Shown: positions 1 to 64,000 of the stretch, in pieces
Numbering within the stretch: the first letter of the stretch is position 1
Layout of the letters: every line of letters begins with the position of its first letter
Origin: Bacteroidales bacterium
Lineage (GTDB): Bacteria > Bacteroidota > Bacteroidia > Bacteroidales > Tenuifilaceae
Length of the DNA stretch: 64,000 nt
Direction of reading: 5' to 3'
Assembly (NCBI GenBank): GCA_013376985.1
Contig: JACABB010000009.1
Location: forward strand, 62,001 to 126,000
Program-made: the position numbers and the translations under genes
Notes under the pieces: model-generated
What the model was told of the DNA's origin: nothing
What the model saw: only the letters and a program-made list of their open reading frames with translations
The model's database searches: none

Positions 1-1053
1 AAGTCTCAATTCGTTATTTGTTAGTAAATTAGTTGCCTTTTGAGCTATGCCATTTATATTCCTAGGTTCTATTAGATAACCAGTTACATTGTCTAGGATT
101 ATTTCTGATGGGCCTCCTGACTTGTATGCAATAACCGACTTTTCCATTGACATGGCTTCAATAATAACCCTACCAAATGGCTCATTAATTGCGGTATGTA
201 TTAAAATATCAGCCATCGAAATGACTTCCCTTATATTTTCTTGGAAATCTATTATGCTGAAAAAATCTGATACTCCTTCAGCCTTAATGTATTCATTTAA
301 AAACTCTAAATAATGCTTATCGGCTTTGTTTATAGGTCGACCAACAATTGCCATATGAGAATTGGTTACTTTTTCATGAATTAGCTTTGAGGCTTTGATA
401 AAATCAATATGATTTTTCCATCGGGTTATCTGACTGACCATGATAATTAAACGTTTATCCGATGAAATATTCATCTGCTCTCGCATGTATATCTCAGATA
501 TACTGTTACTTTCTTTCCAGAAATAAGTATCAATTCCATTATATATTTTAACTGTTTTGTCCCTTTTTTTACCTTTAAATTGTTTATTAATAAAATCAGA
601 AACACATATTAGTCGATCACTCTGGTTTAACATCATACTCTTAATTATTTCTGAGGAAATGTAATCTCTGACATGTAAAATTATTTTTGTTCGAGTGAAA
701 AAATTTATAATTAATACATAAGGAAAGGCCTTATAGGTGTTCACATAAACAATATCTATTTTTTTATTTATAACATAAATTAGTAGCTTTATAGAGTAAT
801 AGACAATATTAAAAAAGTACAAACCAATTTTAAATAAATTAAAGGTTTTAACAAAGTTCAATAAGTTATATTCCTTAATAAAAACAGCATTATTTATTAG
901 TTTATGATAATTATTGTTTGATGGTAATATTAGAGTAATTTCGTATTTGCTTTTATCGATTGAATTTATGATATCTACCATGCTTTGCTCTGCACCACTC
1001 AGCAGAACAGAATTATTAATGAATAAAATTTTATTTTTATTATCTTTTTCCAT
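1..1053 (-). CDS. Glycosyltransferase family 4-like protein, C-terminus cut by window edge
   Basis: This reading frame is open for 351 codons from an ATG at 1053 to the left window edge, so the C-terminus is missing. The start MEKDNKNKILFINNS leads into a Rossmann-like N-terminal domain of a GT-B glycosyltransferase. Near the edge the nucleotide-sugar-binding part shows EPFGRVIIEAM (the E-x7-E motif) followed by SGGPSEII. Such enzymes add sugars from activated donors in cell-surface polysaccharide or LPS synthesis on the cytoplasmic side. It lies 155 bp after a hydrolase gene on the same strand and probably shares its operon. The frame stays open for about 150 bases upstream of the ATG with protein-like codons (KIQSLPLRLINKK and so on) but no ATG, so a non-ATG start further upstream is possible. 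Family confident; substrate unknown. Confidence 0.88.
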   Translation of the reverse strand, partial: MEKDNKNKILFINNSVLLSGAEQSMVDIINSIDKSKYEITLILPSNNNYHKLINNAVFIKEYNLLNFVKTFNLFKIGLYFFNIVYYSIKLLIYVINKKIDIVYVNTYKAFPYVLIINFFTRTKIILHVRDYISSEIIKSMMLNQSDRLICVSDFINKQFKGKKRDKTVKIYNGIDTYFWKESNSISEIYMREQMNISSDKRLIIMVSQITRWKNHIDFIKASKLIHEKVTNSHMAIVGRPINKADKHYLEFLNEYIKAEGVSDFFSIIDFQENIREVISMADILIHTAINEPFGRVIIEAMSMEKSVIAYKSGGPSEIILDNVTGYLIEPRNINGIAQKATNLLTNNELRL

Positions 1054-1208
1054 GAACCTCGATTTTCGAAAAAGCCATCTAGTATGAAATTCCTTAATAA
1101 TATGCGTTTTCAATTTTAATATATCTGGTTTTTTGTTGATTAATCTTAAAGGAAGGGATTGAATTTTCTGGGGTTTTGGAATGTTATTTTCTTTAATTAT
1201 AGTAAAGG

Positions 1209-2114
1209 TTATATGGATGTTAACAGTTCTTTGGTCTCAAACTCAGGAGTATAGTTTTTTATCATCCAGTTTCTGATTATATCAAAGATTTCCATCTCCC
1301 ACTTAACCGAGTAGAAGCTATGGTTTGCGCCTGTGATTATATGCTTATGGTATCCTAAATTGTATTTTTCTAATAAAGATGTGATTTGGTGCAATGTAAC
1401 ATCTGTTTCAGGATCTTTCTCTCCATGTATGAGTAAAAAAGGAGTACCTGAATAATTTTTAAAGGAAGAATCGGCTACGACAGTTTTTGTTTGAGGGCGG
1501 GTTTTAGATTTGTTGTTTTTGAAACGATCCGCAATAGAATGCGTTAAAAAAAATGCATATCGAAAAGGAACTTCTATTATTTTTTTAAACTTTACATCAC
1601 CCGAAACCAACTTAATCAGTTTTTCTTTATTTAAATAATTGAAAACGCTATTCTTCTTTTTGTTTATTTTTGCTTGAGCTTCTGAATCAGGACGTAATAG
1701 AGAACTCGACATTTCAATTACACCATCTATTTTTTGTTTCCCTGTTTTGGCATAATAAATTGCCAGTTTTGCCCCAGAACAAATCCCTAAAAGGATTATT
1801 TTGTTGTACCTTATAGTGTCATTCAAATATGAAATTACTTGCTCCAAATCAAAAAGCATAGAAGAATTGCTTGTTTCAAACCTCTTACCTGCGCTATATC
1901 CCCTGCCCCTAAAATCGAAACGGACGCTATAATAGCCCATCTCAGAAAACTGGCGGGCATACTTTACAAACATCTGGTGTGGCCCAATGCGATAACCAGT
2001 CCATCCATGCATGAATATTATTACTATTTTCTCTTTTTTTTCAATAGATGGCGTGTGTAGGATGCATGAAATCCTTTCGTCTTTTTCTCCTATATTTATA
2101 GCTTGTTCGGGCAT
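1209..2114 (-). CDS. Alpha/beta hydrolase, exosortase-system hydrolase 1-like
   Basis: A 301-aa cytosolic alpha/beta hydrolase without a signal peptide. The oxyanion region is FMHGWTGYRIGPH, followed by VRFDFRGRGYSAG, the nucleophile elbow GICSGA (Ser after Cys, a good GxSxG-type elbow), the acid region LIHGEKDPET and the catalytic His in GANHSFYS. Length and motifs resemble the exosortase A system-associated hydrolase 1 family, which occurs beside a second hydrolase in exopolysaccharide clusters. Here the second hydrolase is directly upstream, 105 bp away, and a glycosyltransferase follows. The natural substrate of the family is not known; a role in processing a polysaccharide or lipid-linked intermediate is an inference from context. 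No exosortase is in the window. Confidence 0.8.
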   Translation of the reverse strand: MPEQAINIGEKDERISCILHTPSIEKKEKIVIIFMHGWTGYRIGPHQMFVKYARQFSEMGYYSVRFDFRGRGYSAGKRFETSNSSMLFDLEQVISYLNDTIRYNKIILLGICSGAKLAIYYAKTGKQKIDGVIEMSSSLLRPDSEAQAKINKKKNSVFNYLNKEKLIKLVSGDVKFKKIIEVPFRYAFFLTHSIADRFKNNKSKTRPQTKTVVADSSFKNYSGTPFLLIHGEKDPETDVTLHQITSLLEKYNLGYHKHIITGANHSFYSVKWEMEIFDIIRNWMIKNYTPEFETKELLTSI

Positions 2115-2219
2115 AGTAAATATTTTTTAGGTACAAATCCAAACGGCTTTATTTGTTAAACCAATCTTAGTAAAGTATTTTTATGTAATTACATTATTAT
2201 AAAAAAATCATAGCTGCAT

Positions 2220-3020
2220 TTAAAGATAATTAATTATTAACTCTTTTAACCCACAAATATCTGGCGAAGACTCTATCCTGTCCCAGAATGGTTCCAGTTT
2301 TATGGTTGCAAAATTTTCCCCTTTTAGTTGCCCTGCTTCCACCAATCGTTGATATTCCTTGGAAGTTTTTCCTGTTATTGAAGCAGTCACAACAAAAGTA
2401 TTGACTGCTTTTACTTTATTAAAATCGTCCTTATGCTCTACAATACTCCTATAAAATGAAGCCCCAATTTCATGTCCATCAAAATCTAAGGATTTATTCT
2501 CTTTCAGTTCTTCAATTAGTTCATTTCGTTTTGAGCTTATGTTACCTTGTGTCAACAATTCTTTAAAGAGTTTGCTTTTGAGTGTTTTCCTGAAATATTC
2601 TTCGGGATTAATAACAGGTTCTAGCATAATTGTTCTGCCACTGTACTCTGTTTTGCTGCAATAAACGCCTGCGATTAAAGAGCCAAGCCTTAATCCTAAA
2701 TAATGTACCTTGTTTAATGAATAATTGGTTTTGAAATAACCGCTAACATATCCCAATTCATCAAACCAATCATCCAGTGTTGTTGTTAATAAGCTTCCCT
2801 CACTATCGCCGCACCCAGAAAAATCGAACATTACTACATAGTAGCCTTGCTGCGTTATTGATTCCGCAATTTCGAATAATATTCTGTGGGCACTTTTTTT
2901 CTCTTCCGCAAAAGGGTGGACAATTACATAACCTTCCTGTTTATCTGTAAATTCAGGTTTCAATAGGGTTGTATAAAGTGCGTTACCCTTATAATTCAAA
3001 AAAAGTTGTTCTACGTTCAT
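2220..3020 (-). CDS. Alpha/beta hydrolase fold protein lacking the nucleophile, hydrolase 2-like
   Basis: A 266-aa protein with an alpha/beta-hydrolase fold: VIVHPFAEEKKSAHRI at the position of the HG oxyanion motif and VMFDFSGCGDSEG before the helix. The nucleophile elbow reads GLRLGS, with Arg where the catalytic Ser should be, and no clear catalytic His is visible near the C-terminus. As I recall, exosortase-associated hydrolase 2 proteins carry the same GLRLG elbow, so this is probably a family trait rather than decay. It is followed after 105 bp by the intact hydrolase 1-like protein, which suggests the two work together. The pair lies between an ABC exporter and a glycosyltransferase. 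Binding or scaffolding rather than catalysis is an inference. Confidence 0.75.
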   Translation of the reverse strand: MNVEQLFLNYKGNALYTTLLKPEFTDKQEGYVIVHPFAEEKKSAHRILFEIAESITQQGYYVVMFDFSGCGDSEGSLLTTTLDDWFDELGYVSGYFKTNYSLNKVHYLGLRLGSLIAGVYCSKTEYSGRTIMLEPVINPEEYFRKTLKSKLFKELLTQGNISSKRNELIEELKENKSLDFDGHEIGASFYRSIVEHKDDFNKVKAVNTFVVTASITGKTSKEYQRLVEAGQLKGENFATIKLEPFWDRIESSPDICGLKELIINYL

Positions 3021-3146
3021 TTTTTTACATTTTCATACTCCTCAGTGCAATTTTGTGTTATCATTCCATTTTTTTTGTGAATCAAATGATTGCATAGATT
3101 TTGAAAGAGGAGATAAATGGTTTTACAAATTTTTTTTGAAAAAAAA

Positions 3147-4853
3147 CTATTCAATTTGGTTTTTGAAAAGGGAATAATAAAAGCCTTTGGTATTAATTAA
3201 CGCTTCATGCGAACCTTGCTCTACTACTTGCCCTTTATCCATACATATTATTTCATCAACTTCTTTAATGGCACTTAGGCGATGGCTCACCAATATCATG
3301 GTTTTATCTTTATAAATATCACGCAAATTATTGAAAATTTGTTTTTCACTCTCCGAATCCAAAGCCGAGGTTGCTTCATCGAGTATCACTACGTCAGACT
3401 TTTTCAACAATGCCCTTGCAATGGCAATACGTTGCTTTTGCCCACCTGACAATTTTGTGCCTTTATCGCCAACAACCGAATCAAATTTATCATCAATGGT
3501 CATAATATGGTCGTAAATTCCGGTAACCTTGGCTGATTTTGTTATTTCATCTTTCGGGGCTGTTTCGTTTCCATATTTTATATTTTCCCAAATTGTATCG
3601 TGGAACAATTGATTATCCTGTGTAATCAGGGCTATTTTTTTTCGTAACGAGTTTATTCCAATATGTTCCAACTCTTGTCCGTCGATGAAAATCTGACCCG
3701 ATTCCTTTTCGTAAAATCTGCATAGTAAATTAATTATTGTACTTTTGCCGCAGCCACTGGTTCCTACAATTGCGTAAACTTTTCCGGCTTTAAATTCTAG
3801 GCTCAGCTTATTTAACACTAAATTGCTGTCGTAGCTAAAAGAGACATCCTTAAATTCAATGGATTTATGAATGATTAAGTCATTGGAACTGTCTGTTTCT
3901 GATAATTCCTGCGATAATTCAAAAAACTCATAAATACGTCTCATCGAAACCGACGACCTTACAATATCTATATATAAACTCATCATGTCGCGCAATGGAT
4001 CGTAAAGCCTGTTAAGGTATTGGATAAATGCTACTAATGAGCCAATAGTCAAGGCATCCTTTATCACCAATCCACCTCCCCAATAAAAGATTAAAATGGG
4101 GGTAAAAGAAATTAATAATGTAGAAAATCCTTTTGTAGTTGATGATAGCACTACATTTCTTAAATTAAAATGGATCCATTCATTTATTTTGCCCGTAAGT
4201 TTATTATTCTCATGAACATACTTAGTATAGATTTTGATGAGTTTTACATTTTCAAGTCTTTCAATAAGATATGCGAGAATATCGGCATCTTTTTCCCTCG
4301 ATTTTTTTATAAGCCTTCGAATTTTCGATTGAAAGTAAAGCGTGTTTATAAAAATAAATGGAATGGTTATTAGTGATATCAGGAACAATTTATAATTTAA
4401 TAAGCATAGTGCCACGCCGAGGCCGACAATCATTAAAATGCCATTAATGAAACGCAGCATACTTCCCGTTAAAAGGCTTTGTATGGTGTTCACTTCGCTG
4501 TTTATCCTGTGTATCATATCCCCCGTTTTGTTCTTGTCGAAAAAACTCATGGGCAGACGTATCATATGGCTAAATAAGTCTTTACGAATATCTAGCATAA
4601 TATGGTTGCTCACCCATTCGAACAGGTAATCGGAGCAAAAGGAAACAAGGATACGGGCTATGTTTATTGAAAATAGTATCAATAATACCTTAACGAGTAA
4701 GTGAAAATCCTTTGACGGGAAAACTTTATCTATAATTATTTTTAAAATATAAGGCGATGCAAGCGAGGCTATGCTGCCCAATGCCATTAGAAAAAGGATT
4801 AATACTTCCTTTTTCCAGTAGGGTTTTAGATATTTTATAAATCGGAGGTACAT
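3147..4853 (-). CDS. ABC transporter, fused permease and ATPase (MsbA/lipid exporter type)
   Basis: A 568-aa half-transporter. Residues about 1-320 form the six-helix exporter domain (first helix at about 15-37, then paired helices to about 290). The C-terminal ATPase has Walker A GTSGCGKST, Q-loop ALITQDNQLF, signature LSGGQKQR, Walker B VVILDEATSALD and H-loop VSHRLSA, all intact. This layout is that of homodimeric exporters of lipids, lipid-linked sugars or peptides across the inner membrane. It starts 23 bp after the CBM9-like lipoprotein gene, and its neighbours (glycosyltransferase, hydrolases) point to export of a glycolipid or polysaccharide building block. The exact substrate cannot be read from sequence. 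Confidence 0.93.
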   Translation of the reverse strand: MYLRFIKYLKPYWKKEVLILFLMALGSIASLASPYILKIIIDKVFPSKDFHLLVKVLLILFSINIARILVSFCSDYLFEWVSNHIMLDIRKDLFSHMIRLPMSFFDKNKTGDMIHRINSEVNTIQSLLTGSMLRFINGILMIVGLGVALCLLNYKLFLISLITIPFIFINTLYFQSKIRRLIKKSREKDADILAYLIERLENVKLIKIYTKYVHENNKLTGKINEWIHFNLRNVVLSSTTKGFSTLLISFTPILIFYWGGGLVIKDALTIGSLVAFIQYLNRLYDPLRDMMSLYIDIVRSSVSMRRIYEFFELSQELSETDSSNDLIIHKSIEFKDVSFSYDSNLVLNKLSLEFKAGKVYAIVGTSGCGKSTIINLLCRFYEKESGQIFIDGQELEHIGINSLRKKIALITQDNQLFHDTIWENIKYGNETAPKDEITKSAKVTGIYDHIMTIDDKFDSVVGDKGTKLSGGQKQRIAIARALLKKSDVVILDEATSALDSESEKQIFNNLRDIYKDKTMILVSHRLSAIKEVDEIICMDKGQVVEQGSHEALINTKGFYYSLFKNQIE

Positions 4854-4876
4854 TTTTGAGGTTGTATTGCAGGGTA

Positions 4877-5560
4877 TTAATTTTGTAATTTAATTTTTCC
4901 AAATTTGATATTTCCACTCCACGATAGTCTTGCCGAATTGGGCATCCAGGAAATGGAGGTTTCTCGTTCCATCATCATTCCTGAGTTAGGAGGGTAAGGG
5001 TTATCATTATCATTTATTTCAATATTAAAATCAATTAAATCACTGGTATTTAAGATATTTAATGTTTTAAGTGGAATAGAAATTTCCAGTTTATAACCGG
5101 TTGTGTCGCTAATAAGCTTATAATCAAGGTGTATTTTATTATTCATGCTATCGCAATTGGAAATAAATGCGAATGCGAGTACTTGTTTTTTCTTATTATT
5201 TTTTTGTGTTGAAGGGGTTTTGAAATAAAATTGGATATCGTCATTGTCATACGGTTGCAATAGCCCAGATACATCTGCAAATCTTATATCGTCTATGACA
5301 GTAACATAGAAGTACAGATTGTTATTGTCCCAAGCACATCTAAAAGATGCATTTAAATCAGCAGAATCTTTGAGATAAAGATCTCCGATAATATCTCCAT
5401 TGATAAGCGCTGGCTTTGCATTTAACCATATACTATCCATAACACCATCTATTACAGGAGGCTGTGCAAAATGAATAGCCGAATAATTCACATTGTTTTT
5501 GTCTTTACAACCAGCAATTAAAAACAGTAGGATTATAAATAAATTATTTTTTAGGTTCAT
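4877..5560 (-). CDS. Lipoprotein with CBM9-like sugar-binding domain
   Basis: A 227-aa protein with a lipoprotein signal peptide (MNLKNNLFIILLFLIAGC, lipidated Cys at 18). The rest is one CBM9-like beta-sandwich: the typical opening PPVIDGVMDSIWLNA, then AWDNNNLYFYVTVIDD and DNDDIQFYF, and a C-terminal strand pair with SISWMPNS. CBM9 domains bind sugars or occur in surface proteins of Bacteroidetes. The start overlaps the end of the upstream SGNH-like gene by 17 bases, so the two are translationally coupled, and the ABC exporter follows after 23 bp. A periplasmic or outer-membrane role in handling the product of this cluster is inferred. The alternative of a plain hypothetical lipoprotein cannot be excluded. 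Confidence 0.8.
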   Translation of the reverse strand: MNLKNNLFIILLFLIAGCKDKNNVNYSAIHFAQPPVIDGVMDSIWLNAKPALINGDIIGDLYLKDSADLNASFRCAWDNNNLYFYVTVIDDIRFADVSGLLQPYDNDDIQFYFKTPSTQKNNKKKQVLAFAFISNCDSMNNKIHLDYKLISDTTGYKLEISIPLKTLNILNTSDLIDFNIEINDNDNPYPPNSGMMMERETSISWMPNSARLSWSGNIKFGKIKLQN

Positions 5561-6572
5561 TATGATAATATTTTTGGGGAATTATTTTTATTAATTGTTC
5601 ATAAAACATATCTGTGATCAGGAGAGTTCCTTTATAGTTATAGTGTTCATCTTTAGGATAATGTGTGGTTTCATCAAAATCGCCACATATCGGAAGTATC
5701 GGAATAGATTTATAACTAGTTGTATTGGTGCATTTGAAAATGAATAAATATAGTTTTATATTTTCGTTTTTTAATTTATCGTTTTCTTCAACAAGTAATT
5801 GTATGGTCTTTTTTTTGGTGAACAATATTTTGGGGCCATAAACGCTAACTTTATCTTCAACAATAAATTTGCAATACTCACCTAATTTGTTGGTATTATA
5901 TTCGCCATAATATCTTACTACTGCTCTCACTGTTTCGACATTTTTAACAATTTTTCTTAAAAATGAATATGGATAAAACTCATCAACCAATTTTTTAACA
6001 TGCTCTTTGGCTTTTGTATTGCCATACGGATATTCAATAATATTATTTCTGTATACTTCTTTTACTATCTTATCATCACTAAATACACCAGAGAATTCAA
6101 GTAGAATTATGTCAGGTTTAAATTGCGCTACATCTTTTTCAATAGATTTAAATAAGGAATAGGAACGGTTTGCACCTCCAACCCCAAAATTTAGGATTTC
6201 GACATTATATCCGTTTTGTTGAAATTTATCCTGAAGCATAAGCGGAAAACTCGAATTGTGCCCTTTGATATGTATTCCTCCAGCTACAGGACATGCCCCT
6301 ATAATAGCAATCCTAAAAAAATTGTCGGGTTTTGCTATTGGCCAGTCTTCGCCTATATATCCATATTTATTTATATGCATTTCCTTTCCACCTTTAGTGA
6401 AAGTTGTATTGGCAAGATACTTATAGCTCAGTACCGAATCTATTTGGTAAATGGGCGGATGTTCTATTATAGTATCTTTGTGAACAACCCTGTAGACAAT
6501 TTCCACTAATAGAAATAGTACCATTAAAGAGATTGCGATTTTTAAGCCTAATTTTTTTTTAAAAAGTTTCAT
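5544..6572 (-). CDS. SGNH-hydrolase-like membrane-anchored protein with altered block I
   Basis: A 342-aa protein with one N-terminal membrane segment (about residues 10-27) and a periplasmic SGNH/GDSL-like domain. Block I, normally GDSxxxG, reads IIGACPVAGG: Asp is replaced by Ala and the nucleophile Ser by Cys. Block II is NFGVGGAN, and the C-terminal block V is DEHYNYKG, which keeps an Asp and His. SGNH proteins of this shape often modify acyl groups on polysaccharides (AlgX or DltD type). It is the first gene of the cluster transcribed leftward and overlaps the CBM9 lipoprotein. The Cys could act as a nucleophile or the protein may only bind; this is not decidable here. Confidence 0.65.
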   Translation of the reverse strand: MKLFKKKLGLKIAISLMVLFLLVEIVYRVVHKDTIIEHPPIYQIDSVLSYKYLANTTFTKGGKEMHINKYGYIGEDWPIAKPDNFFRIAIIGACPVAGGIHIKGHNSSFPLMLQDKFQQNGYNVEILNFGVGGANRSYSLFKSIEKDVAQFKPDIILLEFSGVFSDDKIVKEVYRNNIIEYPYGNTKAKEHVKKLVDEFYPYSFLRKIVKNVETVRAVVRYYGEYNTNKLGEYCKFIVEDKVSVYGPKILFTKKKTIQLLVEENDKLKNENIKLYLFIFKCTNTTSYKSIPILPICGDFDETTHYPKDEHYNYKGTLLITDMFYEQLIKIIPQKYYHNEPKK

Positions 6573-7222
6573 TTTTTGATAGTTTTTAGGTAAAACCTAT
6601 ATTGACTTTCATTTCCAATTTGGGTTGCAGTGGTTGATATCTTTTTGTTTTAAACAAAACAACTCCGTTTGGTCAATTAGCATGAAATTTTCACTAACTA
6701 ACAAATACTTAGTTCGTTCTTAGGGCATTCTCAGGCTGGAACGAAAATGCTTGATGTATGGAAATAACTCCTTGCTGAATTAAATAGTAATTAACGAACC
6801 ATTTTGGTGTTGTTAATAATTATCGTCATTCTGGGTTTATTTACTCTATATCAAAAAGAACTTAATTTGACTAAATTTTATTTAATAATAACAAACCTAA
6901 TATTTTTTGAGTAAAAATTACTTTTTTATGTTTTATTTATTTATAAAATTTTATAATTTATTATTCTAAGAATTATTTTTTTTGTAATACGATAAGATGT
7001 CATTGTTTGAAATATAATGTTCATGAGAAGAGTTAGCATATCGTGTAATACCGAAGATCGTCATACTCTTATTGCTCTGTTCCTCCCTTCTATGCCTCGG
7101 GCTGCAAAAAAAGTCTTTTGCTTAAGATGAAACATATAGACTGTTCCGATTTGTATCAGGAAAGGATTAAGAACATGGAATAAGGCAGAGGTAGTAAGTA
7201 TACCAAAAGTAAAACGTTCTAG
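6573..7222. other. Intergenic region, 650 bp
   Basis: This AT-rich stretch lies between the leftward envelope cluster and the leftward OmpA-family gene. It should hold the promoter of the SGNH-like gene. A short plus-strand frame from 7023 (MRRVSISCNTEDRHT, ending after 35 codons), followed by another short frame from 7130, may be an eroded gene, but I cannot assign it. No RNA gene was recognised. Confidence 0.5.
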
Positions 7223-9145
7223 CTATATCCCCGTTATTTTAACCTCAGTCCTTCTATTCAAGGAGCGACCCTCTTCAGTTTTATTATCAGCAATGGGTTT
7301 TGTTTCGCCATACCCGACCCACTTTACTCTTTCTGGCGCTATTTGATGGGCTATAAGATAATCGACAACTGATTTAGCTCTGTTTTCGGATAGTTTCTGA
7401 TTATAAGCATTATCACCTTGGCTATCGGTATGACCACCAACTTCTATGCGAATAGTTTTATTAGTTAATAGAAGATCGAGCAGCTTGTTTAGCTCAACCT
7501 TTGATTCCGATTTAAGTGCGTATGAATCGGTTTCGAAGAAGATATTTCGCATCTGCATAATTTGGTTCACCTTGATTGGATCAAGAGCAATATCCTTCCG
7601 AAAAGGTTTATCGATGGAATGAGTACCCTTTAGCTCAAAATGATCGGAGAAGAATAGATACCCTGTGGCAGATGCATAGAGCGCATAGCTTTTTTCTGTT
7701 GGGATACAAACTAGGTAGCCTCCATCATCGGATGAAAGTGATTTCATTATTACATGTTCTGTAGTAAGATCAACAAGAGAGAAATTTGCCTTTAAAGGTT
7801 TTCCATTCTCAGAATCTTTGATAGTTCCTGTTAGGTATGAGGCTGGAATTGGTTGAATTGAAGGATCTAAGTCAAATGTGAATATATCTCTGCCATGTTG
7901 AGGATCACGATCGGAGGAGTAGTAGGCTGTTGTGCCTCGTGCATTAACAATAAGTCCATCCTCATCGCGGTAAGTGTTAATAGGATACCCAAGGTTTTTT
8001 GGGATAGACCAAGTACTATCTGAGGATAATCTGGAAACGAATAAATCTAAACCTCCCATTCCTACATGACCATCGGAGGCGAAGTAAAGGGTTTGGTTAT
8101 CAAAATGAATAAAAGGGGATTGCTCTTCACCTTCGGTATTAATGGTGTTTCCAAGATTTTTAGGTGTCGACCACGAACCATCATCTTTTAGGGTTGTTTT
8201 GTAAATGTCAAATCCGCCATAACCACCGGGTCTATTGCTAACAAAGTATAAAGTTCTCCCATCGGGTGAGATTGAGGGTTGTTTGTTCGAAAATTTGTTG
8301 CTGTTGATGGTCGATAGGCGAGTAGGTGCACTCCAAGTTCCATCGGGGGTTAATTCTGAACTAAAGATGTTACAAACGCCACGGCAAACGGTATAGTACA
8401 TCTTTTTTCCATCGGAGGTAATGGATTGAGCACCCTCGTTAAAAGGAGTATTCAAGGGTTTGCCGACAGGTTTTATGGGTTCCCATTTTCCTTCCGAATT
8501 TCGATGGGTAATAAAGAAATCTTCTTGCCTATTATGAATAACTTGGTTTAATGATGAATCTTTAGGAATATTAGCTGTTATAACCAAAGTATTCTCATCT
8601 GCCGAAAGGCTAGGCCAATACTCATCATAGGATGAGTTAACATTTAATCCAAGGTTAATGGGGTTAAATGGAACAGGGTTTTGAATTGCCTTAATGGCAA
8701 ATTCACAGGTTGCTTTGCGCCTTTCTGCCACCCTCTTTATTTGAGGCTTAATTGTTTGATAACCTAAAAACTTATTGAAATTTGATAATGATGTTTCATA
8801 CTCTCCCTTGAATAGAAAAAGGTTACCTAGATTGAAGTAGATATTTGGGAAGAAATCGGGATTAATAGCAATTGCTTTATTTGCAGCATCTATGGCGTTG
8901 TCAACTAAACGCATCTCCTGATAAATTTGTGAGAGGATTAGGTATGCTTCAATAAACTTTGAATCTTTTTCAATGCTTTGGTTCAGGAATAGGATGGCTG
9001 ATTCGGTGTCGTACCTCTGATAAGATTCTGTAGCTTTTAGATATAGCTCAATTGCTCGCTTGTTCGAAGTTGAAAGTTTACCAGTTTGAGCATCAACCTG
9101 CAAAACAATAAAGAGTATAAGTATTGATAAAGCAAGTTTATTCAT
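7223..9145 (-). CDS. OmpA-family outer-membrane protein with TPR, PD40 propeller and carboxypeptidase-like domain (PorE-type)
   Basis: A 640-aa secreted protein with a signal peptide ending near VDAQ. Domain order: TPR repeats (about 30-125), a WD40-like PD40 beta-propeller (about 165-430, with repeats such as SISPDGRTLYFVSNRPGG), a carboxypeptidase-regulatory-like domain (about 435-520, LTGTIKDSENGKPL) and a C-terminal OmpA peptidoglycan-binding domain (about 530-640, GGHTDSQGDNAYNQKLSENR, then WVGYGETKPIADN). This is the architecture of PorE, the type IX secretion protein that anchors the machine to peptidoglycan. PorE is a lipoprotein, while this one has no lipobox Cys, and Bacteroidetes carry many paralogues, so a direct role in secretion is not certain. 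queE starts 17 bp upstream and is probably co-transcribed. Confidence 0.9.
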   Translation of the reverse strand: MNKLALSILILFIVLQVDAQTGKLSTSNKRAIELYLKATESYQRYDTESAILFLNQSIEKDSKFIEAYLILSQIYQEMRLVDNAIDAANKAIAINPDFFPNIYFNLGNLFLFKGEYETSLSNFNKFLGYQTIKPQIKRVAERRKATCEFAIKAIQNPVPFNPINLGLNVNSSYDEYWPSLSADENTLVITANIPKDSSLNQVIHNRQEDFFITHRNSEGKWEPIKPVGKPLNTPFNEGAQSITSDGKKMYYTVCRGVCNIFSSELTPDGTWSAPTRLSTINSNKFSNKQPSISPDGRTLYFVSNRPGGYGGFDIYKTTLKDDGSWSTPKNLGNTINTEGEEQSPFIHFDNQTLYFASDGHVGMGGLDLFVSRLSSDSTWSIPKNLGYPINTYRDEDGLIVNARGTTAYYSSDRDPQHGRDIFTFDLDPSIQPIPASYLTGTIKDSENGKPLKANFSLVDLTTEHVIMKSLSSDDGGYLVCIPTEKSYALYASATGYLFFSDHFELKGTHSIDKPFRKDIALDPIKVNQIMQMRNIFFETDSYALKSESKVELNKLLDLLLTNKTIRIEVGGHTDSQGDNAYNQKLSENRAKSVVDYLIAHQIAPERVKWVGYGETKPIADNKTEEGRSLNRRTEVKITGI

Positions 9146-9162
9146 TTCAATATGGTTTAGAC

Positions 9163-9798
9163 CTATGGAATGTGCATGAATTTATGCGATTGCAAAGATA
9201 TTTTCCATTTGGGATTATTCATAACATAATCAACAAGCCAAGGAATAATAGTTTTAAATTTACTCCATTCGGGTTGTAGGTATAGCTGACAGCTGGATTT
9301 AACGAGGTTGGAATTCTCTTCGGCCCAACTAATATCATCAGGTTCTGATATAATAACTTTCAGCTCATCTGCTTTAAGGTGAATACCATCAGCCGGTGGT
9401 TGTTGACGTTTGGGTGAAAGGCAAATCCAGTCCCAATGCCCTGTTAAGTTGTATGCACCAGATGTTTCAATGAAGGTTTGAAATCCTTTCTTTTTAAACT
9501 CAGAGCATAAGTAATCGAGAGGGTAGAGGCTGGGTTCACCACCTGTAACAACTATTGCTCTTGCTGGGTACGATTCGGCATGAGCAACAATATTGTCAAC
9601 TGGAACGGGTGGGAAGATCTCGGGATTCCATGATAGTTTGGAATCGCACCATTTACAACCAACATCACAACCTCCAATACGGATGAAGTAAGCCGCCTTT
9701 CCAGTATGATAACCTTCACCCTGCAAAGTGTAGAATTCCTCAACAAGGGGAAGAAGTTTCCCAGAATCAAACTGTTTTACAAACTCGCTTAGTTCCAT
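9163..9798 (-). CDS. queE: 7-carboxy-7-deazaguanine synthase (radical SAM), QueE
   Basis: A 211-aa protein of normal length for QueE. It converts 6-carboxy-tetrahydropterin into 7-carboxy-7-deazaguanine, the ring-contracting step of queuosine tRNA modification. Visible motifs are FYTLQGEGYHTGKAAYFIR at the substrate site, the iron-sulfur cluster motif CDVGCKWC (CX3CX2C), VTGGEPSLYPL for SAM binding and CLSPKRQQPP in the C-terminal half. The remaining queuosine genes are not in the window. A TAATTTTG promoter-like element lies at 9818-9825, about 20 bp before the ATG. The OmpA-family gene follows 17 bp downstream, without a functional link. Confidence 0.95.
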   Translation of the reverse strand: MELSEFVKQFDSGKLLPLVEEFYTLQGEGYHTGKAAYFIRIGGCDVGCKWCDSKLSWNPEIFPPVPVDNIVAHAESYPARAIVVTGGEPSLYPLDYLCSEFKKKGFQTFIETSGAYNLTGHWDWICLSPKRQQPPADGIHLKADELKVIISEPDDISWAEENSNLVKSSCQLYLQPEWSKFKTIIPWLVDYVMNNPKWKISLQSHKFMHIP

Positions 9799-9864
9799 TA
9801 TATTTTCCCAACAATTTCAAAATTATAATTCTACTATACACTATAAACTAAACAACAAACATTT

Positions 9865-11643
9865 CTACTCCTGCTTACTTCCAAACATCAAAGCTCTATC
9901 GCGTTCTGCTGCAACTTTAACCCAATCGGCAGGAATTATATTCCAAAGATTTAAAGATTTTGGAGTTACAACTTTTTGCGCTTCAATCCATTTCATAAGG
10001 TAGAACCTAATATCCTTATCGGTTGAATGTACAAGCCTTGAGTTAAGCTGATCGGCAGGGATTCCACAACCTTGAATTAAGTGTCCGCCACCGCCATTAC
10101 CACGATAAGAGCTGGTTGCTATCTTATAGGTTTTATTTAGATCGAAGGGTGAACCGTCGGCCATAGATATAATGGTTACTTTATCGCCTTCGGGTTTTGA
10201 AACATCAACTGTATAAAATATTCCCGCTGCGGAATCAAAGTTATAGTAGTTACTATTGAGTTGTACTTTACCATCTTTCTTAAGTTCGGGTTTTTGATCT
10301 TTACCAAGCTTAAATTTAATAAGATGATCATCACTACTTGTCATGGTATTGAACCAATGGCTATAGGAATACTCAAGGTAACTGTCAATCTCTTTACCAG
10401 TAAGGTTCATAACGTAAAGAAAGTTCTCAAACTTGTAGAGTTTGAACATATCGCGAACATAAATTGGCCCTTTTTTAATTGAGGTGCTATAGGATAGAGG
10501 CGCAGCAAAGGAGATATCAGCTTTGCTAATACTCAACTGTGAACTATGAATAAAATCAATGAATGATGATGGTCCAAAATATGAATCTTGGGTTGAGGTT
10601 GATTCGGTAAAGTCAGCAATTTTACGATTCACAAAGGTTTCAATGTTTTTTGTATAGTCTTTAAACTTATCCATAAACAGTGAATCGGGTTTAAGAATCT
10701 TTGTATCAATTAGCTTGCCAGTTATCTGTTTCCCTAAAATCTTACCCTTTTTATCGATGTTTACCTTAATTGTTGCTTCGGAGATAAAACGTGCGGCTGA
10801 TGTGGGATCGAGGATAAGAACGGAATCTCCATTCGTGTTTAGGAACTTCTTATTTAGTTCATCGTGGTCGTGACCAATAAGGATAACATCAAAACCAGGA
10901 ACTTTTTGTGCAATGGTTTGTGAGGCGTTCTCGTTCATTAAATCATCAGGGTTTTGATCCCCATATTTAGCATCGTGACCTGAGTGAAATAGACCAATGA
11001 TGATATCAGGTTTTTCTGTCTTCTTAATTTGATCTACCCAATATTTAGCAGTGGAGAGCATGCTTTCAAAGCGCATATCGGGCCAAAGTACTTTAGGTAG
11101 CCAATGAGGAATGCCAGGGGTTATAAGACCGATAACAACAATCTTCACACCTTCCTTTTGAAATGTTGTGTAAGGTAAAAAGTATGGTTTTCCATCCGAT
11201 TCGTTTACGGCATTTGCAGCCATCCAAGGGAATTTCAATTCATTTCGCATTTTATTGTAAACCTTTGGACCTGCTTCAATATCATGATTACCAACCGTTG
11301 CAGCATCGTAACCCATGAAGTTAAATACCTGCGATACAATATTCTGATTGGTTGTATCGATAAAATTTGAGTAGTATACTGTTGGTTGACCTTGAAGTAT
11401 ATCACCATTATCGAGTAGTAAAACATTTTGATCTTTTTTAGCACGCTCCTGTTTTACATATGAGTAAACTTGAGATAAGCTAGATTCCGCTGGTCGGTTA
11501 TTGATATAATCGAACGGGAATATTGAACCATGAACGTCGCTGGTTTCAAGTACTTTTATGGTAACTGTTTTTTGTGCAAATCCTGTGATAGCAATTAAAA
11601 GGATTAGAGAGAGGAAGATGCATTTGTAACTTATTATTTTCAT
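9865..11643 (-). CDS. 5'-nucleotidase / 2',3'-cyclic phosphodiesterase family metallophosphatase (UshA-like)
   Basis: A 592-aa periplasmic or exported enzyme with a signal peptide (cleavage near GFAQ). The N-terminal calcineurin-like domain (about 25-330) carries all metal motifs: LETSDVHG, DNGDILQGQP, GNHDIE, LFHSGHD and GHDHDE. The C-terminal 5'-nucleotidase domain (about 345-560) includes the substrate motif GNGGGGHLIQG. The family removes phosphate from nucleotides or cyclic nucleotides outside the cytoplasm for nucleoside and phosphate salvage. It stands alone with its own promoter (TAACTTTG at 11660-11667 on the minus strand, 17 bp before the start). Which substrate it prefers cannot be told from sequence. 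Confidence 0.93.
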   Translation of the reverse strand: MKIISYKCIFLSLILLIAITGFAQKTVTIKVLETSDVHGSIFPFDYINNRPAESSLSQVYSYVKQERAKKDQNVLLLDNGDILQGQPTVYYSNFIDTTNQNIVSQVFNFMGYDAATVGNHDIEAGPKVYNKMRNELKFPWMAANAVNESDGKPYFLPYTTFQKEGVKIVVIGLITPGIPHWLPKVLWPDMRFESMLSTAKYWVDQIKKTEKPDIIIGLFHSGHDAKYGDQNPDDLMNENASQTIAQKVPGFDVILIGHDHDELNKKFLNTNGDSVLILDPTSAARFISEATIKVNIDKKGKILGKQITGKLIDTKILKPDSLFMDKFKDYTKNIETFVNRKIADFTESTSTQDSYFGPSSFIDFIHSSQLSISKADISFAAPLSYSTSIKKGPIYVRDMFKLYKFENFLYVMNLTGKEIDSYLEYSYSHWFNTMTSSDDHLIKFKLGKDQKPELKKDGKVQLNSNYYNFDSAAGIFYTVDVSKPEGDKVTIISMADGSPFDLNKTYKIATSSYRGNGGGGHLIQGCGIPADQLNSRLVHSTDKDIRFYLMKWIEAQKVVTPKSLNLWNIIPADWVKVAAERDRALMFGSKQE

Positions 11644-11659
11644 GGTATCAGATTTTTTG

Positions 11660-11667
11660 CAAAGTTA
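11660..11667 (-). promoter_or_regulatory. Bacteroidetes -7 promoter element
   Basis: On the minus strand this reads TAACTTTG, matching TAnnTTTG. It lies 17 bp before the start of the 5'-nucleotidase gene. No clear -33 TTG was found at the usual spacing. Confidence 0.55.
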
Positions 11668-11803
11668 GATTAAATAACAGTTCTAATGCATAATTGTTTG
11701 TTCTAAACACATCCAATAATTAAGCCACTTTTTCTAATAAAATAATGTGAGTTAGATGTAAGTATAATATATTGATTCTCAGTTCACCATTAGATTGTTA
11801 CTT

Positions 11804-12055
11804 TGTCATGCTGAACGGAATGAAATCCGAAGGATTCGCTGAAAGCAACCATTTATATGTATAAGATTCTTCGCTCCGCTCAGAATGACATTGGTAAGAT
11901 CCTTCGCTTCACTCAGGATGACAAAGGTTTCATGTTACAATTCATTATCATTAAAGATAAGGGGTTGAAATTTCCAGAGCATACCGTTTCTTGTCATGCT
12001 GAACGGAGTGAAGCATCTATATTTAGAAGATTCTTCGCTCCGCTCAGGATTACAC
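11804..12055. repeat. Cluster of REP-like palindromic repeats
   Basis: At least five partial copies of a unit related to GTCATGCTGAACGGAGTGAA / TTCGCTCCGCTCAGGATGAC occur in both orientations (about 11804-11838, 11863-11890, 11898-11922, 11991-12017, 12027-12052). Paired units can form hairpins. This type of repeat is scattered between genes in many Bacteroidetes. A 74-codon frame across it is not a gene. Confidence 0.8.
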
Positions 12056-12099
12056 CTTACATCAAGCTGACGTTAAATTAGTTATTCTGCCAAATAAAC

Positions 12100-15000
12100 C
12101 TATTTCGATTTATCAGGGTCGGCTGGAATAGGAGGTAAGCTCTTGAAGTTTTTTAATTTTTCTTTAATCACTTCAATTGCTTTACTTAATTGTTCATCAA
12201 TACCAATGTACTCTTTATAGGAATCGTTGTCAATAACAATATCTGGATCAACCCCATGACCTTCGATAATCCACTGGCTTGCTTCTGAGCTAAAGCTGGC
12301 AAATTCTGGTTTACGAAGGTCTGCTCCATCAACAAAAGGTAATGAGCCTGTAATTCCTACAACTCCACCCCATGATCGTGTACCAATTGTTACTCCAAGC
12401 CCAAGTTTTTGGAAGCCGTAAGGGAATAAATCGCCATCGGAAGCGGAGTATCTATTTAGGAGTAAAACCTTAGGGCCAATGTGTGTTTGTGCAGGGATTG
12501 TTGATGCATAGGGTGAACCTCTCCTCATTGTTTGCCTGTAGACAATGCGGCTTAAGCGTTCGAGTATCATTGGTGAAACGTTTCCACCGCCATTCCCTCT
12601 ATCATCAATGATTAAGGCTTTTTTGGTTAGCTGAGGGTAGAAGTATTTAACAAACTCATTTAAGCCCTCAACGCCCATATCGGGAATGTGAATATATCCG
12701 ACTTCGCCATTGGTTGCTTCGGTTACCTTTTTGATATTATTTTGAACCCATGTGTAGTAGTATAGGTTTGATTCACTTGCAATTGGTGTAACCAGAACTT
12801 TTCGGCTGCCTGCAAGCTCTGGTTTACTATTGACCACCAGTTCAACAGTCTTATCTGCTTTATCAATAAGGGTTGAGTAGATATCGTTAATGTTTTGTAG
12901 GTTTTGTCCATCAACAGCTAATATGAAATCGCCTTTACTTACGTTTACGCCAACTTCGCGTAGCGGAGAGTTAAGTGTCTTATTCCAAGTAAGTCCATCG
13001 AGTATTTGGTTAATCTGGAAGTATCCACTTGAGTGTTTACTAAACTTTGCACCAAGTAAACCAAGTTTGATACGATCTGGTTCAGGTTTTTCGCCGCTAT
13101 TTATATAGGCATGACCAATACTTAGCTCACCGATTAATTCACCAATTACGTAGGTTAAATCTGCACGATGGTTAACGTATGGTATTAAAGCATCGTACTT
13201 TTTGTGCATTGCTTTCCAATCCAAACCATGCATATTTTCAACGTAAAAGAAATCTCTCATTTGACGCCAGCTCTCATCGTAAATTTGTTTCCATTCCTTG
13301 TGATAATCAACCCAAACCTTCATGTTGCTTAGATCCAATGTTTTCTCGATGTTTATTTTTGATGTAGGAAGATCTATTATGCTATAGTCTGAGTTTTTTT
13401 GAACCAACATCTTTTTACCATTGGAGGATATTGTGAAGGTGATTGAATCGGCAATTTCTGTTTCTGTTTTTTTAGTTAAGTCGTAAAGTTTTGCAATTTG
13501 TTTTCCAGTGCTACTGTATTGGTTGTAGTAGATTTTACCATCGATACAATTCACTTCATCATACGATGAAACTTCAACAGGAAGTGCTATGATTCTTGAA
13601 AGGATACCATCAAAATCAATTTTTACGTTAATAGAAGTAGTCTCTTTCTTTTGAGCATCCTTTGATCCTTTTTCGGTTTTATTTTCAATCTGTTTAGCTG
13701 ATTCTGTTTGATTTGTAGCAACCTCGTTATTTTCAAGAGCGAATGGTGAAGGAGTTTCCTTTGAAAGCAATATCATATAAATTTTGCTCATGTCCTTATA
13801 GGCGTAGTTCCATTCAACAGAGCTATAGATTGGATTAAAATCTCTATCGGAGATAAATAGAAGGTACTTGCCATCATTGGAGAAGATGGGTTGATAAGAT
13901 TCGTACCAATTATCGGTTACTGGTTGTTTGGTGGTATTTTCGAGGTTATAAACTGTAATGATGTGGAATCTATTCATATCCGTAGTTGTGTATGCAATCC
14001 ATTTACTATCGGGCGACCATGAATAGTTATTGATTGGGCCATACTGGCTTTTTTCAACTAGGGTTATCTTTTTTGTAGTAACATCAACATACTGTAAGCG
14101 ACCCAATCTGTCGTTAAATAGGATTTTCTTGCTATCGGGCGACCATGATATTCTAAAGATATAGTTATTAGTTCCATCGGTTAGCTTAACGGCTTCGGTA
14201 GATCCATCCTGCTGCTGCATGTAAACTTCGTATTCACCAGATTTATCGGATAAATAGGCAATGTATTTACCATCGGGCGACCATACGGCAGCACGGTCAT
14301 GGGCATCGGAGCTATTGGTAAGGTTACGGGTTATCCCTTTTTCTGCAGGAACTGTGTAGATATCACCACGAGCCGAAAATACAACACGTTCTCCGTTAGG
14401 AGCGATATCGCCGCTAAAGATGTTTTTGCTAGCATCCTTATATGCTGATCTGGAGTAGATAAAATCGTCGATAACTGTGATTGGAATCTTTTCTGTTGCT
14501 TTGGTTGCAACATCGTATTTGTAGATATAACCACCGTTCTCAAAGACTATTGTTTTATCGCTAAACGATGGGAATTTAATATCGTACTCGGTAAAGTTAG
14601 TTACCTTAGTTGTTTCGCCGCTTTTAGTGTTGTATGCGAACATATTCATTGTTCTGTCCCTATCGGATAGGAAGTAGATATCGTCACCAATCCACATCGG
14701 TATTATCTCTTGGGATATTGTATTCGTTATGTTTTTGATCTCTTTGGTATCGAAATCAAAAATAGAGATATCATCAGCCATGCCGCCCTTATAGTATTTC
14801 CAAGTTCTAAACTCACGGAAAACCTTATTGAAGGCTAACTTTTTGCCATCGGGTGAGTAGGAACAGAAACCACCTGTCATTAGTGGTAATTCTTCCGAGA
14901 GACCTCCGTTTATTGATACTTTAAAGAGTTGACCAACAAAGTCATCAAAGGTTTGTTTTCGGGAGCGGTAGACTATTGATTTTCCATCAGGGGTCCAGCT

Positions 15001-15369
15001 CATTACAATGTTGTTAGGGCCCATACGATCCGATACATCATCGCGATTCAAAGTTGCTGTATAGGTTAATCTTTGAGGAACCCCTCCTTGCGATGGAATT
15101 GTGAAAACCTCGGTATTGCCATCATACTGACCTGTAAAGGCGATTTTGCTTCCATCGGGTGAGAAGTGGGCAAACATCTCGTAACCAACATTATTTGTTA
15201 GTTTTCTGGCAATTCCTCCGGTAAGAGGTACGGTGTATAGGTCGCCTGCATAGGTGAAGACAACCTGGTTGCCATTTACGGTGGGGAATCTTAATAGTCT
15301 TGTTTCTTGGCTAAATGTATTACTAGCAAATGCTACTAATGCAAATAGGATAATTGCTATTTTCCTCAT
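12100..15369 (-). CDS. Tricorn-like protease (S41 family) with two beta-propellers and PDZ domain
   Basis: A 1089-aa exported protease with a signal peptide (cleavage near NTFSQ). Residues about 22-550 hold two PD40 propellers, with repeats of the form WSPDGKYIAYLSDKSGEYEV. A low-complexity linker rich in K, E, T and S (about 555-585) separates them from the C1 helical part (HGLDWKAMHKKYDALIPY, which carries the expected catalytic His). A PDZ domain follows (about 770-860, ending near VNSKPELAGSRKV), then the S41 core with the nucleophile Ser977 in YSASDGD and GNGGGNVSPM before it. Tricorn proteases cut peptides produced by larger proteases. The length and all key motifs are intact, and it forms a single-gene unit. 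Confidence 0.95.
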   Translation of the reverse strand: MRKIAIILFALVAFASNTFSQETRLLRFPTVNGNQVVFTYAGDLYTVPLTGGIARKLTNNVGYEMFAHFSPDGSKIAFTGQYDGNTEVFTIPSQGGVPQRLTYTATLNRDDVSDRMGPNNIVMSWTPDGKSIVYRSRKQTFDDFVGQLFKVSINGGLSEELPLMTGGFCSYSPDGKKLAFNKVFREFRTWKYYKGGMADDISIFDFDTKEIKNITNTISQEIIPMWIGDDIYFLSDRDRTMNMFAYNTKSGETTKVTNFTEYDIKFPSFSDKTIVFENGGYIYKYDVATKATEKIPITVIDDFIYSRSAYKDASKNIFSGDIAPNGERVVFSARGDIYTVPAEKGITRNLTNSSDAHDRAAVWSPDGKYIAYLSDKSGEYEVYMQQQDGSTEAVKLTDGTNNYIFRISWSPDSKKILFNDRLGRLQYVDVTTKKITLVEKSQYGPINNYSWSPDSKWIAYTTTDMNRFHIITVYNLENTTKQPVTDNWYESYQPIFSNDGKYLLFISDRDFNPIYSSVEWNYAYKDMSKIYMILLSKETPSPFALENNEVATNQTESAKQIENKTEKGSKDAQKKETTSINVKIDFDGILSRIIALPVEVSSYDEVNCIDGKIYYNQYSSTGKQIAKLYDLTKKTETEIADSITFTISSNGKKMLVQKNSDYSIIDLPTSKINIEKTLDLSNMKVWVDYHKEWKQIYDESWRQMRDFFYVENMHGLDWKAMHKKYDALIPYVNHRADLTYVIGELIGELSIGHAYINSGEKPEPDRIKLGLLGAKFSKHSSGYFQINQILDGLTWNKTLNSPLREVGVNVSKGDFILAVDGQNLQNINDIYSTLIDKADKTVELVVNSKPELAGSRKVLVTPIASESNLYYYTWVQNNIKKVTEATNGEVGYIHIPDMGVEGLNEFVKYFYPQLTKKALIIDDRGNGGGNVSPMILERLSRIVYRQTMRRGSPYASTIPAQTHIGPKVLLLNRYSASDGDLFPYGFQKLGLGVTIGTRSWGGVVGITGSLPFVDGADLRKPEFASFSSEASQWIIEGHGVDPDIVIDNDSYKEYIGIDEQLSKAIEVIKEKLKNFKSLPPIPADPDKSK

Positions 15370-15835
15370 TTTAAAAAATAATTTAATTGTGAAATATGAG
15401 TAAATCTTTGTTTTTTGACAATAGAAAGCAGTTAAGGTTTAGCGTTTTTTGAAAAATCTTTAAACATTACGGGGAACAAATATTTTGGTGTTTTGTTAAA
15501 TAGGGTTTTATAACTGGTGTTATTTAACCCCAAAACCCTTAAAAAGGCTATAAGGTAGGGGTGGTTTATTGTTATTTTTTTAGAGAATTCTAGTGTTCAT
15601 TTAATAGATCACTAAGATATTCGGAGCGATCGTAGGAGTGTTTGGAAAAACCCTAATGCAGTATAAAGAGGATATCTATAATTATGAAATTATCATAGCA
15701 TAAAGTGACATTAAAATTAACTGTGTTTAATATATTTGTTTTTATAGATATTGTGTTTTAGTTTAGTATTAATTGTTGATAAAAATATTAATAATAATTA
15801 TTAAGTATATTATTGATTATTTCGAAATAAATATT
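15370..15835. other. Intergenic region, 466 bp
   Basis: This divergent intergenic region lies between the tricorn-like protease gene (leftward) and a small hypothetical gene (rightward). It is AT-rich. An inverted repeat, GGGTTTTATAAC with GTTATTTAACCC, occurs near 15506-15533. I see no gene or RNA. Confidence 0.5.
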
Positions 15836-16438
15836 ATGACAAATTTGCATGATAGTCGCTTAAGGGTGTTTTTGACTGTTGCATTGTTCAGTGATGCTAA
15901 TACTAGCGCTATATCAGATTTACTAAATTTTACAATAAATCTTACTAGACTTAAGGCTGTAAGTAATCAGATTCAGATTTTTGGAGAACAACAAAAACTT
16001 GATAAAACAGGGGTTACTAAAAGCAAAAATCAGCTGAAAGCTGAGCTGATTGTTCTTGTTGCGGATAATGCCCGTAAGATAAAGGCATACGCTAAGCTTA
16101 CCAACAATTTAACTTTACTGGGTGAAGTAGGTATTACGGAGTCTGATTTTAAAAGATGTTCGGATACTGCACTGAAAGATTACGCACAGATTGTGTATAA
16201 TGATATACAGGCAAATTATAGTATAACTGAGGCTACTCAGGCTAGCCTTTTGACTTCTATTAATGCATATAATGCTGTGCTATCGATACCACGTGGGGTT
16301 ACTTTAAAGAGTCAGGTAACAAAACAACTGGTTGCTCTTTTTGAAGAGGGTAATACAGTGCTGGCAAAAATGGATGCTGCTTTATCCATTTTTAAGCAGA
16401 TTTATTTCTGCTTCTCTCTTCCGGCTAAGGCAGGTTAA
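15836..16438 (+). CDS. Hypothetical helical protein, C-terminus probably truncated
   Basis: The frame extends further upstream, but the ATG at 15836 (MTNLHDSRLRVFLTV) is the likely start because the upstream part is an Ile-rich translation of AT-rich DNA. The 200-aa product is mostly alpha-helical and soluble, with no signal peptide and no known catalytic motif. It resembles a widespread family of Bacteroidetes hypothetical proteins that start with N/DDSRLR and end in a helix with LFKEADxILxxxMDKLV. Here that helix (LVALFEEGNTVLAKMDAALS) is followed by the unrelated tail FKQIYFCFSLPAKAG, so the last 25 or so residues of the family look replaced. The family comparison is from memory. Function unknown; it precedes a radical SAM gene by 324 bp. 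Confidence 0.6.
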   Translation: MTNLHDSRLRVFLTVALFSDANTSAISDLLNFTINLTRLKAVSNQIQIFGEQQKLDKTGVTKSKNQLKAELIVLVADNARKIKAYAKLTNNLTLLGEVGITESDFKRCSDTALKDYAQIVYNDIQANYSITEATQASLLTSINAYNAVLSIPRGVTLKSQVTKQLVALFEEGNTVLAKMDAALSIFKQIYFCFSLPAKAG

Positions 16439-16762
16439 GAGGAGTGGAGGCAAGAAATAGTATGACAATGGGGTGCTTTGTTTTTGAATTGGTGGGGCGG
16501 AAGGCTATGCGATTTTTTTGCATTATGTAGGTAAAACCTGCATAAATAAACCAAACTTAGGTATGTTTTGCTCACCGATATCAAGCCTAGGTGCTTTTTT
16601 GCTAACAATTTCGGACGACAGGGGAAGAACAAGTAAACGAGTTATGGCCAATACCCGCAGGGCATTGCGCAGAAAAAAACTTTTAAATACTATTTTCTTT
16701 TGTGGTGAAGAATTTTTGCAAAAATTAAAGATCTTTTGTAAACAAACTTAATAATATGTCAT
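16439..16762. other. Intergenic region with possible small ORF and hairpins
   Basis: A 77-codon frame (16518-16751) ends 11 bp before the radical SAM start and is very basic in its middle (RRALRRKK). Its first half shares GC-rich wording with 42660-42720 (TCGGACGA followed by a run of G), so it may be repeat-derived. A small hairpin, ATGTAGGT with ACCTGCAT, lies near 16523-16541. I do not call a gene here. Confidence 0.35.
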
Positions 16763-17977
16763 ATGCAATTAATTTATAAGACTTCGCTCCATCCAAATGA
16801 ACCTTTATCAATATACCCAAATGGTAAAGTAAATTTATCTAAGACAAATGTTTCTTTCGATTTGTCGATAGGTGGTTTGCCCGGTAAAAATACTTGTAAA
16901 GCGCGATGCGAGCAGTGTTTTTTGGCAATTGATCTTGGCTCTAATGGTAAAAAGGATAGCAAAAGGAATATAAACGATAGGATTAGTAAAGAGAAGGTGA
17001 TTTTGCAGGATTTAAAACAGCAAGGTTATTCTGTATGTCCAATCATACCTGATTCTTTTGCTTGGGATGGCAAATATCTTGAATCGGGAATTCTATACCA
17101 AAATACTTTATATGGGGCTGATGAGCTTTCTGCTACAGGTATAGCATGGACTTCTGGTTTAACTCTTTTAGGTGATGATAAGAATAGGTTGCTGGAGCTT
17201 GCTTATGACAATAATCTGAGGTTGATAGGAATTTCATCACATGACATAGAGGACGGGGAGACTCCGTTGAAAGGTGTTGTGAAACCATCAGTAGTGCGAA
17301 AGGTGTTGAAAAATATTCATGAGTATAATCATACACATCCAGAAAAGAAATTAGAAATTTCACTTGGGTTTACAATTGGTACCCACAATTTACTTAGGAT
17401 TTGGGAATATGTTGCATATGCGGCAGCTGTGGGTGCGGATTATGTGAGGTTTAATAGGCTGCTTGATGTTTCATGTAATGATCATTTTAGTGATCTTGTT
17501 TTAACCGCTGAGGAGACAAGAATATTTTTTATGGAGATGCACGAGATTGAACAAACTAGTTTCGACGTTCTTACAAAATTGGTTCAAATGAAGAAGGAGT
17601 TTATTAGCCCCGAGATGAATCCAAATATCAATGTGGTAATTTCGAATGATTTTGGGTTTAAGGGTGAAGCATTGTTGGGAAAATCGGGGTTGATAAATAG
17701 GTGTGCCGGGGGGACATCTCATTTTGGAATATTGGCTAATACAATTTATCCCTGTGTGGAGCTGGTGAAGACTGGGTTTAAAATTGGTGAGCTGGTTTTG
17801 GAGGATAGAGCTAAGGTGGAGGGCGAGCTTGGGGTGAGTATTGGTGCTGATAAGCAGAAGGTTTATACTCCTGTGTTTGATGTTGAGATGGTTGAACGCA
17901 TGCAAAAGGTGTTGAATGCTAGTGAGTATAATGGTTGTTTGGCCCATTCTCATCTTATGTACGTTGACAAGGTGTGA
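16763..17977 (+). CDS. Radical SAM protein of unknown function with C-terminal cysteines
   Basis: A 404-aa protein. The iron-sulfur cluster motif CKARCEQC (CX3CX2C; Cys45, 49, 52) comes after a 44-residue N-terminal extension. The TIM-barrel part follows (AWTSGLTLLG, ISLGFTIGTHN, ADYVRFNRLL). Further cysteines at 314 (NRCAGGTSHFG), 331 (YPCVEL) and 392 (NGCLAHSH) could bind an auxiliary cluster, as in SPASM-type enzymes that modify peptides. There is no B12-binding domain. It stands alone: the gene before it is a helical hypothetical protein and the gene after it is on the other strand. Substrate and product are not recognisable. Peptide modification is one idea; no convincing precursor gene is visible. 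Confidence 0.85.
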   Translation: MQLIYKTSLHPNEPLSIYPNGKVNLSKTNVSFDLSIGGLPGKNTCKARCEQCFLAIDLGSNGKKDSKRNINDRISKEKVILQDLKQQGYSVCPIIPDSFAWDGKYLESGILYQNTLYGADELSATGIAWTSGLTLLGDDKNRLLELAYDNNLRLIGISSHDIEDGETPLKGVVKPSVVRKVLKNIHEYNHTHPEKKLEISLGFTIGTHNLLRIWEYVAYAAAVGADYVRFNRLLDVSCNDHFSDLVLTAEETRIFFMEMHEIEQTSFDVLTKLVQMKKEFISPEMNPNINVVISNDFGFKGEALLGKSGLINRCAGGTSHFGILANTIYPCVELVKTGFKIGELVLEDRAKVEGELGVSIGADKQKVYTPVFDVEMVERMQKVLNASEYNGCLAHSHLMYVDKV

Positions 17978-18176
17978 TAGCAGTTTTTAAACCCCATACC
18001 ACTAAAAGGGGCTATAACAGAGTGGTGTGGTGGTTTTATTTCTTTTTTGAGGAGGGTAGGAGTGGTGGTTTAAATGGTTTGATTCCAAGGTATCATCAAC
18101 TAATCGCAATGTGTGATGCGATTATCGCAAAATGTGATAATTTTGCATTGCAATATCATTATAAAATAATACAAAA

Positions 18177-18199
18177 CCCCTTCTTTTTTAAGGAAGGGG
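18177..18199 (-). terminator. Hairpin terminator after DUF2157 gene
   Basis: The stem CCCCTTC / GAAGGGG with a 9-base loop lies 28 bp after the stop of the leftward DUF2157 gene. On the minus strand it is followed by TTTTGTATTATTTT, which fits a rho-independent terminator. Confidence 0.65.
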
Positions 18200-18227
18200 C
18201 AAGGAGTGGTAAATTGGTACAAGCAAA

Positions 18228-19289
18228 TTATTCCTCTTTTATCTCTTTCTTATTTAAGAATTCTAAGTTCCAGATTTTTTCAGCATTCTTTCCTATCAGC
18301 CAAAATGTTCCAGCAAGTATCATAAAGAATATAGCTTTGTGTGTTATATCCCAAAAGTATTCAAAGAATTTGGTGTATAGGTTGATAAAAAGAAATGTTA
18401 TTCCAAAGCTCCTACTTGTATAATCATCATACTTCAACCCAAATACAATTGCTGCAATTGCAAATAAACCAAATATTAACCCCCAACCAAATAAACCAAT
18501 CTGCTTTATTTGTCCCCATTCATATAAATTGCCATAGTTACCAAATATTGAAAGTATCCATAGAGCAATGAACAGATACAATAGTCCTAAAATATATGTG
18601 CTCTTTTGGAAGTCTTGAAGTTTATTAATTCTGCTAAAAACGAAGCTTAAAGCTGTTAAAGCAAATCCAAAAATTACAAATCTTAGCGGATAGTTCATTC
18701 CAAGGTAATAGGCTCCCCAACCAGATGCATAGCCAGTTTCAGTTCCAAACCAGGTTCCAAGTGATAGAATTGAGAATATCCATACTAGATTTGATGGAAA
18801 TAGCAGCCCAATTATACCATAAATTACAGCTGCGAGTAGGATTAGAATTGAAAAATGACCACTTCCTGTATCAAGCGCCTTGCCTAAATATGCTATTGAT
18901 ACTGCTGTTGATAATATTCCCAATACCACGATAAATTCATTGCTGAAAATCTTACTAGGAAATTTAATCCGTCTACTTATTGCCCAATAGTAAAACCCGG
19001 CAGCAAATGCAGCAAAAATCAAACAGAGTACAATACTTGATGAGGTAAATAATTTCTCTATTAGTTGAACTAAATAGTCATCAGCAAATACGGCGCTAAA
19101 TGATATTATTACACAAATAATTGATACCCAAAAGGAGTATTTTGCAAGTTTCTTCCAATCAAACTTACGTATCTCAATTGAATTAGTAAGTTTCTCTTTT
19201 GTCGATATATCAATTAATTCATCGGTATTCCAATGCTCAATTACTTCGTTTATTAGTTTACCTTGTTTCTTACTTAGGCTTATTTTCAT
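18228..19289 (-). CDS. DUF2157 family membrane protein
   Basis: A 353-aa protein. A short soluble N-terminus (about 1-50, with KLINEVIEHWNTDELID) is followed by about ten hydrophobic segments from residue 52 to 330 and a charged C-terminal tail (KKEIKEE). The N-terminal helix followed by a multi-span domain matches DUF2157 membrane proteins, whose function is unknown. No transport or catalytic motif is visible. It is a single-gene unit with a terminator just downstream. Family assignment is from the overall pattern and moderately sure. Confidence 0.75.
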   Translation of the reverse strand: MKISLSKKQGKLINEVIEHWNTDELIDISTKEKLTNSIEIRKFDWKKLAKYSFWVSIICVIISFSAVFADDYLVQLIEKLFTSSSIVLCLIFAAFAAGFYYWAISRRIKFPSKIFSNEFIVVLGILSTAVSIAYLGKALDTGSGHFSILILLAAVIYGIIGLLFPSNLVWIFSILSLGTWFGTETGYASGWGAYYLGMNYPLRFVIFGFALTALSFVFSRINKLQDFQKSTYILGLLYLFIALWILSIFGNYGNLYEWGQIKQIGLFGWGLIFGLFAIAAIVFGLKYDDYTSRSFGITFLFINLYTKFFEYFWDITHKAIFFMILAGTFWLIGKNAEKIWNLEFLNKKEIKEE

Positions 19290-19654
19290 TGTTGTTCTGT
19301 TTTATTGGTGATTAGCAGGTTGGAAGCAAAGAACCGTTTCTTAATCACCCGTTAATTAAAAAAACTAAAGTACTAAAAACATTCGTTTCTGCATCTCTGC
19401 CTAACTGGAGAATTATTACTTGGCATTATGCAAGCAAAGTTAGTAATAATAGGTTGATGCAGGTATGTTTTACTAACCACCTAACCTAGTGATGATATTT
19501 TTTTGTGCGTTTAACTCTAGCACGATTGCAAATCTGCGCTGGCTGGGTGTTTAATTCTTAATCGTTACTTAATTATCTGAGAGTGTTCACAAAACTGTGT
19601 CTCGCTCCCAAGATCTTCGATTGTAAAACCACAAGTATGAGTTAATACAAAAAT
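19290..19654. other. Intergenic region, 365 bp
   Basis: Upstream region of the leftward DUF2157 gene, reaching to the terminator of the M13 peptidase gene. No gene, RNA or clear repeat was recognised. Confidence 0.5.
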
Positions 19655-19704
19655 GCTGATACAAGGAATCAAACTAGCATTCAATGTTTGAGTCCTTGTA
19701 TCAA
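19655..19704 (-). terminator. Long hairpin terminator of the M13 peptidase gene
   Basis: A near-perfect inverted repeat, GATACAAGGAATCAAAC with GTTTGAGTCCTTGTATC and a 12-base loop, lies 25 bp after the M13 stop codon. A related hairpin with the same spacing follows the M13 gene fragment at 42720-42767. Confidence 0.8.
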
Positions 19705-19728
19705 CATAAAAATATCTATCGGAAGAAC

Positions 19729-21771
19729 TTACCAAATCTTAACTCGTAGGCTATCGGGGAGCCATAAAGCATTACCTTGTTTTACTCCAAATGCTTCGTA
19801 GAATTCAGACATATCCGATAATGGCCCATTAACACGGAACTTAGCGGGTGAATGCTCATTGCTCTTCACCTGATTGGCTGTGGCCTCGGGTCGTTCGTTC
19901 ATCATCCATGCAAGCGCATAGCCAAGGAAAAAACGTTGGCTAGGATTCAAACCAGCAATAGCTGTATTGTTTTTATACTGATTTGTTTTCTTAAAAGCCT
20001 CGTAGGCCATAATGATACCGCCAAGGTCTGCAATATTTTCGCCTTGCGTTAGCTCGCCGTTAATATGCAGACTATCCACAGCAACATAGCCATTGAATTG
20101 CTTAACAATCATTTTTGTTTTAGAATAAAACTTCACGCTATCCTCTTTTGTCCACCAGTTTTGGAGATTACCAATAGCATTGTACTTACAACCCTGATCA
20201 TCAAAACCGTGCGTGATCTCATGTCCAAAAGTAGCACCGATAATAGAATAGAGAAGTGCATCATCAGCCATTTTCCCTTCGTAACCAGGAACAATAATAT
20301 TACACCCTGGAATACAAATCTCGTTGTTGGAGGGATTATAGTAAGCGTTGTACGTTTGTGGCTCCATTCCCCACTCTGTGCGATCAACAGGCTTGCCATA
20401 CTTTGAGACCATATCATTAACCTCCCATTTGTTGGCATTCATCACATTCCTTACAAACGATGAACGGTCAATCTCCATCGAGCTGAGATCTTTCCATTTG
20501 TCGGGATATCCAACTTTCATTATCACTGTGCTGAGTTTATTCAAAGCTTTTTCTTTTGTAACGCTGCTCATCCAATCCAATGCCTTTATGCGTTCAGCAT
20601 AAATTGTTTTGATATTATTGCCAATCTCAACCAACTTTTCTTTTGTGCCTTTAGGTAGATATTCATCAACATAAACCTGCCCAATTAGCTCCCCAAGCGA
20701 GCCATCAGTTTGCTCTACTACCCGTTTCCACCTTGGTCTTGATTCTTTAACACCACGAAGTGTAGTTGCATAAAAACTGAATATCTCATTATAGGTTTTA
20801 TCATCCAGATATATTGAAAGATTCTTTACAAGATGATATTTAAGGTAGTTTTTCCAGTCATCAATTGAGTTTGACTTAAGATAACCGTTAATAGCTTTTA
20901 AGAATTCGGGTTGGCGAACAATTACGCTATCTACACTATGCAAACCAATACCACCCATGAAAATATTCCAATCAATATTCGGTGTGGATTCGCTAAGCTG
21001 CTTAAATGTCATCTTATTATAGTTCTTCCATGCATTGCGGGTATCCTCACGTTTGCGCGAATTTTTTGCAATAGATGTTTCAAGTTTCATGAATTTATCA
21101 GCAGCCATTTTAGCTTTATCGCTGCTATAACCCATAATGCTGAACATGTTTTCAAGGTGAGTAATAAATTTCTGGCGAATAGAAACAGTGCGTGGATCTG
21201 TATCAATATAATAATTGCGATCTGGTAAACTTAACCCTCCCTGAGAAATGTAGACAGCAATCTTGCTGCTTATCTTTTCATCCTGAGTAACATAAAATCT
21301 GAATAAAGGAGTACCAGCAACAGTATGGATATATGATGCAGTTTTTACAATACCATTAATATCTTTTATTGCATCAATCATTTCGAAATCGCTTTTTAAA
21401 TCGGAAAGGCCTTTGGCATTAAGATTTGTGCTGTCCATGCCCGAATAAAAGAAATCACCAATCTTCTGCTTATTGCTACCCTTTGGAACATCTTTAATCT
21501 CGGCCGAAGATTTGCATACATGGTAGATTTGGGCATTGATTGTATCCTGAATTAGCTGAAAAATACCATTACTCTGTTCACTAGCAGGAATTGGGTTTTG
21601 CTTAAACCATTTGCCATTAGCAAATAGGAAAAAATCGTCTCCTGCTTTAAAAGTAGAATCAATGTGAGAAGCAAGAGCATCAGTACTCTGTTCTTTTTTT
21701 GATTGCTTGCATGATGATATTACTAGGATAGCAATAAATGCAAGTAATGAAAGGAAAAATAGTTTTTTCAT
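19729..21771 (-). CDS. M13 family zinc metallopeptidase (neprilysin/PepO-like) lipoprotein
   Basis: A 680-aa protein with a lipoprotein signal (AILVISSC, Cys at about 20). The N-terminal M13 domain runs to about 430. The catalytic domain has NAYYNPSNNEICIPG, the zinc motif HEITH in FGHEITHGFDDQG, the third zinc ligand in GENIADLGG and the C-terminal KFRVNGPLSDMSEFYEAFG. It ends in WLPDSLRVKIW, the usual aromatic end of the family. These peptidases cut short peptides in the periplasm or at the cell surface. Length and motifs are complete. A TAGCTTTG promoter element sits at 21798-21805 and a long hairpin terminator follows. A decayed second copy of the gene's 3' end is found 23 kb away. Confidence 0.96.
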   Translation of the reverse strand: MKKLFFLSLLAFIAILVISSCKQSKKEQSTDALASHIDSTFKAGDDFFLFANGKWFKQNPIPASEQSNGIFQLIQDTINAQIYHVCKSSAEIKDVPKGSNKQKIGDFFYSGMDSTNLNAKGLSDLKSDFEMIDAIKDINGIVKTASYIHTVAGTPLFRFYVTQDEKISSKIAVYISQGGLSLPDRNYYIDTDPRTVSIRQKFITHLENMFSIMGYSSDKAKMAADKFMKLETSIAKNSRKREDTRNAWKNYNKMTFKQLSESTPNIDWNIFMGGIGLHSVDSVIVRQPEFLKAINGYLKSNSIDDWKNYLKYHLVKNLSIYLDDKTYNEIFSFYATTLRGVKESRPRWKRVVEQTDGSLGELIGQVYVDEYLPKGTKEKLVEIGNNIKTIYAERIKALDWMSSVTKEKALNKLSTVIMKVGYPDKWKDLSSMEIDRSSFVRNVMNANKWEVNDMVSKYGKPVDRTEWGMEPQTYNAYYNPSNNEICIPGCNIIVPGYEGKMADDALLYSIIGATFGHEITHGFDDQGCKYNAIGNLQNWWTKEDSVKFYSKTKMIVKQFNGYVAVDSLHINGELTQGENIADLGGIIMAYEAFKKTNQYKNNTAIAGLNPSQRFFLGYALAWMMNERPEATANQVKSNEHSPAKFRVNGPLSDMSEFYEAFGVKQGNALWLPDSLRVKIW

Positions 21772-21797
21772 CGGTTGAATTTTATTTTTTTAATTTT

Positions 21798-21805
21798 CAA
21801 AGCTA
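21798..21805 (-). promoter_or_regulatory. Bacteroidetes -7 promoter element for M13 gene
   Basis: Reads TAGCTTTG on the minus strand, about 26 bp before the start codon of the M13 peptidase. The -33 element is not clear. Confidence 0.5.
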
Positions 21806-22059
21806 CTAATATTTTTGACTGGTTTTGGGGTAAAACTTATTTTATGCTCCCATTTCGCTGTATCTAAACCACCACCCCATTCATATTAAGGTTAAACAGC
21901 AGTCACTTTCTATGAAAATTTGCCATATTTGCATCATGATGAACTAGAATAACATAAAGAACAAATTTAAAACCCTTGCTCGTTTAAGCCTAGGTGTAAA
22001 CCGTAATTTTTTCGAAATAAGTAGGATAAAATATAAGATAAATAAATAATTATTAAGCT

Positions 22060-23019
22060 ATGGCAATTAATTTGAATCAGGACATTATTGCTGTTATTTG
22101 GGATTTTGATAAGACTCTTATTCCAAACTATATGCAAGAACCTCTATTTAAAAAATACGATGTTGATGATGTACTATTTTGGCAGGAAAGTAATCAATTA
22201 ACAAACTTATATAACAATATTGGCATTTATGTTAACCCTGACACTTGCTACTTAAACCATCTCATTTCTTATGTACAAAGTGACAAAATGAAAGGTTTAA
22301 ATAATCAAATACTGAGGGATTTAGGTAAGGAAATTAAATTTTGCAAAGGGATTCCTGATTTTTTTATACGAATTAAAGAGAAGATAGAATTAGATCCTGA
22401 ATACCAAAATTATGAGATAAAAGTAGAACATTACATTGTAAGCACTGGTTTAACTGAAATGATAAAAGGTAGTTTAATTGCAGACTATGTTGACGGAATT
22501 TGGGGATGCGAATTTATTGATACTCCTTACAAACCTGTTGGTAATGGTAAATTAAATCTTGATATTAATACCCAAAAAGAGATTATTAGTATAGCAACAA
22601 CTATTGATAATACCACAAAAACAAAAGCAATATTCGAAATCAATAAAGGGGTCAATGTACATCCGGATCAAATAAGTGTAAATCAAAGAATGCCTGAAGA
22701 TGATAGAAGGATTCCTTTTGGAAATATGATTTATATTGCTGATGGTCCCAGTGATATCCCTGCCTTTTCACTTGTAAAACAAAGAGGTGGTAGAACTTTT
22801 GCTGTTTATCAACCCTTGAATTCGCAATCATTTAAACAAGTAAAATTACTATTAGAAAGTCAAAGAGTGAATATGATTGGTGTTGCTGATTATACAGAAG
22901 GTTCAATAACGTATGATTGGATAATTGATGAAATAAAGACTATTGCCGATAATATTGTTGAAAAGAAAAAAGAACGGCTTTCAAAAGGTAAAAAAGATGT
23001 TCCTGGGCATTTAATATAA
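22060..23019 (+). CDS. HAD-superfamily phosphatase
   Basis: A 319-aa cytosolic protein of the haloacid dehalogenase superfamily. Motif I is VIWDFDKTL (nucleophile Asp and general acid Asp), motif II is the VSTG in HYIVSTGLTEM, and motif IV is the IADGPSDIPAF Asp pair. The lysine of motif III is probably in the stretch around PYKPVGNGK. A helical cap of about 90 residues follows motif I. The substrate is not evident; members act on phosphorylated metabolites. It stands alone, 289 bp from the divergent M13 gene and 720 bp before a kinase gene. Confidence 0.88.
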   Translation: MAINLNQDIIAVIWDFDKTLIPNYMQEPLFKKYDVDDVLFWQESNQLTNLYNNIGIYVNPDTCYLNHLISYVQSDKMKGLNNQILRDLGKEIKFCKGIPDFFIRIKEKIELDPEYQNYEIKVEHYIVSTGLTEMIKGSLIADYVDGIWGCEFIDTPYKPVGNGKLNLDINTQKEIISIATTIDNTTKTKAIFEINKGVNVHPDQISVNQRMPEDDRRIPFGNMIYIADGPSDIPAFSLVKQRGGRTFAVYQPLNSQSFKQVKLLLESQRVNMIGVADYTEGSITYDWIIDEIKTIADNIVEKKKERLSKGKKDVPGHLI

Positions 23020-23740
23020 GATCAATGCACTCAATTAGCAAAAATCTTAGGTTTGAACAAGATCTTTAATACAAGATTTTATTGGAATTTTTCTATCTTT
23101 TAATATAGTGCTATATTCCGTAAAAAGTTAACCAACTAGCAAAAGGCTCGGAAACTAAAAGAGTTCAGAAATTCAAAACGCCAAAGAATGTATTTCTAAA
23201 TAGGTGTACAAAAAAATAATTTGAAACATAATTATTTTTCTATTATCCAGTAATAAATATTCTTCTACTTTTAAATGCCCTTCAATATTATATTTACGTT
23301 ATTATCATAATATAAAGGCTATTAATTATAATACTATTTTATTATCAATAAAATACAACAATTTATGAATAAATTAATACAATATTATTTGTTGATTATT
23401 GGAATTTAATCCTATTCCCTGTTAAGTTGAAGTTCTCAGCTTTTCTACTCTGAATATTTTGCTTATCTAGTACGGATTTGCAACCGATTCAAAGAAATTC
23501 AAGGAAATCAATCCGTATAAAAAATAGCAATAAAAAATACTTAACTGCAAACAAAAAGGCAAGTCTAACCGTAATAGGATTGAATAAACTTGAACAAACA
23601 AAAATGTTGTATCATTAATATAAACCTTAACCGATATCCAATGATTATAAAATAAAGGATAATAAGGCTACTTTAAACTTAGCACAACAGTCTGTGTAAT
23701 TAGTTTTAGCGCACGGGAGATTAAAAATTTGAAATAAAAT
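23020..23740. other. Intergenic region, 721 bp
   Basis: AT-rich DNA between the HAD phosphatase and the seven-PAS kinase. I see no frame with coding character, no RNA gene and no clear repeat. It should contain the kinase promoter. Confidence 0.5.
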
Positions 23741-26700
23741 ATGAACTATCAGGATAAAAATAAAGAAGAGCTAATAAATGAGTTACAGGAGTTACAACAG
23801 AAATACAATATCTTAAAAGAAGCTTACGATACCGATATCAATGAGCTCAAACAGACGGAAGAGGCATTGCGAGAAAGCGAACAAATGTTTAGGCTTTTGA
23901 TTACGAATATCAGAGATGTGGTTTACAGCGTTGATGTTGAAACAAAAGAATTCAATTACCTGAGCCCTACTTTCGAAAGAATTACTGGCTATTCGCTCAA
24001 AGATATCAGAGAGATGGGTGGGAGGCAAGCCTTTTTAGCCAAAGTTGTTACTGAAGAAAAGGTCACGGAATGGGATAATATTCTTATGCAATTGAGTGAA
24101 TTTCATTCAGATACTGATTTTACACATGAAACATGGTGGCTTTGTAAGGATGGATCTTATAGATGTTTGCAGGATCACTGGATACCAATTTACATAAATG
24201 GGAAATTGGTTTCTACGGATGGTGTACTTATAGATATCACTGAACGGAAACAATTTGAGGAAAAAATCAAAGAGAGTGAGAAACGCTATCGAATTCTATT
24301 TGAGACTTCGCCCACTGGAATTATGTTATTAGATGAAAATGGGGTTATACTCGAAACTAATGATGTATTCTCAAAAATAACACTTTATACCCAAGAAGAG
24401 CTGATTGGAAGCAATGTTCGAATGTTAGTTCCATCAGATTTAGACAATAATGCCGAAGAAAGTATCAAGCGGATTCTTGCTGGGGAAACTCTGGAGCAAG
24501 AAATCAGAAATAGAAGGAAGGATGGTACATTTTGTTACTTATCATTAAGAGAGAAGGCTATTATATTACCAAACGGACAACGAGGAATTTTATCGGTTTC
24601 CAATGATATCACCGAGAGCAAGCATGCCGAAGAAGCATTGCAGAAAAGCGAAGAGATGTTTAGGCTCTTGATTACAAATATCAGAGATGTAGTTTACAGC
24701 GTTGATGTTGAAACAAAAGAATTCAATTACCTAAGCCCTACTTTCGAAAGAATTACTGGTTACTCGCTCAAAGACATCAAGGAGATGGGTGGAAGGCAAG
24801 CATTTTTAGCCAAGGTTGTAACTGAAGAAAAGTTCAAGGAGTGGGATGGTTTTCTTAGCTATTTAACGGAATTTAAATTAGATACCGATTTCAAAAATGA
24901 AACATGGTGGCTTTGCAAGGATGGAACTTACAAATGTTTACAGGATCGCTGGACACCGATTTACATAAATGGAAAACTGGTTTCTACAGATGGTGTTCTT
25001 ATTGACATCACTGAACATAAGCATTTTGAGGAAAAACTTAAGGAGAGTGAACTACGTTATCGAACTCTCTTCGAAACTTCACCCACTGGAATAACATTGT
25101 TAGATGAAAACGGAATTATACTTGAAGCCAATGATATAATCTCAAAAATAACACTTTACACTCAGGAGGAGTTGATAGGAAGCAATGTGCGAATGTTTGT
25201 TCCACCTGATTTAGATCACGATGCTATAGTAAGTATAAAAAAAATTCTTGCCGGAGAAACTCTGGAGCAAGAAGTCTTAAATCGAAAGAAAGATGGTACA
25301 ATTTGCAATTTATTATTAAGGGAGAAGTCCATCTTATTACCAAACGGTCAACGTGGAATTCTATCAGTTTACAACGATATTACCGAGCGCAAACGAGCGG
25401 AAGAAGCATTGCTTAAGAGCGAAGAACGATTTAAGCAATTAGCTGAAATATTTCCTGAAGTTATTTTTGAATGCAACATACAAGGGAAAGTTACCTATAC
25501 AAATGAAAAAGGGTATAAAAAACTTGGTTATTTAGAGGATGATTTAGCAAAGGGGATTAATATCATTAACTTGATTGTTCCAGAAGACAGGAAACGAGTC
25601 ATGGCTCAATTGCAAAAAAGAATTGAAAAAACAACCAACGAGTATACCGAATTTAAGCCGTTGTGCAGGGATGGTAGCTCATTCCATGCAATAGCATTTT
25701 CTGCCCCAATAATTCAAAATCACGAGGTTGTCGGAATACGAGGGTTTATGCTTGATATTACGGAGCGTAAGCAATTTGAGGAAAAAATCAAAGAGAGTGA
25801 ACAACGCTATCGAACCCTCTTTGAAACATCTCCAACTGGAATTATCTTGCTAGATGAAAACGGAATTATACTCGAAGCTAATGATATAATCACAAAACAC
25901 ACGCTATACTCTCAGGAAGAACTTGTTGGAAGCGATGTGCGAATATTCGTTTCACCTGATGATAGCTACGTGGTCGACGAAAATATTAAGCGGATTCTTG
26001 CTGGGGAAACCCTAGCAAAAGAAGTTGTAAATCGAAGAAAAGATGGTACATTTTGCGACTTTTCATTAAGAGAAAAAGCCGTTATGTTGCCAAACGGGCA
26101 ACGAGGAATTCTATCGCTTTACAATGATATCACCGAACGAAAACTGGTTGAGAAAAAACTACAAGAGAGCGAAGAGCAGTTCAAAAATCTAGCAGAACTA
26201 ATACCCCAACCAATATGGGAAACAGACTTAGATGCAAATTTTACATACACAAACCATGCTGGTAGAGATCTTTTTGGATATAACCAAAAAGACTTGGAAA
26301 AAGGGCTAAATATACTTGCATTGATAGCCTCCGAAGATAGGCAAAGAATCCTAGAAAATTTCTTTGGAAAACTTGAAGGAAAACAATTTGAAGATCATGA
26401 ATATACGGGTTTGAAAAAGGATGGTACAAAGTTTCCCATTTTAGTTTACAGTTCTACCATCCAAAGAAACGGAAAACAAGCAGGGATAAGGGGTATTCTT
26501 GTAGATATTACTGAATTAAAACAAGCAGAAACAGAAATCAAATTAATAAACGAAGAGCTTTCGAAAATCAATGCCGAAAAAGACAAATTCTTCTCCATTA
26601 TTGCTCACGACTTAAAAAGTCACTTCAATGCTATTGTTAGCTTTAGCCAAATTCTTGCCAGGCAGGTTATAGAAAGAAACTTTGATGAAATCGAAGATTA

Positions 26701-27319
26701 TTCCAAAATCATAGTACAGTCATCTCATAATGCGATGGAATTGCTGAAAAACCTGATGGAATGGTCTCAATCACAAACCGGCAGAATGAATTTTAATCCT
26801 GAGCGTTTCGATATGAATGACCTCATCAATGAAATCACATTTTTTTTCAATGATGTTTCAGGTCAAAAATCAATAACCATAACCAAGAACGTAAATACAA
26901 CTGAACCGGTTTACGCTGATAAAGCCATGATTAGCACAATACTGAGAAACCTAATTTCAAATGCTTTAAAATTTACACCTCAAAAAGGTAAAGTAACCAT
27001 TAGTGCTAAACAGGTTGAAAAGAGTATGATTGAAGTTTCCGTAAAAGATACAGGAATTGGTATGAACCCTGAGATGATTGAAAATCTATTCCGACTTGAC
27101 GTAAACACCAGCAGGCTACGCACCGATGGTGAATTCAGTACAGGATTGGGACTACATCTTTGCGATGAGTTTGTTGAAAAACACGGGGGAACAATTTTTG
27201 TTACAAGCGAAGAAGGAAAGGGAAGTGAATTTAAATTCACCTTGCCAATGAGCAGCTGGAGTAATACTATCAAATTACCAAATACTAATCAAATTCTAAA
27301 GCATCAACAAACAATTTAA
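23741..27319 (+). CDS. Sensor histidine kinase with seven PAS domains
   Basis: A 1192-aa cytosolic kinase with no membrane segment. Seven PAS domains lie at about 47-175, 177-300, 304-432, 434-557, 560-684, 686-808 and 811-935, several with a PAC-type end (DITERK). The HisKA domain has the phospho-acceptor His in FSIIAHDLKSHFNAI, and the ATPase has NLISNALKFTP, DTGIGM and TGLGLHLC. A two-PAS module is tandemly duplicated with a period of 771 bp (257 codons; residue 49 matches 306), and its second half occurs a third time from about 686. There is no receiver domain and no response regulator next to it. A coiled coil opens the protein (ELINELQELQQKYN). The signal is unknown; PAS domains could hold a ligand, haem or flavin. 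Confidence 0.95.
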   Translation: MNYQDKNKEELINELQELQQKYNILKEAYDTDINELKQTEEALRESEQMFRLLITNIRDVVYSVDVETKEFNYLSPTFERITGYSLKDIREMGGRQAFLAKVVTEEKVTEWDNILMQLSEFHSDTDFTHETWWLCKDGSYRCLQDHWIPIYINGKLVSTDGVLIDITERKQFEEKIKESEKRYRILFETSPTGIMLLDENGVILETNDVFSKITLYTQEELIGSNVRMLVPSDLDNNAEESIKRILAGETLEQEIRNRRKDGTFCYLSLREKAIILPNGQRGILSVSNDITESKHAEEALQKSEEMFRLLITNIRDVVYSVDVETKEFNYLSPTFERITGYSLKDIKEMGGRQAFLAKVVTEEKFKEWDGFLSYLTEFKLDTDFKNETWWLCKDGTYKCLQDRWTPIYINGKLVSTDGVLIDITEHKHFEEKLKESELRYRTLFETSPTGITLLDENGIILEANDIISKITLYTQEELIGSNVRMFVPPDLDHDAIVSIKKILAGETLEQEVLNRKKDGTICNLLLREKSILLPNGQRGILSVYNDITERKRAEEALLKSEERFKQLAEIFPEVIFECNIQGKVTYTNEKGYKKLGYLEDDLAKGINIINLIVPEDRKRVMAQLQKRIEKTTNEYTEFKPLCRDGSSFHAIAFSAPIIQNHEVVGIRGFMLDITERKQFEEKIKESEQRYRTLFETSPTGIILLDENGIILEANDIITKHTLYSQEELVGSDVRIFVSPDDSYVVDENIKRILAGETLAKEVVNRRKDGTFCDFSLREKAVMLPNGQRGILSLYNDITERKLVEKKLQESEEQFKNLAELIPQPIWETDLDANFTYTNHAGRDLFGYNQKDLEKGLNILALIASEDRQRILENFFGKLEGKQFEDHEYTGLKKDGTKFPILVYSSTIQRNGKQAGIRGILVDITELKQAETEIKLINEELSKINAEKDKFFSIIAHDLKSHFNAIVSFSQILARQVIERNFDEIEDYSKIIVQSSHNAMELLKNLMEWSQSQTGRMNFNPERFDMNDLINEITFFFNDVSGQKSITITKNVNTTEPVYADKAMISTILRNLISNALKFTPQKGKVTISAKQVEKSMIEVSVKDTGIGMNPEMIENLFRLDVNTSRLRTDGEFSTGLGLHLCDEFVEKHGGTIFVTSEEGKGSEFKFTLPMSSWSNTIKLPNTNQILKHQQTI

Positions 27320-27375
27320 TGTACTTTATAAGTTAGTTCGACCAACAGTTATACCAAATGTCTAAATGTTAAAGG

Positions 27376-27408
27376 AAAAGTTGAGGCTTATGCCTCAACT
27401 TTTCTTTT
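27376..27408 (+). terminator. Rho-independent terminator after the seven-PAS kinase
   Basis: A perfect 12-bp stem, AAAAGTTGAGGC / GCCTCAACTTTT with loop TTAT, is followed by CTTTTGG. It lies 57 bp after the stop codon. Confidence 0.85.
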
Positions 27409-27782
27409 GGCCCACATAATACTCAAAATCGCCTTTGCTGAACTTCCTTGTCAGCTACCCACTACTCTATCAGATAAGCGAGTAACTTTAATAATCTTAT
27501 TAGATGTGATTAAAAAATTATGAAACATTTCAACCTAAAAGCACTATTTAGAGTTAACTTTATACAAGTTTTTTTGTTTTAATTAAATGCTCATATTCAG
27601 CGTAAGTAAGCATTTAGTTTAAAAAATAGAACATGTTAGAAAATCAAAGCATTGATTTTATGCAATATACATTAACGGTATATGAGCACAATAAAACATC
27701 GTTTACCAGCTCTCCACAGGCAATTCCCTAACACACTCCAAACCATTAAAACATTACTCTTGTAATTTTAAGAATATTAGCC
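27409..27782. other. Intergenic region, 374 bp
   Basis: Region between the terminator and the second PAS kinase. AT-rich; no gene or RNA recognised. The kinase promoter should lie here. Confidence 0.45.
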
Positions 27783-28982
27783 ATGAAAAGCGACTTAAAT
27801 TACCTGACAGAAAGAATAAAAGAACTTGAGAATGAAAACTCGATTCTGAGAGTACAGAATATTGAGATTAATAAAGCAAAAGAGCTGTATCTGAAAATAT
27901 TTGAGGACTTTCCTGCTTTAATTTGGCGTGCTAGGTTAGATAAATTGTGCGATTATTTCAATAGAACCTGGCTTGAATTCACAGGCAGAACAATGGAACA
28001 AGAATTTGGAAATGGTTGGGCAGAAGGTGTGCATCCCGATGATTTCGATTTTTGTTTGCAAACATATATGGCTGCATTTGATAAAAGAGAATCCTTTTTG
28101 ATGGAATATAGAATGAAAAACAAATTTGGGGAATATCGTTGGATAAGAGATTTTGGACGACCATTTTACGATTTGGATAATTCATTCCTAGGATATATTG
28201 GCTCCTGCTATGATATCACAGAAATAAAACAGAACGAATTAATTATTAACCAGAAGAATAACGAGTTAGAAAAGCTAAATGCGGATAAAGATCTCTTCAT
28301 GTCAATTCTTGCCCACGATTTAAAGGGCCCATTTAACTCCATACTGGGTTATTTAGGATTATTAAATGAGAATATTCATTTGTATGACATTAATGATATC
28401 GAAAAGCAAATAAACATTATTAATAATTCAGCACAAAGCGCATACAATTTACTTGATGGTATTTTAATGTGGGTAAACTCAGAATCGGGCAAATTACCAT
28501 TCGAACCACAAATTTTGAATATTAAAACCATTTGCTCCAATACTCTTGAAACCCTTAGATCATTAGCTAATTCAAAAACTATAGCAATTGACTACTTTGG
28601 AGAAGAAAACCTAACCGTTTTTGCCGATCCCAATATGCTTAAAACCATATTGAGAAACTTAATTTCAAATGCAATAAAATTTACAAATAAAGGAGGCCAA
28701 ATCACCATTAATGCACAAAAAGTTGAATTAGATATTACAATTTCAGTTTCCGATAATGGCATTGGAATATCGCCAGAAACGCAAAACAATTTATTTAAAA
28801 TTTCGCAAACACATACATCCAAAGGAACTGCTAATGAGATTGGAACAGGCTTAGGTCTATTGCTCTGTCAAGATTTTGTAACAAAAAATGGTGGAAAAAT
28901 ATGGGTAGAAAGCGAATTAGGTAAAGGCAGCACTTTTAAATTTACAGTACCAATTCATGTTGATAAAGCCAGTAAAAACTAG
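27783..28982 (+). CDS. PAS-domain sensor histidine kinase
   Basis: A 399-aa cytosolic kinase. A short coiled coil (about 5-35) leads to one PAS domain (about 37-160: FPALIWRARLDKLCDYFNRTWLEFTG, a PAS_3-like fold ending in CYDITEIKQ). HisKA has its His in FMSILAHDLKGPFNSI, and the ATPase has NLISNAIKFTN, DNGIGI and GTGLGLLLC. The kinase part is closely similar to that of the seven-PAS kinase just upstream, so the two are probably paralogues. No receiver domain or partner regulator is next to it. It has its own leader, as a strong terminator separates it from the previous gene. Confidence 0.94.
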   Translation: MKSDLNYLTERIKELENENSILRVQNIEINKAKELYLKIFEDFPALIWRARLDKLCDYFNRTWLEFTGRTMEQEFGNGWAEGVHPDDFDFCLQTYMAAFDKRESFLMEYRMKNKFGEYRWIRDFGRPFYDLDNSFLGYIGSCYDITEIKQNELIINQKNNELEKLNADKDLFMSILAHDLKGPFNSILGYLGLLNENIHLYDINDIEKQINIINNSAQSAYNLLDGILMWVNSESGKLPFEPQILNIKTICSNTLETLRSLANSKTIAIDYFGEENLTVFADPNMLKTILRNLISNAIKFTNKGGQITINAQKVELDITISVSDNGIGISPETQNNLFKISQTHTSKGTANEIGTGLGLLLCQDFVTKNGGKIWVESELGKGSTFKFTVPIHVDKASKN

Positions 28983-29133
28983 AAATAATCGATTACGGTA
29001 TTTAACGCATAGATTAACTTTGCTAAACCTCCTTGGTTAACGATTGGAATTCATTTTGAACTATAACTTAAACATTCCTTACCTTGAAAACGTTAATGCT
29101 AGAGAAAGACACAAATAACTGATCTATTTATCA

Positions 29134-30576
29134 TTGAAAATACTTCTTACCGGAGTATCCGGTTATATTGCACAAAGGTTGTTACCTGTTCTATTACAAA
29201 ATGGGCATGAGGTTGTTTGTTGCGTTAGAGATAGAAACAGATTTAACAATAAATACTCAAAAAGCATTACAATTATTGAGGTTGATTTTCTACAAAAAGA
29301 TTCATTGCAAAATATTCCTAATGATATCGATGTAGCATTCTATCTTATTCATTCTATGTCCTCAAGTTCAGGTGACTTTGAGGAGAAGGAGCAGCTTTGC
29401 GCTACTAATTTCAAGGATAGAATTCAACAAACTACTGCTAAACAGGTAATATATTTAAGCGGAATTGTAAATGAAAAAGAGCTTTCAAAGCATTTGACAT
29501 CCCGTAAAAATGTAGAAGTTATATTATCTCAATCAACTTTTGCCCTTACAACTTTAAGAGCTGGCATAATAGTGGGATCAGGTAGCGCATCATTTGAAAT
29601 TATCCGCGATTTAGTGGAAAAATTACCTGTTATGATTACTCCAAAATGGCTTAATACAAAATGCCAACCAATAGCAATTCGAAATGTTGTGGAATACTTA
29701 AATGGGGTAATAGGTATTACTGAAACTTACCATAAAAATTATGATATTGGAGGTTCCGATATACTAAGCTATAAAGAAATGTTGTTGCATTTTGCAAAAA
29801 TGAGAGGGCTCAAAAGACGGATTATCATTGTACCGGTAATGACACCAAAAATTTCATCTTATTGGTTATATTTTGTTACTGCTACATCATACTCGTTGGC
29901 TAAGAATTTAGTAAACAGCATGAAAATTGAAGTAATTTGTAAACCTAATAATTTAGCATTGCTATTGGGCATTTCCTTAATTGATTATGATACATCAATA
30001 GAATTGGCTTTTGACACCACGGAACAAAATCAGGTATTATCGAGTTGGAAAGATGCTCAATCAAGTGATATTTTCAAGCAAGGATTTTCACACTACATTG
30101 AAGTACCTAATAATGGATGTTTTAAAGATGTTAAAAAGGCTCAAATTAGTGACGTTAACTTTGTACTCGACAAAATATGGAGAATTGGGGGTAAGAATGG
30201 ATGGTATTATGGCAATTGGCTTTGGAAAATAAGGGGAATTCTTGATCAATTAGTAGGTGGTGTAGGCATGAGAAGAGGAAGAAAAAGCGACATCAATATT
30301 CAAAAAGGAGATGCATTAGATTTTTGGAGAGTACTTATTGCCAATAAAGAAGAAAAACGGTTGCTTCTGTTTGCCGAAATGAAGTTGCCTGGCGAAGCAT
30401 GGTTAGAATTTAGAATTAATGAAAATAATTTATTGACTCAAACAGCCACATTCAGGCCGTTAGGTTTATTGGGTAGATTATATTGGTATTCGGCACTGCC
30501 TCTACATTACTTTATTTTTAGAGGAATGCTGAAAAGCATTGTTAAAGAGGAAAGCAAGAAAGACAAAGCAGATTGA
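29134..30576 (+). CDS. NAD(P)-binding SDR protein with DUF2867 domain
   Basis: A 480-aa fusion. The N-terminal atypical short-chain dehydrogenase domain starts at once with KILLTGVSGYIAQRLLP (the GxxGxxG nucleotide site). The start is a TTG codon at 29134: no ATG is in frame before it, and the next in-frame ATG would remove the nucleotide-binding motif. Residues about 130-250 complete the NmrA/SDR fold (LRAGIIVGSGSASFEIIRDL). The C-terminal part (about 335-470: GGKNGWYYGNWLWKIRG, FAEMKLPGEAWLEFRI, TATFRPLGLLGRLYWY) matches DUF2867. The family is widespread; its substrate is unknown. It appears to be a single-gene unit. Confidence 0.9.
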   Translation: MKILLTGVSGYIAQRLLPVLLQNGHEVVCCVRDRNRFNNKYSKSITIIEVDFLQKDSLQNIPNDIDVAFYLIHSMSSSSGDFEEKEQLCATNFKDRIQQTTAKQVIYLSGIVNEKELSKHLTSRKNVEVILSQSTFALTTLRAGIIVGSGSASFEIIRDLVEKLPVMITPKWLNTKCQPIAIRNVVEYLNGVIGITETYHKNYDIGGSDILSYKEMLLHFAKMRGLKRRIIIVPVMTPKISSYWLYFVTATSYSLAKNLVNSMKIEVICKPNNLALLLGISLIDYDTSIELAFDTTEQNQVLSSWKDAQSSDIFKQGFSHYIEVPNNGCFKDVKKAQISDVNFVLDKIWRIGGKNGWYYGNWLWKIRGILDQLVGGVGMRRGRKSDINIQKGDALDFWRVLIANKEEKRLLLFAEMKLPGEAWLEFRINENNLLTQTATFRPLGLLGRLYWYSALPLHYFIFRGMLKSIVKEESKKDKAD

Positions 30577-30740
30577 ACCTTTTAAAATAAGACTCCAACC
30601 TCAACATTTCTACTATTATGAACTTTGCTTTTATAATACTCAATATTAGAATCGCCTAACTTCATTTATCAATTATAAAATAATACAAGCAGAAGCACAA
30701 ATCCCTCTCCTAATGCGAAACTCCATAAAAACAATACTTT

Positions 30741-30959
30741 CTAAAGCACTTCGGCCTTTTCGTAAACCGCTTTAATTACCTCATCGGTAACAGGTGTTTG
30801 CCCTTTTACAGTTAATCGCAAGTATTGATAATTTGTAATCCCAGCCTTGTCCAAAATCTTTTTACCGCAATCAACTGAACAGCCATCAAGCAATAAAAGG
30901 TTTGCCGTTTTAAACACCTCAATAGTTGGCTTTAAATCAGCACCAACCGCAGCAAAAAA
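30741..30959 (-). pseudogene. 5'-truncated DGC-domain zinc-binding protein (arsE-like remnant)
   Basis: The minus frame from 30959 to the TAG at 30741-30743 reads AVGADLKPTIEVFKTANLLL, then DGCSVDCGKKILDKAGI and a normal C-terminal end. DGC...DC is the motif of the DGC-domain family (putative zinc-binding proteins). There is no start codon, and an in-frame TGA at 30960-30962 closes the frame directly upstream, so about 45-50 N-terminal residues are missing. It lies 20 bp after arsG, where the third gene of an arsEFG-type operon would fit. Presumably non-functional. Confidence 0.75.
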
Positions 30960-30981
30960 TCAGAATCAAAGAAAATATCTT

Positions 30982-31680
30982 CTAAACAAACTGAAAAATA
31001 TAGTAAACCCCAGTCGCAATAAATACCATTGCAAATACCCTTCTAACCCAAAATTCAAAAACTTTTATTCTATTATAAAAACTCCCGACACCCGACAAGG
31101 TGTAGGCTATCAGGTAAGCAATAATAACCACGGGTAAACTAGTCCCTATTGCAAAAATAACTGGCAGGTAAAGCCCCGATGCGCTTGAAATGGTCATCGG
31201 GATAAGCATTCCGAAGTAAAGCACACCTGTGTACGGACAAAAGGCAAGAGCAAAGACAAATCCCAATAGAAGAGCTCGCCAGAAACCTTTACTCCGATAA
31301 CTTTCACTAACCCTATCTGAAAGTTTCTCCGAAAATGGTAGATTAATCTTAATAAAATCGAACATGAAAAGCCCAATAACTATAAGTAATGGGCCAATAA
31401 TTCTCCCCCCATACCGTTGAAGAAAACTTGCAATCAGAAACTTATTCGCTCCTAAATAAAAGAGAATCCCGATAGCGGAATAGCTAATCGCCCCACCAAG
31501 CATATAGGTCAAACCATTATAAAAAACTCGCTTTCTATTCTCAATATCCTTGCTGATAAATGCTATTGCAGTAATATTGGTTGCCAAAGGGCAAGGGCTT
31601 ATTGACGTTAAAATACCTAGAAGAAATGCCGATAAAATTGGTAGATGGCTACCACTTAAAAGATGGTGAATCCAATCCAT
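30982..31680 (-). CDS. arsG: ArsG-like aromatic arsenical efflux permease (CcdA-related membrane protein)
   Basis: A 232-aa protein with about six membrane segments. SPCPLATN in the first helix and FCPYTGVLYFGM in a later one are the paired Cys-Pro motifs of the CcdA/DsbD-like fold. Two genes upstream are an ArsF-like thioredoxin-fold lipoprotein and a small thioredoxin-like protein. In Shewanella an arsEFG operon gives resistance to nitrated aromatic arsenicals such as roxarsone, with ArsG exporting the reduced aminobenzyl arsenical. The same gene order supports the name here. The alternative is a CcdA-type electron carrier that reduces the two thioredoxin-like neighbours. The gap to arsF is only 3 bp. 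Confidence 0.72.
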   Translation of the reverse strand: MDWIHHLLSGSHLPILSAFLLGILTSISPCPLATNITAIAFISKDIENRKRVFYNGLTYMLGGAISYSAIGILFYLGANKFLIASFLQRYGGRIIGPLLIVIGLFMFDFIKINLPFSEKLSDRVSESYRSKGFWRALLLGFVFALAFCPYTGVLYFGMLIPMTISSASGLYLPVIFAIGTSLPVVIIAYLIAYTLSGVGSFYNRIKVFEFWVRRVFAMVFIATGVYYIFQFV

Positions 31681-31683
31681 AAA

Positions 31684-32118
31684 CTACTTCTTTAAACCTG
31701 TTTCAACCACATTGGTAATTAAATTGATAAGCGAATCAGGCTCTGTTAGAGCAAACTTAAAGGCTTCAAAAGTAATGTCGTTGGGCTTACCCTTCACATC
31801 AATTATCAAGGAAGAACCCGATACCTGATACTTTTTGGTTATAGCCTGGTTCTCATCCCTATCGATATTAATATCGGAATAGCTTACCGTTGAATTTCCC
31901 TTATACTTTCTCTGATATAGCTTTTCTGATAAATCTCCAACACCTAAACAAGTGGGACAACGCCTATTTCCATGAAAGTAGAGAATTTGAACCTTTTCAG
32001 CCGAATTAGCAACTTGTTGTACTGATTGCTTTCCCTTATCAGAAGGGTTACTGTTAATGCAACCTACAATGCTTAAAAAGCATATTGCAATTGCTATAGC
32101 TGAAAAATAGTTTTTCAT
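31684..32118 (-). CDS. arsF: ArsF-like thioredoxin-fold lipoprotein
   Basis: A 144-aa lipoprotein (signal with lipobox LSIVGC, Cys about 20). The core YFHGNRRCPTC carries a redox-type CPTC in a thioredoxin-like fold. YFHGNRRCxTC is typical of the nitrophenyl-compound nitroreductase subunit ArsF family. In that system ArsE and ArsF reduce the nitro group of aromatic arsenicals and ArsG exports the product. It is placed between a thioredoxin-like gene (7 bp) and arsG (3 bp), clearly one operon. Since arsE is truncated, reduction may rely on another protein or the system may be partly lost. Confidence 0.72.
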   Translation of the reverse strand: MKNYFSAIAIAICFLSIVGCINSNPSDKGKQSVQQVANSAEKVQILYFHGNRRCPTCLGVGDLSEKLYQRKYKGNSTVSYSDINIDRDENQAITKKYQVSGSSLIIDVKGKPNDITFEAFKFALTEPDSLINLITNVVETGLKK

Positions 32119-32125
32119 CTTCTTT

Positions 32126-32362
32126 TTAAAGTTTTGTTAGTATCTGTTTTAGCTCACTTTCTGAAGGAACCCTACCGCTAACCACAATATGCCCATCAAC
32201 AACAATACCAGGGGTTCGAGGAATACCATAGCTAATAATCTTGGTTATATCTTCCTCCTTGGTAACAACAGCATTAATATTCAAATCGGCCACCACTTTG
32301 CGGGTCAGCTGCTCCAACGTTTTGCACTTGGCACAACCAGTTCCTAGAACAATGATATTCAT
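32126..32362 (-). CDS. Small thioredoxin-like redox protein
   Basis: A 78-aa cytosolic protein with GTGCAKCKTLEQL (CxxC, here CAKC) near the N-terminus and GIPRTPGIVVDG with the cis-proline region. This is the small redox-active disulfide protein family (MTH895-like) that often accompanies CcdA-like permeases and arsenic operons. It is the first gene of the leftward operon with arsF and arsG. It probably supplies electrons to the membrane or lipoprotein partner. No promoter could be assigned with confidence. Confidence 0.85.
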   Translation of the reverse strand: MNIIVLGTGCAKCKTLEQLTRKVVADLNINAVVTKEEDITKIISYGIPRTPGIVVDGHIVVSGRVPSESELKQILTKL

Positions 32363-32514
32363 AAAGCAATAATTTTATCAACCTAATTTTACGTAAAACT
32401 ACGAACAAATTGGCACATTCATGGTTTTTCTTCCTTTGACCTGATATATAGTAATGGTTTAAACTTTTACTACGTTTGTAAATCTTATGATTAACATTTT
32501 AGTGATATATAAAA

Positions 32515-32760
32515 AACGTGAGCTCGAAATAAGAAGTTATATTAACAATATAATAAACAATTATTTACAAATACAATATCTTTGGATGGAATGGTGGAAT
32601 AATGGAAACGAAGTTCGGCGGAGCCAATAATGGAAGGCAAGAGGATAGATTCTTACTTATTTCTTCCAGTTTTCCATTCTTCCAATTTTCCATTGATTCA
32701 AATAGAATAAATTGGTTGATATGTAGGTTAATACATTGTTTCTTATGTTGAACTCACGTT
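32515..32760. mobile_element. MITE-like element, copy 1
   Basis: About 246 bp with terminal inverted repeats: the left end AACGTGAGCTCGAAATAAGAA and the inverted right end AACGTGAGTTCAACATAAGAA agree at 17 of 21 positions. The first 90 bases match copy 2 (39821-40022) at about 90%. Inside is a palindromic stretch with GGAATAATGGAA and TTCCATT words. No transposase is encoded. No target duplication is visible. The right end lies 15 bp before the aquaporin start codon. Confidence 0.85.
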
Positions 32761-32775
32761 AATTATTGATAGAAT

Positions 32776-33606
32776 ATGAGATTTAAAAAGGAATTCATTG
32801 GCGAAACGCTTGGAACATTCCTACTGGTTCTATTCGGTTGCGGTTCGGTTGCAGTATCTGTCCTATTCGGCGCACACCAAGGGCTTATGCAAATTGCATT
32901 GGCTTGGGGCATTGGTGTTACCCTCGCCATCTACCTAACACGACACATGTCCTGCGCTCACCTCAATCCTGCCGTTAGCTTGAGCATGGTCATCAGCAAG
33001 CGAATGGATTACCGTAAACTACCAGCATATCTACTCGGTCAATTCGTTGGAGCATTCCTAGCAGGATTAGCCATTTACCTTCTATTCTCACCATCCATTT
33101 CGGCTTACGAAAGTATACATGGCATCGTAAGGGGAGTACCCGAATCAGTTGCCACAGCAAAGATGTTCGGCGAGTACTACACCAACTCAGGGAGTTCCGC
33201 AGTGGTCTCACTACCCCTTGCCATTGGTGCAGAAGCATTCGGAACGTTCCTACTTCTCCTGATGATATTTGCGCTCACCGAAGGCTGCAATATTGGTCGC
33301 CCCGATAACGCTTTAGCCCCGATGTTTATCGGCTTAACCGTAACATCAATTATTTGCCTAATTGCTCCGTTAACCCAAGCTGGACTTAACCCTGCCCGAG
33401 ATTTTAGCCCACGCATGGTTGCTTGGCTATTCGGTTGGGGAAATGCTGCTTTCCCCGACCATGTTGGCGGCTTCTTCTTTGTATATATCCTAGCTCCCAT
33501 TGTTGGAGGTGCGCTAGCTGCAATATTCTTTGTTCGCATAGTAGAACCAGCCATGAAACACTCCTCAGTTCAGTGTGGCTGCAATTCAAATAGTACTAAA
33601 AAATAG
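32776..33606 (+). CDS. Aquaporin / glycerol channel (MIP family)
   Basis: A 276-aa membrane protein with six helices and both NPA half-helix motifs, AHLNPAVSL (about residue 56) and AGLNPARDFSPR (about 206). The Asp after NPAR and the long loop between helices 3 and 4 are typical of glycerol facilitators (GlpF) rather than strict water channels. A C-terminal tail CGCNSNSTKK is Cys-rich. No glycerol kinase is nearby; instead the divergent neighbour is the arsFG operon. Some aquaglyceroporins in ars operons pass arsenite or small arsenicals, so a linked role is possible. The MITE copy 1 occupies its leader, so its promoter is probably in or beyond that element. Confidence 0.92.
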   Translation: MRFKKEFIGETLGTFLLVLFGCGSVAVSVLFGAHQGLMQIALAWGIGVTLAIYLTRHMSCAHLNPAVSLSMVISKRMDYRKLPAYLLGQFVGAFLAGLAIYLLFSPSISAYESIHGIVRGVPESVATAKMFGEYYTNSGSSAVVSLPLAIGAEAFGTFLLLLMIFALTEGCNIGRPDNALAPMFIGLTVTSIICLIAPLTQAGLNPARDFSPRMVAWLFGWGNAAFPDHVGGFFFVYILAPIVGGALAAIFFVRIVEPAMKHSSVQCGCNSNSTKK

Positions 33607-33937
33607 AATAAAAGAAAATAGAGAGAGCAATTATTGTTGGAGAATTCCCTTCGTTAGGCTTAGACTGTGCCCGGAGTATTATCCCGTAAACATTTTTGTG
33701 GTTTCTAACACGAATTTACAAATATTGATTGCTTTTACAATGGTTAATAGTTCTGCTGGTTTTGAGCTCAGGCGCAGCCTGCTACAATAGAACGACACAT
33801 GTATGCTTTGCTAACCTGCATTGAACCCAATGATTTTTGTTTTTTTTATAGCCTCAATTTAATGGGAAGGAATTTATTTTGGCTAAGGTGATTATAGAAT
33901 TTTTTTCAATCATTCTTTTAAGGAATCAATTAATAAC
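33607..33937. other. Intergenic region, 331 bp
   Basis: Region between the aquaporin gene and the first cassette leader. The wording TATAGCCTCAATTTAATGGG near 33848-33867 is the reverse complement of wording at 42654-42669 (TTAAATTGAGGCTATA), pointing to a shared short repeat. A 71-codon frame here has no coding character. No RNA gene seen. Confidence 0.45.
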
Positions 33938-33966
33938 TTGAGGGCTTATAATTATTGATATATTTG
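33938..33966 (+). promoter_or_regulatory. Promoter in cassette leader 1
   Basis: TTGAGGG (-33) and TATATTTG (-7) with the first bases 21 apart, identical in spacing to the promoter in leader 2. It would drive the small membrane protein gene at 34068. Confidence 0.7.
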
Positions 33967-34047
33967 TATAAGGATGTCAAAAACCAAACCTATACATCTA
34001 ATTCGGGCGTATAGGTTTGGAAAAACTCACATATAAACGAGTTAGCA
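33938..34047 (+). repeat. Conserved leader repeat of cassette locus 1, with promoter
   Basis: A 110-bp element shared with 38373-38483 at about 85% identity. It begins with a Bacteroidetes promoter (TTG at 33938-33940, then TATATTTG at 33959-33966, a spacing of 18 bases). A short frame MSKTKPIHLI follows, along with a palindrome, AAACCTATAC / GTATAGGTTT. It ends in GTTAGCA (34041-34047). The GTTAGCA end is the inverted complement of the TGCTAAC found just after the gene that follows. Confidence 0.8.
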
Positions 34048-34067
34048 TCCAATTTAAAAGAGACGAC

Positions 34068-34619
34068 ATGAGCAAAAAGAGTATTGACAGAAAAGAGGTA
34101 TTGAAAACATTGAAACTAAGACTTTCAGAGGGAAAGACTAGACAAGAAATATTGGAAGAACTTTCCGAACAATATTTTGATAGAAAGTCATTGAGTATAT
34201 TTATAGCCTCGACACCCGACCAAAAGACGATTGATAAGTATAAAATATTAAATAACATTTTACTTCTATTGCTTTTATTGTCAATTGCTGCAAAGACAAT
34301 TGTTGGAATAGTATTATTATCAAGTATCTCAATATTTTTGATTCCTTTTGTTTTTATTTTCTCATTAGTTAATATCTTTTTCACCATTGAAGTCTCAAAA
34401 TTCAAAGGTTATATTTATAATATTTTAGGAATTCTAACATTAGCGGGTATATTGAAGCTTCTTTCCAACTTTGACGTTTATGGAAAAGGAATTCTAATCG
34501 ACGTTGCAATTGGATTAGTGATAGCATTATTATCTTTCTATCTTGGAAGAAAAATGTTTCCGAATTATGGACTTTTTGGTCCGAAGAAAGACGCAAATGG
34601 TAATATGATGCTAGAATAA
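34068..34619 (+). CDS. Small membrane protein of unknown function (cassette gene)
   Basis: The ATG at 34068 (MSKKSIDRKEVLKTLKLR) is preferred over an upstream ATG inside the leader repeat. The 183-aa product has a charged helical N-terminus (about 1-60, with LSEGKTRQEILEELSEQYF, resembling a short HTH or coiled region), then four hydrophobic segments (about 65-155) and a short polar tail (FGPKKDANGNMMLE). I do not recognise a family with certainty. Membrane proteins of this size are common in integron cassettes. It is bounded by GTTAGCA 20 bp upstream and TGCTAAC 8 bp after its stop, so it is the single gene of cassette locus 1. Confidence 0.75.
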   Translation: MSKKSIDRKEVLKTLKLRLSEGKTRQEILEELSEQYFDRKSLSIFIASTPDQKTIDKYKILNNILLLLLLLSIAAKTIVGIVLLSSISIFLIPFVFIFSLVNIFFTIEVSKFKGYIYNILGILTLAGILKLLSNFDVYGKGILIDVAIGLVIALLSFYLGRKMFPNYGLFGPKKDANGNMMLE

Positions 34620-34627
34620 AAATCGGG

Positions 34628-34792
34628 TGCTAACAGCGTATTTATTGTATTTGGGCTGATGACGCATTTGGAGTTCTTAACGCTTTTTGGTAGCTTTACT
34701 ATCGTGGGACGATGAAACGTTTCAACCGAGCGTTTTTTGCGAGTTCACCGAAGGTAAACTCCCAAGCACTACAAATACGCAAACCGTTAATT
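34628..34792 (+). repeat. attC-like element A after the small membrane protein gene
   Basis: It opens with TGCTAAC (34628-34634) and a 20-base arm at 34636-34655 that pairs at 16 of 20 positions with 34761-34780. It closes with GTTAATT (34786-34792). The middle carries CTGATGACGCA next to the left arm and CGTGGGACGA at 34703-34712, both conserved in elements B and C. The layout (short core, arm, central spacer, arm, short core) is that of an integron recombination site. The core differs from the usual RYYYAAC. Confidence 0.7.
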
Positions 34793-34803
34793 AGCTATAA
34801 AAT

Positions 34804-35715
34804 ATGGAAATAATAGTTCATCATAAAATATCAGATCTATATAAAACCCTCAACTTGGATTTTGAGAATGAAATAGATTTTACCATTCTTAGTATACCCA
34901 ATATTCATCCCCAAATTCCCTTTAAATCACCCATTTTAAAGGCAGACTACTTCTCCTTCATTTTAACAATAGACGGTTCGGGAGTTTATTATCTAGATGA
35001 TAACAAATTCCCTTTCGATTCCAGAACTATTTACTTTACGAATCCGGGCCATATTAAATCATACGAACTGGATGAATCAAAAGATGCTTATATAATAACC
35101 CTAACTGAAACCTTTCTCCGAGAGTATGTACATTCGGAGATATACGCTGAATTTCCCTTCCTATTAGCCGAAATTGTCCCGCCTGAAAAGCTGCATCAAA
35201 ATAATTTTGAAGAATTCACAATTCTCTATAAACAAATGTTAAACGAATTCAACAAGAACTCTGAATACAAAAACAAAATTCTGGGAAATCTATTTTTGGT
35301 ATTGCTTTTAAAAATAAAAGAGAAATTTTGGTCGAATTACAATCCCATAGAAGAAGGTAACAGGAATTCTCAAATTGTTAAATCGTTCAAACAACTTTTG
35401 GAATCTGAGTTCAAGAAAGTTATGGAAAGGGAGCAAAACGATAGCAAATTACAAGTTCAGTATTTTGCCGAAAAATTGAATCTACATCCTAATTACCTGA
35501 ACTCGGTAATAAAAAGTAAAACAGGTAGAACGGTAAATGATTGGATATCTAAGCGAACCCTTTCCGCCGCCAAAATTCTTTTAATGAGCTCCTCATACTC
35601 CTCAAAGGAAATAGCCTATAAATTAGGCTTTAGCGAGCCTACCCACTTTAGCCGGTTTTTTAAAAAACATACCCAACTTTCTCCAAACACATATAGAAAA
35701 TCGAATAAATTATAA
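34804..35715 (+). CDS. AraC-family transcriptional regulator
   Basis: A 303-aa regulator. The N-terminal cupin-like sensing domain (about 30-150, FSFILTIDGSGVYYLDDNKF) is followed by a C-terminal AraC DNA-binding domain with two helix-turn-helix units (about 205-300). Key parts are YFAEKLNLHPNYLNSVIKSK and IAYKLGFSEPTHFSRFFKKH, ending in SPNTYRKS. The gene lies 98 bp before an aldo/keto reductase gene on the same strand, with a second reductase and a tautomerase further on. It probably controls these genes in response to an aldehyde or quinone-like compound; the ligand is an inference. Confidence 0.93.
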   Translation: MEIIVHHKISDLYKTLNLDFENEIDFTILSIPNIHPQIPFKSPILKADYFSFILTIDGSGVYYLDDNKFPFDSRTIYFTNPGHIKSYELDESKDAYIITLTETFLREYVHSEIYAEFPFLLAEIVPPEKLHQNNFEEFTILYKQMLNEFNKNSEYKNKILGNLFLVLLLKIKEKFWSNYNPIEEGNRNSQIVKSFKQLLESEFKKVMEREQNDSKLQVQYFAEKLNLHPNYLNSVIKSKTGRTVNDWISKRTLSAAKILLMSSSYSSKEIAYKLGFSEPTHFSRFFKKHTQLSPNTYRKSNKL

Positions 35716-35813
35716 ATGAATCTTTGAAATTGGTCATTTCTTGTTTGATTGAGGTTGTATTATAAAGTCCTTTATCACTCACCTTTGTATCATAAACTTT
35801 AAAATACAAAACA

Positions 35814-36740
35814 ATGGAAAAACAGATGATCGAAATATCAAAATCAACGCGCAATGTAATAGGAATGCCCTTAGTAGGATTTGGTACCTACCAATTATCC
35901 GCTGAACAAGCTGAACTCTGCGTAAGTGAGGCATTAAAAGCTGGATTTAGGCATATTGACTCAGCTGAAGGCTATCAAAACGAAAAAGGCACTGGTAAAG
36001 GGATAAAAGCTTCTGGTGCTTCAAGGGATGAAATTTTTATAACCACTAAACTTTTTCCCGGATTCAAACAGTGGGGAACACCCGAAAAAACCTATGAAAA
36101 AACCATTGAAACGCTGAAAACTCAACTACAACAGCTACAGCTAAACTACGTTGACCTTTACCTTATACATGCCCCGCTATCGGAGCTGAGGCTGGAACAG
36201 TGGAGTGCTTTGATGGAGCTAAAAAAACAAGGACTAACAAAGCATATTGGCGTGTCGAACTACAATGAAGAGAGAATTAAAGAGATTCTGGATGCAGGCC
36301 TAGCTAAACCCGAAGCAAATCAGGTTGAATTTCATCCAATCTGTAGCCAGATTGATTTGACCAAATACATGAAGCAGAATTCAATCGCACCCATTGCATA
36401 CAGCTCACTTGCTCCCCTTTCAACTTGGCGAGTTGAAGAAGGACAAGGAGGTGAAGTTCTTGCCGAGATAAAAAAAGAATGCCAGGTGGTAATCAAAGAA
36501 ATCGCAGCCAAACTTAAGGTTTCAGAAGCCAAATTGCTTTTGAGATGGGGATTGCAGCACGGCTACTGCGTATTAACAAAGAGCAGCAAACCTGAACGTA
36601 TTAGGGAAAATTTAAATGTATTCAATTTTGAAATCCCCGATAGCGAAATGGAGCGTTTAAACCTGCTTAACCAAAATCGAGCAATTGCTTGGGCTGCAAG
36701 TGGTCTTAACCCGATGGAAGCGGCTCCAGTTCTCAAATAA
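35814..36740 (+). CDS. Aldo/keto reductase
   Basis: A 308-aa NADPH-dependent reductase of the AKR fold. The catalytic tetrad is visible: Asp and Tyr in HIDSAEGYQNE, Lys in ITTKLF and His in YLIHAPLSE. The cofactor site includes HIGVSNYN, and VLTKSSKPERIRENL binds the phosphate of NADPH. Such enzymes reduce aldehydes and ketones. A second ATG lies three codons in (MIEISKS); either is possible. Upstream a CACCTTTG at about 35780 weakly resembles a promoter element. The AraC regulator precedes it and a tautomerase gene follows after 55 bp. Confidence 0.94.
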   Translation: MEKQMIEISKSTRNVIGMPLVGFGTYQLSAEQAELCVSEALKAGFRHIDSAEGYQNEKGTGKGIKASGASRDEIFITTKLFPGFKQWGTPEKTYEKTIETLKTQLQQLQLNYVDLYLIHAPLSELRLEQWSALMELKKQGLTKHIGVSNYNEERIKEILDAGLAKPEANQVEFHPICSQIDLTKYMKQNSIAPIAYSSLAPLSTWRVEEGQGGEVLAEIKKECQVVIKEIAAKLKVSEAKLLLRWGLQHGYCVLTKSSKPERIRENLNVFNFEIPDSEMERLNLLNQNRAIAWAASGLNPMEAAPVLK

Positions 36741-36784
36741 ATTAAATATCGAAATACAAACAATACAAATATAAAACTTTAAAA

Positions 36785-36790
36785 AGGAGG
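36785..36790 (+). promoter_or_regulatory. Strong Shine-Dalgarno sequence
   Basis: AGGAGG ends 5 bases before the ATG of the tautomerase gene. A full Shine-Dalgarno is unusual in Bacteroidetes, where most genes in this window have none. Confidence 0.75.
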
Positions 36791-36795
36791 TCATT

Positions 36796-36987
36796 ATGCC
36801 AGTAATTACAATTGCAATAGATCAAACCAGTGAAGAAAAAAAGAAACAATTGGTTGAAAGTTTAACAAAAGAAGCTGTTAAAATAACAGGTTACCCAGCC
36901 GAGTACTTTTTTGTTTATGTACAGGAATATCCATCAGAAAATATTGGTATCGGGGGTAAAACCTTAAAGGAAATGAGAAGTAAATAA
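36796..36987 (+). CDS. 4-oxalocrotonate tautomerase family enzyme
   Basis: A 63-aa protein, normal length for the family. After removal of Met the N-terminus is Pro1 (PVITIAIDQTSEEKKKQLVE), the catalytic base of tautomerases. The body includes TKEAVKITGYPAEYFFVYVQE and ends in IGIGGKTLKEMR. These small enzymes work as hexamers or related oligomers and move protons in keto-enol substrates such as breakdown products of aromatics. It follows the aldo/keto reductase by 55 bp and is closed by a strong terminator, so the pair probably forms one transcript. Confidence 0.92.
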   Translation: MPVITIAIDQTSEEKKKQLVESLTKEAVKITGYPAEYFFVYVQEYPSENIGIGGKTLKEMRSK

Positions 36988-36994
36988 TTCTGTA

Positions 36995-37028
36995 CTCCGT
37001 AATCCTAGTCAGGATTACGGATTTTTTA
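36995..37028 (+). terminator. Rho-independent terminator
   Basis: The stem TCCGTAATCC / GGATTACGGA, with loop TAGTCA, is followed by TTTTTT. It lies 8 bp after the tautomerase stop and separates it from the next reductase gene. Confidence 0.9.
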
Positions 37029-37063
37029 ACTACATAAATATCTTTTTTATTATAGTATCGTCA

Positions 37064-38038
37064 ATGAAAAAAAGAAAAATCGGAAACAGCAATTTGCATG
37101 TTTTCCCAATCGGTTTAGGAACAATGGGAATGTCCGAATTTTACGGGGAAACCGATGAAAAGCAATCAATCAGTACAATCCATAAGGCAATTGAGCTTGG
37201 TATTGATTTCTTCGATACAGCCGATATGTATGGAAGCGGGCACAATGAAGAATTGCTAGGCAAAGCACTAAAAGGCAAATTTGGCAAAATTACCCTTGCA
37301 ACCAAATTTGCAAATGTACGTGGGTCAAACGGTGAATTTTTAGGCATAAATGGCAAACCAGAATATGTTAAAAAAGCCTGCGAAGCCAGCTTAAAACGGT
37401 TGGGAATCGATACCATAGACTTGTATTACTACCACAGGGTTGATCCCGAAGTACCAATCGAAGAAACAGTGGGTGCAATGGCCAAGCTTGTTAAAGAAGG
37501 GAAAGTCAGATATCTTGGACTCTCCGAGGTAAAAGGCGAAACGCTTAAAAGAGCATACGCTATTCATCCCATTTCTGCTGTACAATCGGAATATTCAATC
37601 TGGACAAGAGACGTTGAAGAAGCAAATATGAAAGAATGCCGTGAATTGGGCGTATCTACCGTTGCCTACAGTCCGCTTGGCAGAGGAGTCTTAACCGGAA
37701 AATTCAATAAAATTGAAGACACCAATGATTACAGATACTACTTACCAAGAATGGAAGCAGAAAATTTTCAATCAAATAAAAAGATAGTTGCTGAGATTGA
37801 AGAAATTGCAAAATCAAAAAATGCAAAAGCCTCCCAAATTGCTCTTGCTTGGATTCTTGCAAAAGGGGAAGATATTATTCCTATTCCCGGCACAAAAAGA
37901 GAAAAATATTTGATTGAAAACTTGGATGCTCTTAAAATTAAACTGAGTAACGACGAAATCAGTAAGTTGGATAAATTATACGAACTTGTAAAAGGCAATC
38001 GTTATGATGATTACTCAATGGCAAATACACTACAGTAA
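37064..38038 (+). CDS. Aldo/keto reductase (YajO/AKR13-like)
   Basis: A 324-aa AKR protein, distinct in subfamily from the reductase upstream. Catalytic residues are in FFDTADMYGSGHNEELLG (Asp and Tyr), TLATKFA (Lys) and YYYHRVDP (His). The NADPH site shows GLSEVKGE, VAYSPLGRGVLTGKF and IPIPGTKREKYLIENL. It likely reduces aldehydes or quinones. It begins 36 bp after the tautomerase terminator, so it probably has its own promoter. Its stop codon overlaps the first base or two of MITE copy 3. Confidence 0.94.
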   Translation: MKKRKIGNSNLHVFPIGLGTMGMSEFYGETDEKQSISTIHKAIELGIDFFDTADMYGSGHNEELLGKALKGKFGKITLATKFANVRGSNGEFLGINGKPEYVKKACEASLKRLGIDTIDLYYYHRVDPEVPIEETVGAMAKLVKEGKVRYLGLSEVKGETLKRAYAIHPISAVQSEYSIWTRDVEEANMKECRELGVSTVAYSPLGRGVLTGKFNKIEDTNDYRYYLPRMEAENFQSNKKIVAEIEEIAKSKNAKASQIALAWILAKGEDIIPIPGTKREKYLIENLDALKIKLSNDEISKLDKLYELVKGNRYDDYSMANTLQ

Positions 38039-38278
38039 CATCAGTTTGATATTAAGAAACAACGTATTAATCTATATAACAATCAATTTGTTTTATTTGA
38101 AACAATGGAGTGCTGGAATAATGGAATCGAGTTTACGAGTTCGATGAAGTCAAAAATGGAAGAAAGAAGTAAAAATCTAATCTCCTGTTATCCATTATTG
38201 ACCTCGTCGAGTTCCGCTTTGCTCCAGTTCCATCATTCCAACCTTCCATTATCACATTTCTTATATCTAACACACGTT
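38037..38278. mobile_element. MITE-like element, copy 3 (inverted relative to copy 1)
   Basis: About 242 bp. The left end AACATCAGTTTGATATTAAG and the inverted right end AACGTGTGTTAGATATAAGA are the same terminal repeat as in copies 1 and 2. The first 75 bases match the reverse complement of the right end of copy 1. The internal TGGAATAATGGA and TCCATTATT words are shared. Flanks ACAGT and ACATT may be a decayed 5-bp target duplication. No coding sequence. Confidence 0.8.
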
Positions 38279-38372
38279 ACATTATATTTTGGATTGAAAG
38301 ATTGAAATTTGGAAAATTTAGGTAATTATCTGTACTCCTTGCCAGCATACCTTCAAAGAATCAAATAGCCGT

Positions 38373-38483
38373 TTGAGGGTTTATAATTATTGATACATTT
38401 GTGTAAGTATGTCAAAAACCAGACCTATATATCCAAATTGGATGCATAGGTTTGGGAAAATTAGACATATAAATGAGTTAGCA
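38373..38483 (+). repeat. Conserved leader repeat of cassette locus 2, with promoter
   Basis: Second copy of the 110-bp leader. The promoter is TTG at 38373-38375 and TACATTTG at 38394-38401. A short frame then begins MSKTRPIYPNWMHRFGK, a palindromic stretch follows (ACCTATATATCC with GGATGCATAGGT), and GTTAGCA lies at 38477-38483. In this copy the short frame stays open into the next gene, while in copy 1 it stops. Differences from copy 1 are spread evenly, so the copies are not recent. Confidence 0.8.
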
Positions 38484-38520
38484 ATAAGGCATGAAGACTG
38501 GAATGTAACCTTTATATCGC

Positions 38521-39000
38521 ATGAAATATTGTCTGTTTATAATAATTATTTTGCTGAATTTCTTTCAAGGAATTTGTCAAGATACAAATAAAAAAAATCA
38601 ACAGATTCTTAATGATTCATTGAAGACCAGAAACGAAAAGAATACTACGAGTCAAATCGACAAAGATAGCATTGAAGTTCTTGATAATTCTGTTTTGTGT
38701 CTCAACTATGAGGGTGGAGAAGATGCAATGATAGAATATGTACAGAAAGGGTTTATGTTAACAAAGGGGGATAATGCAAATTACGGAAAAGTAGAAGTTA
38801 ATATTACCGTGAATGAAAAGGGGAAAATAGACAATATTAAAATACTTAAAGGGGTAAGTGTACGAGTTGACAGAGAAGTTATACGCATTATATTAGGGAT
38901 GCCTTCATGGAAATGGACATGTAAAGATAAACCCAAAGGACATTTCCAAATAACGAAGTACTTGACCATTCCAATAAATTCAAAGACATACAGAAAATAA
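38521..39000 (+). CDS. Secreted protein with TonB C-terminal-like domain (cassette gene)
   Basis: A 159-aa protein with a signal peptide (MKYCLFIIIILLNFFQGICQ). A polar linker (about 20-60) leads to a TonB-C-like domain (about 80-155): YGKVEVNITVNEKGKIDNIK, then ILKGVSVRVDREVIRII and ITKYLTIPI. In TonB this domain touches outer-membrane receptors, but here there is no membrane anchor or proline-rich rod, so it is not a working TonB. Its job is unknown. It is bounded by GTTAGCA 37 bp upstream and TGCTAAC 11 bp downstream, so it is the first gene of cassette locus 2. Confidence 0.8.
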   Translation: MKYCLFIIIILLNFFQGICQDTNKKNQQILNDSLKTRNEKNTTSQIDKDSIEVLDNSVLCLNYEGGEDAMIEYVQKGFMLTKGDNANYGKVEVNITVNEKGKIDNIKILKGVSVRVDREVIRIILGMPSWKWTCKDKPKGHFQITKYLTIPINSKTYRK

Positions 39001-39011
39001 ATATGCCCTAT

Positions 39012-39145
39012 TGCTAACAAGTGGCAAAACCAATTGGGGCGGATGATGCAGATACAAATGTTTTTACTATTTTAGTATGTTTTTAGCGTGGGACGAGATA
39101 GTTGCGGTTAACTCCCCAACTGGCCTTGCCACGGGAACGTTGTGC
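39012..39145 (+). repeat. attC-like element B
   Basis: It begins with TGCTAAC (39012-39018). Arms of 19 bases (39021-39039 and 39114-39132) pair at 16 of 19 positions. It ends in GTTGTGC (39139-39145). The conserved middle has CGGATGATGCA beside the left arm and AGCGTGGGACGAGAT at 39085-39099. This is the clearest copy of the element in the window. Confidence 0.75.
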
Positions 39146-39182
39146 TTCATGCTATGATGACTCATAAAAGAATATTAAACAA

Positions 39183-39728
39183 ATGAAAAGAATTTTTGTA
39201 ATTATTTTGACACTATTGCTTGTTGATAGTGCTTTTTCACAAAATCAAGATAGCATAAAAGCGATGGCCAATGCTGCGGTAAAAATGTTTACTTGGGACA
39301 TTCAAAAAGCAGAACGAGGAACTCTAATGTTTTTAGATGTTCCTTACCAAAGAACCGGCAAAGATTCAATTGAATATCTCACAATGACTGTTGCAAAAGA
39401 CAAATCAAAACAGCGCCCAGAATTTATTTCAATTATTATACCAAGCAATATTTGTAAAAGTAACGGTATCTTTATAAAGTTTGGAAATAAAGAACTAGAG
39501 AAAGGAAATCCAGTAAGAGTCCAATTCGAAAAATGTAATAATGAAACATGCACCGCTAGAATTATTGGCGGTTATGTGACGGATGAAGAAACGAAAGAAA
39601 AGGTAGATGTTTTTCAAAAGTTTCTTGACTTTCAACACGTTTATTTTTTATTCACCTATATGGACGGAAGTCATAAATCAGTCGCAATTCCTTTGTTTTC
39701 ATTTCAAAATCAGTATAAATCCCTATAA
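39183..39728 (+). CDS. Secreted IalB-like protein (cassette gene)
   Basis: A 181-aa protein with a signal peptide (cleavage near DSAFSQ). The middle, RPEFISIIIPSNI, then KSNGIFIKFGNKELEKG and VQFEKCNNETCTARIIGG, resembles the invasion-associated locus B (IalB) family of periplasmic proteins, with its paired cysteines. Function in Bacteroidetes is unknown. It is bounded by GTTGTGC 37 bp upstream and the nearly complementary GTACAAC (39761-39767) downstream, so it is the second gene of cassette locus 2. It has no visible promoter of its own and may depend on the one in the leader. Confidence 0.65.
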   Translation: MKRIFVIILTLLLVDSAFSQNQDSIKAMANAAVKMFTWDIQKAERGTLMFLDVPYQRTGKDSIEYLTMTVAKDKSKQRPEFISIIIPSNICKSNGIFIKFGNKELEKGNPVRVQFEKCNNETCTARIIGGYVTDEETKEKVDVFQKFLDFQHVYFLFTYMDGSHKSVAIPLFSFQNQYKSL

Positions 39729-39760
39729 TGTTTGACATTTCAAGTGACAAAAGCACGAAA

Positions 39761-40102
39761 GTACAACAGCTGCTACAAACCATAGGGCTGATGCGCAGAT
39801 AAGCAAGTTTTTAGTACTTTAACGTGAGTTCGATATAAGAATTCATGTTAACAATATAATAAACAATTATTTACAAATACAATATTTATGGATGGAATAG
39901 TGGAATAATGGAGAGAAAGAGGCTAGATTTTTGCTTGTATCTTCCATTTCTCCATTGATTCAAATAAAATAAATCAATTGATCTCCAGATTAATACATCG
40001 TTTCTTACATCGAACTGACGTTACTTTAGTAAAAGTTTAACGTGGGACGAGATTACGGGTTTTTAACTCCCCAACATTTCCAACCACGGAAACATTACGT
40101 GC
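39761..40102 (+). repeat. attC-like element C, interrupted by a MITE
   Basis: It starts with GTACAAC (39761-39767), has GGGCTGATGCGCAG at 39785-39798, and after the MITE continues with AACGTGGGACGAGATTACGG and AACTCCCC. It ends in ATTACGTGC (40094-40102). Removing the MITE and one copy of ACTTT restores the central wording of elements A and B. Its two arms pair poorly, so the halves may come from different parent elements. Confidence 0.65.
39821..40022. mobile_element. MITE-like element, copy 2, inserted in element C
   Basis: 202 bp. The terminal inverted repeats AACGTGAGTTCGATATAAGA and (inverted) AACGTCAGTTCGATGTAAGA differ at two positions. It is flanked by ACTTT on both sides (39816-39820 and 40023-40027), a clean 5-bp target duplication. 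It is about 90% identical to the first 90 bases of copy 1. No coding sequence, so it must be moved by a transposase encoded elsewhere. Confidence 0.88.
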
Positions 40103-40210
40103 AAGCCTAAAACTATACACAATTGGAGTTTTAGGCATTGTTGATAAATTCAATAATTTTAAAATGAACTACAAGGGTATTTTGAGTATTTTTGGCGAAA
40201 GCCGTAGACA

Positions 40211-41419
40211 ATGGTGAATTACTCAACAGTAAAGAAAAATTTTAAGCTGGAAATCGAGCGAGGTGATAATAATAATCTTGCCTATCTTACCCATTATTTA
40301 CAGAATCATAAGAATAGAGTTTCCCAACACTTTAAAGAACCTGCGATTAAATACTATACGGAGCTGAATGAGCAGTTTAATTGTGTTTTTGAGCCTGAAA
40401 TTCAACAGGTTTTACCTTTAAATTTTGATATACCATTCCCCCCACCTGAGAAAATTGACTTTACATTTATTGATTTGTTTGCTGGGATTGGCGGCTTTCG
40501 TATCCCAATGCAAGAGTTGAAAGGGAAGTGTGTATTTACCTCTGAATTCAATTTTTATGCACAAAAATCATACGAACTAAACTTTGGAGAGGTTCCTTTT
40601 GGTGATATTACCCAGTTGGATTTAAATGTAGTACCTAAGCATGATATTTTAGTCGCAGGATTTCCTTGCCAACCTTTCAGTATCTCTGGCAAAATGAAAG
40701 GATTTGAAGATACCCGTGGTACATTGATACATAATGTCCTTCAAATAATAAAAAAGCGTGAACCCAAAGTTGTGCTTTTGGAAAACGTCAAACATTTAGT
40801 ACATCATGATAGCGGAAACACTTTAAAAACAATTATTAAGCATCTTGAGGATTTAGGATATATAATTTCATGGAAAGTTCTAAATGCTTCCGATTTTGGT
40901 GTTCCTCAAAATAGAGAGCGGATAATAATAATTGGAAACAAAAAAAAGAAATTTGATTTTTCCAAAATTGTCGTACAACCCAAGCCGATTTTAAAACCAT
41001 TTTTAGAAAGCGGTGTGGAGTTTGAATATTTAAACGAACCATACACAATATTGGAGGATTATAAAGTTCAGGATTCTGGTTTGATTTTTATCGGGCACAG
41101 AAATAAAAAAATACGGGGAGCTGGTGTTCGTCCAGGAACTGAGCATTTATCAAGAGTTCATAAACAACCTAATCGTATTTATTCGTCCGATGGATTGCAC
41201 CCAGCCTTACCTTCACAGGAAACCTCTGGTAGATTTTGGATTTATAATGAAGGAAAAGTTAGAAAGCTTACAATAAATGAATGTTATAGATTAATGGGCT
41301 TTCCTGATAATTTTGTTAAAATAAATAACACCAGTGAGCTTTATAGACAAATAGGAAATTCAGTATGCGTTCCTATGGTTAAAGAAGTAGTAAAACAAAT
41401 AAAGGAACAATTGCTGTAA
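40211..41419 (+). CDS. DNA (cytosine-5) methyltransferase, type II modification enzyme
   Basis: A 402-aa m5C methyltransferase. Motif I is FIDLFAGIGGFRIPM (SAM binding), motif IV the catalytic GFPCQPFSISG, motif VI LLENVKHL, motif VIII QNRERIIIIG, and motif X RQIGNSVCVPMV near the C-terminus. The target-recognition region lies at about 270-330. An N-terminal extension of about 85 residues precedes motif I and is not typical. The restriction enzyme gene begins 3 bp after the stop, so the pair is one operon. The target sequence cannot be read from the protein. The pair is bounded by ATTACGTGC before and its complement GCACGTAAT (42536-42544) after, like the other cassettes. Confidence 0.96.
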   Translation: MVNYSTVKKNFKLEIERGDNNNLAYLTHYLQNHKNRVSQHFKEPAIKYYTELNEQFNCVFEPEIQQVLPLNFDIPFPPPEKIDFTFIDLFAGIGGFRIPMQELKGKCVFTSEFNFYAQKSYELNFGEVPFGDITQLDLNVVPKHDILVAGFPCQPFSISGKMKGFEDTRGTLIHNVLQIIKKREPKVVLLENVKHLVHHDSGNTLKTIIKHLEDLGYIISWKVLNASDFGVPQNRERIIIIGNKKKKFDFSKIVVQPKPILKPFLESGVEFEYLNEPYTILEDYKVQDSGLIFIGHRNKKIRGAGVRPGTEHLSRVHKQPNRIYSSDGLHPALPSQETSGRFWIYNEGKVRKLTINECYRLMGFPDNFVKINNTSELYRQIGNSVCVPMVKEVVKQIKEQLL

Positions 41420-41422
41420 ATT

Positions 41423-42526
41423 ATGGAGCCACAAGAATTTTTAAAAAAGCAGTTTGATATATCAGTTAAACTTATAGCTTCAAATGACTTTATAACCTCA
41501 AAGATTACAGAAAACGAGAAGGAACTTTTAGATACAATTCTTCAGTATTCGGAGCAAGCTAAAGGGATTTTAACTGTTTGTATCACCAGTATAGTTTATA
41601 AGGCATTGCATCCTGACCAAGACATTAGAAAACATCAAAACAGTATCGAAGGTGGTTATTCTGGCAGAACCTTTGACACTCGCTTTATAACACCTTTTCT
41701 TAAATCATCTCATTTTCCTGCAATGGCTGAAAGTGGTTGGTTAACAAGGTCGTTAGAGCAAAAAGTTCCTTACGATAAAAACTATACTGGAGCAATTAAG
41801 CCCGTTGAGTTAAAAATCGCATTTATTGGAATTTTGGATAAGGTTCAAAATGGAGCAAGTTGCGAATTTTATTTGCAGTATCTATTGCAAGGTCTAATAT
41901 TAAAAAGGAATAAGCAGACTATCGATTTGGCAAAACCAACAAACCTTTCCATAAAATCGATTCTTGATTTGTTAAACTTTCACTTCAATGCCAAATACAA
42001 AGCCGAAGGAGCTTCTCGTTTGCCAGTTTTGGCCATTTATGCAGTTTATCAATGCTTGATAAAAGAGGCGAAAAGATTTGAAAATAAAGAACTGTTACCA
42101 ATTGAAAGCCATACCTCTGCCGATACTCGAAGCGGTAGGATTGGAGATATTGAGGTGATTGATGAACATAATCGTTCATTTGAAGCCGTTGAAGTTAAAC
42201 ACGGAATTCCTATTTCTTTCCAATTGGTTCAGGATGCATATTCAAAATTTCAAACTACACCTGTCAATAGATACTACATTCTTTCTACAGCACCATATCC
42301 CTTACAGGATGAGATGGAAAGGATTTCAATTGAAGTGCAACGGATTAAAAATATTCATGGTTGCCAGTTAATTATTAACGGGATTATGGATTCGTTGAAA
42401 TACTATCTCAGACTACTTGATAATACCTATGAATTTGTTGAAAATTACGTTAAGCTAATTGAGAATGATACAGCTTTGAAATTTGAACACAAAGAAAAGT
42501 GGAATAATTTGATTAGCGAATTATAA
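41423..42526 (+). CDS. Type II restriction endonuclease
   Basis: A 367-aa protein directly after the methyltransferase gene (3-bp gap), the classic position of the partner nuclease. A PD-(D/E)xK-type site is likely: Asp in SGRIGDIEV and the ExK of EAVEVKHG, followed by ISFQLVQDAYSKF. The N-terminal half has YSGRTFDTRFITPFLK. The layout of the catalytic part recalls the SacI-type restriction enzyme family, but this is only a resemblance. It cuts unmodified DNA at the site protected by the partner. No repressor (C protein) gene is present. Confidence 0.85.
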   Translation: MEPQEFLKKQFDISVKLIASNDFITSKITENEKELLDTILQYSEQAKGILTVCITSIVYKALHPDQDIRKHQNSIEGGYSGRTFDTRFITPFLKSSHFPAMAESGWLTRSLEQKVPYDKNYTGAIKPVELKIAFIGILDKVQNGASCEFYLQYLLQGLILKRNKQTIDLAKPTNLSIKSILDLLNFHFNAKYKAEGASRLPVLAIYAVYQCLIKEAKRFENKELLPIESHTSADTRSGRIGDIEVIDEHNRSFEAVEVKHGIPISFQLVQDAYSKFQTTPVNRYYILSTAPYPLQDEMERISIEVQRIKNIHGCQLIINGIMDSLKYYLRLLDNTYEFVENYVKLIENDTALKFEHKEKWNNLISEL

Positions 42527-42535
42527 AAAATGCCA

Positions 42536-42720
42536 GCACGTAATCAAGTAGACAGCCGATAGGCAAAAAGCCTATCGGAAAGCCTCTCACATCACTGTGC
42601 GTACAGTGGTTGATTAAGCATGAATAAGATCGCTCTTTGCACCAATCCCCCCCGTTAAATTGAGGCTATACGAACCCAATCATTTTTGGCTTATTTGCTT
42701 ACAGCCTCGGACGAACGGGG
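42536..42720. other. Junction region with hairpin and possible group II intron remnant
   Basis: GCACGTAAT (42536-42544) mirrors the end of element C. A perfect hairpin, CCGATAGGC / GCCTATCGG, lies at about 42553-42575. The reverse complement of about 42583-42612 reads TGTACGCACAGTGATGTGAG, which recalls the conserved end region of bacterial group II introns; this is from memory. A long imperfect palindrome with outer CCCCCGTT / AACGGGGG and inner GAGGCT / AGCCTC follows at 42650-42721. Confidence 0.35.
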
Positions 42721-42767
42721 GTAATGCTTTATGGCTTCCTGATAGTTTACGAGTTAAGATTTGGTAA
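42720..42767 (+). pseudogene. Remnant of the 3' end of a second M13 peptidase gene
   Basis: The plus frame reads GNALWLPDSLRVKIW and stop, identical in all 15 residues to the end of the M13 peptidase at 19729-21771 (minus strand). Codons differ at synonymous positions (CTT CCT GAT AGT TTA here; CTC CCC GAT AGC CTA there), so it is an older paralogue or relic and not a recent copy. Matching continues past the stop (TTCTTCCGATAGATATTTTT) into the terminator. The rest of the gene is gone. Confidence 0.85.
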
Positions 42768-42790
42768 GTTCTTCCGATAGATATTTTTAT

Positions 42791-42841
42791 GCAGAAACAA
42801 GGAATCAAACATTGAGTGTAAGTTTGACCCCTTGTTTCTGC
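42791..42841 (+). terminator. Hairpin terminator of the lost M13 paralogue
   Basis: An inverted repeat, GCAGAAACAAGG with CCTTGTTTCTGC, is homologous in position and loop length to the terminator at 19655-19704. It is preserved although the gene before it is deleted. Confidence 0.75.
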
Positions 42842-42908
42842 ATTTTATATCAATCCCCGATAGGCTAAAACCTATTGGATATCTACTCGATTATGGATTG
42901 GTTTTCTT

Positions 42909-43283
42909 TTAGTTAGATGCTATTTCTTTTGGGTTTGCACCATATTCATTTTGTCCAATAACTCCGTCCATACAGAATAGAACCAAGAGCCAAATACCAC
43001 CAATAATAGGAATGAAAATAAGAAACATCATCCAGCCGCTTTTCCCAACATCATGGAGTCTTCTTACTCCAACTGCTAATCCAGGAATAAGAACAGCAAA
43101 AGCATAAACAAAATAGAATAATCCATACGGTAATTCACCGATTGTTGTTTTAGCTACATTGTCGATAATCATAGCCACAATTAAAAAAATGATGTTAAAC
43201 AGTGCAAACATCCAATATTCTTTTCTTCTTGCTCTGCCGTTGAATTCAGCATACTTTTTTAAAACTTGTAAATACCAGTTCAT
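42909..43283 (-). CDS. DUF805 family membrane protein
   Basis: A 124-aa protein with three to four membrane segments. The opening FNGRARRKEYWMFALFNIIF, the middle GLAVGVRRLHDVGKSGWMM and the tail GENEYG-like NEYGANP are the hallmarks of DUF805 (YhaH/YhaI type). The function of the family is not known; it is common in single-gene units and near mobile regions. The gene is isolated, with no clear partner on its strand. Confidence 0.92.
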   Translation of the reverse strand: MNWYLQVLKKYAEFNGRARRKEYWMFALFNIIFLIVAMIIDNVAKTTIGELPYGLFYFVYAFAVLIPGLAVGVRRLHDVGKSGWMMFLIFIPIIGGIWLLVLFCMDGVIGQNEYGANPKEIASN

Positions 43284-43599
43284 TGGGTTTGGTTTTTTTA
43301 GTTTTCCTACTCGTAAGGCTTTTCGGTGTCGCCCCGTTTTTCATGTGGTTTCTGAACTCCACATTTATTATTTTAGTCTAAAAACAGTCAAGTTTTATGT
43401 AATAAATGTATAGAATAATTGCCTGTCTTAGTTTGCCGCAATTTTTTAAACTAGCCCCAATGGGGTGTAATCTATTTTTAAACTCGGTGACGGCACAACT
43501 TGTCCCGATGTTTTTTATTGGGCACCGACCGCTGAACCCAACCTTTGCGCAAGGGGTTACTGCTATACATTTAATATTAATTGTAAAGTAATCTTTACC
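43284..43599. other. Intergenic region, 316 bp
   Basis: Upstream region of the DUF805 gene. It contains a stem CCCCAATGGGG near 43452 and a longer stem-loop with CGGTG / CACCG at about 43485-43527. No gene or RNA could be named. Confidence 0.4.
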
Positions 43600-43672
43600 A
43601 AATATAAAAAATTTTCACTAAAACCCTCCATTAAACTTTTTATTCAAAACCGAAAGTTAGATTTGTTTGGTA
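43600..43672 (+). repeat. Direct repeat, left copy (duplicated promoter)
   Basis: About 73 bp nearly identical to 44623-44693, including ACTAAAACCCTCCATTAAAC and the -7 element TAGATTTG (43658-43665). Weaker similarity extends about 35 bases further upstream. It lies on the far side of the Shedu-like gene from the right copy. Confidence 0.85.
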
Positions 43673-43829
43673 CTTTCAGCTACAATGAAGTTACGGCTTG
43701 CGCCTAAGTTTTGATGAGCAAGGATTATTTTAAAGGTATTTGTGCGGTCAAAGACCGCTGTTTAATTACGACGTAGATACGCTTCGCTAATCTATGTCGA
43801 GCAGGGGCTGTTGGCAACCGTAATAATAT

Positions 43830-44531
43830 TTAATCAGGTAAATGAAAGGCTTTTGCATTTTCTGTAAAATTTCTTAATAACCAATCATATGTTCTAATTT
43901 CAAGCTTTGTAGTATTCAATCTATTCCATGCACCTTTAAGTTTCTGTCTTCTTTCATCATTTTCAAGTTCAGATTCCTTCCCTACAATAAGCAATCCATT
44001 AGGTTCTCTAAAATCTTTTAGTTTAAATATATCTCTAAGATGACCTTGAATTTCTGAGCATGAATTTATATATTCTAACAGTTGACATAGTCCTTTATTT
44101 ACAGTAGAACTAAAATATAGTTCATTATTACTATCTAAAGTAAAAATATTATCATTTACACCTTTTAACTCAATAATCCACCATTGAAATCCATCAGAAT
44201 TTTTTCCACCAACAATAAAATCAGGAATAATTCCTTTAGATACTCCTTCAATTTTAGGTTTAATTACTTGCTTTGAATACACCCAAATTCCATGATGTCC
44301 TGTTCTAAATGAATATAATGCAAATGAAAATAAAACTTGATTTGTTAATAAAAAGTTATGCATTTCTGTTTCACTTGCATTATTTCCAATTAGTCCTGAT
44401 AACAATCGAAGTTGAGTTTTTGTCGCATTTGTCTTTATTAACCTAAATGCTTCATCTGGCCATTCATTAGGCCATGGTTCATTCTTTATGTTTTTTAAAA
44501 AACCATCTAATTTTGAATAATTTCTGTTCAT
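43830..44531 (-). CDS. Shedu-like (DUF4263) nuclease-domain protein
   Basis: A 233-aa protein without signal or membrane segment. The nuclease-type core has PDFIVGG, then WWIIELKG (the D...ExK of a PD-(D/E)xK fold), followed by GLCQLLEYINS. The C-terminus RRQKLKGAWNRL and LEIRTYDWLL is typical of DUF4263, the domain of the anti-phage protein SduA (Shedu). Shedu proteins work as single-gene defences with very varied N-termini; here about 80 residues precede the core. It is in a region with a restriction-modification pair and lies between two direct repeats of about 70 bp, which suggests it arrived as a unit. Defence is inferred from family and context. Confidence 0.78.
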   Translation of the reverse strand: MNRNYSKLDGFLKNIKNEPWPNEWPDEAFRLIKTNATKTQLRLLSGLIGNNASETEMHNFLLTNQVLFSFALYSFRTGHHGIWVYSKQVIKPKIEGVSKGIIPDFIVGGKNSDGFQWWIIELKGVNDNIFTLDSNNELYFSSTVNKGLCQLLEYINSCSEIQGHLRDIFKLKDFREPNGLLIVGKESELENDERRQKLKGAWNRLNTTKLEIRTYDWLLRNFTENAKAFHLPD

Positions 44532-44622
44532 TATGCCATTCTTTAATTATAGTTGCAACTCATTATATATGTCCTAAAGATAATGTTATACATTAAATTT
44601 AAAAACATATTTGTTTCACATC

Positions 44623-44693
44623 AAATATAAAAATTTCCACTAAAACCCTCCATTAAACTTTTTATTCAAACCCGAAAGCTATATTTGTTTGGC
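44623..44693 (+). repeat. Direct repeat, right copy (native promoter of GH3 gene)
   Basis: Right copy of the repeat at 43600-43672. It ends with TATATTTG and lies directly before the GH3/beta-lactamase gene, so this is probably the original promoter. Confidence 0.85.
44680..44687 (+). promoter_or_regulatory. Bacteroidetes -7 promoter element of GH3 gene
   Basis: TATATTTG, 39 bp before the chosen ATG at 44727. The same promoter is duplicated at 43658-43665, where it no longer faces this gene. Confidence 0.7.
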
Positions 44694-44726
44694 AATTTTT
44701 TAGGTACTGTAATTACTCGAATTCCC

Positions 44727-47700
44727 ATGAAGCTTAATCGACTTTTTGTTCTACTGGCTATTCTGCATTTTGCTTTGACTCAGGTTGTAGCATCCAATAA
44801 TCAATTAACCGCTTTACCAAAGGTTGATACTCTAAGGCAGAGCGTTTGGGTTGATTCGCTTATGAAATCGCTTACGCTTAGGGAGAAGATTGCCCAGTCG
44901 TTTATGGTTTCGGCTTACTCCAATAAGGATCAGAAGCATATAGATGAGATAGTGGCTCTGGTTAAGAACGAAAAGATTGGTGGTCTGATTTTCTTTCAGG
45001 GTGGCCCCGTTCGAGAGGCAAGGCTTACCAACTACTACCAATCCCTATCCCGAATTCCAATGCTTATTTCCATTGATGGTGAGTGGGGGCTGGGTATGCG
45101 GTTGGATAGCACCTTCTCTTACCCCCGCCAGATGATGCTTGGCGCAGCTTCAAACCAGCATCTGGTGTACGAGGTAGCATCGGATATTGCGCAGCATCTT
45201 AAAAGGATGGGAATTCATATCAACTTTGCACCCGTTGTGGATATCAACAATAACCCGCTGAATCCAGTGATAAGCAGCCGTTCGTTCGGCGAGAATAGGC
45301 AAATGGTTGCCGATTATGGCATAGAGTATGTGAAGGGTTTACAGGATAATGGCATTATTGCCTGTGCAAAGCACTTTCCGGGTCATGGCGATACCGATGC
45401 CGATTCGCATCTGGCTCTGCCCAAAGTAAACCACAATCTTGCTCGTTTGGATAGCGTTGAGCTATACCCATTCAAAAAGCTTATCGAGGGGGGTGTTGCA
45501 TCGGTTATGATTGCACACCTACGTGTTCCTGCGCTTGAGAAGGATACAACGCTGGCATCGAGCATATCATCTTCGGTAATCAAAGGATTCCTTTGTGATA
45601 GCCTGAAATTCAAAGGTTTGATATTTACTGATGCCCTGAATATGAAGGGTGTTGCCGATTTTCACACTCCAGCAATTTTGAACTGGCTTTCCTATAAAGC
45701 GGGTAACGATTTTTTAACCTGTCCTGAGAAAATTAAGGAGTCAATTGATTATATAGTAGGTGAGGTGGCAAAAGGAAATTTTACCGTTGATGAGGTAAAC
45801 CGCAAGTGCAGAAAAATCCTTAAGGCAAAATACGCCGCAGGACTTTCGGCCTATAAACCGATTGAGCTAAAGAACCTGAATTCGGATTTAAACACCGTAA
45901 CCTCCGAACTTATAAAACGAAGAGTTGCTGAGCAGGGGATTACGCTTTTGAATGGGAGCGGGCTAATCCCAATACTAAGGCTCGATACGCTTAAAATTGC
46001 TTACATTGAGGTTGGTAAGGGTAAAGGCGATGCTTTCCGTAATCAGCTGGAGATGTACGCATCGGTAACGCCGTTTAGCATTAACCCCGAATCGTCATTA
46101 AACTCCTACGATTCGTTGCTTACCGCCTTGGATTCGTATAACCTAATTATAGTTGGTTATCACGCTGCCGATACTAGAGTTGCGAAGAATTACGGGATAT
46201 CCAACCAGGCCTCTAACTTCATTTTCGACCTATCGTTTAGGAAGAAGATTATTGTAGATATTTTTGGTAATCCCTACACGCTGAATCGTCTACTGAACCT
46301 TCCATCGCTGGGCGGTTTAATAATCTCATTCGATAATTCGGCCATTACCCAAAGCCTTTCGGCGCAGCTAATTTTTGGTGGAATAGGGGTGAGTGGAACG
46401 TTGCCTGTATCGCCAACAAAGGATATTCGTGTTGGAAGCGGCTATAGGAATAGCGAGAGAATTCGTTTAAAATACACCATACCCGAGGAGCTGGGCATTG
46501 ATTCAAAATATCTCCTTAAAGTTGATTCAATGGCTAACGATGCCATTGCAAAGCAGATTACTCCCGGAATGCAGATTCTTGTTGCAAAGGATGGCGTTGT
46601 TTTTTACAATAAATCCTTTGGTTCTTACACCTATAGCAACGAGGTTGCTGTAAATGGTAAATCGATATACGATATTGCATCGGTAACAAAGATTACATCT
46701 ACCGTTCCATCCATTATGCGCTTGTTCGATAGGGATAGCATTGGACTGCAAAAATCGCTCGATAGCTATATCAATTTACCGAACGGAAGTAATAAGAAGA
46801 AGCTGGTAATTAGCGATTTGCTCCGCCATCAGGCGGGTTTGCAGCCTTGGATTCCATTCTACCTATCAACACTCTCAACGCTATTCTCTGATAAACCGGC
46901 TATTAGTAGGATTCAAACCCCTGATTACCCTTACTCCTTCAACGAGAATACATATATCAGCAAATTCAGCATTCCAAGCCCTAAGTTTTATAGTAGAAAG
47001 TACTCGTTTGATTTCCCATTACAGGTTGCAGAGAATATCTACGCCATAGAGGGGATGAAGGATTCCATTTTTATACGTATGAATGCCACCGAGGTAAAGG
47101 ATGCTGGTAGGTATAAGTATAGCGATTTGGGTTTCCTATACCTACAACGTGCTGTTGAAAATATTACCAGTAAAGGGATTGATGAGTATGCCGATAATAA
47201 TTTTTACAGGCATCTGGGGATGAATAGCACAGCCTATCAACCATTGAGGAAGTTCGATTCTTCAAGGATTGTTCCTACTGAGGATGATTTGACCTTCCGT
47301 AAGCAGGTTGTCCGTGGGTATGTACACGATCAGGCTGCTGCTATGATGGGTGGTATTGCTGGACATGCAGGGGTTTTCTCCACTGCAAACGATCTTGCAA
47401 AGCTTATGCAGATGTATTTGCAGAAGGGTGTATACGGTGGTGAGCGGTTTTTTACGGCTAGCACCGTTGAGCTGTTTACATCAACGCCAAAGGATAATAA
47501 CGGGAATCGCAGGGCGTTAGGTTTTGATAAGCCTGAGCCTAAAGTTGGAAAATCTTCGCCTGCTTGTGTATCGGCATCACCATTGAGTTTTGGGCATTCG
47601 GGCTTCACTGGAACAATGGTTTGGGCTGATCCTGAGAATGGTGTGGTTTACGTTTTCCTATCGAACCGTGTTTACCCGGATGCTTCGAATAATCGGTTGG

Positions 47701-47765
47701 CTGAATTGAATATTCGTACTGATATTCAGGAGATTTTTTATGAGGCGGTGAGGAGGAGGAAGTGA
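44727..47765 (+). CDS. GH3 beta-N-acetylglucosaminidase fused to beta-lactamase-like serine hydrolase
   Basis: The ATG at 44727 (MKLNRLFVLLAILHFALTQ) gives a proper signal peptide; an in-frame ATG at 44685 lies inside the promoter and is rejected. The 1012-aa product has a GH3 domain (about 50-390) with SIDGEWGLGMRL and the NagZ motif KHFPGHGDTDADSH. A GH3-C domain follows (to about 590). The C-terminal serine beta-lactamase-like domain (about 600-1000) has SVTK (SxxK nucleophile), YSDLGF at the YxN position and HSGFTG. This fusion is typical of Bacteroidetes and probably acts in the periplasm on muropeptides, removing GlcNAc and cutting an amide or ester. It appears to be a single-gene unit. 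Confidence 0.95.
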   Translation: MKLNRLFVLLAILHFALTQVVASNNQLTALPKVDTLRQSVWVDSLMKSLTLREKIAQSFMVSAYSNKDQKHIDEIVALVKNEKIGGLIFFQGGPVREARLTNYYQSLSRIPMLISIDGEWGLGMRLDSTFSYPRQMMLGAASNQHLVYEVASDIAQHLKRMGIHINFAPVVDINNNPLNPVISSRSFGENRQMVADYGIEYVKGLQDNGIIACAKHFPGHGDTDADSHLALPKVNHNLARLDSVELYPFKKLIEGGVASVMIAHLRVPALEKDTTLASSISSSVIKGFLCDSLKFKGLIFTDALNMKGVADFHTPAILNWLSYKAGNDFLTCPEKIKESIDYIVGEVAKGNFTVDEVNRKCRKILKAKYAAGLSAYKPIELKNLNSDLNTVTSELIKRRVAEQGITLLNGSGLIPILRLDTLKIAYIEVGKGKGDAFRNQLEMYASVTPFSINPESSLNSYDSLLTALDSYNLIIVGYHAADTRVAKNYGISNQASNFIFDLSFRKKIIVDIFGNPYTLNRLLNLPSLGGLIISFDNSAITQSLSAQLIFGGIGVSGTLPVSPTKDIRVGSGYRNSERIRLKYTIPEELGIDSKYLLKVDSMANDAIAKQITPGMQILVAKDGVVFYNKSFGSYTYSNEVAVNGKSIYDIASVTKITSTVPSIMRLFDRDSIGLQKSLDSYINLPNGSNKKKLVISDLLRHQAGLQPWIPFYLSTLSTLFSDKPAISRIQTPDYPYSFNENTYISKFSIPSPKFYSRKYSFDFPLQVAENIYAIEGMKDSIFIRMNATEVKDAGRYKYSDLGFLYLQRAVENITSKGIDEYADNNFYRHLGMNSTAYQPLRKFDSSRIVPTEDDLTFRKQVVRGYVHDQAAAMMGGIAGHAGVFSTANDLAKLMQMYLQKGVYGGERFFTASTVELFTSTPKDNNGNRRALGFDKPEPKVGKSSPACVSASPLSFGHSGFTGTMVWADPENGVVYVFLSNRVYPDASNNRLAELNIRTDIQEIFYEAVRRRK

Positions 47766-47838
47766 GAAGTGAAAAGTGAGAAGTGAGAAGTGAAAAGTGA
47801 AAAGTGAAAAGTGAAAAGTGAAAAGTGAAAAGTTGAAA
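47762..47838 (+). repeat. Tandem 7-bp repeat (GTGARAA), about 11 units
   Basis: Units GTGAGAA or GTGAAAA run head to tail from within the stop codon of the GH3 gene. Related wording (AAGTGAAAAGTG) recurs at 51880 and 60811-60870. Copy number is likely variable between strains. Confidence 0.9.
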
Positions 47839-48494
47839 GATTTAACTAAGCACTAAACACTAAACACCAAAGGATTTGAACAATCAAAATAAGTTTCTGA
47901 GAGGGTTTTATTTTGTTTCTTAATTGAATCCTGTTTTATCGGCAATGAAATAATCGCAAATTGCGATATATAGCGGCTACAAAGAAAAAACCGATAAATT
48001 GATATTTTAACACTACTACAAAAGTAGTATCGCTTTAGCCGTAGTCGAACGTACAGTACTATTTTTTGAACAGAAAATGGGACTTATATTGATTAAAAAA
48101 TTTGCCTGAATTACCCTAAAAGCCTATATATTTAAACTGTAAACTATTGTTTTGTAATAATATACTTAAAAATAGATTTAGAAAACCAATCCGATAGCCT
48201 ACAGTTTTTACTTAGAATAACCATTGGTATCTTACCTACTCATTATCGTTAATGCAATAGGTGAAATTGCAGTTATAGAGGCATTCAAACAAATTCTTTT
48301 AAGAATTGTGAAGTATTTGTAATTGATAAGTTCTTAAATTTGGACATGTACGATTTTAGGATGTATTTGTAAACAATTATGTTGTTTAATGGTTTATATC
48401 ATGTTAATCAGTACTTTATATTTTTTGTATAATAGTAATACTAGTTTTTAACTAAAAATTGGTACTACATTTCATTATAAAGTTTATTTCATAG
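47839..48494. other. Intergenic region, 656 bp
   Basis: Between the tandem repeat and the YfiR-domain hybrid kinase. A small inverted repeat, ACTACT / AGTAGT, occurs near 48014-48031. No coding frame or RNA gene recognised; the kinase promoter should be in its last part. Confidence 0.5.
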
Positions 48495-50882
48495 ATGATT
48501 AAAGGGTTTAACATAGTGATTCGATTTAGATTTTTTATTGTGATTCTATTTTACATTGGGATTCCATTTATTTCTCGGGCGCAGAAAATTTCCGATGAGA
48601 AAATAAAGGCAGCCTACACCTATCAATTTGCTCAAAATATTGTTTGGCCTAATGAAGAAGGGCTAGATACATTTAGGATAGTAGTTTTTGGTAATAATCA
48701 AATACTTTTCAATGATCTTAAAGAAATTTCGAAAGCAAAATCAATCAAAAATAAGCAGATAGCAGTTTACAAAGTAGAGCAAATTGCCAAGATAAAAAGC
48801 TTAAAACCAAATATTGTTTATGTTGATAAAAAATTCAACGCATCTTTGGCTGAAATATATCATGAGTTACTCATCGTCCCAATTCTAATAGTTACCGAAG
48901 AGAGTCCTCTTGAAGAGTTCGTTATGATAAATTTTATACACTTATCTAGCGAAAAAAATAGATTAAGCTTTGAGGTTAATCGGAATGCCATTGAACAAAA
49001 CCATAACCTTTCGGTACTTCCAAAACTTCTTCTTCTAGGTGGTTCTCGTCTTGATGTTGCAAATCTTTACCGAGTGCAAGAGGAGAAGTTGAAGGAGATG
49101 CAGGATAAGGTTGAGCTATATAAGAATGAAATTGAAAAACAGCAGATTATTGTTGAATCGCAAGGCCAGCAAATTGAGCAACAAAACTACGAGCTTCGGT
49201 CTCAAAAACAGGAGATTTACAATCAGCAAATTCAGATTAATATTCAAAAAAACAAACTTGATACTCTTTTAGATGAAATAAATAGGCAACAGCAGGTTGT
49301 AGTTGATAATATATCGTTGCTTAAAAAGAATAAGGATAATATAGATAATCAGCAAAAAACCATATCCCTTCAGGTAAAAGAGATGAACCAATGGAATCAG
49401 ATACTTGAGCAGCAAAAACGGGAAATACAAACCCAGCAAGAAAAAATCAAGGATCAAAGGGAAACCTTATTCGTTCAACAAAAAAGAATTCAGACCCAGC
49501 AAAAATTTTTAGTTTTAACAATATCATCAATCATCCTAACACTAGGACTAATCTTTTTTATACTCTTAGGTTATTTGAATAAACAGAAGGCAAATAAAAT
49601 CCTTCAGGAAAAGAATTTTGCCATTGAGGAGCAGGAGGAGGCAATAAAATATCAAACTGAATTAATAGATATTGCGAATAGAGAGCTGGAGCAACAGAAC
49701 TATTTGCTGGAAAAAACGGTTGAGATTAGAACCGAAGAGTATAGGATTGCAAAGGAAAAAGCGGAGGAAGCTGATAAGCTAAAATCGGCATTCCTTGCAA
49801 ATATGTCCCATGAAATAAGAACACCACTAAACGCTATAGTAGGATTTACTCAGATCTTATCACTTCAATTGGACATTAATAATGAGTTCAAAGATTATTT
49901 TGATATAATTATGCAAAGCTCAAATGATCTTTTAAGGCTTATAAACGATATTATTGATATCTCGAAAATTGAATCGGGACAACTACAATTTAGTGTTATT
50001 GATTGCGATTTACAGCTGGAGCTTGATACGTTAAATCGCTTTTACAATGAACAAATCATTATTGAAAATAAGCAGGAAGATGTAATACTCACTTATTCTC
50101 CCGACAAAAGAGTTAAGCCATTAATTATTAAAATCGATCCTTCGCGAGTTAAACAGGTATTAACAAATCTATTAAGTAATGCCCTTAAATTTACGGATAA
50201 AGGATCGATAGAATTTGGATATAAAGTTAATGGTAACGAAATAGAATTTTTTGTAATCGATACGGGGATAGGAATACCACCGCAATTCCATAATGATATT
50301 TTCCATCGCTTTAGAAAAATAAAACAAAGTAACGATAAGTTATATTCTGGAACTGGTTTAGGCCTTGTAATATCTAAAAGTTTAGTTGAATTGCAAGGTG
50401 GAAGGATGTGGTTTGAATCGTCACCATTAAAAGGAACAAGTTTCTTTTTTACAATCCCCTTAAATTACGGAAATGCAAAGTTCGAGGAGGAATCACCTAA
50501 AAGTAGAACCCTCTTTTTTGATGATAAAACAGTACTTATTTGTGAGGACGATAATAATTCAAGGGAGTTCCTTAAACGAGTGCTAACTAAGCTAAACTTT
50601 AATATTATCGCAGCTTGCGATGGTGTTGAAGCAATTGAACTATTCAAAAAGAACCCGAATATAGATGTTATACTTCTTGATATACAAATGCCTAGGCTTG
50701 ATGGGTATGGTACTTTAGCCGAAATTCGGAAAATTTCAGCTAAGAAAATACCAATAATTGCTCAAACCGCCTTTGCTATGACTCATGAGATTGAGAAGAT
50801 TATTAACTCTGGTTTCGACGATTATATTTCAAAACCAATTGTTGTTGAAAACCTAATAGATATTCTATCTAAGAGAATATAA
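48495..50882 (+). CDS. Hybrid sensor histidine kinase with YfiR-like sensor domain and receiver
   Basis: A 795-aa membrane kinase. A signal-type segment (about 12-30, ending FISRAQ) leads to a YfiR/DUF4154-like periplasmic domain (about 33-190: KAAYTYQFAQNIVWPNE, then LPKLLLLGGSRLDVANLYR). A long Gln-rich coiled coil follows (about 190-340), then a membrane helix (about 343-362) and a second coiled coil. HisKA has LANMSHEIRTPLNAIVGFTQ, the ATPase NLLSNALKFTD, DTGIGIP and GTGLGLVIS. A C-terminal receiver (about 675-795) has CEDD and the phospho-Asp in ILLDIQMPRLDG. YfiR domains usually control a separate membrane partner; here the sensor is fused to the kinase. Downstream output is unknown. 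Confidence 0.94.
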   Translation: MIKGFNIVIRFRFFIVILFYIGIPFISRAQKISDEKIKAAYTYQFAQNIVWPNEEGLDTFRIVVFGNNQILFNDLKEISKAKSIKNKQIAVYKVEQIAKIKSLKPNIVYVDKKFNASLAEIYHELLIVPILIVTEESPLEEFVMINFIHLSSEKNRLSFEVNRNAIEQNHNLSVLPKLLLLGGSRLDVANLYRVQEEKLKEMQDKVELYKNEIEKQQIIVESQGQQIEQQNYELRSQKQEIYNQQIQINIQKNKLDTLLDEINRQQQVVVDNISLLKKNKDNIDNQQKTISLQVKEMNQWNQILEQQKREIQTQQEKIKDQRETLFVQQKRIQTQQKFLVLTISSIILTLGLIFFILLGYLNKQKANKILQEKNFAIEEQEEAIKYQTELIDIANRELEQQNYLLEKTVEIRTEEYRIAKEKAEEADKLKSAFLANMSHEIRTPLNAIVGFTQILSLQLDINNEFKDYFDIIMQSSNDLLRLINDIIDISKIESGQLQFSVIDCDLQLELDTLNRFYNEQIIIENKQEDVILTYSPDKRVKPLIIKIDPSRVKQVLTNLLSNALKFTDKGSIEFGYKVNGNEIEFFVIDTGIGIPPQFHNDIFHRFRKIKQSNDKLYSGTGLGLVISKSLVELQGGRMWFESSPLKGTSFFFTIPLNYGNAKFEEESPKSRTLFFDDKTVLICEDDNNSREFLKRVLTKLNFNIIAACDGVEAIELFKKNPNIDVILLDIQMPRLDGYGTLAEIRKISAKKIPIIAQTAFAMTHEIEKIINSGFDDYISKPIVVENLIDILSKRI

Positions 50883-50884
50883 AT

Positions 50885-51796
50885 TTACCTTCCAGTTCTT
50901 GGATGAAACCGAAGTATAGTATCCCTTAAATACTCCTTATCAAGGTGGGTGTAAATCTCTGTGGTTTGGATAGATTCGTGGCCAAGCATCTCCTGAACCG
51001 CCCTAAGATCGGCTCCTCCTTCAACCAGATGTGTTGCAAAAGAATGACGAAGCGTATGTGGGCTGATATTCTTTGTTATACCTGCCAATGCTGCGTGTTT
51101 TTTAATGATAGTGAAAACCATCTCGCGGGTCAACTTTTTCCCTCTACGATTCAGAAAAATTATGTTTTCTGAACCTCTATCAATCTTATGTGATAAGCTA
51201 TTCCTATCGCTTAAATATAAATTAATCTCTTTAATTGCCTTATCGCCAATTGGTACCAATCGCTCCTTATTCCCTTTTCCAACAACGCGAATAAAACCTT
51301 GATCGAAAAACAGATCGGTAAGCTTTAAACTTGTAAGTTCAGACACCCTTAACCCACAGCTGTAAAGGGTTTCAACCATTGTTTTATTGCGCTGCCCTTC
51401 AGGCTTACTTAAATCGAACGAGGCTTCTATAGCATCAATCTCGCTAATACTAAGAACTTCGGGTAGTTTTCTTCCAACCTTTGGACCTTCAATTAGCTCA
51501 GTTGGATCCTGATCAATCACCTCTTCAATCATCATATACTTATAGAAACCCCTAATGCCCGATAGTATTCTGGCTTGAGTTCGTTTATTTAAACCAAGTT
51601 CATCAACATGGTTAAGGAACTCTTGGATATGATGCATCGTAATATTCTCAGGTTCAACGCCTATGCCATCGCTAAACTCCATTAGCATTTCAACATCATG
51701 GGTATAGGCCGATACCGAATTTCCCGATAGTGATTTTTCAACTCTTATAAAATTGATATAATCCTCAATTGCTGCTCTCCAACCCATTTCTTTCAT
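50885..51796 (-). CDS. xerD: Tyrosine recombinase XerD
   Basis: A 303-aa tyrosine recombinase of the XerC/XerD size class. The N-terminal core-binding domain is MGWRAAIEDYINFIRVEKSL. The catalytic residues are Arg in YSCGLRVSELTSLKL, Lys in VVGKGNKERLVPIG, His and Arg in SPHTLRHSFATHL, His in MLGHESIQTTEIYTHL and Tyr in that last motif. XerD with XerC resolves chromosome dimers at dif. It lacks the extra helix inserted in integron integrases, so it is the housekeeping enzyme and not the driver of the cassette loci at 34-42 kb. It is divergent from pyk and convergent with the hybrid kinase (2-bp gap between stops). Confidence 0.94.
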   Translation of the reverse strand: MKEMGWRAAIEDYINFIRVEKSLSGNSVSAYTHDVEMLMEFSDGIGVEPENITMHHIQEFLNHVDELGLNKRTQARILSGIRGFYKYMMIEEVIDQDPTELIEGPKVGRKLPEVLSISEIDAIEASFDLSKPEGQRNKTMVETLYSCGLRVSELTSLKLTDLFFDQGFIRVVGKGNKERLVPIGDKAIKEINLYLSDRNSLSHKIDRGSENIIFLNRRGKKLTREMVFTIIKKHAALAGITKNISPHTLRHSFATHLVEGGADLRAVQEMLGHESIQTTEIYTHLDKEYLRDTILRFHPRTGR

Positions 51797-51902
51797 TATT
51801 ATTAATTGCCAAATTACCCTTTAAGAATGTATTTTCAAAATAGATAACAGAGGTTAAATATCTTACTTTTAACTTATCACTTTTCACTTTCCACTTAATC
51901 CC

Positions 51903-51910
51903 TATCTTTG
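51903..51910 (+). promoter_or_regulatory. Bacteroidetes -7 promoter element of pyk
   Basis: TATCTTTG, 24 bp before the pyk start codon. No clear -33 TTG; the upstream bases are the CACTTTTCACTTT type of simple repeat. Confidence 0.65.
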
Positions 51911-51933
51911 CACTGTAAATCAAATAATAGTAT

Positions 51934-53352
51934 ATGCTTAAACGAACAAAAATTGTTGCAACCATTTCGGATAAACATTGTGATGTTGAATTTCTCCAGA
52001 AGCTTTATGAAGCGGGGATGAATGTTGTAAGGTTGAACACAGCTCACCAAAATTTTGATCAGGCAAGAGCTGTTATCGATAACGTTAGGAAGGTATCAGA
52101 TAAAATTGCAATTCTTGTTGATACAAAGGGGCCAGAGATTAGGACTTCGTCATTCGGTGAGGAGTTGAATGTTTCAAAAGGTGATAAGATAAAATTGTTT
52201 GGTAACCCAAACGGCGAATCAAAGGGGGATAGTTTGTATGTATCATACCCTAAAATTGTTGCCGAGGTTTCCATTGGAAGTTGTATCCTTATTGATGATG
52301 GTGATATAGAGATAATAGTTATAGATAAAACAGAAGAATATCTTCATTGTCAGGTAGATAATTCGGGGATAATTAAACTTCGTAAAAGTATAAATATCCC
52401 GAATGTTCATATCAATTTACCATCGTTAACTGAGAAGGATGTTGAGTTTGTTAAATTTGCCATTGAGAATAAGTTGGACTTTATTGCTCATAGTTTTGTA
52501 AGGAAAAAAGAGGATGTAATTGAGATTAAAAAAATACTGGAACAGTTTAATAGTTCAATCAAAATAATTGCAAAAATTGAGAATCAGCAGGGTGTTGATA
52601 ATATTGATGAGATTCTTGATCATACCTATGGCGTAATGGTAGCAAGGGGCGATTTGGGCATTGAGATTTCTGCCGAAAAGATTCCTATTATCCAACGAAG
52701 GATTGTAAAGAAATGCATTGAGAGTAAAAAGCCTGTAATTATTGCAACACAGATGTTGCATACGATGATTGAGCATCCAAGACCAACCCGTGCGGAGATT
52801 AGCGATATTGCAAATGCTATTTACCAACGTGTTGATGCTATTATGCTTAGCGGTGAAACCGCATATGGGGCTTACCCCATTGAAGCAGTTAAAATAATGA
52901 CACGTGTTGCGCAGGAGGTAGAAGTTAATATAGAACCAGATCCTAAGCAAAAACTTGTAAGAATTAATAATGAAATTACTGCAACGCTTGCCAGATCGGC
53001 TGTAAGAGCCTGTGCCAATTTGCCAATTAAGGCTATTGTTATTGATACGCTATCGGGTAGAACGGGGCGTTACCTTGCAGCATTCCGCGGGAAAATCCCC
53101 GTATATGTGATGTGCTATAAACCGCAAGTTATGCGTCAACTAGCATTGTCCTATGGGGTATTAGCCGAATATATGGAGCCACGTACTACACGTGATCATT
53201 TCCTTGCCGATGCTATGGCAATAATTGAGGATCAAAGTAAATTGCAACTTGAAGATTTGGTACTTGTAATTGGAGGTAGTTTTGGTCCAAGGGATGGTGC
53301 ATCGTTTATGGAGATTAGCAAAGTGAAGAATTTGGTTAAAAATGGGAAGTAG
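51934..53352 (+). CDS. pyk: Pyruvate kinase
   Basis: A 472-aa enzyme of normal length. It transfers phosphate from phosphoenolpyruvate to ADP, the last step of glycolysis. Visible motifs: RTKIVATI at the N-terminus, NVVRLNTAHQ (substrate loop), DTKGPEIRT, the active-site segment IIAKIENQQGVDNIDEIL, GVMVARGDLGIEI (metal and substrate) and KPVIIATQMLHTMIEHPRPTRAE. The C-terminal regulatory domain (about 345-470) contains SGRTGRYLAAFR. NTAHQ replaces the usual NFSHG/NxSHG, a variant at the substrate loop. It has its own promoter and is divergent from xerD. Confidence 0.97.
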   Translation: MLKRTKIVATISDKHCDVEFLQKLYEAGMNVVRLNTAHQNFDQARAVIDNVRKVSDKIAILVDTKGPEIRTSSFGEELNVSKGDKIKLFGNPNGESKGDSLYVSYPKIVAEVSIGSCILIDDGDIEIIVIDKTEEYLHCQVDNSGIIKLRKSINIPNVHINLPSLTEKDVEFVKFAIENKLDFIAHSFVRKKEDVIEIKKILEQFNSSIKIIAKIENQQGVDNIDEILDHTYGVMVARGDLGIEISAEKIPIIQRRIVKKCIESKKPVIIATQMLHTMIEHPRPTRAEISDIANAIYQRVDAIMLSGETAYGAYPIEAVKIMTRVAQEVEVNIEPDPKQKLVRINNEITATLARSAVRACANLPIKAIVIDTLSGRTGRYLAAFRGKIPVYVMCYKPQVMRQLALSYGVLAEYMEPRTTRDHFLADAMAIIEDQSKLQLEDLVLVIGGSFGPRDGASFMEISKVKNLVKNGK

Positions 53353-53404
53353 AAGTCCGAAGACGGAAGTTGGAAGATGCTTAATAATTTGAAAATTGGG
53401 GAAT

Positions 53405-53505
53405 TTGAAGATTAACTAATAACCAAATAACCAATAACCAAATAACCAATAACTCAATAACCAATAACTCAATAACCAATTAACCAGCAACTAATAACCA
53501 GAGAA
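53405..53505 (+). repeat. Simple tandem repeat (AATAACCAA type)
   Basis: About ten degenerate units of AATAACCAA / AATAACTC lie between pyk and the TPR gene. Possibly variable in copy number. No hairpin is formed. Confidence 0.85.
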
Positions 53506-53517
53506 TCAAGCCTCTTA

Positions 53518-54744
53518 ATGGATAAAAAATACATATTTGTTTTCTTCCTATTTATAGTATCAACAATCAATGCTCAGCAGTTGCCTGAGTGTTGGTATAG
53601 ATCCCAAGCAGCTTTCGAAAGAGGTGAATTTAGTAGTTCCTTACAATGGATGGATTCATGCATAGCAAAAAAAACAAAAAACTATACGTACTTGGTTAGG
53701 AGAGGGGAGATACTATTTAATTTAGGCAGATATAGCGAATCCATTGAATCATCGCTAAAAGCTGAAAAGTTGAAATTAGGATCATCATCATACATTCTGG
53801 CCAAGGCATATTGTATGATGGGCGATACATCATCAAGCATTAATTGGTTAAAAGCATATTTGGTTCAGGGCGAGAAGGAGACGGAGGGATCAATAAAGCT
53901 GGATCCTGCTTTTGCAAGCATTTCTTCAACCCGAGTGTGGAAAGAATTATGGTTAAAGGATTGGTATTCAACTTATGAAAAATTAGTTGCTGATGCCGAG
54001 TATAGTAATTCAAATAGTCAATGGGAAGAAACGCTTGATTTACTTAATCCACGATTAAAGGGCGATAAACCACGCCCTCAGCTGCTTGCCTTAAGGGCGC
54101 AAGCGTATTTAGGTTTAAATAGCTATGAAAATGCTGTTGATGATTATTCTATTGCAATCAAACGTAGTAAAAAGAACCATTCGTATTTAGCAGGTAGATC
54201 GCAAGCCTATATAAAACTCGAAAAATATAGTTCAGCAATTAGCGATGTTACTAAGGCAATTGAGCTATCAGGGGGTAAACCCCAATATCATCGGATTAGA
54301 GCTGAAGCCTACTATTTGAACAAGCAGTATCAACCTGCTTTTGACGATATTAGCTACTATGTATCTTTTTACCCATCTGATTCTGAGGCATCATTCTTAT
54401 TTGCAACAATAGCCGTTGAGGCGGGTTATTATGTTGATGCTCTATTTACTTTGGGTAAATTGATAAAATCAAACCCTCAGAAAGCTGCATATTATTATAT
54501 TAGAGGTTTAGCGTATATAAGAACACAGAATTATCAGCTTGCAGAGATCGATTTAAATATTGCAATCGAAAAAAAGTATCAATTACTTGATTCATATTAT
54601 TATAGAGGAATTTCCAGAGTGAATCAGGATAAAAAGGATGATGCCTGTAGCGATTGGGAACAAGCATCAAAGTATGGTAATTTTAAATCTCAGGAGATGA
54701 TTTATAATTATTGTAAAAAGCCACCATCATCAACTAAATGGTAG
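53518..54744 (+). CDS. TPR-repeat secreted protein
   Basis: A 408-aa protein with a signal peptide (cleavage near NAQQ). About eight tetratricopeptide repeats cover residues 25-395, for example ALRAQAYLGLNSYENAVDDY, AGRSQAYIKLEKYSSAISDV and YYRGISRVNQDKKDDACSDW. TPR proteins bind other proteins; partner and role are unknown. A region rich in Trp (about 125-155, STRVWKELWLKDWYSTYEK) interrupts the repeats. It is a single gene, convergent with the patatin-like gene. Confidence 0.88.
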   Translation: MDKKYIFVFFLFIVSTINAQQLPECWYRSQAAFERGEFSSSLQWMDSCIAKKTKNYTYLVRRGEILFNLGRYSESIESSLKAEKLKLGSSSYILAKAYCMMGDTSSSINWLKAYLVQGEKETEGSIKLDPAFASISSTRVWKELWLKDWYSTYEKLVADAEYSNSNSQWEETLDLLNPRLKGDKPRPQLLALRAQAYLGLNSYENAVDDYSIAIKRSKKNHSYLAGRSQAYIKLEKYSSAISDVTKAIELSGGKPQYHRIRAEAYYLNKQYQPAFDDISYYVSFYPSDSEASFLFATIAVEAGYYVDALFTLGKLIKSNPQKAAYYYIRGLAYIRTQNYQLAEIDLNIAIEKKYQLLDSYYYRGISRVNQDKKDDACSDWEQASKYGNFKSQEMIYNYCKKPPSSTKW

Positions 54745-54762
54745 GATAAATAAAAAATCTAG

Positions 54763-55848
54763 TTATTCTTTAATCTTTAAATATTCACCCAATGGTACTG
54801 GGTCATGTGTTTTTGCCCACTCAAGAGTAACCTCATATTGCTTTTTAAGGGTTGTAAAGTCGAACATTAGAAATTCTTCTTTGAAATCAGGAACATACAC
54901 ATAGGTTCGTTTCGCTAAATTGGGCGACTCTTCCTCAAGCTCCTTTAACCTCTTATAAAAGCCTTTATTTGAAATTGCTTCGGGAGAAACACCAAGTTTA
55001 TCGAAGAATTTGAACTTATCAATGCCGAACTGTTCTAGTTCCAAATTTGTATTAGGTATTGAATCCCTTTTTCTGCTGATAATTAGCATTGTGTCAACTT
55101 CAAACCCGCTATATTTTTCAAACTCAATTAATGAATGGAAGGGGACGTGATCTGATGCAATACCTCCATCATGGTAAGGAATGTTAGGTATGGTTTTAAC
55201 ATTTTCGATGCTTACTGGAGGAAATGCAATTGGGTATGATGTTGAGGCCATTAATACATCTACAATATTAAGAGATGAATCGCTCTCACTATTTATTTTA
55301 TGATTACAAAGTCTATAGGTTCTATCCTTAAAAGTAAGTACTTTAAGATTTACGATTGAAAATGAAGTTGTATAGGGTAAGTCGGATAATTTTTTGTAAC
55401 CCAAACTATCGGTTACAATTCGTTTAATCAAATTCCTTAAAGGCTGGGTATTTACTGGTAGTTTATTACCATTCCTAGTGAATATATCATTGTTAGAAAG
55501 GTTGCTTAAAATATTAATGTACTCGCTCCATGTGATTTTCTTTTCAAGGATTGCATTTAAAACAACCGCATTTAAAGCGCCAGAACTTGCACCTGAAATA
55601 AAAACAACATTATTCAGCTTACCCTTTTTATGAAGATGTTCAAGTAAAGCCGCTTCCTGTGCAATTTTTGCAGCGGCTCCAGTTATTATAACAGCCGTGC
55701 CATGCTTCTTTTGGAACACAGGTTCTTGAATATCTTTATCTCTAAAACCAGTAAATACCCATATACAAATAGAAATTAAGAATATTAAGTAGAAGATTCT
55801 TCTTCTCCTTTTTCGTTTTGGAGAATAGTAATTGTTGTCTGTACTCAT
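54763..55848 (-). CDS. Patatin-like phospholipase, membrane anchored
   Basis: A 361-aa protein with an N-terminal membrane segment after a basic start (KRKRRR, then about 15-32). The patatin fold has the nucleophile in GASSGALNA and the catalytic Asp in HDGGIASDHVPF. The oxyanion loop, usually GGGxKG, reads TGAAAKIAQE and is therefore degenerate, which could lower activity. YVPDFKEEFLMFDFTTLKKQ closes the domain. Patatin proteins cut acyl chains from phospholipids; substrate unknown. It faces the TPR gene with an 18-bp gap between stops. Confidence 0.88.
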   Translation of the reverse strand: MSTDNNYYSPKRKRRRRIFYLIFLISICIWVFTGFRDKDIQEPVFQKKHGTAVIITGAAAKIAQEAALLEHLHKKGKLNNVVFISGASSGALNAVVLNAILEKKITWSEYINILSNLSNNDIFTRNGNKLPVNTQPLRNLIKRIVTDSLGYKKLSDLPYTTSFSIVNLKVLTFKDRTYRLCNHKINSESDSSLNIVDVLMASTSYPIAFPPVSIENVKTIPNIPYHDGGIASDHVPFHSLIEFEKYSGFEVDTMLIISRKRDSIPNTNLELEQFGIDKFKFFDKLGVSPEAISNKGFYKRLKELEEESPNLAKRTYVYVPDFKEEFLMFDFTTLKKQYEVTLEWAKTHDPVPLGEYLKIKE

Positions 55849-56080
55849 CTTATATTATATGCTTCAATATTTATTTTTAATAATTAATCTAAGTTGCTAG
55901 TTGCTGGTTACAAGTCTCTACATTAATGACTTAAATTATTTTCTTCTTTTCGCATTTAGTTTTAATTGTAAAAAGTGAAAGTTTGTATCAAAATTTCAAA
56001 ATAAATAACCAGGAATCAGCAACTAGTATCTAGTAACTTGAGTGATTATCCTCATTCGCTTTCGTTTGCTAATTTACTAT

Positions 56081-57610
56081 CTATTTTTTAAAAATTAAGA
56101 GATCGCTATCCTCATAAATAATTTTATAAATCCCAGAATTCTTCAATTCATTTATTTTGTTATTAAAAGCATCCACGCTTAACGGGTAAGTTCCTCTCTT
56201 ATGCAATATTAGCGCAATGTAATCGGCATCTTTTATAATAGGAAAATGATATATTTTATCTCTAAATGCCAAGTACGGCGCTAAGCAAGAAATTACGGAT
56301 ACCTTAGAATTATCATCAATGACTTTTAACGCATTTTTAATTTTGGTAACATCAATCTCTGAATCATAGTGTATACCGCTATAAAATCGGTTATTCGTTT
56401 TATCATACCATTTTGAAGTTCTGTGATCCAAAGAATTGAATGTAAAAAACAACGTGGTTAAAGCAACAAAAACAGCAATACCAACCTTAAATTTTTTAGA
56501 ATTTTTAACAAGATCAATCAAGGCTATACTTAATATTGGAACAAATTCAATTGAGTACTGTCCATTTATTCCCCAAAGAGCATAATCATTAGAAAGAAGT
56601 TTTTGAGCAAAAATGGGTATAAACATTAAAAAATATACTGGTCTAAATAATAATGCTATACCCCCCGAAACTAATACCATTATTAAAAACTCTTGCTTTA
56701 TTCCATTATAAACGGGATCACCTAGTGTATTTTGAAAAAGCAATGAGAAAGTATGCAATGGACTTTTAATCATTGTAAGCAATATTGATCCTAAAGAATT
56801 ACCTAAATGTGAGTATCTTCCAAATTGTAAATTGCCCTCTGTACCTTGAAGAGATGGCATTACAATACTGATTATAATAATTCCATATAGCAAACAGAAA
56901 ATGGCAGCCGGTATTTCAAATTTCAGATATTCTTTTTTATACTCTTTCCAATTCTTTATCATTAAGCCAATAATGATAAAAAATACCCATATCGACATGG
57001 TTTCAACTGAGAATAGAATCAAAAGCAGAAATATTGATGCTTGGATTAATTTTCTAGTTTCTAAATAGTAGATAAACCATGGAATAAACATTGCTCCTAA
57101 AACATTGCAATGAAAATCGAATGAAAGGGCTGAGTATATTCCCCATATGCTAAAGAATTGTATTAGTATAATTAGAGGGATACTGGAATTGCTACTAAAT
57201 TGAATTTTGGAATACTTATAAATAGCAAGTCCTCCCGCAAGAATTGCAATTATTTGGATGATTAAAAGAGTGTAAGAACCAAACACAAAGTAGAAAGGAG
57301 ATAAGAAAATTAGAATTACAGAGAAGTGAGTACCTAGAAATGGCATTTCAACCCCATCAATCCCTAAAGTAAAGTATGCACTTTTGAAGTGAGCAAAGGA
57401 ATATAGCGCATTATTATACATCCCTAAATCAAGCGCATATGTTCGGAGTTGGTAGTGGTTAACCAATGAAATTAAGCAATAAATAATTGCAAATACGGTA
57501 AAGACTGCTAATAATTTTATCTGATTGCCAGCAAAATACTTCTTCATTAAAGTTCTTTTAAAGCGGGGTTTAAATTTCATGAAAAGTAAACACATTGATT
57601 GATATTTCAA
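56081..57610 (-). CDS. DUF2079 family multi-span membrane protein
   Basis: A 509-aa protein with about ten membrane helices. LDLGMYNNALYSFAHFKSAYF near residue 80 followed by LGTHFSVILIFLSPFYFVF is the signature of DUF2079, a family related to GT-C glycosyltransferases and mannosyltransferases. A soluble C-terminal part (about 405-509) includes VISCLAPYLAFRDKIYHFP. The Met at residue 22 (57547, MKKYFAGNQ) is a likelier start, since the residues before it are not needed for the fold. Activity unproven; sugar transfer from a lipid carrier is a family-level guess. Confidence 0.85.
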   Translation of the reverse strand: MKYQSMCLLFMKFKPRFKRTLMKKYFAGNQIKLLAVFTVFAIIYCLISLVNHYQLRTYALDLGMYNNALYSFAHFKSAYFTLGIDGVEMPFLGTHFSVILIFLSPFYFVFGSYTLLIIQIIAILAGGLAIYKYSKIQFSSNSSIPLIILIQFFSIWGIYSALSFDFHCNVLGAMFIPWFIYYLETRKLIQASIFLLLILFSVETMSIWVFFIIIGLMIKNWKEYKKEYLKFEIPAAIFCLLYGIIIISIVMPSLQGTEGNLQFGRYSHLGNSLGSILLTMIKSPLHTFSLLFQNTLGDPVYNGIKQEFLIMVLVSGGIALLFRPVYFLMFIPIFAQKLLSNDYALWGINGQYSIEFVPILSIALIDLVKNSKKFKVGIAVFVALTTLFFTFNSLDHRTSKWYDKTNNRFYSGIHYDSEIDVTKIKNALKVIDDNSKVSVISCLAPYLAFRDKIYHFPIIKDADYIALILHKRGTYPLSVDAFNNKINELKNSGIYKIIYEDSDLLIFKK

Positions 57611-57820
57611 ACAATGACATTCTATATTGATTTACGATAGCTATTTGTTTTTAAGTATTAACAACGCCTAATAATTTACACTCTGGAGGATCTTATTTGA
57701 TTTTGATGTATAGGTATAATAGGTCTTTTTTCTTTTTCTACGTCTTTTATCTGTTGAAAACTTCACATAATTAATCAAAAAAATGTTTTAATACTAAGTT
57801 GTACAAAATGAAAATAGAAT

Positions 57821-57828
57821 TACCTTTG
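57821..57828 (+). promoter_or_regulatory. Bacteroidetes -7 promoter element
   Basis: TACCTTTG, 15 bp before the DMT transporter start, with a TTG about 20 bases upstream (57800). A good match to the Bacteroidetes consensus. It probably also serves the IMPACT-family gene. Confidence 0.75.
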
Positions 57829-57843
57829 CCCAAACACTAGAAA

Positions 57844-58734
57844 ATGGTTTTTTTACTTCTCAGCATTCTTTTTTCAACTTCGGTTTTTATCGTTTTTAGG
57901 CTAATTGGTCGGTATAAAGTAAATACTTTCAGCGCAATTATTGTCAACTACATCGTAGCCTGCTCAGCAGGTTTTTTTTTGAGCCATAGTAACCCTTTTA
58001 TAATCGAAATTTTTAAATACGACTGGCTTCTTTTATCACTTTTTCTCGGAATACTATTTATAACTATGTTTAGGTTAATCGGACAGAGTGTGCTTAAGGT
58101 AGGTATTTCGACTACTACTGTTGCTGCTAAGATGTCTGTAATAATTCCAATTCTGTTTACTATTGCCATTGAACCTAACGAGTCCCTTTCACCAATTAAA
58201 ATATGTGGGATAGTACTTGCTTTAGGGGCTGTTTTTTTTGCATCATATAAGCCTGAAAAAGGTAAAATACAACTCTCCACAATCCTATTGCCGTTAATAA
58301 TATTTTTTGGAATAGGAATTCTTGATTCGCTAATTAAGTATGCCCAGTACCGTTATGTATCTAATGATATCAATCCAATCTTTTCTGGAGTAACCTTTTG
58401 TATTGCAGGCCTTACTGGTCTAATTCTTTTACCATTTAACAGGGATGCAGCAAATGATTTTAGAAAAATTAAAACATGGATTTTAGGAGTACTCCTAGGT
58501 ATAGTAAACTTTGGTTCGATGTATTTTTTTATTGGAGCATTAAATCATATAGATATTTCAAGTGGAAAACAGGTTCAAGGTTCAGTCGTATTTGGCGTTA
58601 ATAATATTGGCATAGTAATGCTTGGGGTTATAATTGGCTACCTGTTTCTCAAAGAACGACCAACAAAGTTAAACTGGTTAGGAATTACCATATCTTTATT
58701 AGCAATAGTAGTATTAACTTATAGTCAAGGCTAG
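57844..58734 (+). CDS. EamA/DMT family transporter
   Basis: A 296-aa membrane protein with ten predicted helices in two repeats of five, the EamA layout. The first repeat ends in GIVLALGAVFFASYKPEKG and the second in YLFLKERPTKLNWLGITISLL, where the second EamA unit is expected (KERPT..NWLGI). Members export amino acids, nucleosides or other metabolites; the substrate here is unknown. A promoter lies 15 bp upstream, and the next gene starts 2 bp after its stop, so the two are co-transcribed. Confidence 0.88.
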   Translation: MVFLLLSILFSTSVFIVFRLIGRYKVNTFSAIIVNYIVACSAGFFLSHSNPFIIEIFKYDWLLLSLFLGILFITMFRLIGQSVLKVGISTTTVAAKMSVIIPILFTIAIEPNESLSPIKICGIVLALGAVFFASYKPEKGKIQLSTILLPLIIFFGIGILDSLIKYAQYRYVSNDINPIFSGVTFCIAGLTGLILLPFNRDAANDFRKIKTWILGVLLGIVNFGSMYFFIGALNHIDISSGKQVQGSVVFGVNNIGIVMLGVIIGYLFLKERPTKLNWLGITISLLAIVVLTYSQG

Positions 58735-58736
58735 GA

Positions 58737-59351
58737 ATGCAAGTTGAAGACACATATAAGACTATAAGTGGCAAAGCCGAAGGGCTTTACAAAGAGAAAG
58801 GTAGCAAGTTTATTGCTTTGGCATACCCAGTAACTAGCGAGGAGGAGGTTAAAGAAATACTTGCTTTGCTTCGTAAGGAATACCATGATGCTCGCCACCA
58901 CTGCTATTCTTACATTATTGGGTTTAAAGGAGAGCATTGGCGTGCAAATGATGATGGTGAACCATCGGGAACTGCTGGTAGACCCATTCATGGGCAAATC
59001 CAAAGTTTCAATTTAACCAATACGCTAATAGTTGTTATAAGATATTTTGGTGGAACTAAATTGGGTGTATCAGGTTTAATTAATGCCTACAAAGCGTCTG
59101 CTGCCGATGCGTTGAACAATGCTCAGATTGTTGTTAATACTGTAAAAGATATTTATAGGATAACCTTTGGTTACCTTGCAATGAATGATATAATGAAGTT
59201 GGTAAAGGAAGAAAATCTTGGCTTGATTGAGCAGAATTTTGATACATCGTGCTTTATAACCGTTGGTATTAGACAAACTAGGACAGAAATAGTTTTAGGC
59301 AAAATTGAAAAGATAGATTCAGCCTTGGCTACTTTTCTAAAAACAATATAG
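58737..59351 (+). CDS. YigZ/IMPACT family protein
   Basis: A 204-aa protein of normal length. The UPF0029/IMPACT domain is clear: EGLYKEKGSKFIALAYPV, then KEYHDARHHCYSYIIG, NDDGEPSGTAGRPI and VIRYFGGTKLGVSGLINAY. The C-terminal half (about 140-204) is the usual ferredoxin-like extension. The family is linked to translation control in eukaryotes, and its bacterial role is unsettled. It follows the DMT transporter by 2 bp and ends in a strong terminator. Confidence 0.95.
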   Translation: MQVEDTYKTISGKAEGLYKEKGSKFIALAYPVTSEEEVKEILALLRKEYHDARHHCYSYIIGFKGEHWRANDDGEPSGTAGRPIHGQIQSFNLTNTLIVVIRYFGGTKLGVSGLINAYKASAADALNNAQIVVNTVKDIYRITFGYLAMNDIMKLVKEENLGLIEQNFDTSCFITVGIRQTRTEIVLGKIEKIDSALATFLKTI

Positions 59352-59353
59352 CT

Positions 59354-59380
59354 GCCCCGTTTTATCGGGGCTTTTTTTTT
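59354..59380 (+). terminator. Rho-independent terminator
   Basis: The stem GCCCCG / CGGGGC with loop TTTTAT is followed by nine T. It lies 2 bp after the stop of the IMPACT-family gene. Confidence 0.93.
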
Positions 59381-59422
59381 GAATTAAATGATACAATTAT
59401 ATAACTAGTTAAACCAAATAAT

Positions 59423-60331
59423 ATGAAGAACAGAAGTTTAGTTTCAATTGATGACCTCAGCAAGGAGGAGATTCTAAAGGTTCTTGACCTTGCAGAGGGT
59501 TTCGAGAAAAACCCAAGTCAGCAAATCCTTAATGGGAAAGTGGTGGCAACCCTATTTTTTGAACCCTCAACTCGTACAAGGCTTAGCTTCGAAAGTGCCG
59601 TTAACCGATTAGGAGGTCGTATTATAGGATTCTCAGAGGCTTCTTCAACCAGTGTATCTAAAGGTGAAAGCCTTAAAGATACCATCCTAACTGTAGCGAA
59701 TTACTCCGATCTTATTGTTATGCGCCATCCAATCGAGGGTAGTGCTCGCTATGCTAGCGAAGTTTCAGGCGTACCAATTATTAATGCTGGTGATGGAGCA
59801 AATCAGCATCCTACTCAAACCCTACTTGATTTATACTCAATCCGGAAAACACAAGGTAAACTCGATAATCTAAAAATAGTGATGGTAGGAGATCTTAAAT
59901 ATGGACGTACTGTACACTCACTATTAATGGCTATGTCACGGTTTAATACCTCATTTACATTTATCTCTCCAAAAGAACTCCAGATGCCACTTGAATACAA
60001 GATGTATTTAGATAAAATTGGGCTAAAATTTAAGGAGACTTCAGATCTTGCAGAAAATATAAAAGATGCAGATATTGTATATATGACTAGGGTGCAACGC
60101 GAACGTTTTTCCGACCCATTAGAGTATGAAAAAGTTAAAAACGTATACGTTTTACGAAATGGAATGCTTCAGGATACAAAGCCTAACATGAAGGTTCTAC
60201 ATCCACTCCCAAGGGTAAATGAAATCCATACCGATGTGGATGATAACCCCAAAGCTTACTATTTTCCCCAAGCATTAAATGGGGTATACACTCGAATGGC
60301 TATTATGGCTCTAATCCTTGGTTTAAAATAA
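59423..60331 (+). CDS. pyrB: Aspartate carbamoyltransferase, catalytic subunit
   Basis: A 302-aa enzyme of normal length. It joins carbamoyl phosphate and aspartate in pyrimidine synthesis. [14 protein letters not shown] is the carbamoyl-phosphate site, followed by [35 protein letters not shown] and [15 protein letters not shown] (aspartate domain), then the [13 protein letters not shown] loop and [11 protein letters not shown]. The regulatory subunit gene follows after 18 bp, so the enzyme should be of the regulated dodecameric type. No leader-peptide attenuator was recognised in the 42 bp after the preceding terminator. Confidence 0.98.
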
Positions 60332-60349
60332 TAACGATAAAATTCTAAA

Positions 60350-60811
60350 GTGATGAAAGATATTAAACAGCTTAGCGTTAACGCAATCCATAATGGTACC
60401 GTTATTGACCATATACCTGCTCAAAACCTATTTAAAGTTATAACAATCCTTGGGTTGGATAAGATAAATAGTAAGATAACCTTTGGAACAAATTTGGAAA
60501 GTCAAAGGATGGGCAGGAAGGCAATCATCAAGATTGAGGATAAGTTCTTCGAAAAGGATGAGATTAACCGAATTGCTTTGGTTGCGCCACTTGCAAAACT
60601 CAATATAATTAGAGAGTATGAAGTCGTAGAAAAAATGCTTGTTGAGGTTCCAGAGGAGATATCGGGTATTGTAAAATGTATGAACCCCAAATGTGTGACA
60701 AATAATGAAAAGGTTACACCCCGATTTAAAGTTGTGGATAAAAAGAATGTATCATTGAAATGCCACTACTGCGAAAAGATTACGGATCAGGAGCATATGG
60801 AGTACTTATAA
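60350..60811 (+). CDS. pyrI: Aspartate carbamoyltransferase, regulatory subunit
   Basis: A 153-aa regulatory chain. The N-terminal nucleotide-binding domain begins LSVNAIHNGTVIDHIPAQN, typical for allosteric ATP/CTP binding. The C-terminal zinc domain has four cysteines, CMNPKC and CHYC, that hold the zinc and contact the PyrB chain. Length matches the family. It forms an operon with pyrB. It ends before a long inverted repeat that serves as a terminator for both convergent genes. Confidence 0.97.
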   Translation: MMKDIKQLSVNAIHNGTVIDHIPAQNLFKVITILGLDKINSKITFGTNLESQRMGRKAIIKIEDKFFEKDEINRIALVAPLAKLNIIREYEVVEKMLVEVPEEISGIVKCMNPKCVTNNEKVTPRFKVVDKKNVSLKCHYCEKITDQEHMEYL

Positions 60812-60824
60812 AGTGGCAAGTGAA

Positions 60825-60870
60825 AAGTGGCAAGTGAAAAGTTGTGAAAGAAACTTTTCGCTTGCCACTT
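60825..60870. terminator. Bidirectional hairpin between pyrI and hsp20
   Basis: The arms AAGTGGCAAGTGAAAAGTT and AACTTTTCGCTTGCCACTT pair at 18 of 19 positions around an 8-base loop. A second copy of the left-arm unit is at 60811-60824. The position between convergent genes fits a shared terminator. Confidence 0.75.
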
Positions 60871-60888
60871 ATTACTCACCACTAAGTT

Positions 60889-61320
60889 TTACGAGATTGA
60901 AATCTGGCGAACAGGTTTTACTTTTGCTTCCTCCTTTTTAGGGATTACAACGTTAAGAATACCATCCTTATAGGTAGCTTTAATCTTTTCAGATTCAACG
61001 CTATCAGGAAGCGTGAAATACCTCTTGAATGAAGCATACTTAAACTCACATCGCATTATTTTGTCATTGTTTTCTTCATTCTTTTCCTCCTTCTCGCTTG
61101 AGATTTCCAAAACATTGTTGTTCAGGTCAATTTTAAAATCTTTCTTCTCAAAACCGGGTGCAGCAACTTCAATTGAAAAGTCCTCTTTACCCTCTTTGAT
61201 ATTTACAGCAGGTACTGTAGTGTTTGCAGGTGTTTCAAAAAATCTTGCAAACAAGTCGTCACCAAAAAATCCATCGGTTAAGTTTGGTAACATCGATTTA
61301 CGTCTAATCATCGGAATCAT
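60889..61320 (-). CDS. Hsp20 / alpha-crystallin small heat-shock protein
   Basis: A 143-aa protein, normal for bacterial Hsp20. The alpha-crystallin domain (about 40-130) runs from VPAVNIKEGKEDFSIEVAAP to AGFEKKDFKIDLNNNVLEIS, FKRYFTLPDSV and the closing ATYKDGILNVVIPKKE. The C-terminal extension has the VRQISIS end in place of the usual IxI. These proteins bind unfolding proteins during heat or other stress, without ATP. It is a single gene. No CIRCE element or sigma-32-type promoter was recognised upstream. Confidence 0.95.
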   Translation of the reverse strand: MIPMIRRKSMLPNLTDGFFGDDLFARFFETPANTTVPAVNIKEGKEDFSIEVAAPGFEKKDFKIDLNNNVLEISSEKEEKNEENNDKIMRCEFKYASFKRYFTLPDSVESEKIKATYKDGILNVVIPKKEEAKVKPVRQISIS

Positions 61321-61790
61321 GGTTTAATCCTCCATATTTAAGTTAAACATTTATTATTTTTTATGCATCCTTAATATTTTGGTTGCTGATATGGTTTATT
61401 CAAGGAATATGCCAATGAGATTTTAAAGACATATTGGCATCTTTAGTGTCAACAATATGTCACATTGTCTTGATTTGGATTGTAAGATATTGATATTGTG
61501 AGATTTGAAATATTTAGTATGAATTACTCTGGATACCAATTTCTTGGTACTGTTAATTTATTGATAAATAATATTATAACTAATATACGTCGTACTTTAT
61601 TTAGGTTATTGCATTAATCATAGTTTTTGTAATCAGCTATATAAGGGTAAATAGCTAGAAATGAACTTAGAAAGTTCGTTCAAACTAAACAAACGGCTAG
61701 AATTCATTAAAAAACACATACATAGTTTGATTTTGAACCAAAAAACTTAATAGATGTTACCTCTTTGAATCTGTTTTTAAATTGTTCATT
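61321..61790. other. Intergenic region, 470 bp
   Basis: Divergent region between hsp20 (leftward) and the hybrid kinase (rightward). AT-rich; it should hold both promoters. No RNA gene or repeat recognised. Confidence 0.5.
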
Positions 61791-61847
61791 ATGAGAGTAG
61801 CTATTTTTTTTATATCTTTTGCAACTAATTTAATGGCTTGTAAATAG
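61791..61847 (+). other. 18-codon ORF resembling a bare lipoprotein signal peptide
   Basis: The frame MRVAIFFISFATNLMACK then TAG has a lipobox-like end (LMAC). It stops 6 bp before the ATG of the hybrid kinase. It could be a leader peptide, the remains of a lipoprotein gene, or chance. Confidence 0.3.
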
Positions 61848-61853
61848 ATTAAA

Positions 61854-64000
61854 ATGCCTGAATCAAAACAAAATAAGATTTCCGAAATAAATCAATTAAA
61901 GGCTGATTTAGAGGCAGTTAAAAAAGATTATAAGTTATTACATAATATTAATCAGAGCAGTGAGGGTGGTATTTATATCGTTCAGGATTTTAAAATAGTT
62001 TTCAATAATCCTAGTTTTTGTAACCTTATAGGATATACATCAGATGAGCTTAAATCAATAAATTTCATTGATATAGTTGATCACAAAGATAAAAAGTTAA
62101 TAAAACTACTATTCAATAATAATTTCCAAGAAATTCGACAGAAATCCTCCAATAGTTTTACTTATAGAGTACAAACAAAAAAAGGTGAGGTAAAATGGAT
62201 TAAATCCCATGTATCCTTGATAAAATGGGAAGATAAACCTGCATTACTTGATTCATGTTTTGATATATCTTTTCAAAAAGATTCAGAATATAAGCTAATT
62301 CAAGAGGAACAGAATTTCAAACTATTGGTTAACACTTTCGAGGATTTGATTTTCATTTTAAATAAGCGTGGAAATATCATTCAAACAAATCAGGCGGTTA
62401 TTGATTTACTTGGTTTTCGAGAGCATGAACTATTACTTAAATCTTATTCAAGTTTAATTTCTACCGATCCAAGCGTAGATATTAATGCAGTTATTAGTAA
62501 TGTAAATCAGAATAAAAAGGAGGTGTTTTCATCCACACTTCTATCCAATAAAGATACTAAGATTCCCGTTGAAACAAGGATGTTTAAAGGTGTTTGGAGC
62601 AATAAGGATGTCCTCTTTGTTATAAACCAAAATGTTTCGGAAAAGATAAAAGCTGAGAGAGCGATTAAACTTTCGGAGGAAAAATTCTCCAAGGCTTTCA
62701 ATACTAGCGCTGTGATGATGACTATCAGCACTTTCGAAGAAGGTCGGTTTATTGATGTAAATGATACATTCCTTACAACAACAGGACTAAAGCGTAAAAA
62801 TGTAATAGGTCATACTTCCAAGGAAATCGGTATTTATAGAGAAATTGAAAGACGAGAGGAATTAAAGAATGAAATAGCTAAAATCGGAAAAATTACTGAC
62901 TTTGAGATTCATATTAAGAATGTTAAAGGTGAAGAGCTTATCTGTTTATTTTCTGCTGAAATAATTAATATTCAAGGTGAGAAGTGCTTACTTATTGTTA
63001 TGAGCGATATAACTCAGCGGAAGCTTGTTGAAGAAGAACTAATTCATGCAAAAATTTTAGCCGAAAGTGCAAGCAAAGCGAAAGAGCAGTTTTTATCTAC
63101 AATGAGTCATGAAATTAGAACCCCCATGAATGCTGTTATAGGCATGACAAATCTGCTAATTCAGGAAGATCCTAAATTGGAACAGATGGATAGCCTAAAT
63201 GCATTAAAATTTTCTGCTGAAAATCTTCTTGCTCTACTTAATGATATTCTTGATTATAGTAAAATCGAAGCTGGCAAAATAGAGTTGGCCAAGGTAAATA
63301 TAAATCTAAAGGCAATTGCGGCAGGATTGAGGCATAGTTTTGACCATCTTGCTAAGGAGAAGGGTATAGAGTTACTAGCTAATATTGATAGCGAAATTCC
63401 ACTAAATTTGATTGGAGATCCTGTTAGAATAAACCAAGTACTTACCAATCTTGTTGGAAATGCATTAAAGTTTACGGAGAAAGGCAATGTCTGCCTGTCT
63501 CTTAAAGTTGAAAAAAATCTTAAGAATTCAACAACTATTCAATTTGCTATTTCCGATACTGGAATTGGGATTCAAAAGAATAAGCTAGGGATAATTTTTA
63601 AGGAATTCACTCAAGCTAATGCTGAAACTACCCGCGGTTACGGAGGAACTGGACTAGGTTTGGCAATTTCACAACGGTTAATCAAATTGCTTGGGGGAAC
63701 TATTAACGTTAAAAGTAAACTAGGTTCTGGATCTACTTTTTATTTTTCTATTAAATTCTCAAAATCAGATCTATCAGTACTCCAATTACAAGAAGCGGCG
63801 AAACAAATTCCCGAGAAAGAATTCTCGAAAAGTTATAAAGTTCTTATTGTTGAAGACAACGATATAAATAAGATAATTGCTGAAAGATTCCTAACAAAAT
63901 GGGGCATTTTAGTTGATCATGCTGAAAATGGACTTGTAGCTTTGGAAAAACTTGATAAGAATCATTTCGATCTTATCCTCATGGATCTAGAAATGCCGAT
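61854..64000 (+). CDS. Hybrid sensor histidine kinase, C-terminus cut by window edge
   Basis: The frame from the ATG at 61854 (MPESKQNKISEINQLK) is open for 715 codons to the window end. No membrane segment is present. An N-terminal coiled coil leads to three PAS domains (about 35-145, 150-265, 270-400; for example NPSFCNLIGYTSDELKSI and DITQRKLVEEELIHAK). HisKA has FLSTMSHEIRTPMNAVIGM, the ATPase NLVGNALKFTEKG, DTGIGI and GYGGTGLGLAISQ. The receiver begins at about residue 660 with VLIVEDNDINKIIAERFL, and the phospho-Asp motif LILMDLEMP is the last thing visible. An Hpt domain may follow beyond the edge. The signal is unknown. Confidence 0.94.
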   Translation, partial: MPESKQNKISEINQLKADLEAVKKDYKLLHNINQSSEGGIYIVQDFKIVFNNPSFCNLIGYTSDELKSINFIDIVDHKDKKLIKLLFNNNFQEIRQKSSNSFTYRVQTKKGEVKWIKSHVSLIKWEDKPALLDSCFDISFQKDSEYKLIQEEQNFKLLVNTFEDLIFILNKRGNIIQTNQAVIDLLGFREHELLLKSYSSLISTDPSVDINAVISNVNQNKKEVFSSTLLSNKDTKIPVETRMFKGVWSNKDVLFVINQNVSEKIKAERAIKLSEEKFSKAFNTSAVMMTISTFEEGRFIDVNDTFLTTTGLKRKNVIGHTSKEIGIYREIERREELKNEIAKIGKITDFEIHIKNVKGEELICLFSAEIINIQGEKCLLIVMSDITQRKLVEEELIHAKILAESASKAKEQFLSTMSHEIRTPMNAVIGMTNLLIQEDPKLEQMDSLNALKFSAENLLALLNDILDYSKIEAGKIELAKVNINLKAIAAGLRHSFDHLAKEKGIELLANIDSEIPLNLIGDPVRINQVLTNLVGNALKFTEKGNVCLSLKVEKNLKNSTTIQFAISDTGIGIQKNKLGIIFKEFTQANAETTRGYGGTGLGLAISQRLIKLLGGTINVKSKLGSGSTFYFSIKFSKSDLSVLQLQEAAKQIPEKEFSKSYKVLIVEDNDINKIIAERFLTKWGILVDHAENGLVALEKLDKNHFDLILMDLEMP

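What the first reader, a model, noticed from the sequence alone, without database searches (positions are those of the whole stretch)
43562..44693. Shedu-like defence gene between long direct repeats that duplicate a promoter
A DUF4263 nuclease gene (opposite strand) lies between direct repeats of about 70 bp (43600-43672 and 44623-44693), with weaker similarity extending to about 110 bp. The right copy is the promoter of the GH3 gene. The inserted block thus carries, or created, a copy of its target, which is not typical for transposons and points to integration by homologous or repeat-mediated recombination. The repeats would also allow clean loss of the gene.
Basis: partly seen in the sequence, partly recalled or inferred. 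Interest (0 to 1): 0.6.

Follow-up and report, generated by a model that had tools for sequence, protein, structure and literature searches.

The report
Shedu gene between duplicated promoter copies
A probable anti-virus nuclease gene sits at the edge of a bacterial defence island, flanked by a working promoter and an older, decaying copy of it, which fits insertion of foreign DNA by ordinary recombination rather than by a transposon.

Summary
A 233-aa SduA/DUF4263 protein (43830-44531, minus) lies between direct repeats 91% identical over 70 bp (43607-43676, 44629-44698); a gapped alignment extends them to 43564-43694 and 44587-44716. The right copy is the leader of the GH3 gene. Same-genus relative G002 has one copy, 97% identical to the right one, no Shedu, and an ABC-3C-like operon in the same slot. 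The left copy is drifting, so this is neither a fresh target-site duplication nor an assembly error repeating identical sequence.

The setting is larger than reported. In relatives GH3 lies beside a divergent tricorn-protease gene; here 29.4 kb separate them. That island carries Shedu, a cytosine-5 methyltransferase and a PDC-S34 candidate defence gene. A weak, older leader-like copy lies inside the island in both genomes, and G002 has another block between ~500-bp direct repeats.

Best reading: stepwise growth of a defence island at a hotspot by homology-based insertion, probably single crossover of circularised DNA. Hotspot and duplication are shown; the crossover is inferred. The protein family is known and the footprint has laboratory precedent, so novelty is modest.

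The parts
43830..44531 (-). Shedu (SduA, DUF4263) gene, 233 aa, PD-(D/E)XK motif IPDF...IELKG
44587..44716 (+). Right copy of the repeat: leader of the GH3 gene, with TATATTTG at 44680; conserved in G002
43564..43694 (+). Left, drifting copy of the same leader, with TAGATTTG at 43658; its last ~10 bp overlap repeat-like sequence
43718..43813 (.). Dispersed REP-like hairpin repeat, ends 17 bp from the Shedu stop codon
43491..43537 (.). Part of a second dispersed REP-like repeat, left of the left copy
44727..47765 (+). GH3 N-terminal domain plus beta-lactamase-domain gene whose leader is duplicated (start at 44727 chosen from the G002 orthologue; the ORF list gives a TTG at 44685)
12100..15369 (-). 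Tricorn-protease-like gene, the ancestral divergent neighbour of GH3
15470..44586 (.). Island between the two neighbours; left edge approximate, judged by eye
23049..23100 (-). Weak, older GH3-leader-like copy; it faces the 3' end of the PDC-S34 gene
22060..23019 (+). PDC-S34 candidate phage-defence gene, 319 aa
   Evidence: PDLC05002, E 2.1e-64
40211..41419 (+). Cytosine-5 DNA methyltransferase in the island

Best explanation
A solitary Shedu nuclease gene is the outermost module of a defence island that grows at a hotspot between the divergent tricorn-protease and GH3 genes. Foreign DNA carrying the nuclease and a copy of the GH3 leader entered by recombination in that leader, most likely a single crossover of a circularised fragment, less likely one-sided homology with an illegitimate join. 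Either leaves the order: old leader, cargo, leader, GH3. The left copy lost its job and drifted; the right copy stayed under selection as the leader of GH3. The Shedu protein presumably cuts invading DNA. Shown: the island, neighbours without it, the duplication, the single copy in a relative, an intact nuclease motif. Inferred: the crossover, the donor, which copy came from it, and the phage-defence role.
For: Insert flanked by long direct repeats that copy the GH3 leader; one copy in G002, which lacks Shedu. GH3 and the tricorn gene are directly divergent in G003, G004, G005, G007 and G018 and in 11 of 29 GH3 loci examined. The slot holds another defence-type operon in G002. By eye in the alignments, from AAATAT to TTTGG, the left copy has 4 private substitutions, the right 1 private indel and G002 1 private substitution, while four-fold sites of GH3 differ by 27% between the two species: a constrained leader and a relaxed copy. 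Shedu gene 27.8% GC against 37-38% in the flanks. A second block between ~500-bp direct repeats at the same hotspot in G002. Precedent: single crossovers of recircularised DNA in E. coli left duplications of 109-950 bp in 14 sequenced clones (PMC3240628, passages).
Against: No strain of the same species with an empty or circular form was available. No step in identity to G002 marks a crossover in GH3, but G002 is too distant for that test to be strong. The left copy diverges at both ends, so the exact duplication length is unknown. Tandem duplication before insertion gives the same picture.
Confidence: 0.5

Rival explanations
1. Cargo exchange by double crossover with a donor that already carried Shedu in the same slot: the right arm lay in GH3, the left arm in a REP-like repeat, and the left leader copy is a leftover of an earlier rearrangement.
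For: In both the window and G002 the cargo 3' end is followed within about 20 bp by the same REP-like repeat, and the cargo differs between them.
Against: It does not by itself make a second leader copy. REP-like repeats are dispersed and commonly sit behind genes, so their presence is weak evidence.
Confidence: 0.2
2. The leader was first duplicated in tandem and Shedu entered later between the copies by an unrelated route.
For: Nothing dates the insert and the duplication separately.
Against: It needs two events where one suffices; none of the four other same-genus genomes searched shows two leader copies at E<=0.001 near GH3 (G001 is only 67% complete).
Confidence: 0.15
3. The left copy is an independent regulatory element kept for a use of its own, for instance a promoter reading antisense into the Shedu gene.
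For: It keeps a TAnnTTTG-type element (TAGATTTG at 43658) and points at the 3' end of the Shedu gene.
Against: It has lost conservation at four sites that the right copy and G002 share. TAnnTTTG occurs 53 times in the plus strand of the window, so keeping it says little.
Confidence: 0.08
4. A transposon, integron cassette or integrase-driven element.
For: A multicopy repeat lies just behind the gene, which first suggested attC.
Against: No recombinase among 21 of 21 scanned island ORFs; no integron-integrase match over the family's cut-off in the genome; repeat copies share a ~75-bp core with unrelated flanks.
Confidence: 0.04

Closest known systems
Shedu (SduA, DUF4263) single-gene anti-phage nuclease
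   Same: SduA domain over most of the protein, PD-(D/E)XK residues, solitary gene.
   Different: Short: the domain match starts at residue 52, so there is little room for the N-terminal clamp described for E. coli SduA (PMC12904381, passages). Activity untested.
Single-crossover insertion-duplication (PMC3240628, abstract and passages)
   Same: Foreign DNA flanked by direct copies of the locus where it recombined; duplications of 109-950 bp in 14 sequenced clones.
   Different: There a laboratory plasmid in E. coli; here an old natural insert with diverged copies and no known donor.
Repeat-flanked small variable segments (PMC2884548, passages)
   Same: Small variable segment between direct repeats; 10-18% of such segments in that study.
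   Different: That study accepted short repeats, from about 11 bp; here the repeat is about 70-130 bp and contains a promoter.
Defence-island hotspot between conserved neighbours (general knowledge, recalled)
   Same: Conserved flanking genes, variable defence cargo.
   Different: Cargo is added beside a promoter, with no integrase found in the island.

Membership tests
Shedu / SduA | SduA_C (DUF4263) domain | tested here: met
   PF14082 57.7 bits, cut-off 27; PDLC00397 E 1.7e-74; no NCBIfam match
Shedu / SduA | PD-(D/E)XK catalytic residues | tested here: met
   D104 and E121 invariant in 4 aligned sequences; Lys after E-L in 3 of 4, by eye
Shedu / SduA | N-terminal sensing domain or clamp | tested here: inconclusive
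   Only about 51 residues before the domain match; structure prediction failed, mean pLDDT 40
Shedu / SduA | Phage-defence activity, tetramer, DNA-end cleavage | not testable with these tools
   Needs experiments
Single-crossover insertion-duplication | Insert flanked by direct copies of one chromosomal locus | tested here: met
Single-crossover insertion-duplication | One copy in relatives without the insert | tested here: met
   G002 one copy at 97%, G003 and G004 one weaker match each at GH3
Single-crossover insertion-duplication | Crossover tract or donor molecule | tested here: inconclusive
   No step in identity to G002 within GH3; no closer genome held
Transposon insertion | Transposase in the insert | tested here: not met
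   The only ORF of 60 aa or more lying wholly between the copies is the Shedu gene
Transposon insertion | Short identical target duplication | tested here: not met
   Repeat of 70 bp or more, 91% identical
Integron cassette | Integron integrase in the genome | tested here: not met
   14 partial tyrosine-recombinase matches to TIGR02249, none over the cut-off, best piece 97.8 of 265 bits; the test scores pieces, so it is not strict
Integron cassette | attC site behind the gene | tested here: not met
   Repeat core shared, flanks unrelated among the aligned copies
Island at a hotspot | Conserved neighbours adjacent in relatives, different cargo in others | tested here: met

The most novel reading that the evidence does not exclude
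The GH3 promoter is a recurrent docking point that needs no recombinase: defence modules arrive one after another, each with a fresh copy of the promoter, and leave the old copy behind, so that decaying promoter fossils (the left copy, the copy near 23.05 kb, and those near 57.8 and 54.3 kb in G002) record the order in which the island was built.
Probability: 0.3. Interest if true: 0.5.

Novelty: new member of a known kind. Interest (0 to 1): 0.36.

Why it matters
How single defence genes enter islands without an integrase is often unclear. This locus keeps a recombination footprint, has a related species with other cargo in the same slot, and keeps the host promoter intact, so the order and route of acquisition might be read from sequence. 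The nuclease itself is a compact member of a known Shedu subfamily, rare among the genomes searched.

Tried and rejected
attC/integron idea: the repeat beside Shedu (43718-43813) first looked like attC because it is multicopy and just behind the gene. The aligned copies share only a ~75-bp hairpin core with unrelated flanks, and no integron-integrase match passes the cut-off. Rejected. Folding that stretch gave nothing beyond shuffles (z -1.05 and -1.39).

A second dispersed repeat at 43491-43537. The direct repeats at 32515/39821 and 33904/38339 looked like further cargo-flanking pairs but are dispersed families: at least 44 and 9 matches in the own genome. They are not counted as evidence.

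Structure prediction from the single sequence was unusable (mean pLDDT 40), so no fold search was made. The PDB sequence search gave no relative (one chance hit, E 0.69).

Searches for Shedu relatives: 3 of 60 related genomes at E<=0.001 counting its own, the other two weak (E 1.1e-5 and, with stops, 8.5e-4); 1 of 395 genomes of the class at E<=1e-8, its own; no phage record; 1 plasmid, 36.5% identical; no viral contig; 1 genome contig, 31%. The last two scans reach close relatives only.

Against my reading: the older leader-like copies are weak. The window copy scores 13.6 bits (best of 100 shuffles 9.7) and the G002 57.8-kb copy 19.6 (best 10.0), but they are orthologous and count once. The G002 54.3-kb copy scores 8.9 alone, below the shuffle maximum, and is linked only by flank similarity. 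A hit of similar E-value (1.1e-4) fell in the 3' end of a 507-aa ORF of G001, probably chance. blastn ends the shared kinase block at 23049, but a permissive gapped alignment runs on to 22905, so that edge is not exact. In 18 of 29 GH3 loci the tricorn neighbour was not seen within the flank held, which for several is short.

Full report
What is there. A 233-aa gene lies on the minus strand at 43830-44531. It encodes a Shedu protein: Pfam SduA_C at 57.7 bits, cut-off 27, and PADLOC SduA model PDLC00397 at E 1.7e-74; NCBIfam has no match. The motif reads IPDF...IELKG; its Asp and Glu are invariant in an alignment with three distant relatives, and the Lys is kept in 3 of the 4 sequences (by eye). 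Relatives are rare: 3 of 60 related genomes counting its own, the other two weak, and 1 of 395 genomes of the class at E<=1e-8, its own.

The repeats. Two direct copies, 43607-43676 and 44629-44698, are 91% identical. A gapped alignment extends to 43564-43694 and 44587-44716, score 148 against a best of 57 in 300 shuffles. At E<=0.001 the own genome holds only these two. The right copy ends 10 bp before the GH3 ATG at 44727 and contains TATATTTG; the left keeps TAGATTTG. Both match TAnnTTTG, a promoter element of Bacteroidota (recalled; no call names the organism).

Comparison with relatives. G002, same genus, has a GH3 protein 92% identical, no Shedu match and one leader copy 97% identical to the right copy, although four-fold sites of the two GH3 genes differ by 27%. 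So the leader is constrained. By eye, from AAATAT to TTTGG, the left copy has 4 private substitutions, the right one private indel, G002 one private substitution. This argues against a recent target-site duplication and against an assembly error that repeats identical sequence. In G002 the slot beside the leader holds a three-gene ABC-3C-like operon (Pfam CTD12, MC8, DUF2326), also opposite to GH3 and also followed by the REP-like repeat.

The island. In G003, G004, G005, G007 and G018 GH3 is directly divergent from a homologue of window gene 12100-15369, a tricorn-like protease. Of 29 GH3 loci with up to 1.5 kb of flank, 11 showed this neighbour and 18 did not, G002 among the latter. In the window the two genes are 29,357 bp apart. 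In G002 the tricorn gene was not found on the part of the contig read, which ends about 20 kb upstream of GH3. The left junction is near 15.47 kb, where similarity to the G003/G004 intergenic region is lost (by eye). The island holds a cytosine-5 methyltransferase, a PDC-S34 candidate defence gene (E 2.1e-64), histidine kinases, an M13 peptidase, an aquaporin and aldo/keto reductases. None of its 21 ORFs of at least 80 aa matched a transposase or recombinase in Pfam. The Shedu gene has 27.8% GC against 37.2-38.2% in the flanks.

Older copies. A profile of the three leader copies finds a weaker match in both islands: window 23049-23100 (13.6 bits; best of 100 shuffles 9.7) and G002 57.83-57.89 kb (19.6 bits; best 10.0). 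They are orthologous and count as one finding. In a whole-genome search with the right copy, the G002 site is the best match after the GH3 leaders (E 0.001). The G002 copy points the same way as GH3; the window copy is inverted together with the kinase genes. The window copy faces the 3' end of the PDC-S34 gene, as the left copy faces Shedu. G002 has a related copy at 54.3 kb; alone it is at chance level (8.9 bits), but about 500 bp around it matches the region around the 57.8-kb copy (362 of 540 columns identical, score 344 against a maximum of 154 in 200 shuffles). Between them lie two genes without a PADLOC or NCBIfam match. The window island has one copy of that region and no nucleotide match to those genes. 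So a block between long direct repeats is seen twice at this hotspot. These older copies are suggestive only: a hit of similar E-value in another genome looks like chance.

How it most likely works. A single crossover of circularised DNA that shares the leader gives the observed order: old leader, cargo, leader, gene. In E. coli 56 of 60 Lac- clones gave the PCR product diagnostic of such a duplication, and 14 sequenced clones had 109-950 bp (PMC3240628, abstract and passages). One-sided homology with an illegitimate join is the alternative. Small variable segments flanked by direct repeats make up 10-18% of such segments in PMC2884548, where short repeats counted (passages). The Shedu mechanism is taken from a review: DNA-end binding and nicking by a PD-(D/E)XK nuclease (PMC12904381, passages). 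This protein has only about 51 residues before the domain, so its sensing may differ. No paper on promoter duplication at defence hotspots stood out in the listings of two searches (listings only).

Loss of the gene. The longest identical run between the copies is 33 bp, so deletion back to one leader is conceivable but should be rare; it was not observed and could not be looked for.

Verdict. The protein is of a known kind and the footprint has precedent; the possible serial use of one promoter as a docking point is the part worth following.

Noticed in passing
G000 C10:48532-48739 (L036, L037, L089): A broken Shedu-like relic, 46-67% identical in pieces, with stop codons.
   Followed up: partly
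19650-19776 and 42720-42846: 127-nt inverted repeats, 88% complementary, with no match in G002 or G004. The kinase genes between them are inverted relative to GH3 compared with G002, so the segment may have flipped through them.
   Followed up: partly
43300-43367 (-): Rfam DUF805 RNA (RF03081, 81.8 bits), upstream of the DUF805 gene at 42909-43283.
   Followed up: no
41423-42526: 367-aa gene directly after the cytosine-5 methyltransferase gene, without a Pfam, PADLOC or NCBIfam match; by position a candidate unclassified restriction enzyme.
   Followed up: no
32480-32780: Member of a dispersed intergenic repeat family of roughly 250 bp, at least 44 matches in the own genome and 45 in G002.
   Followed up: partly
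50885-51796 (-): Tyrosine recombinase with 85-92% identical homologues at the same place in G002, G003 and G004; it lies outside the island and looks like a core gene.
   Followed up: partly
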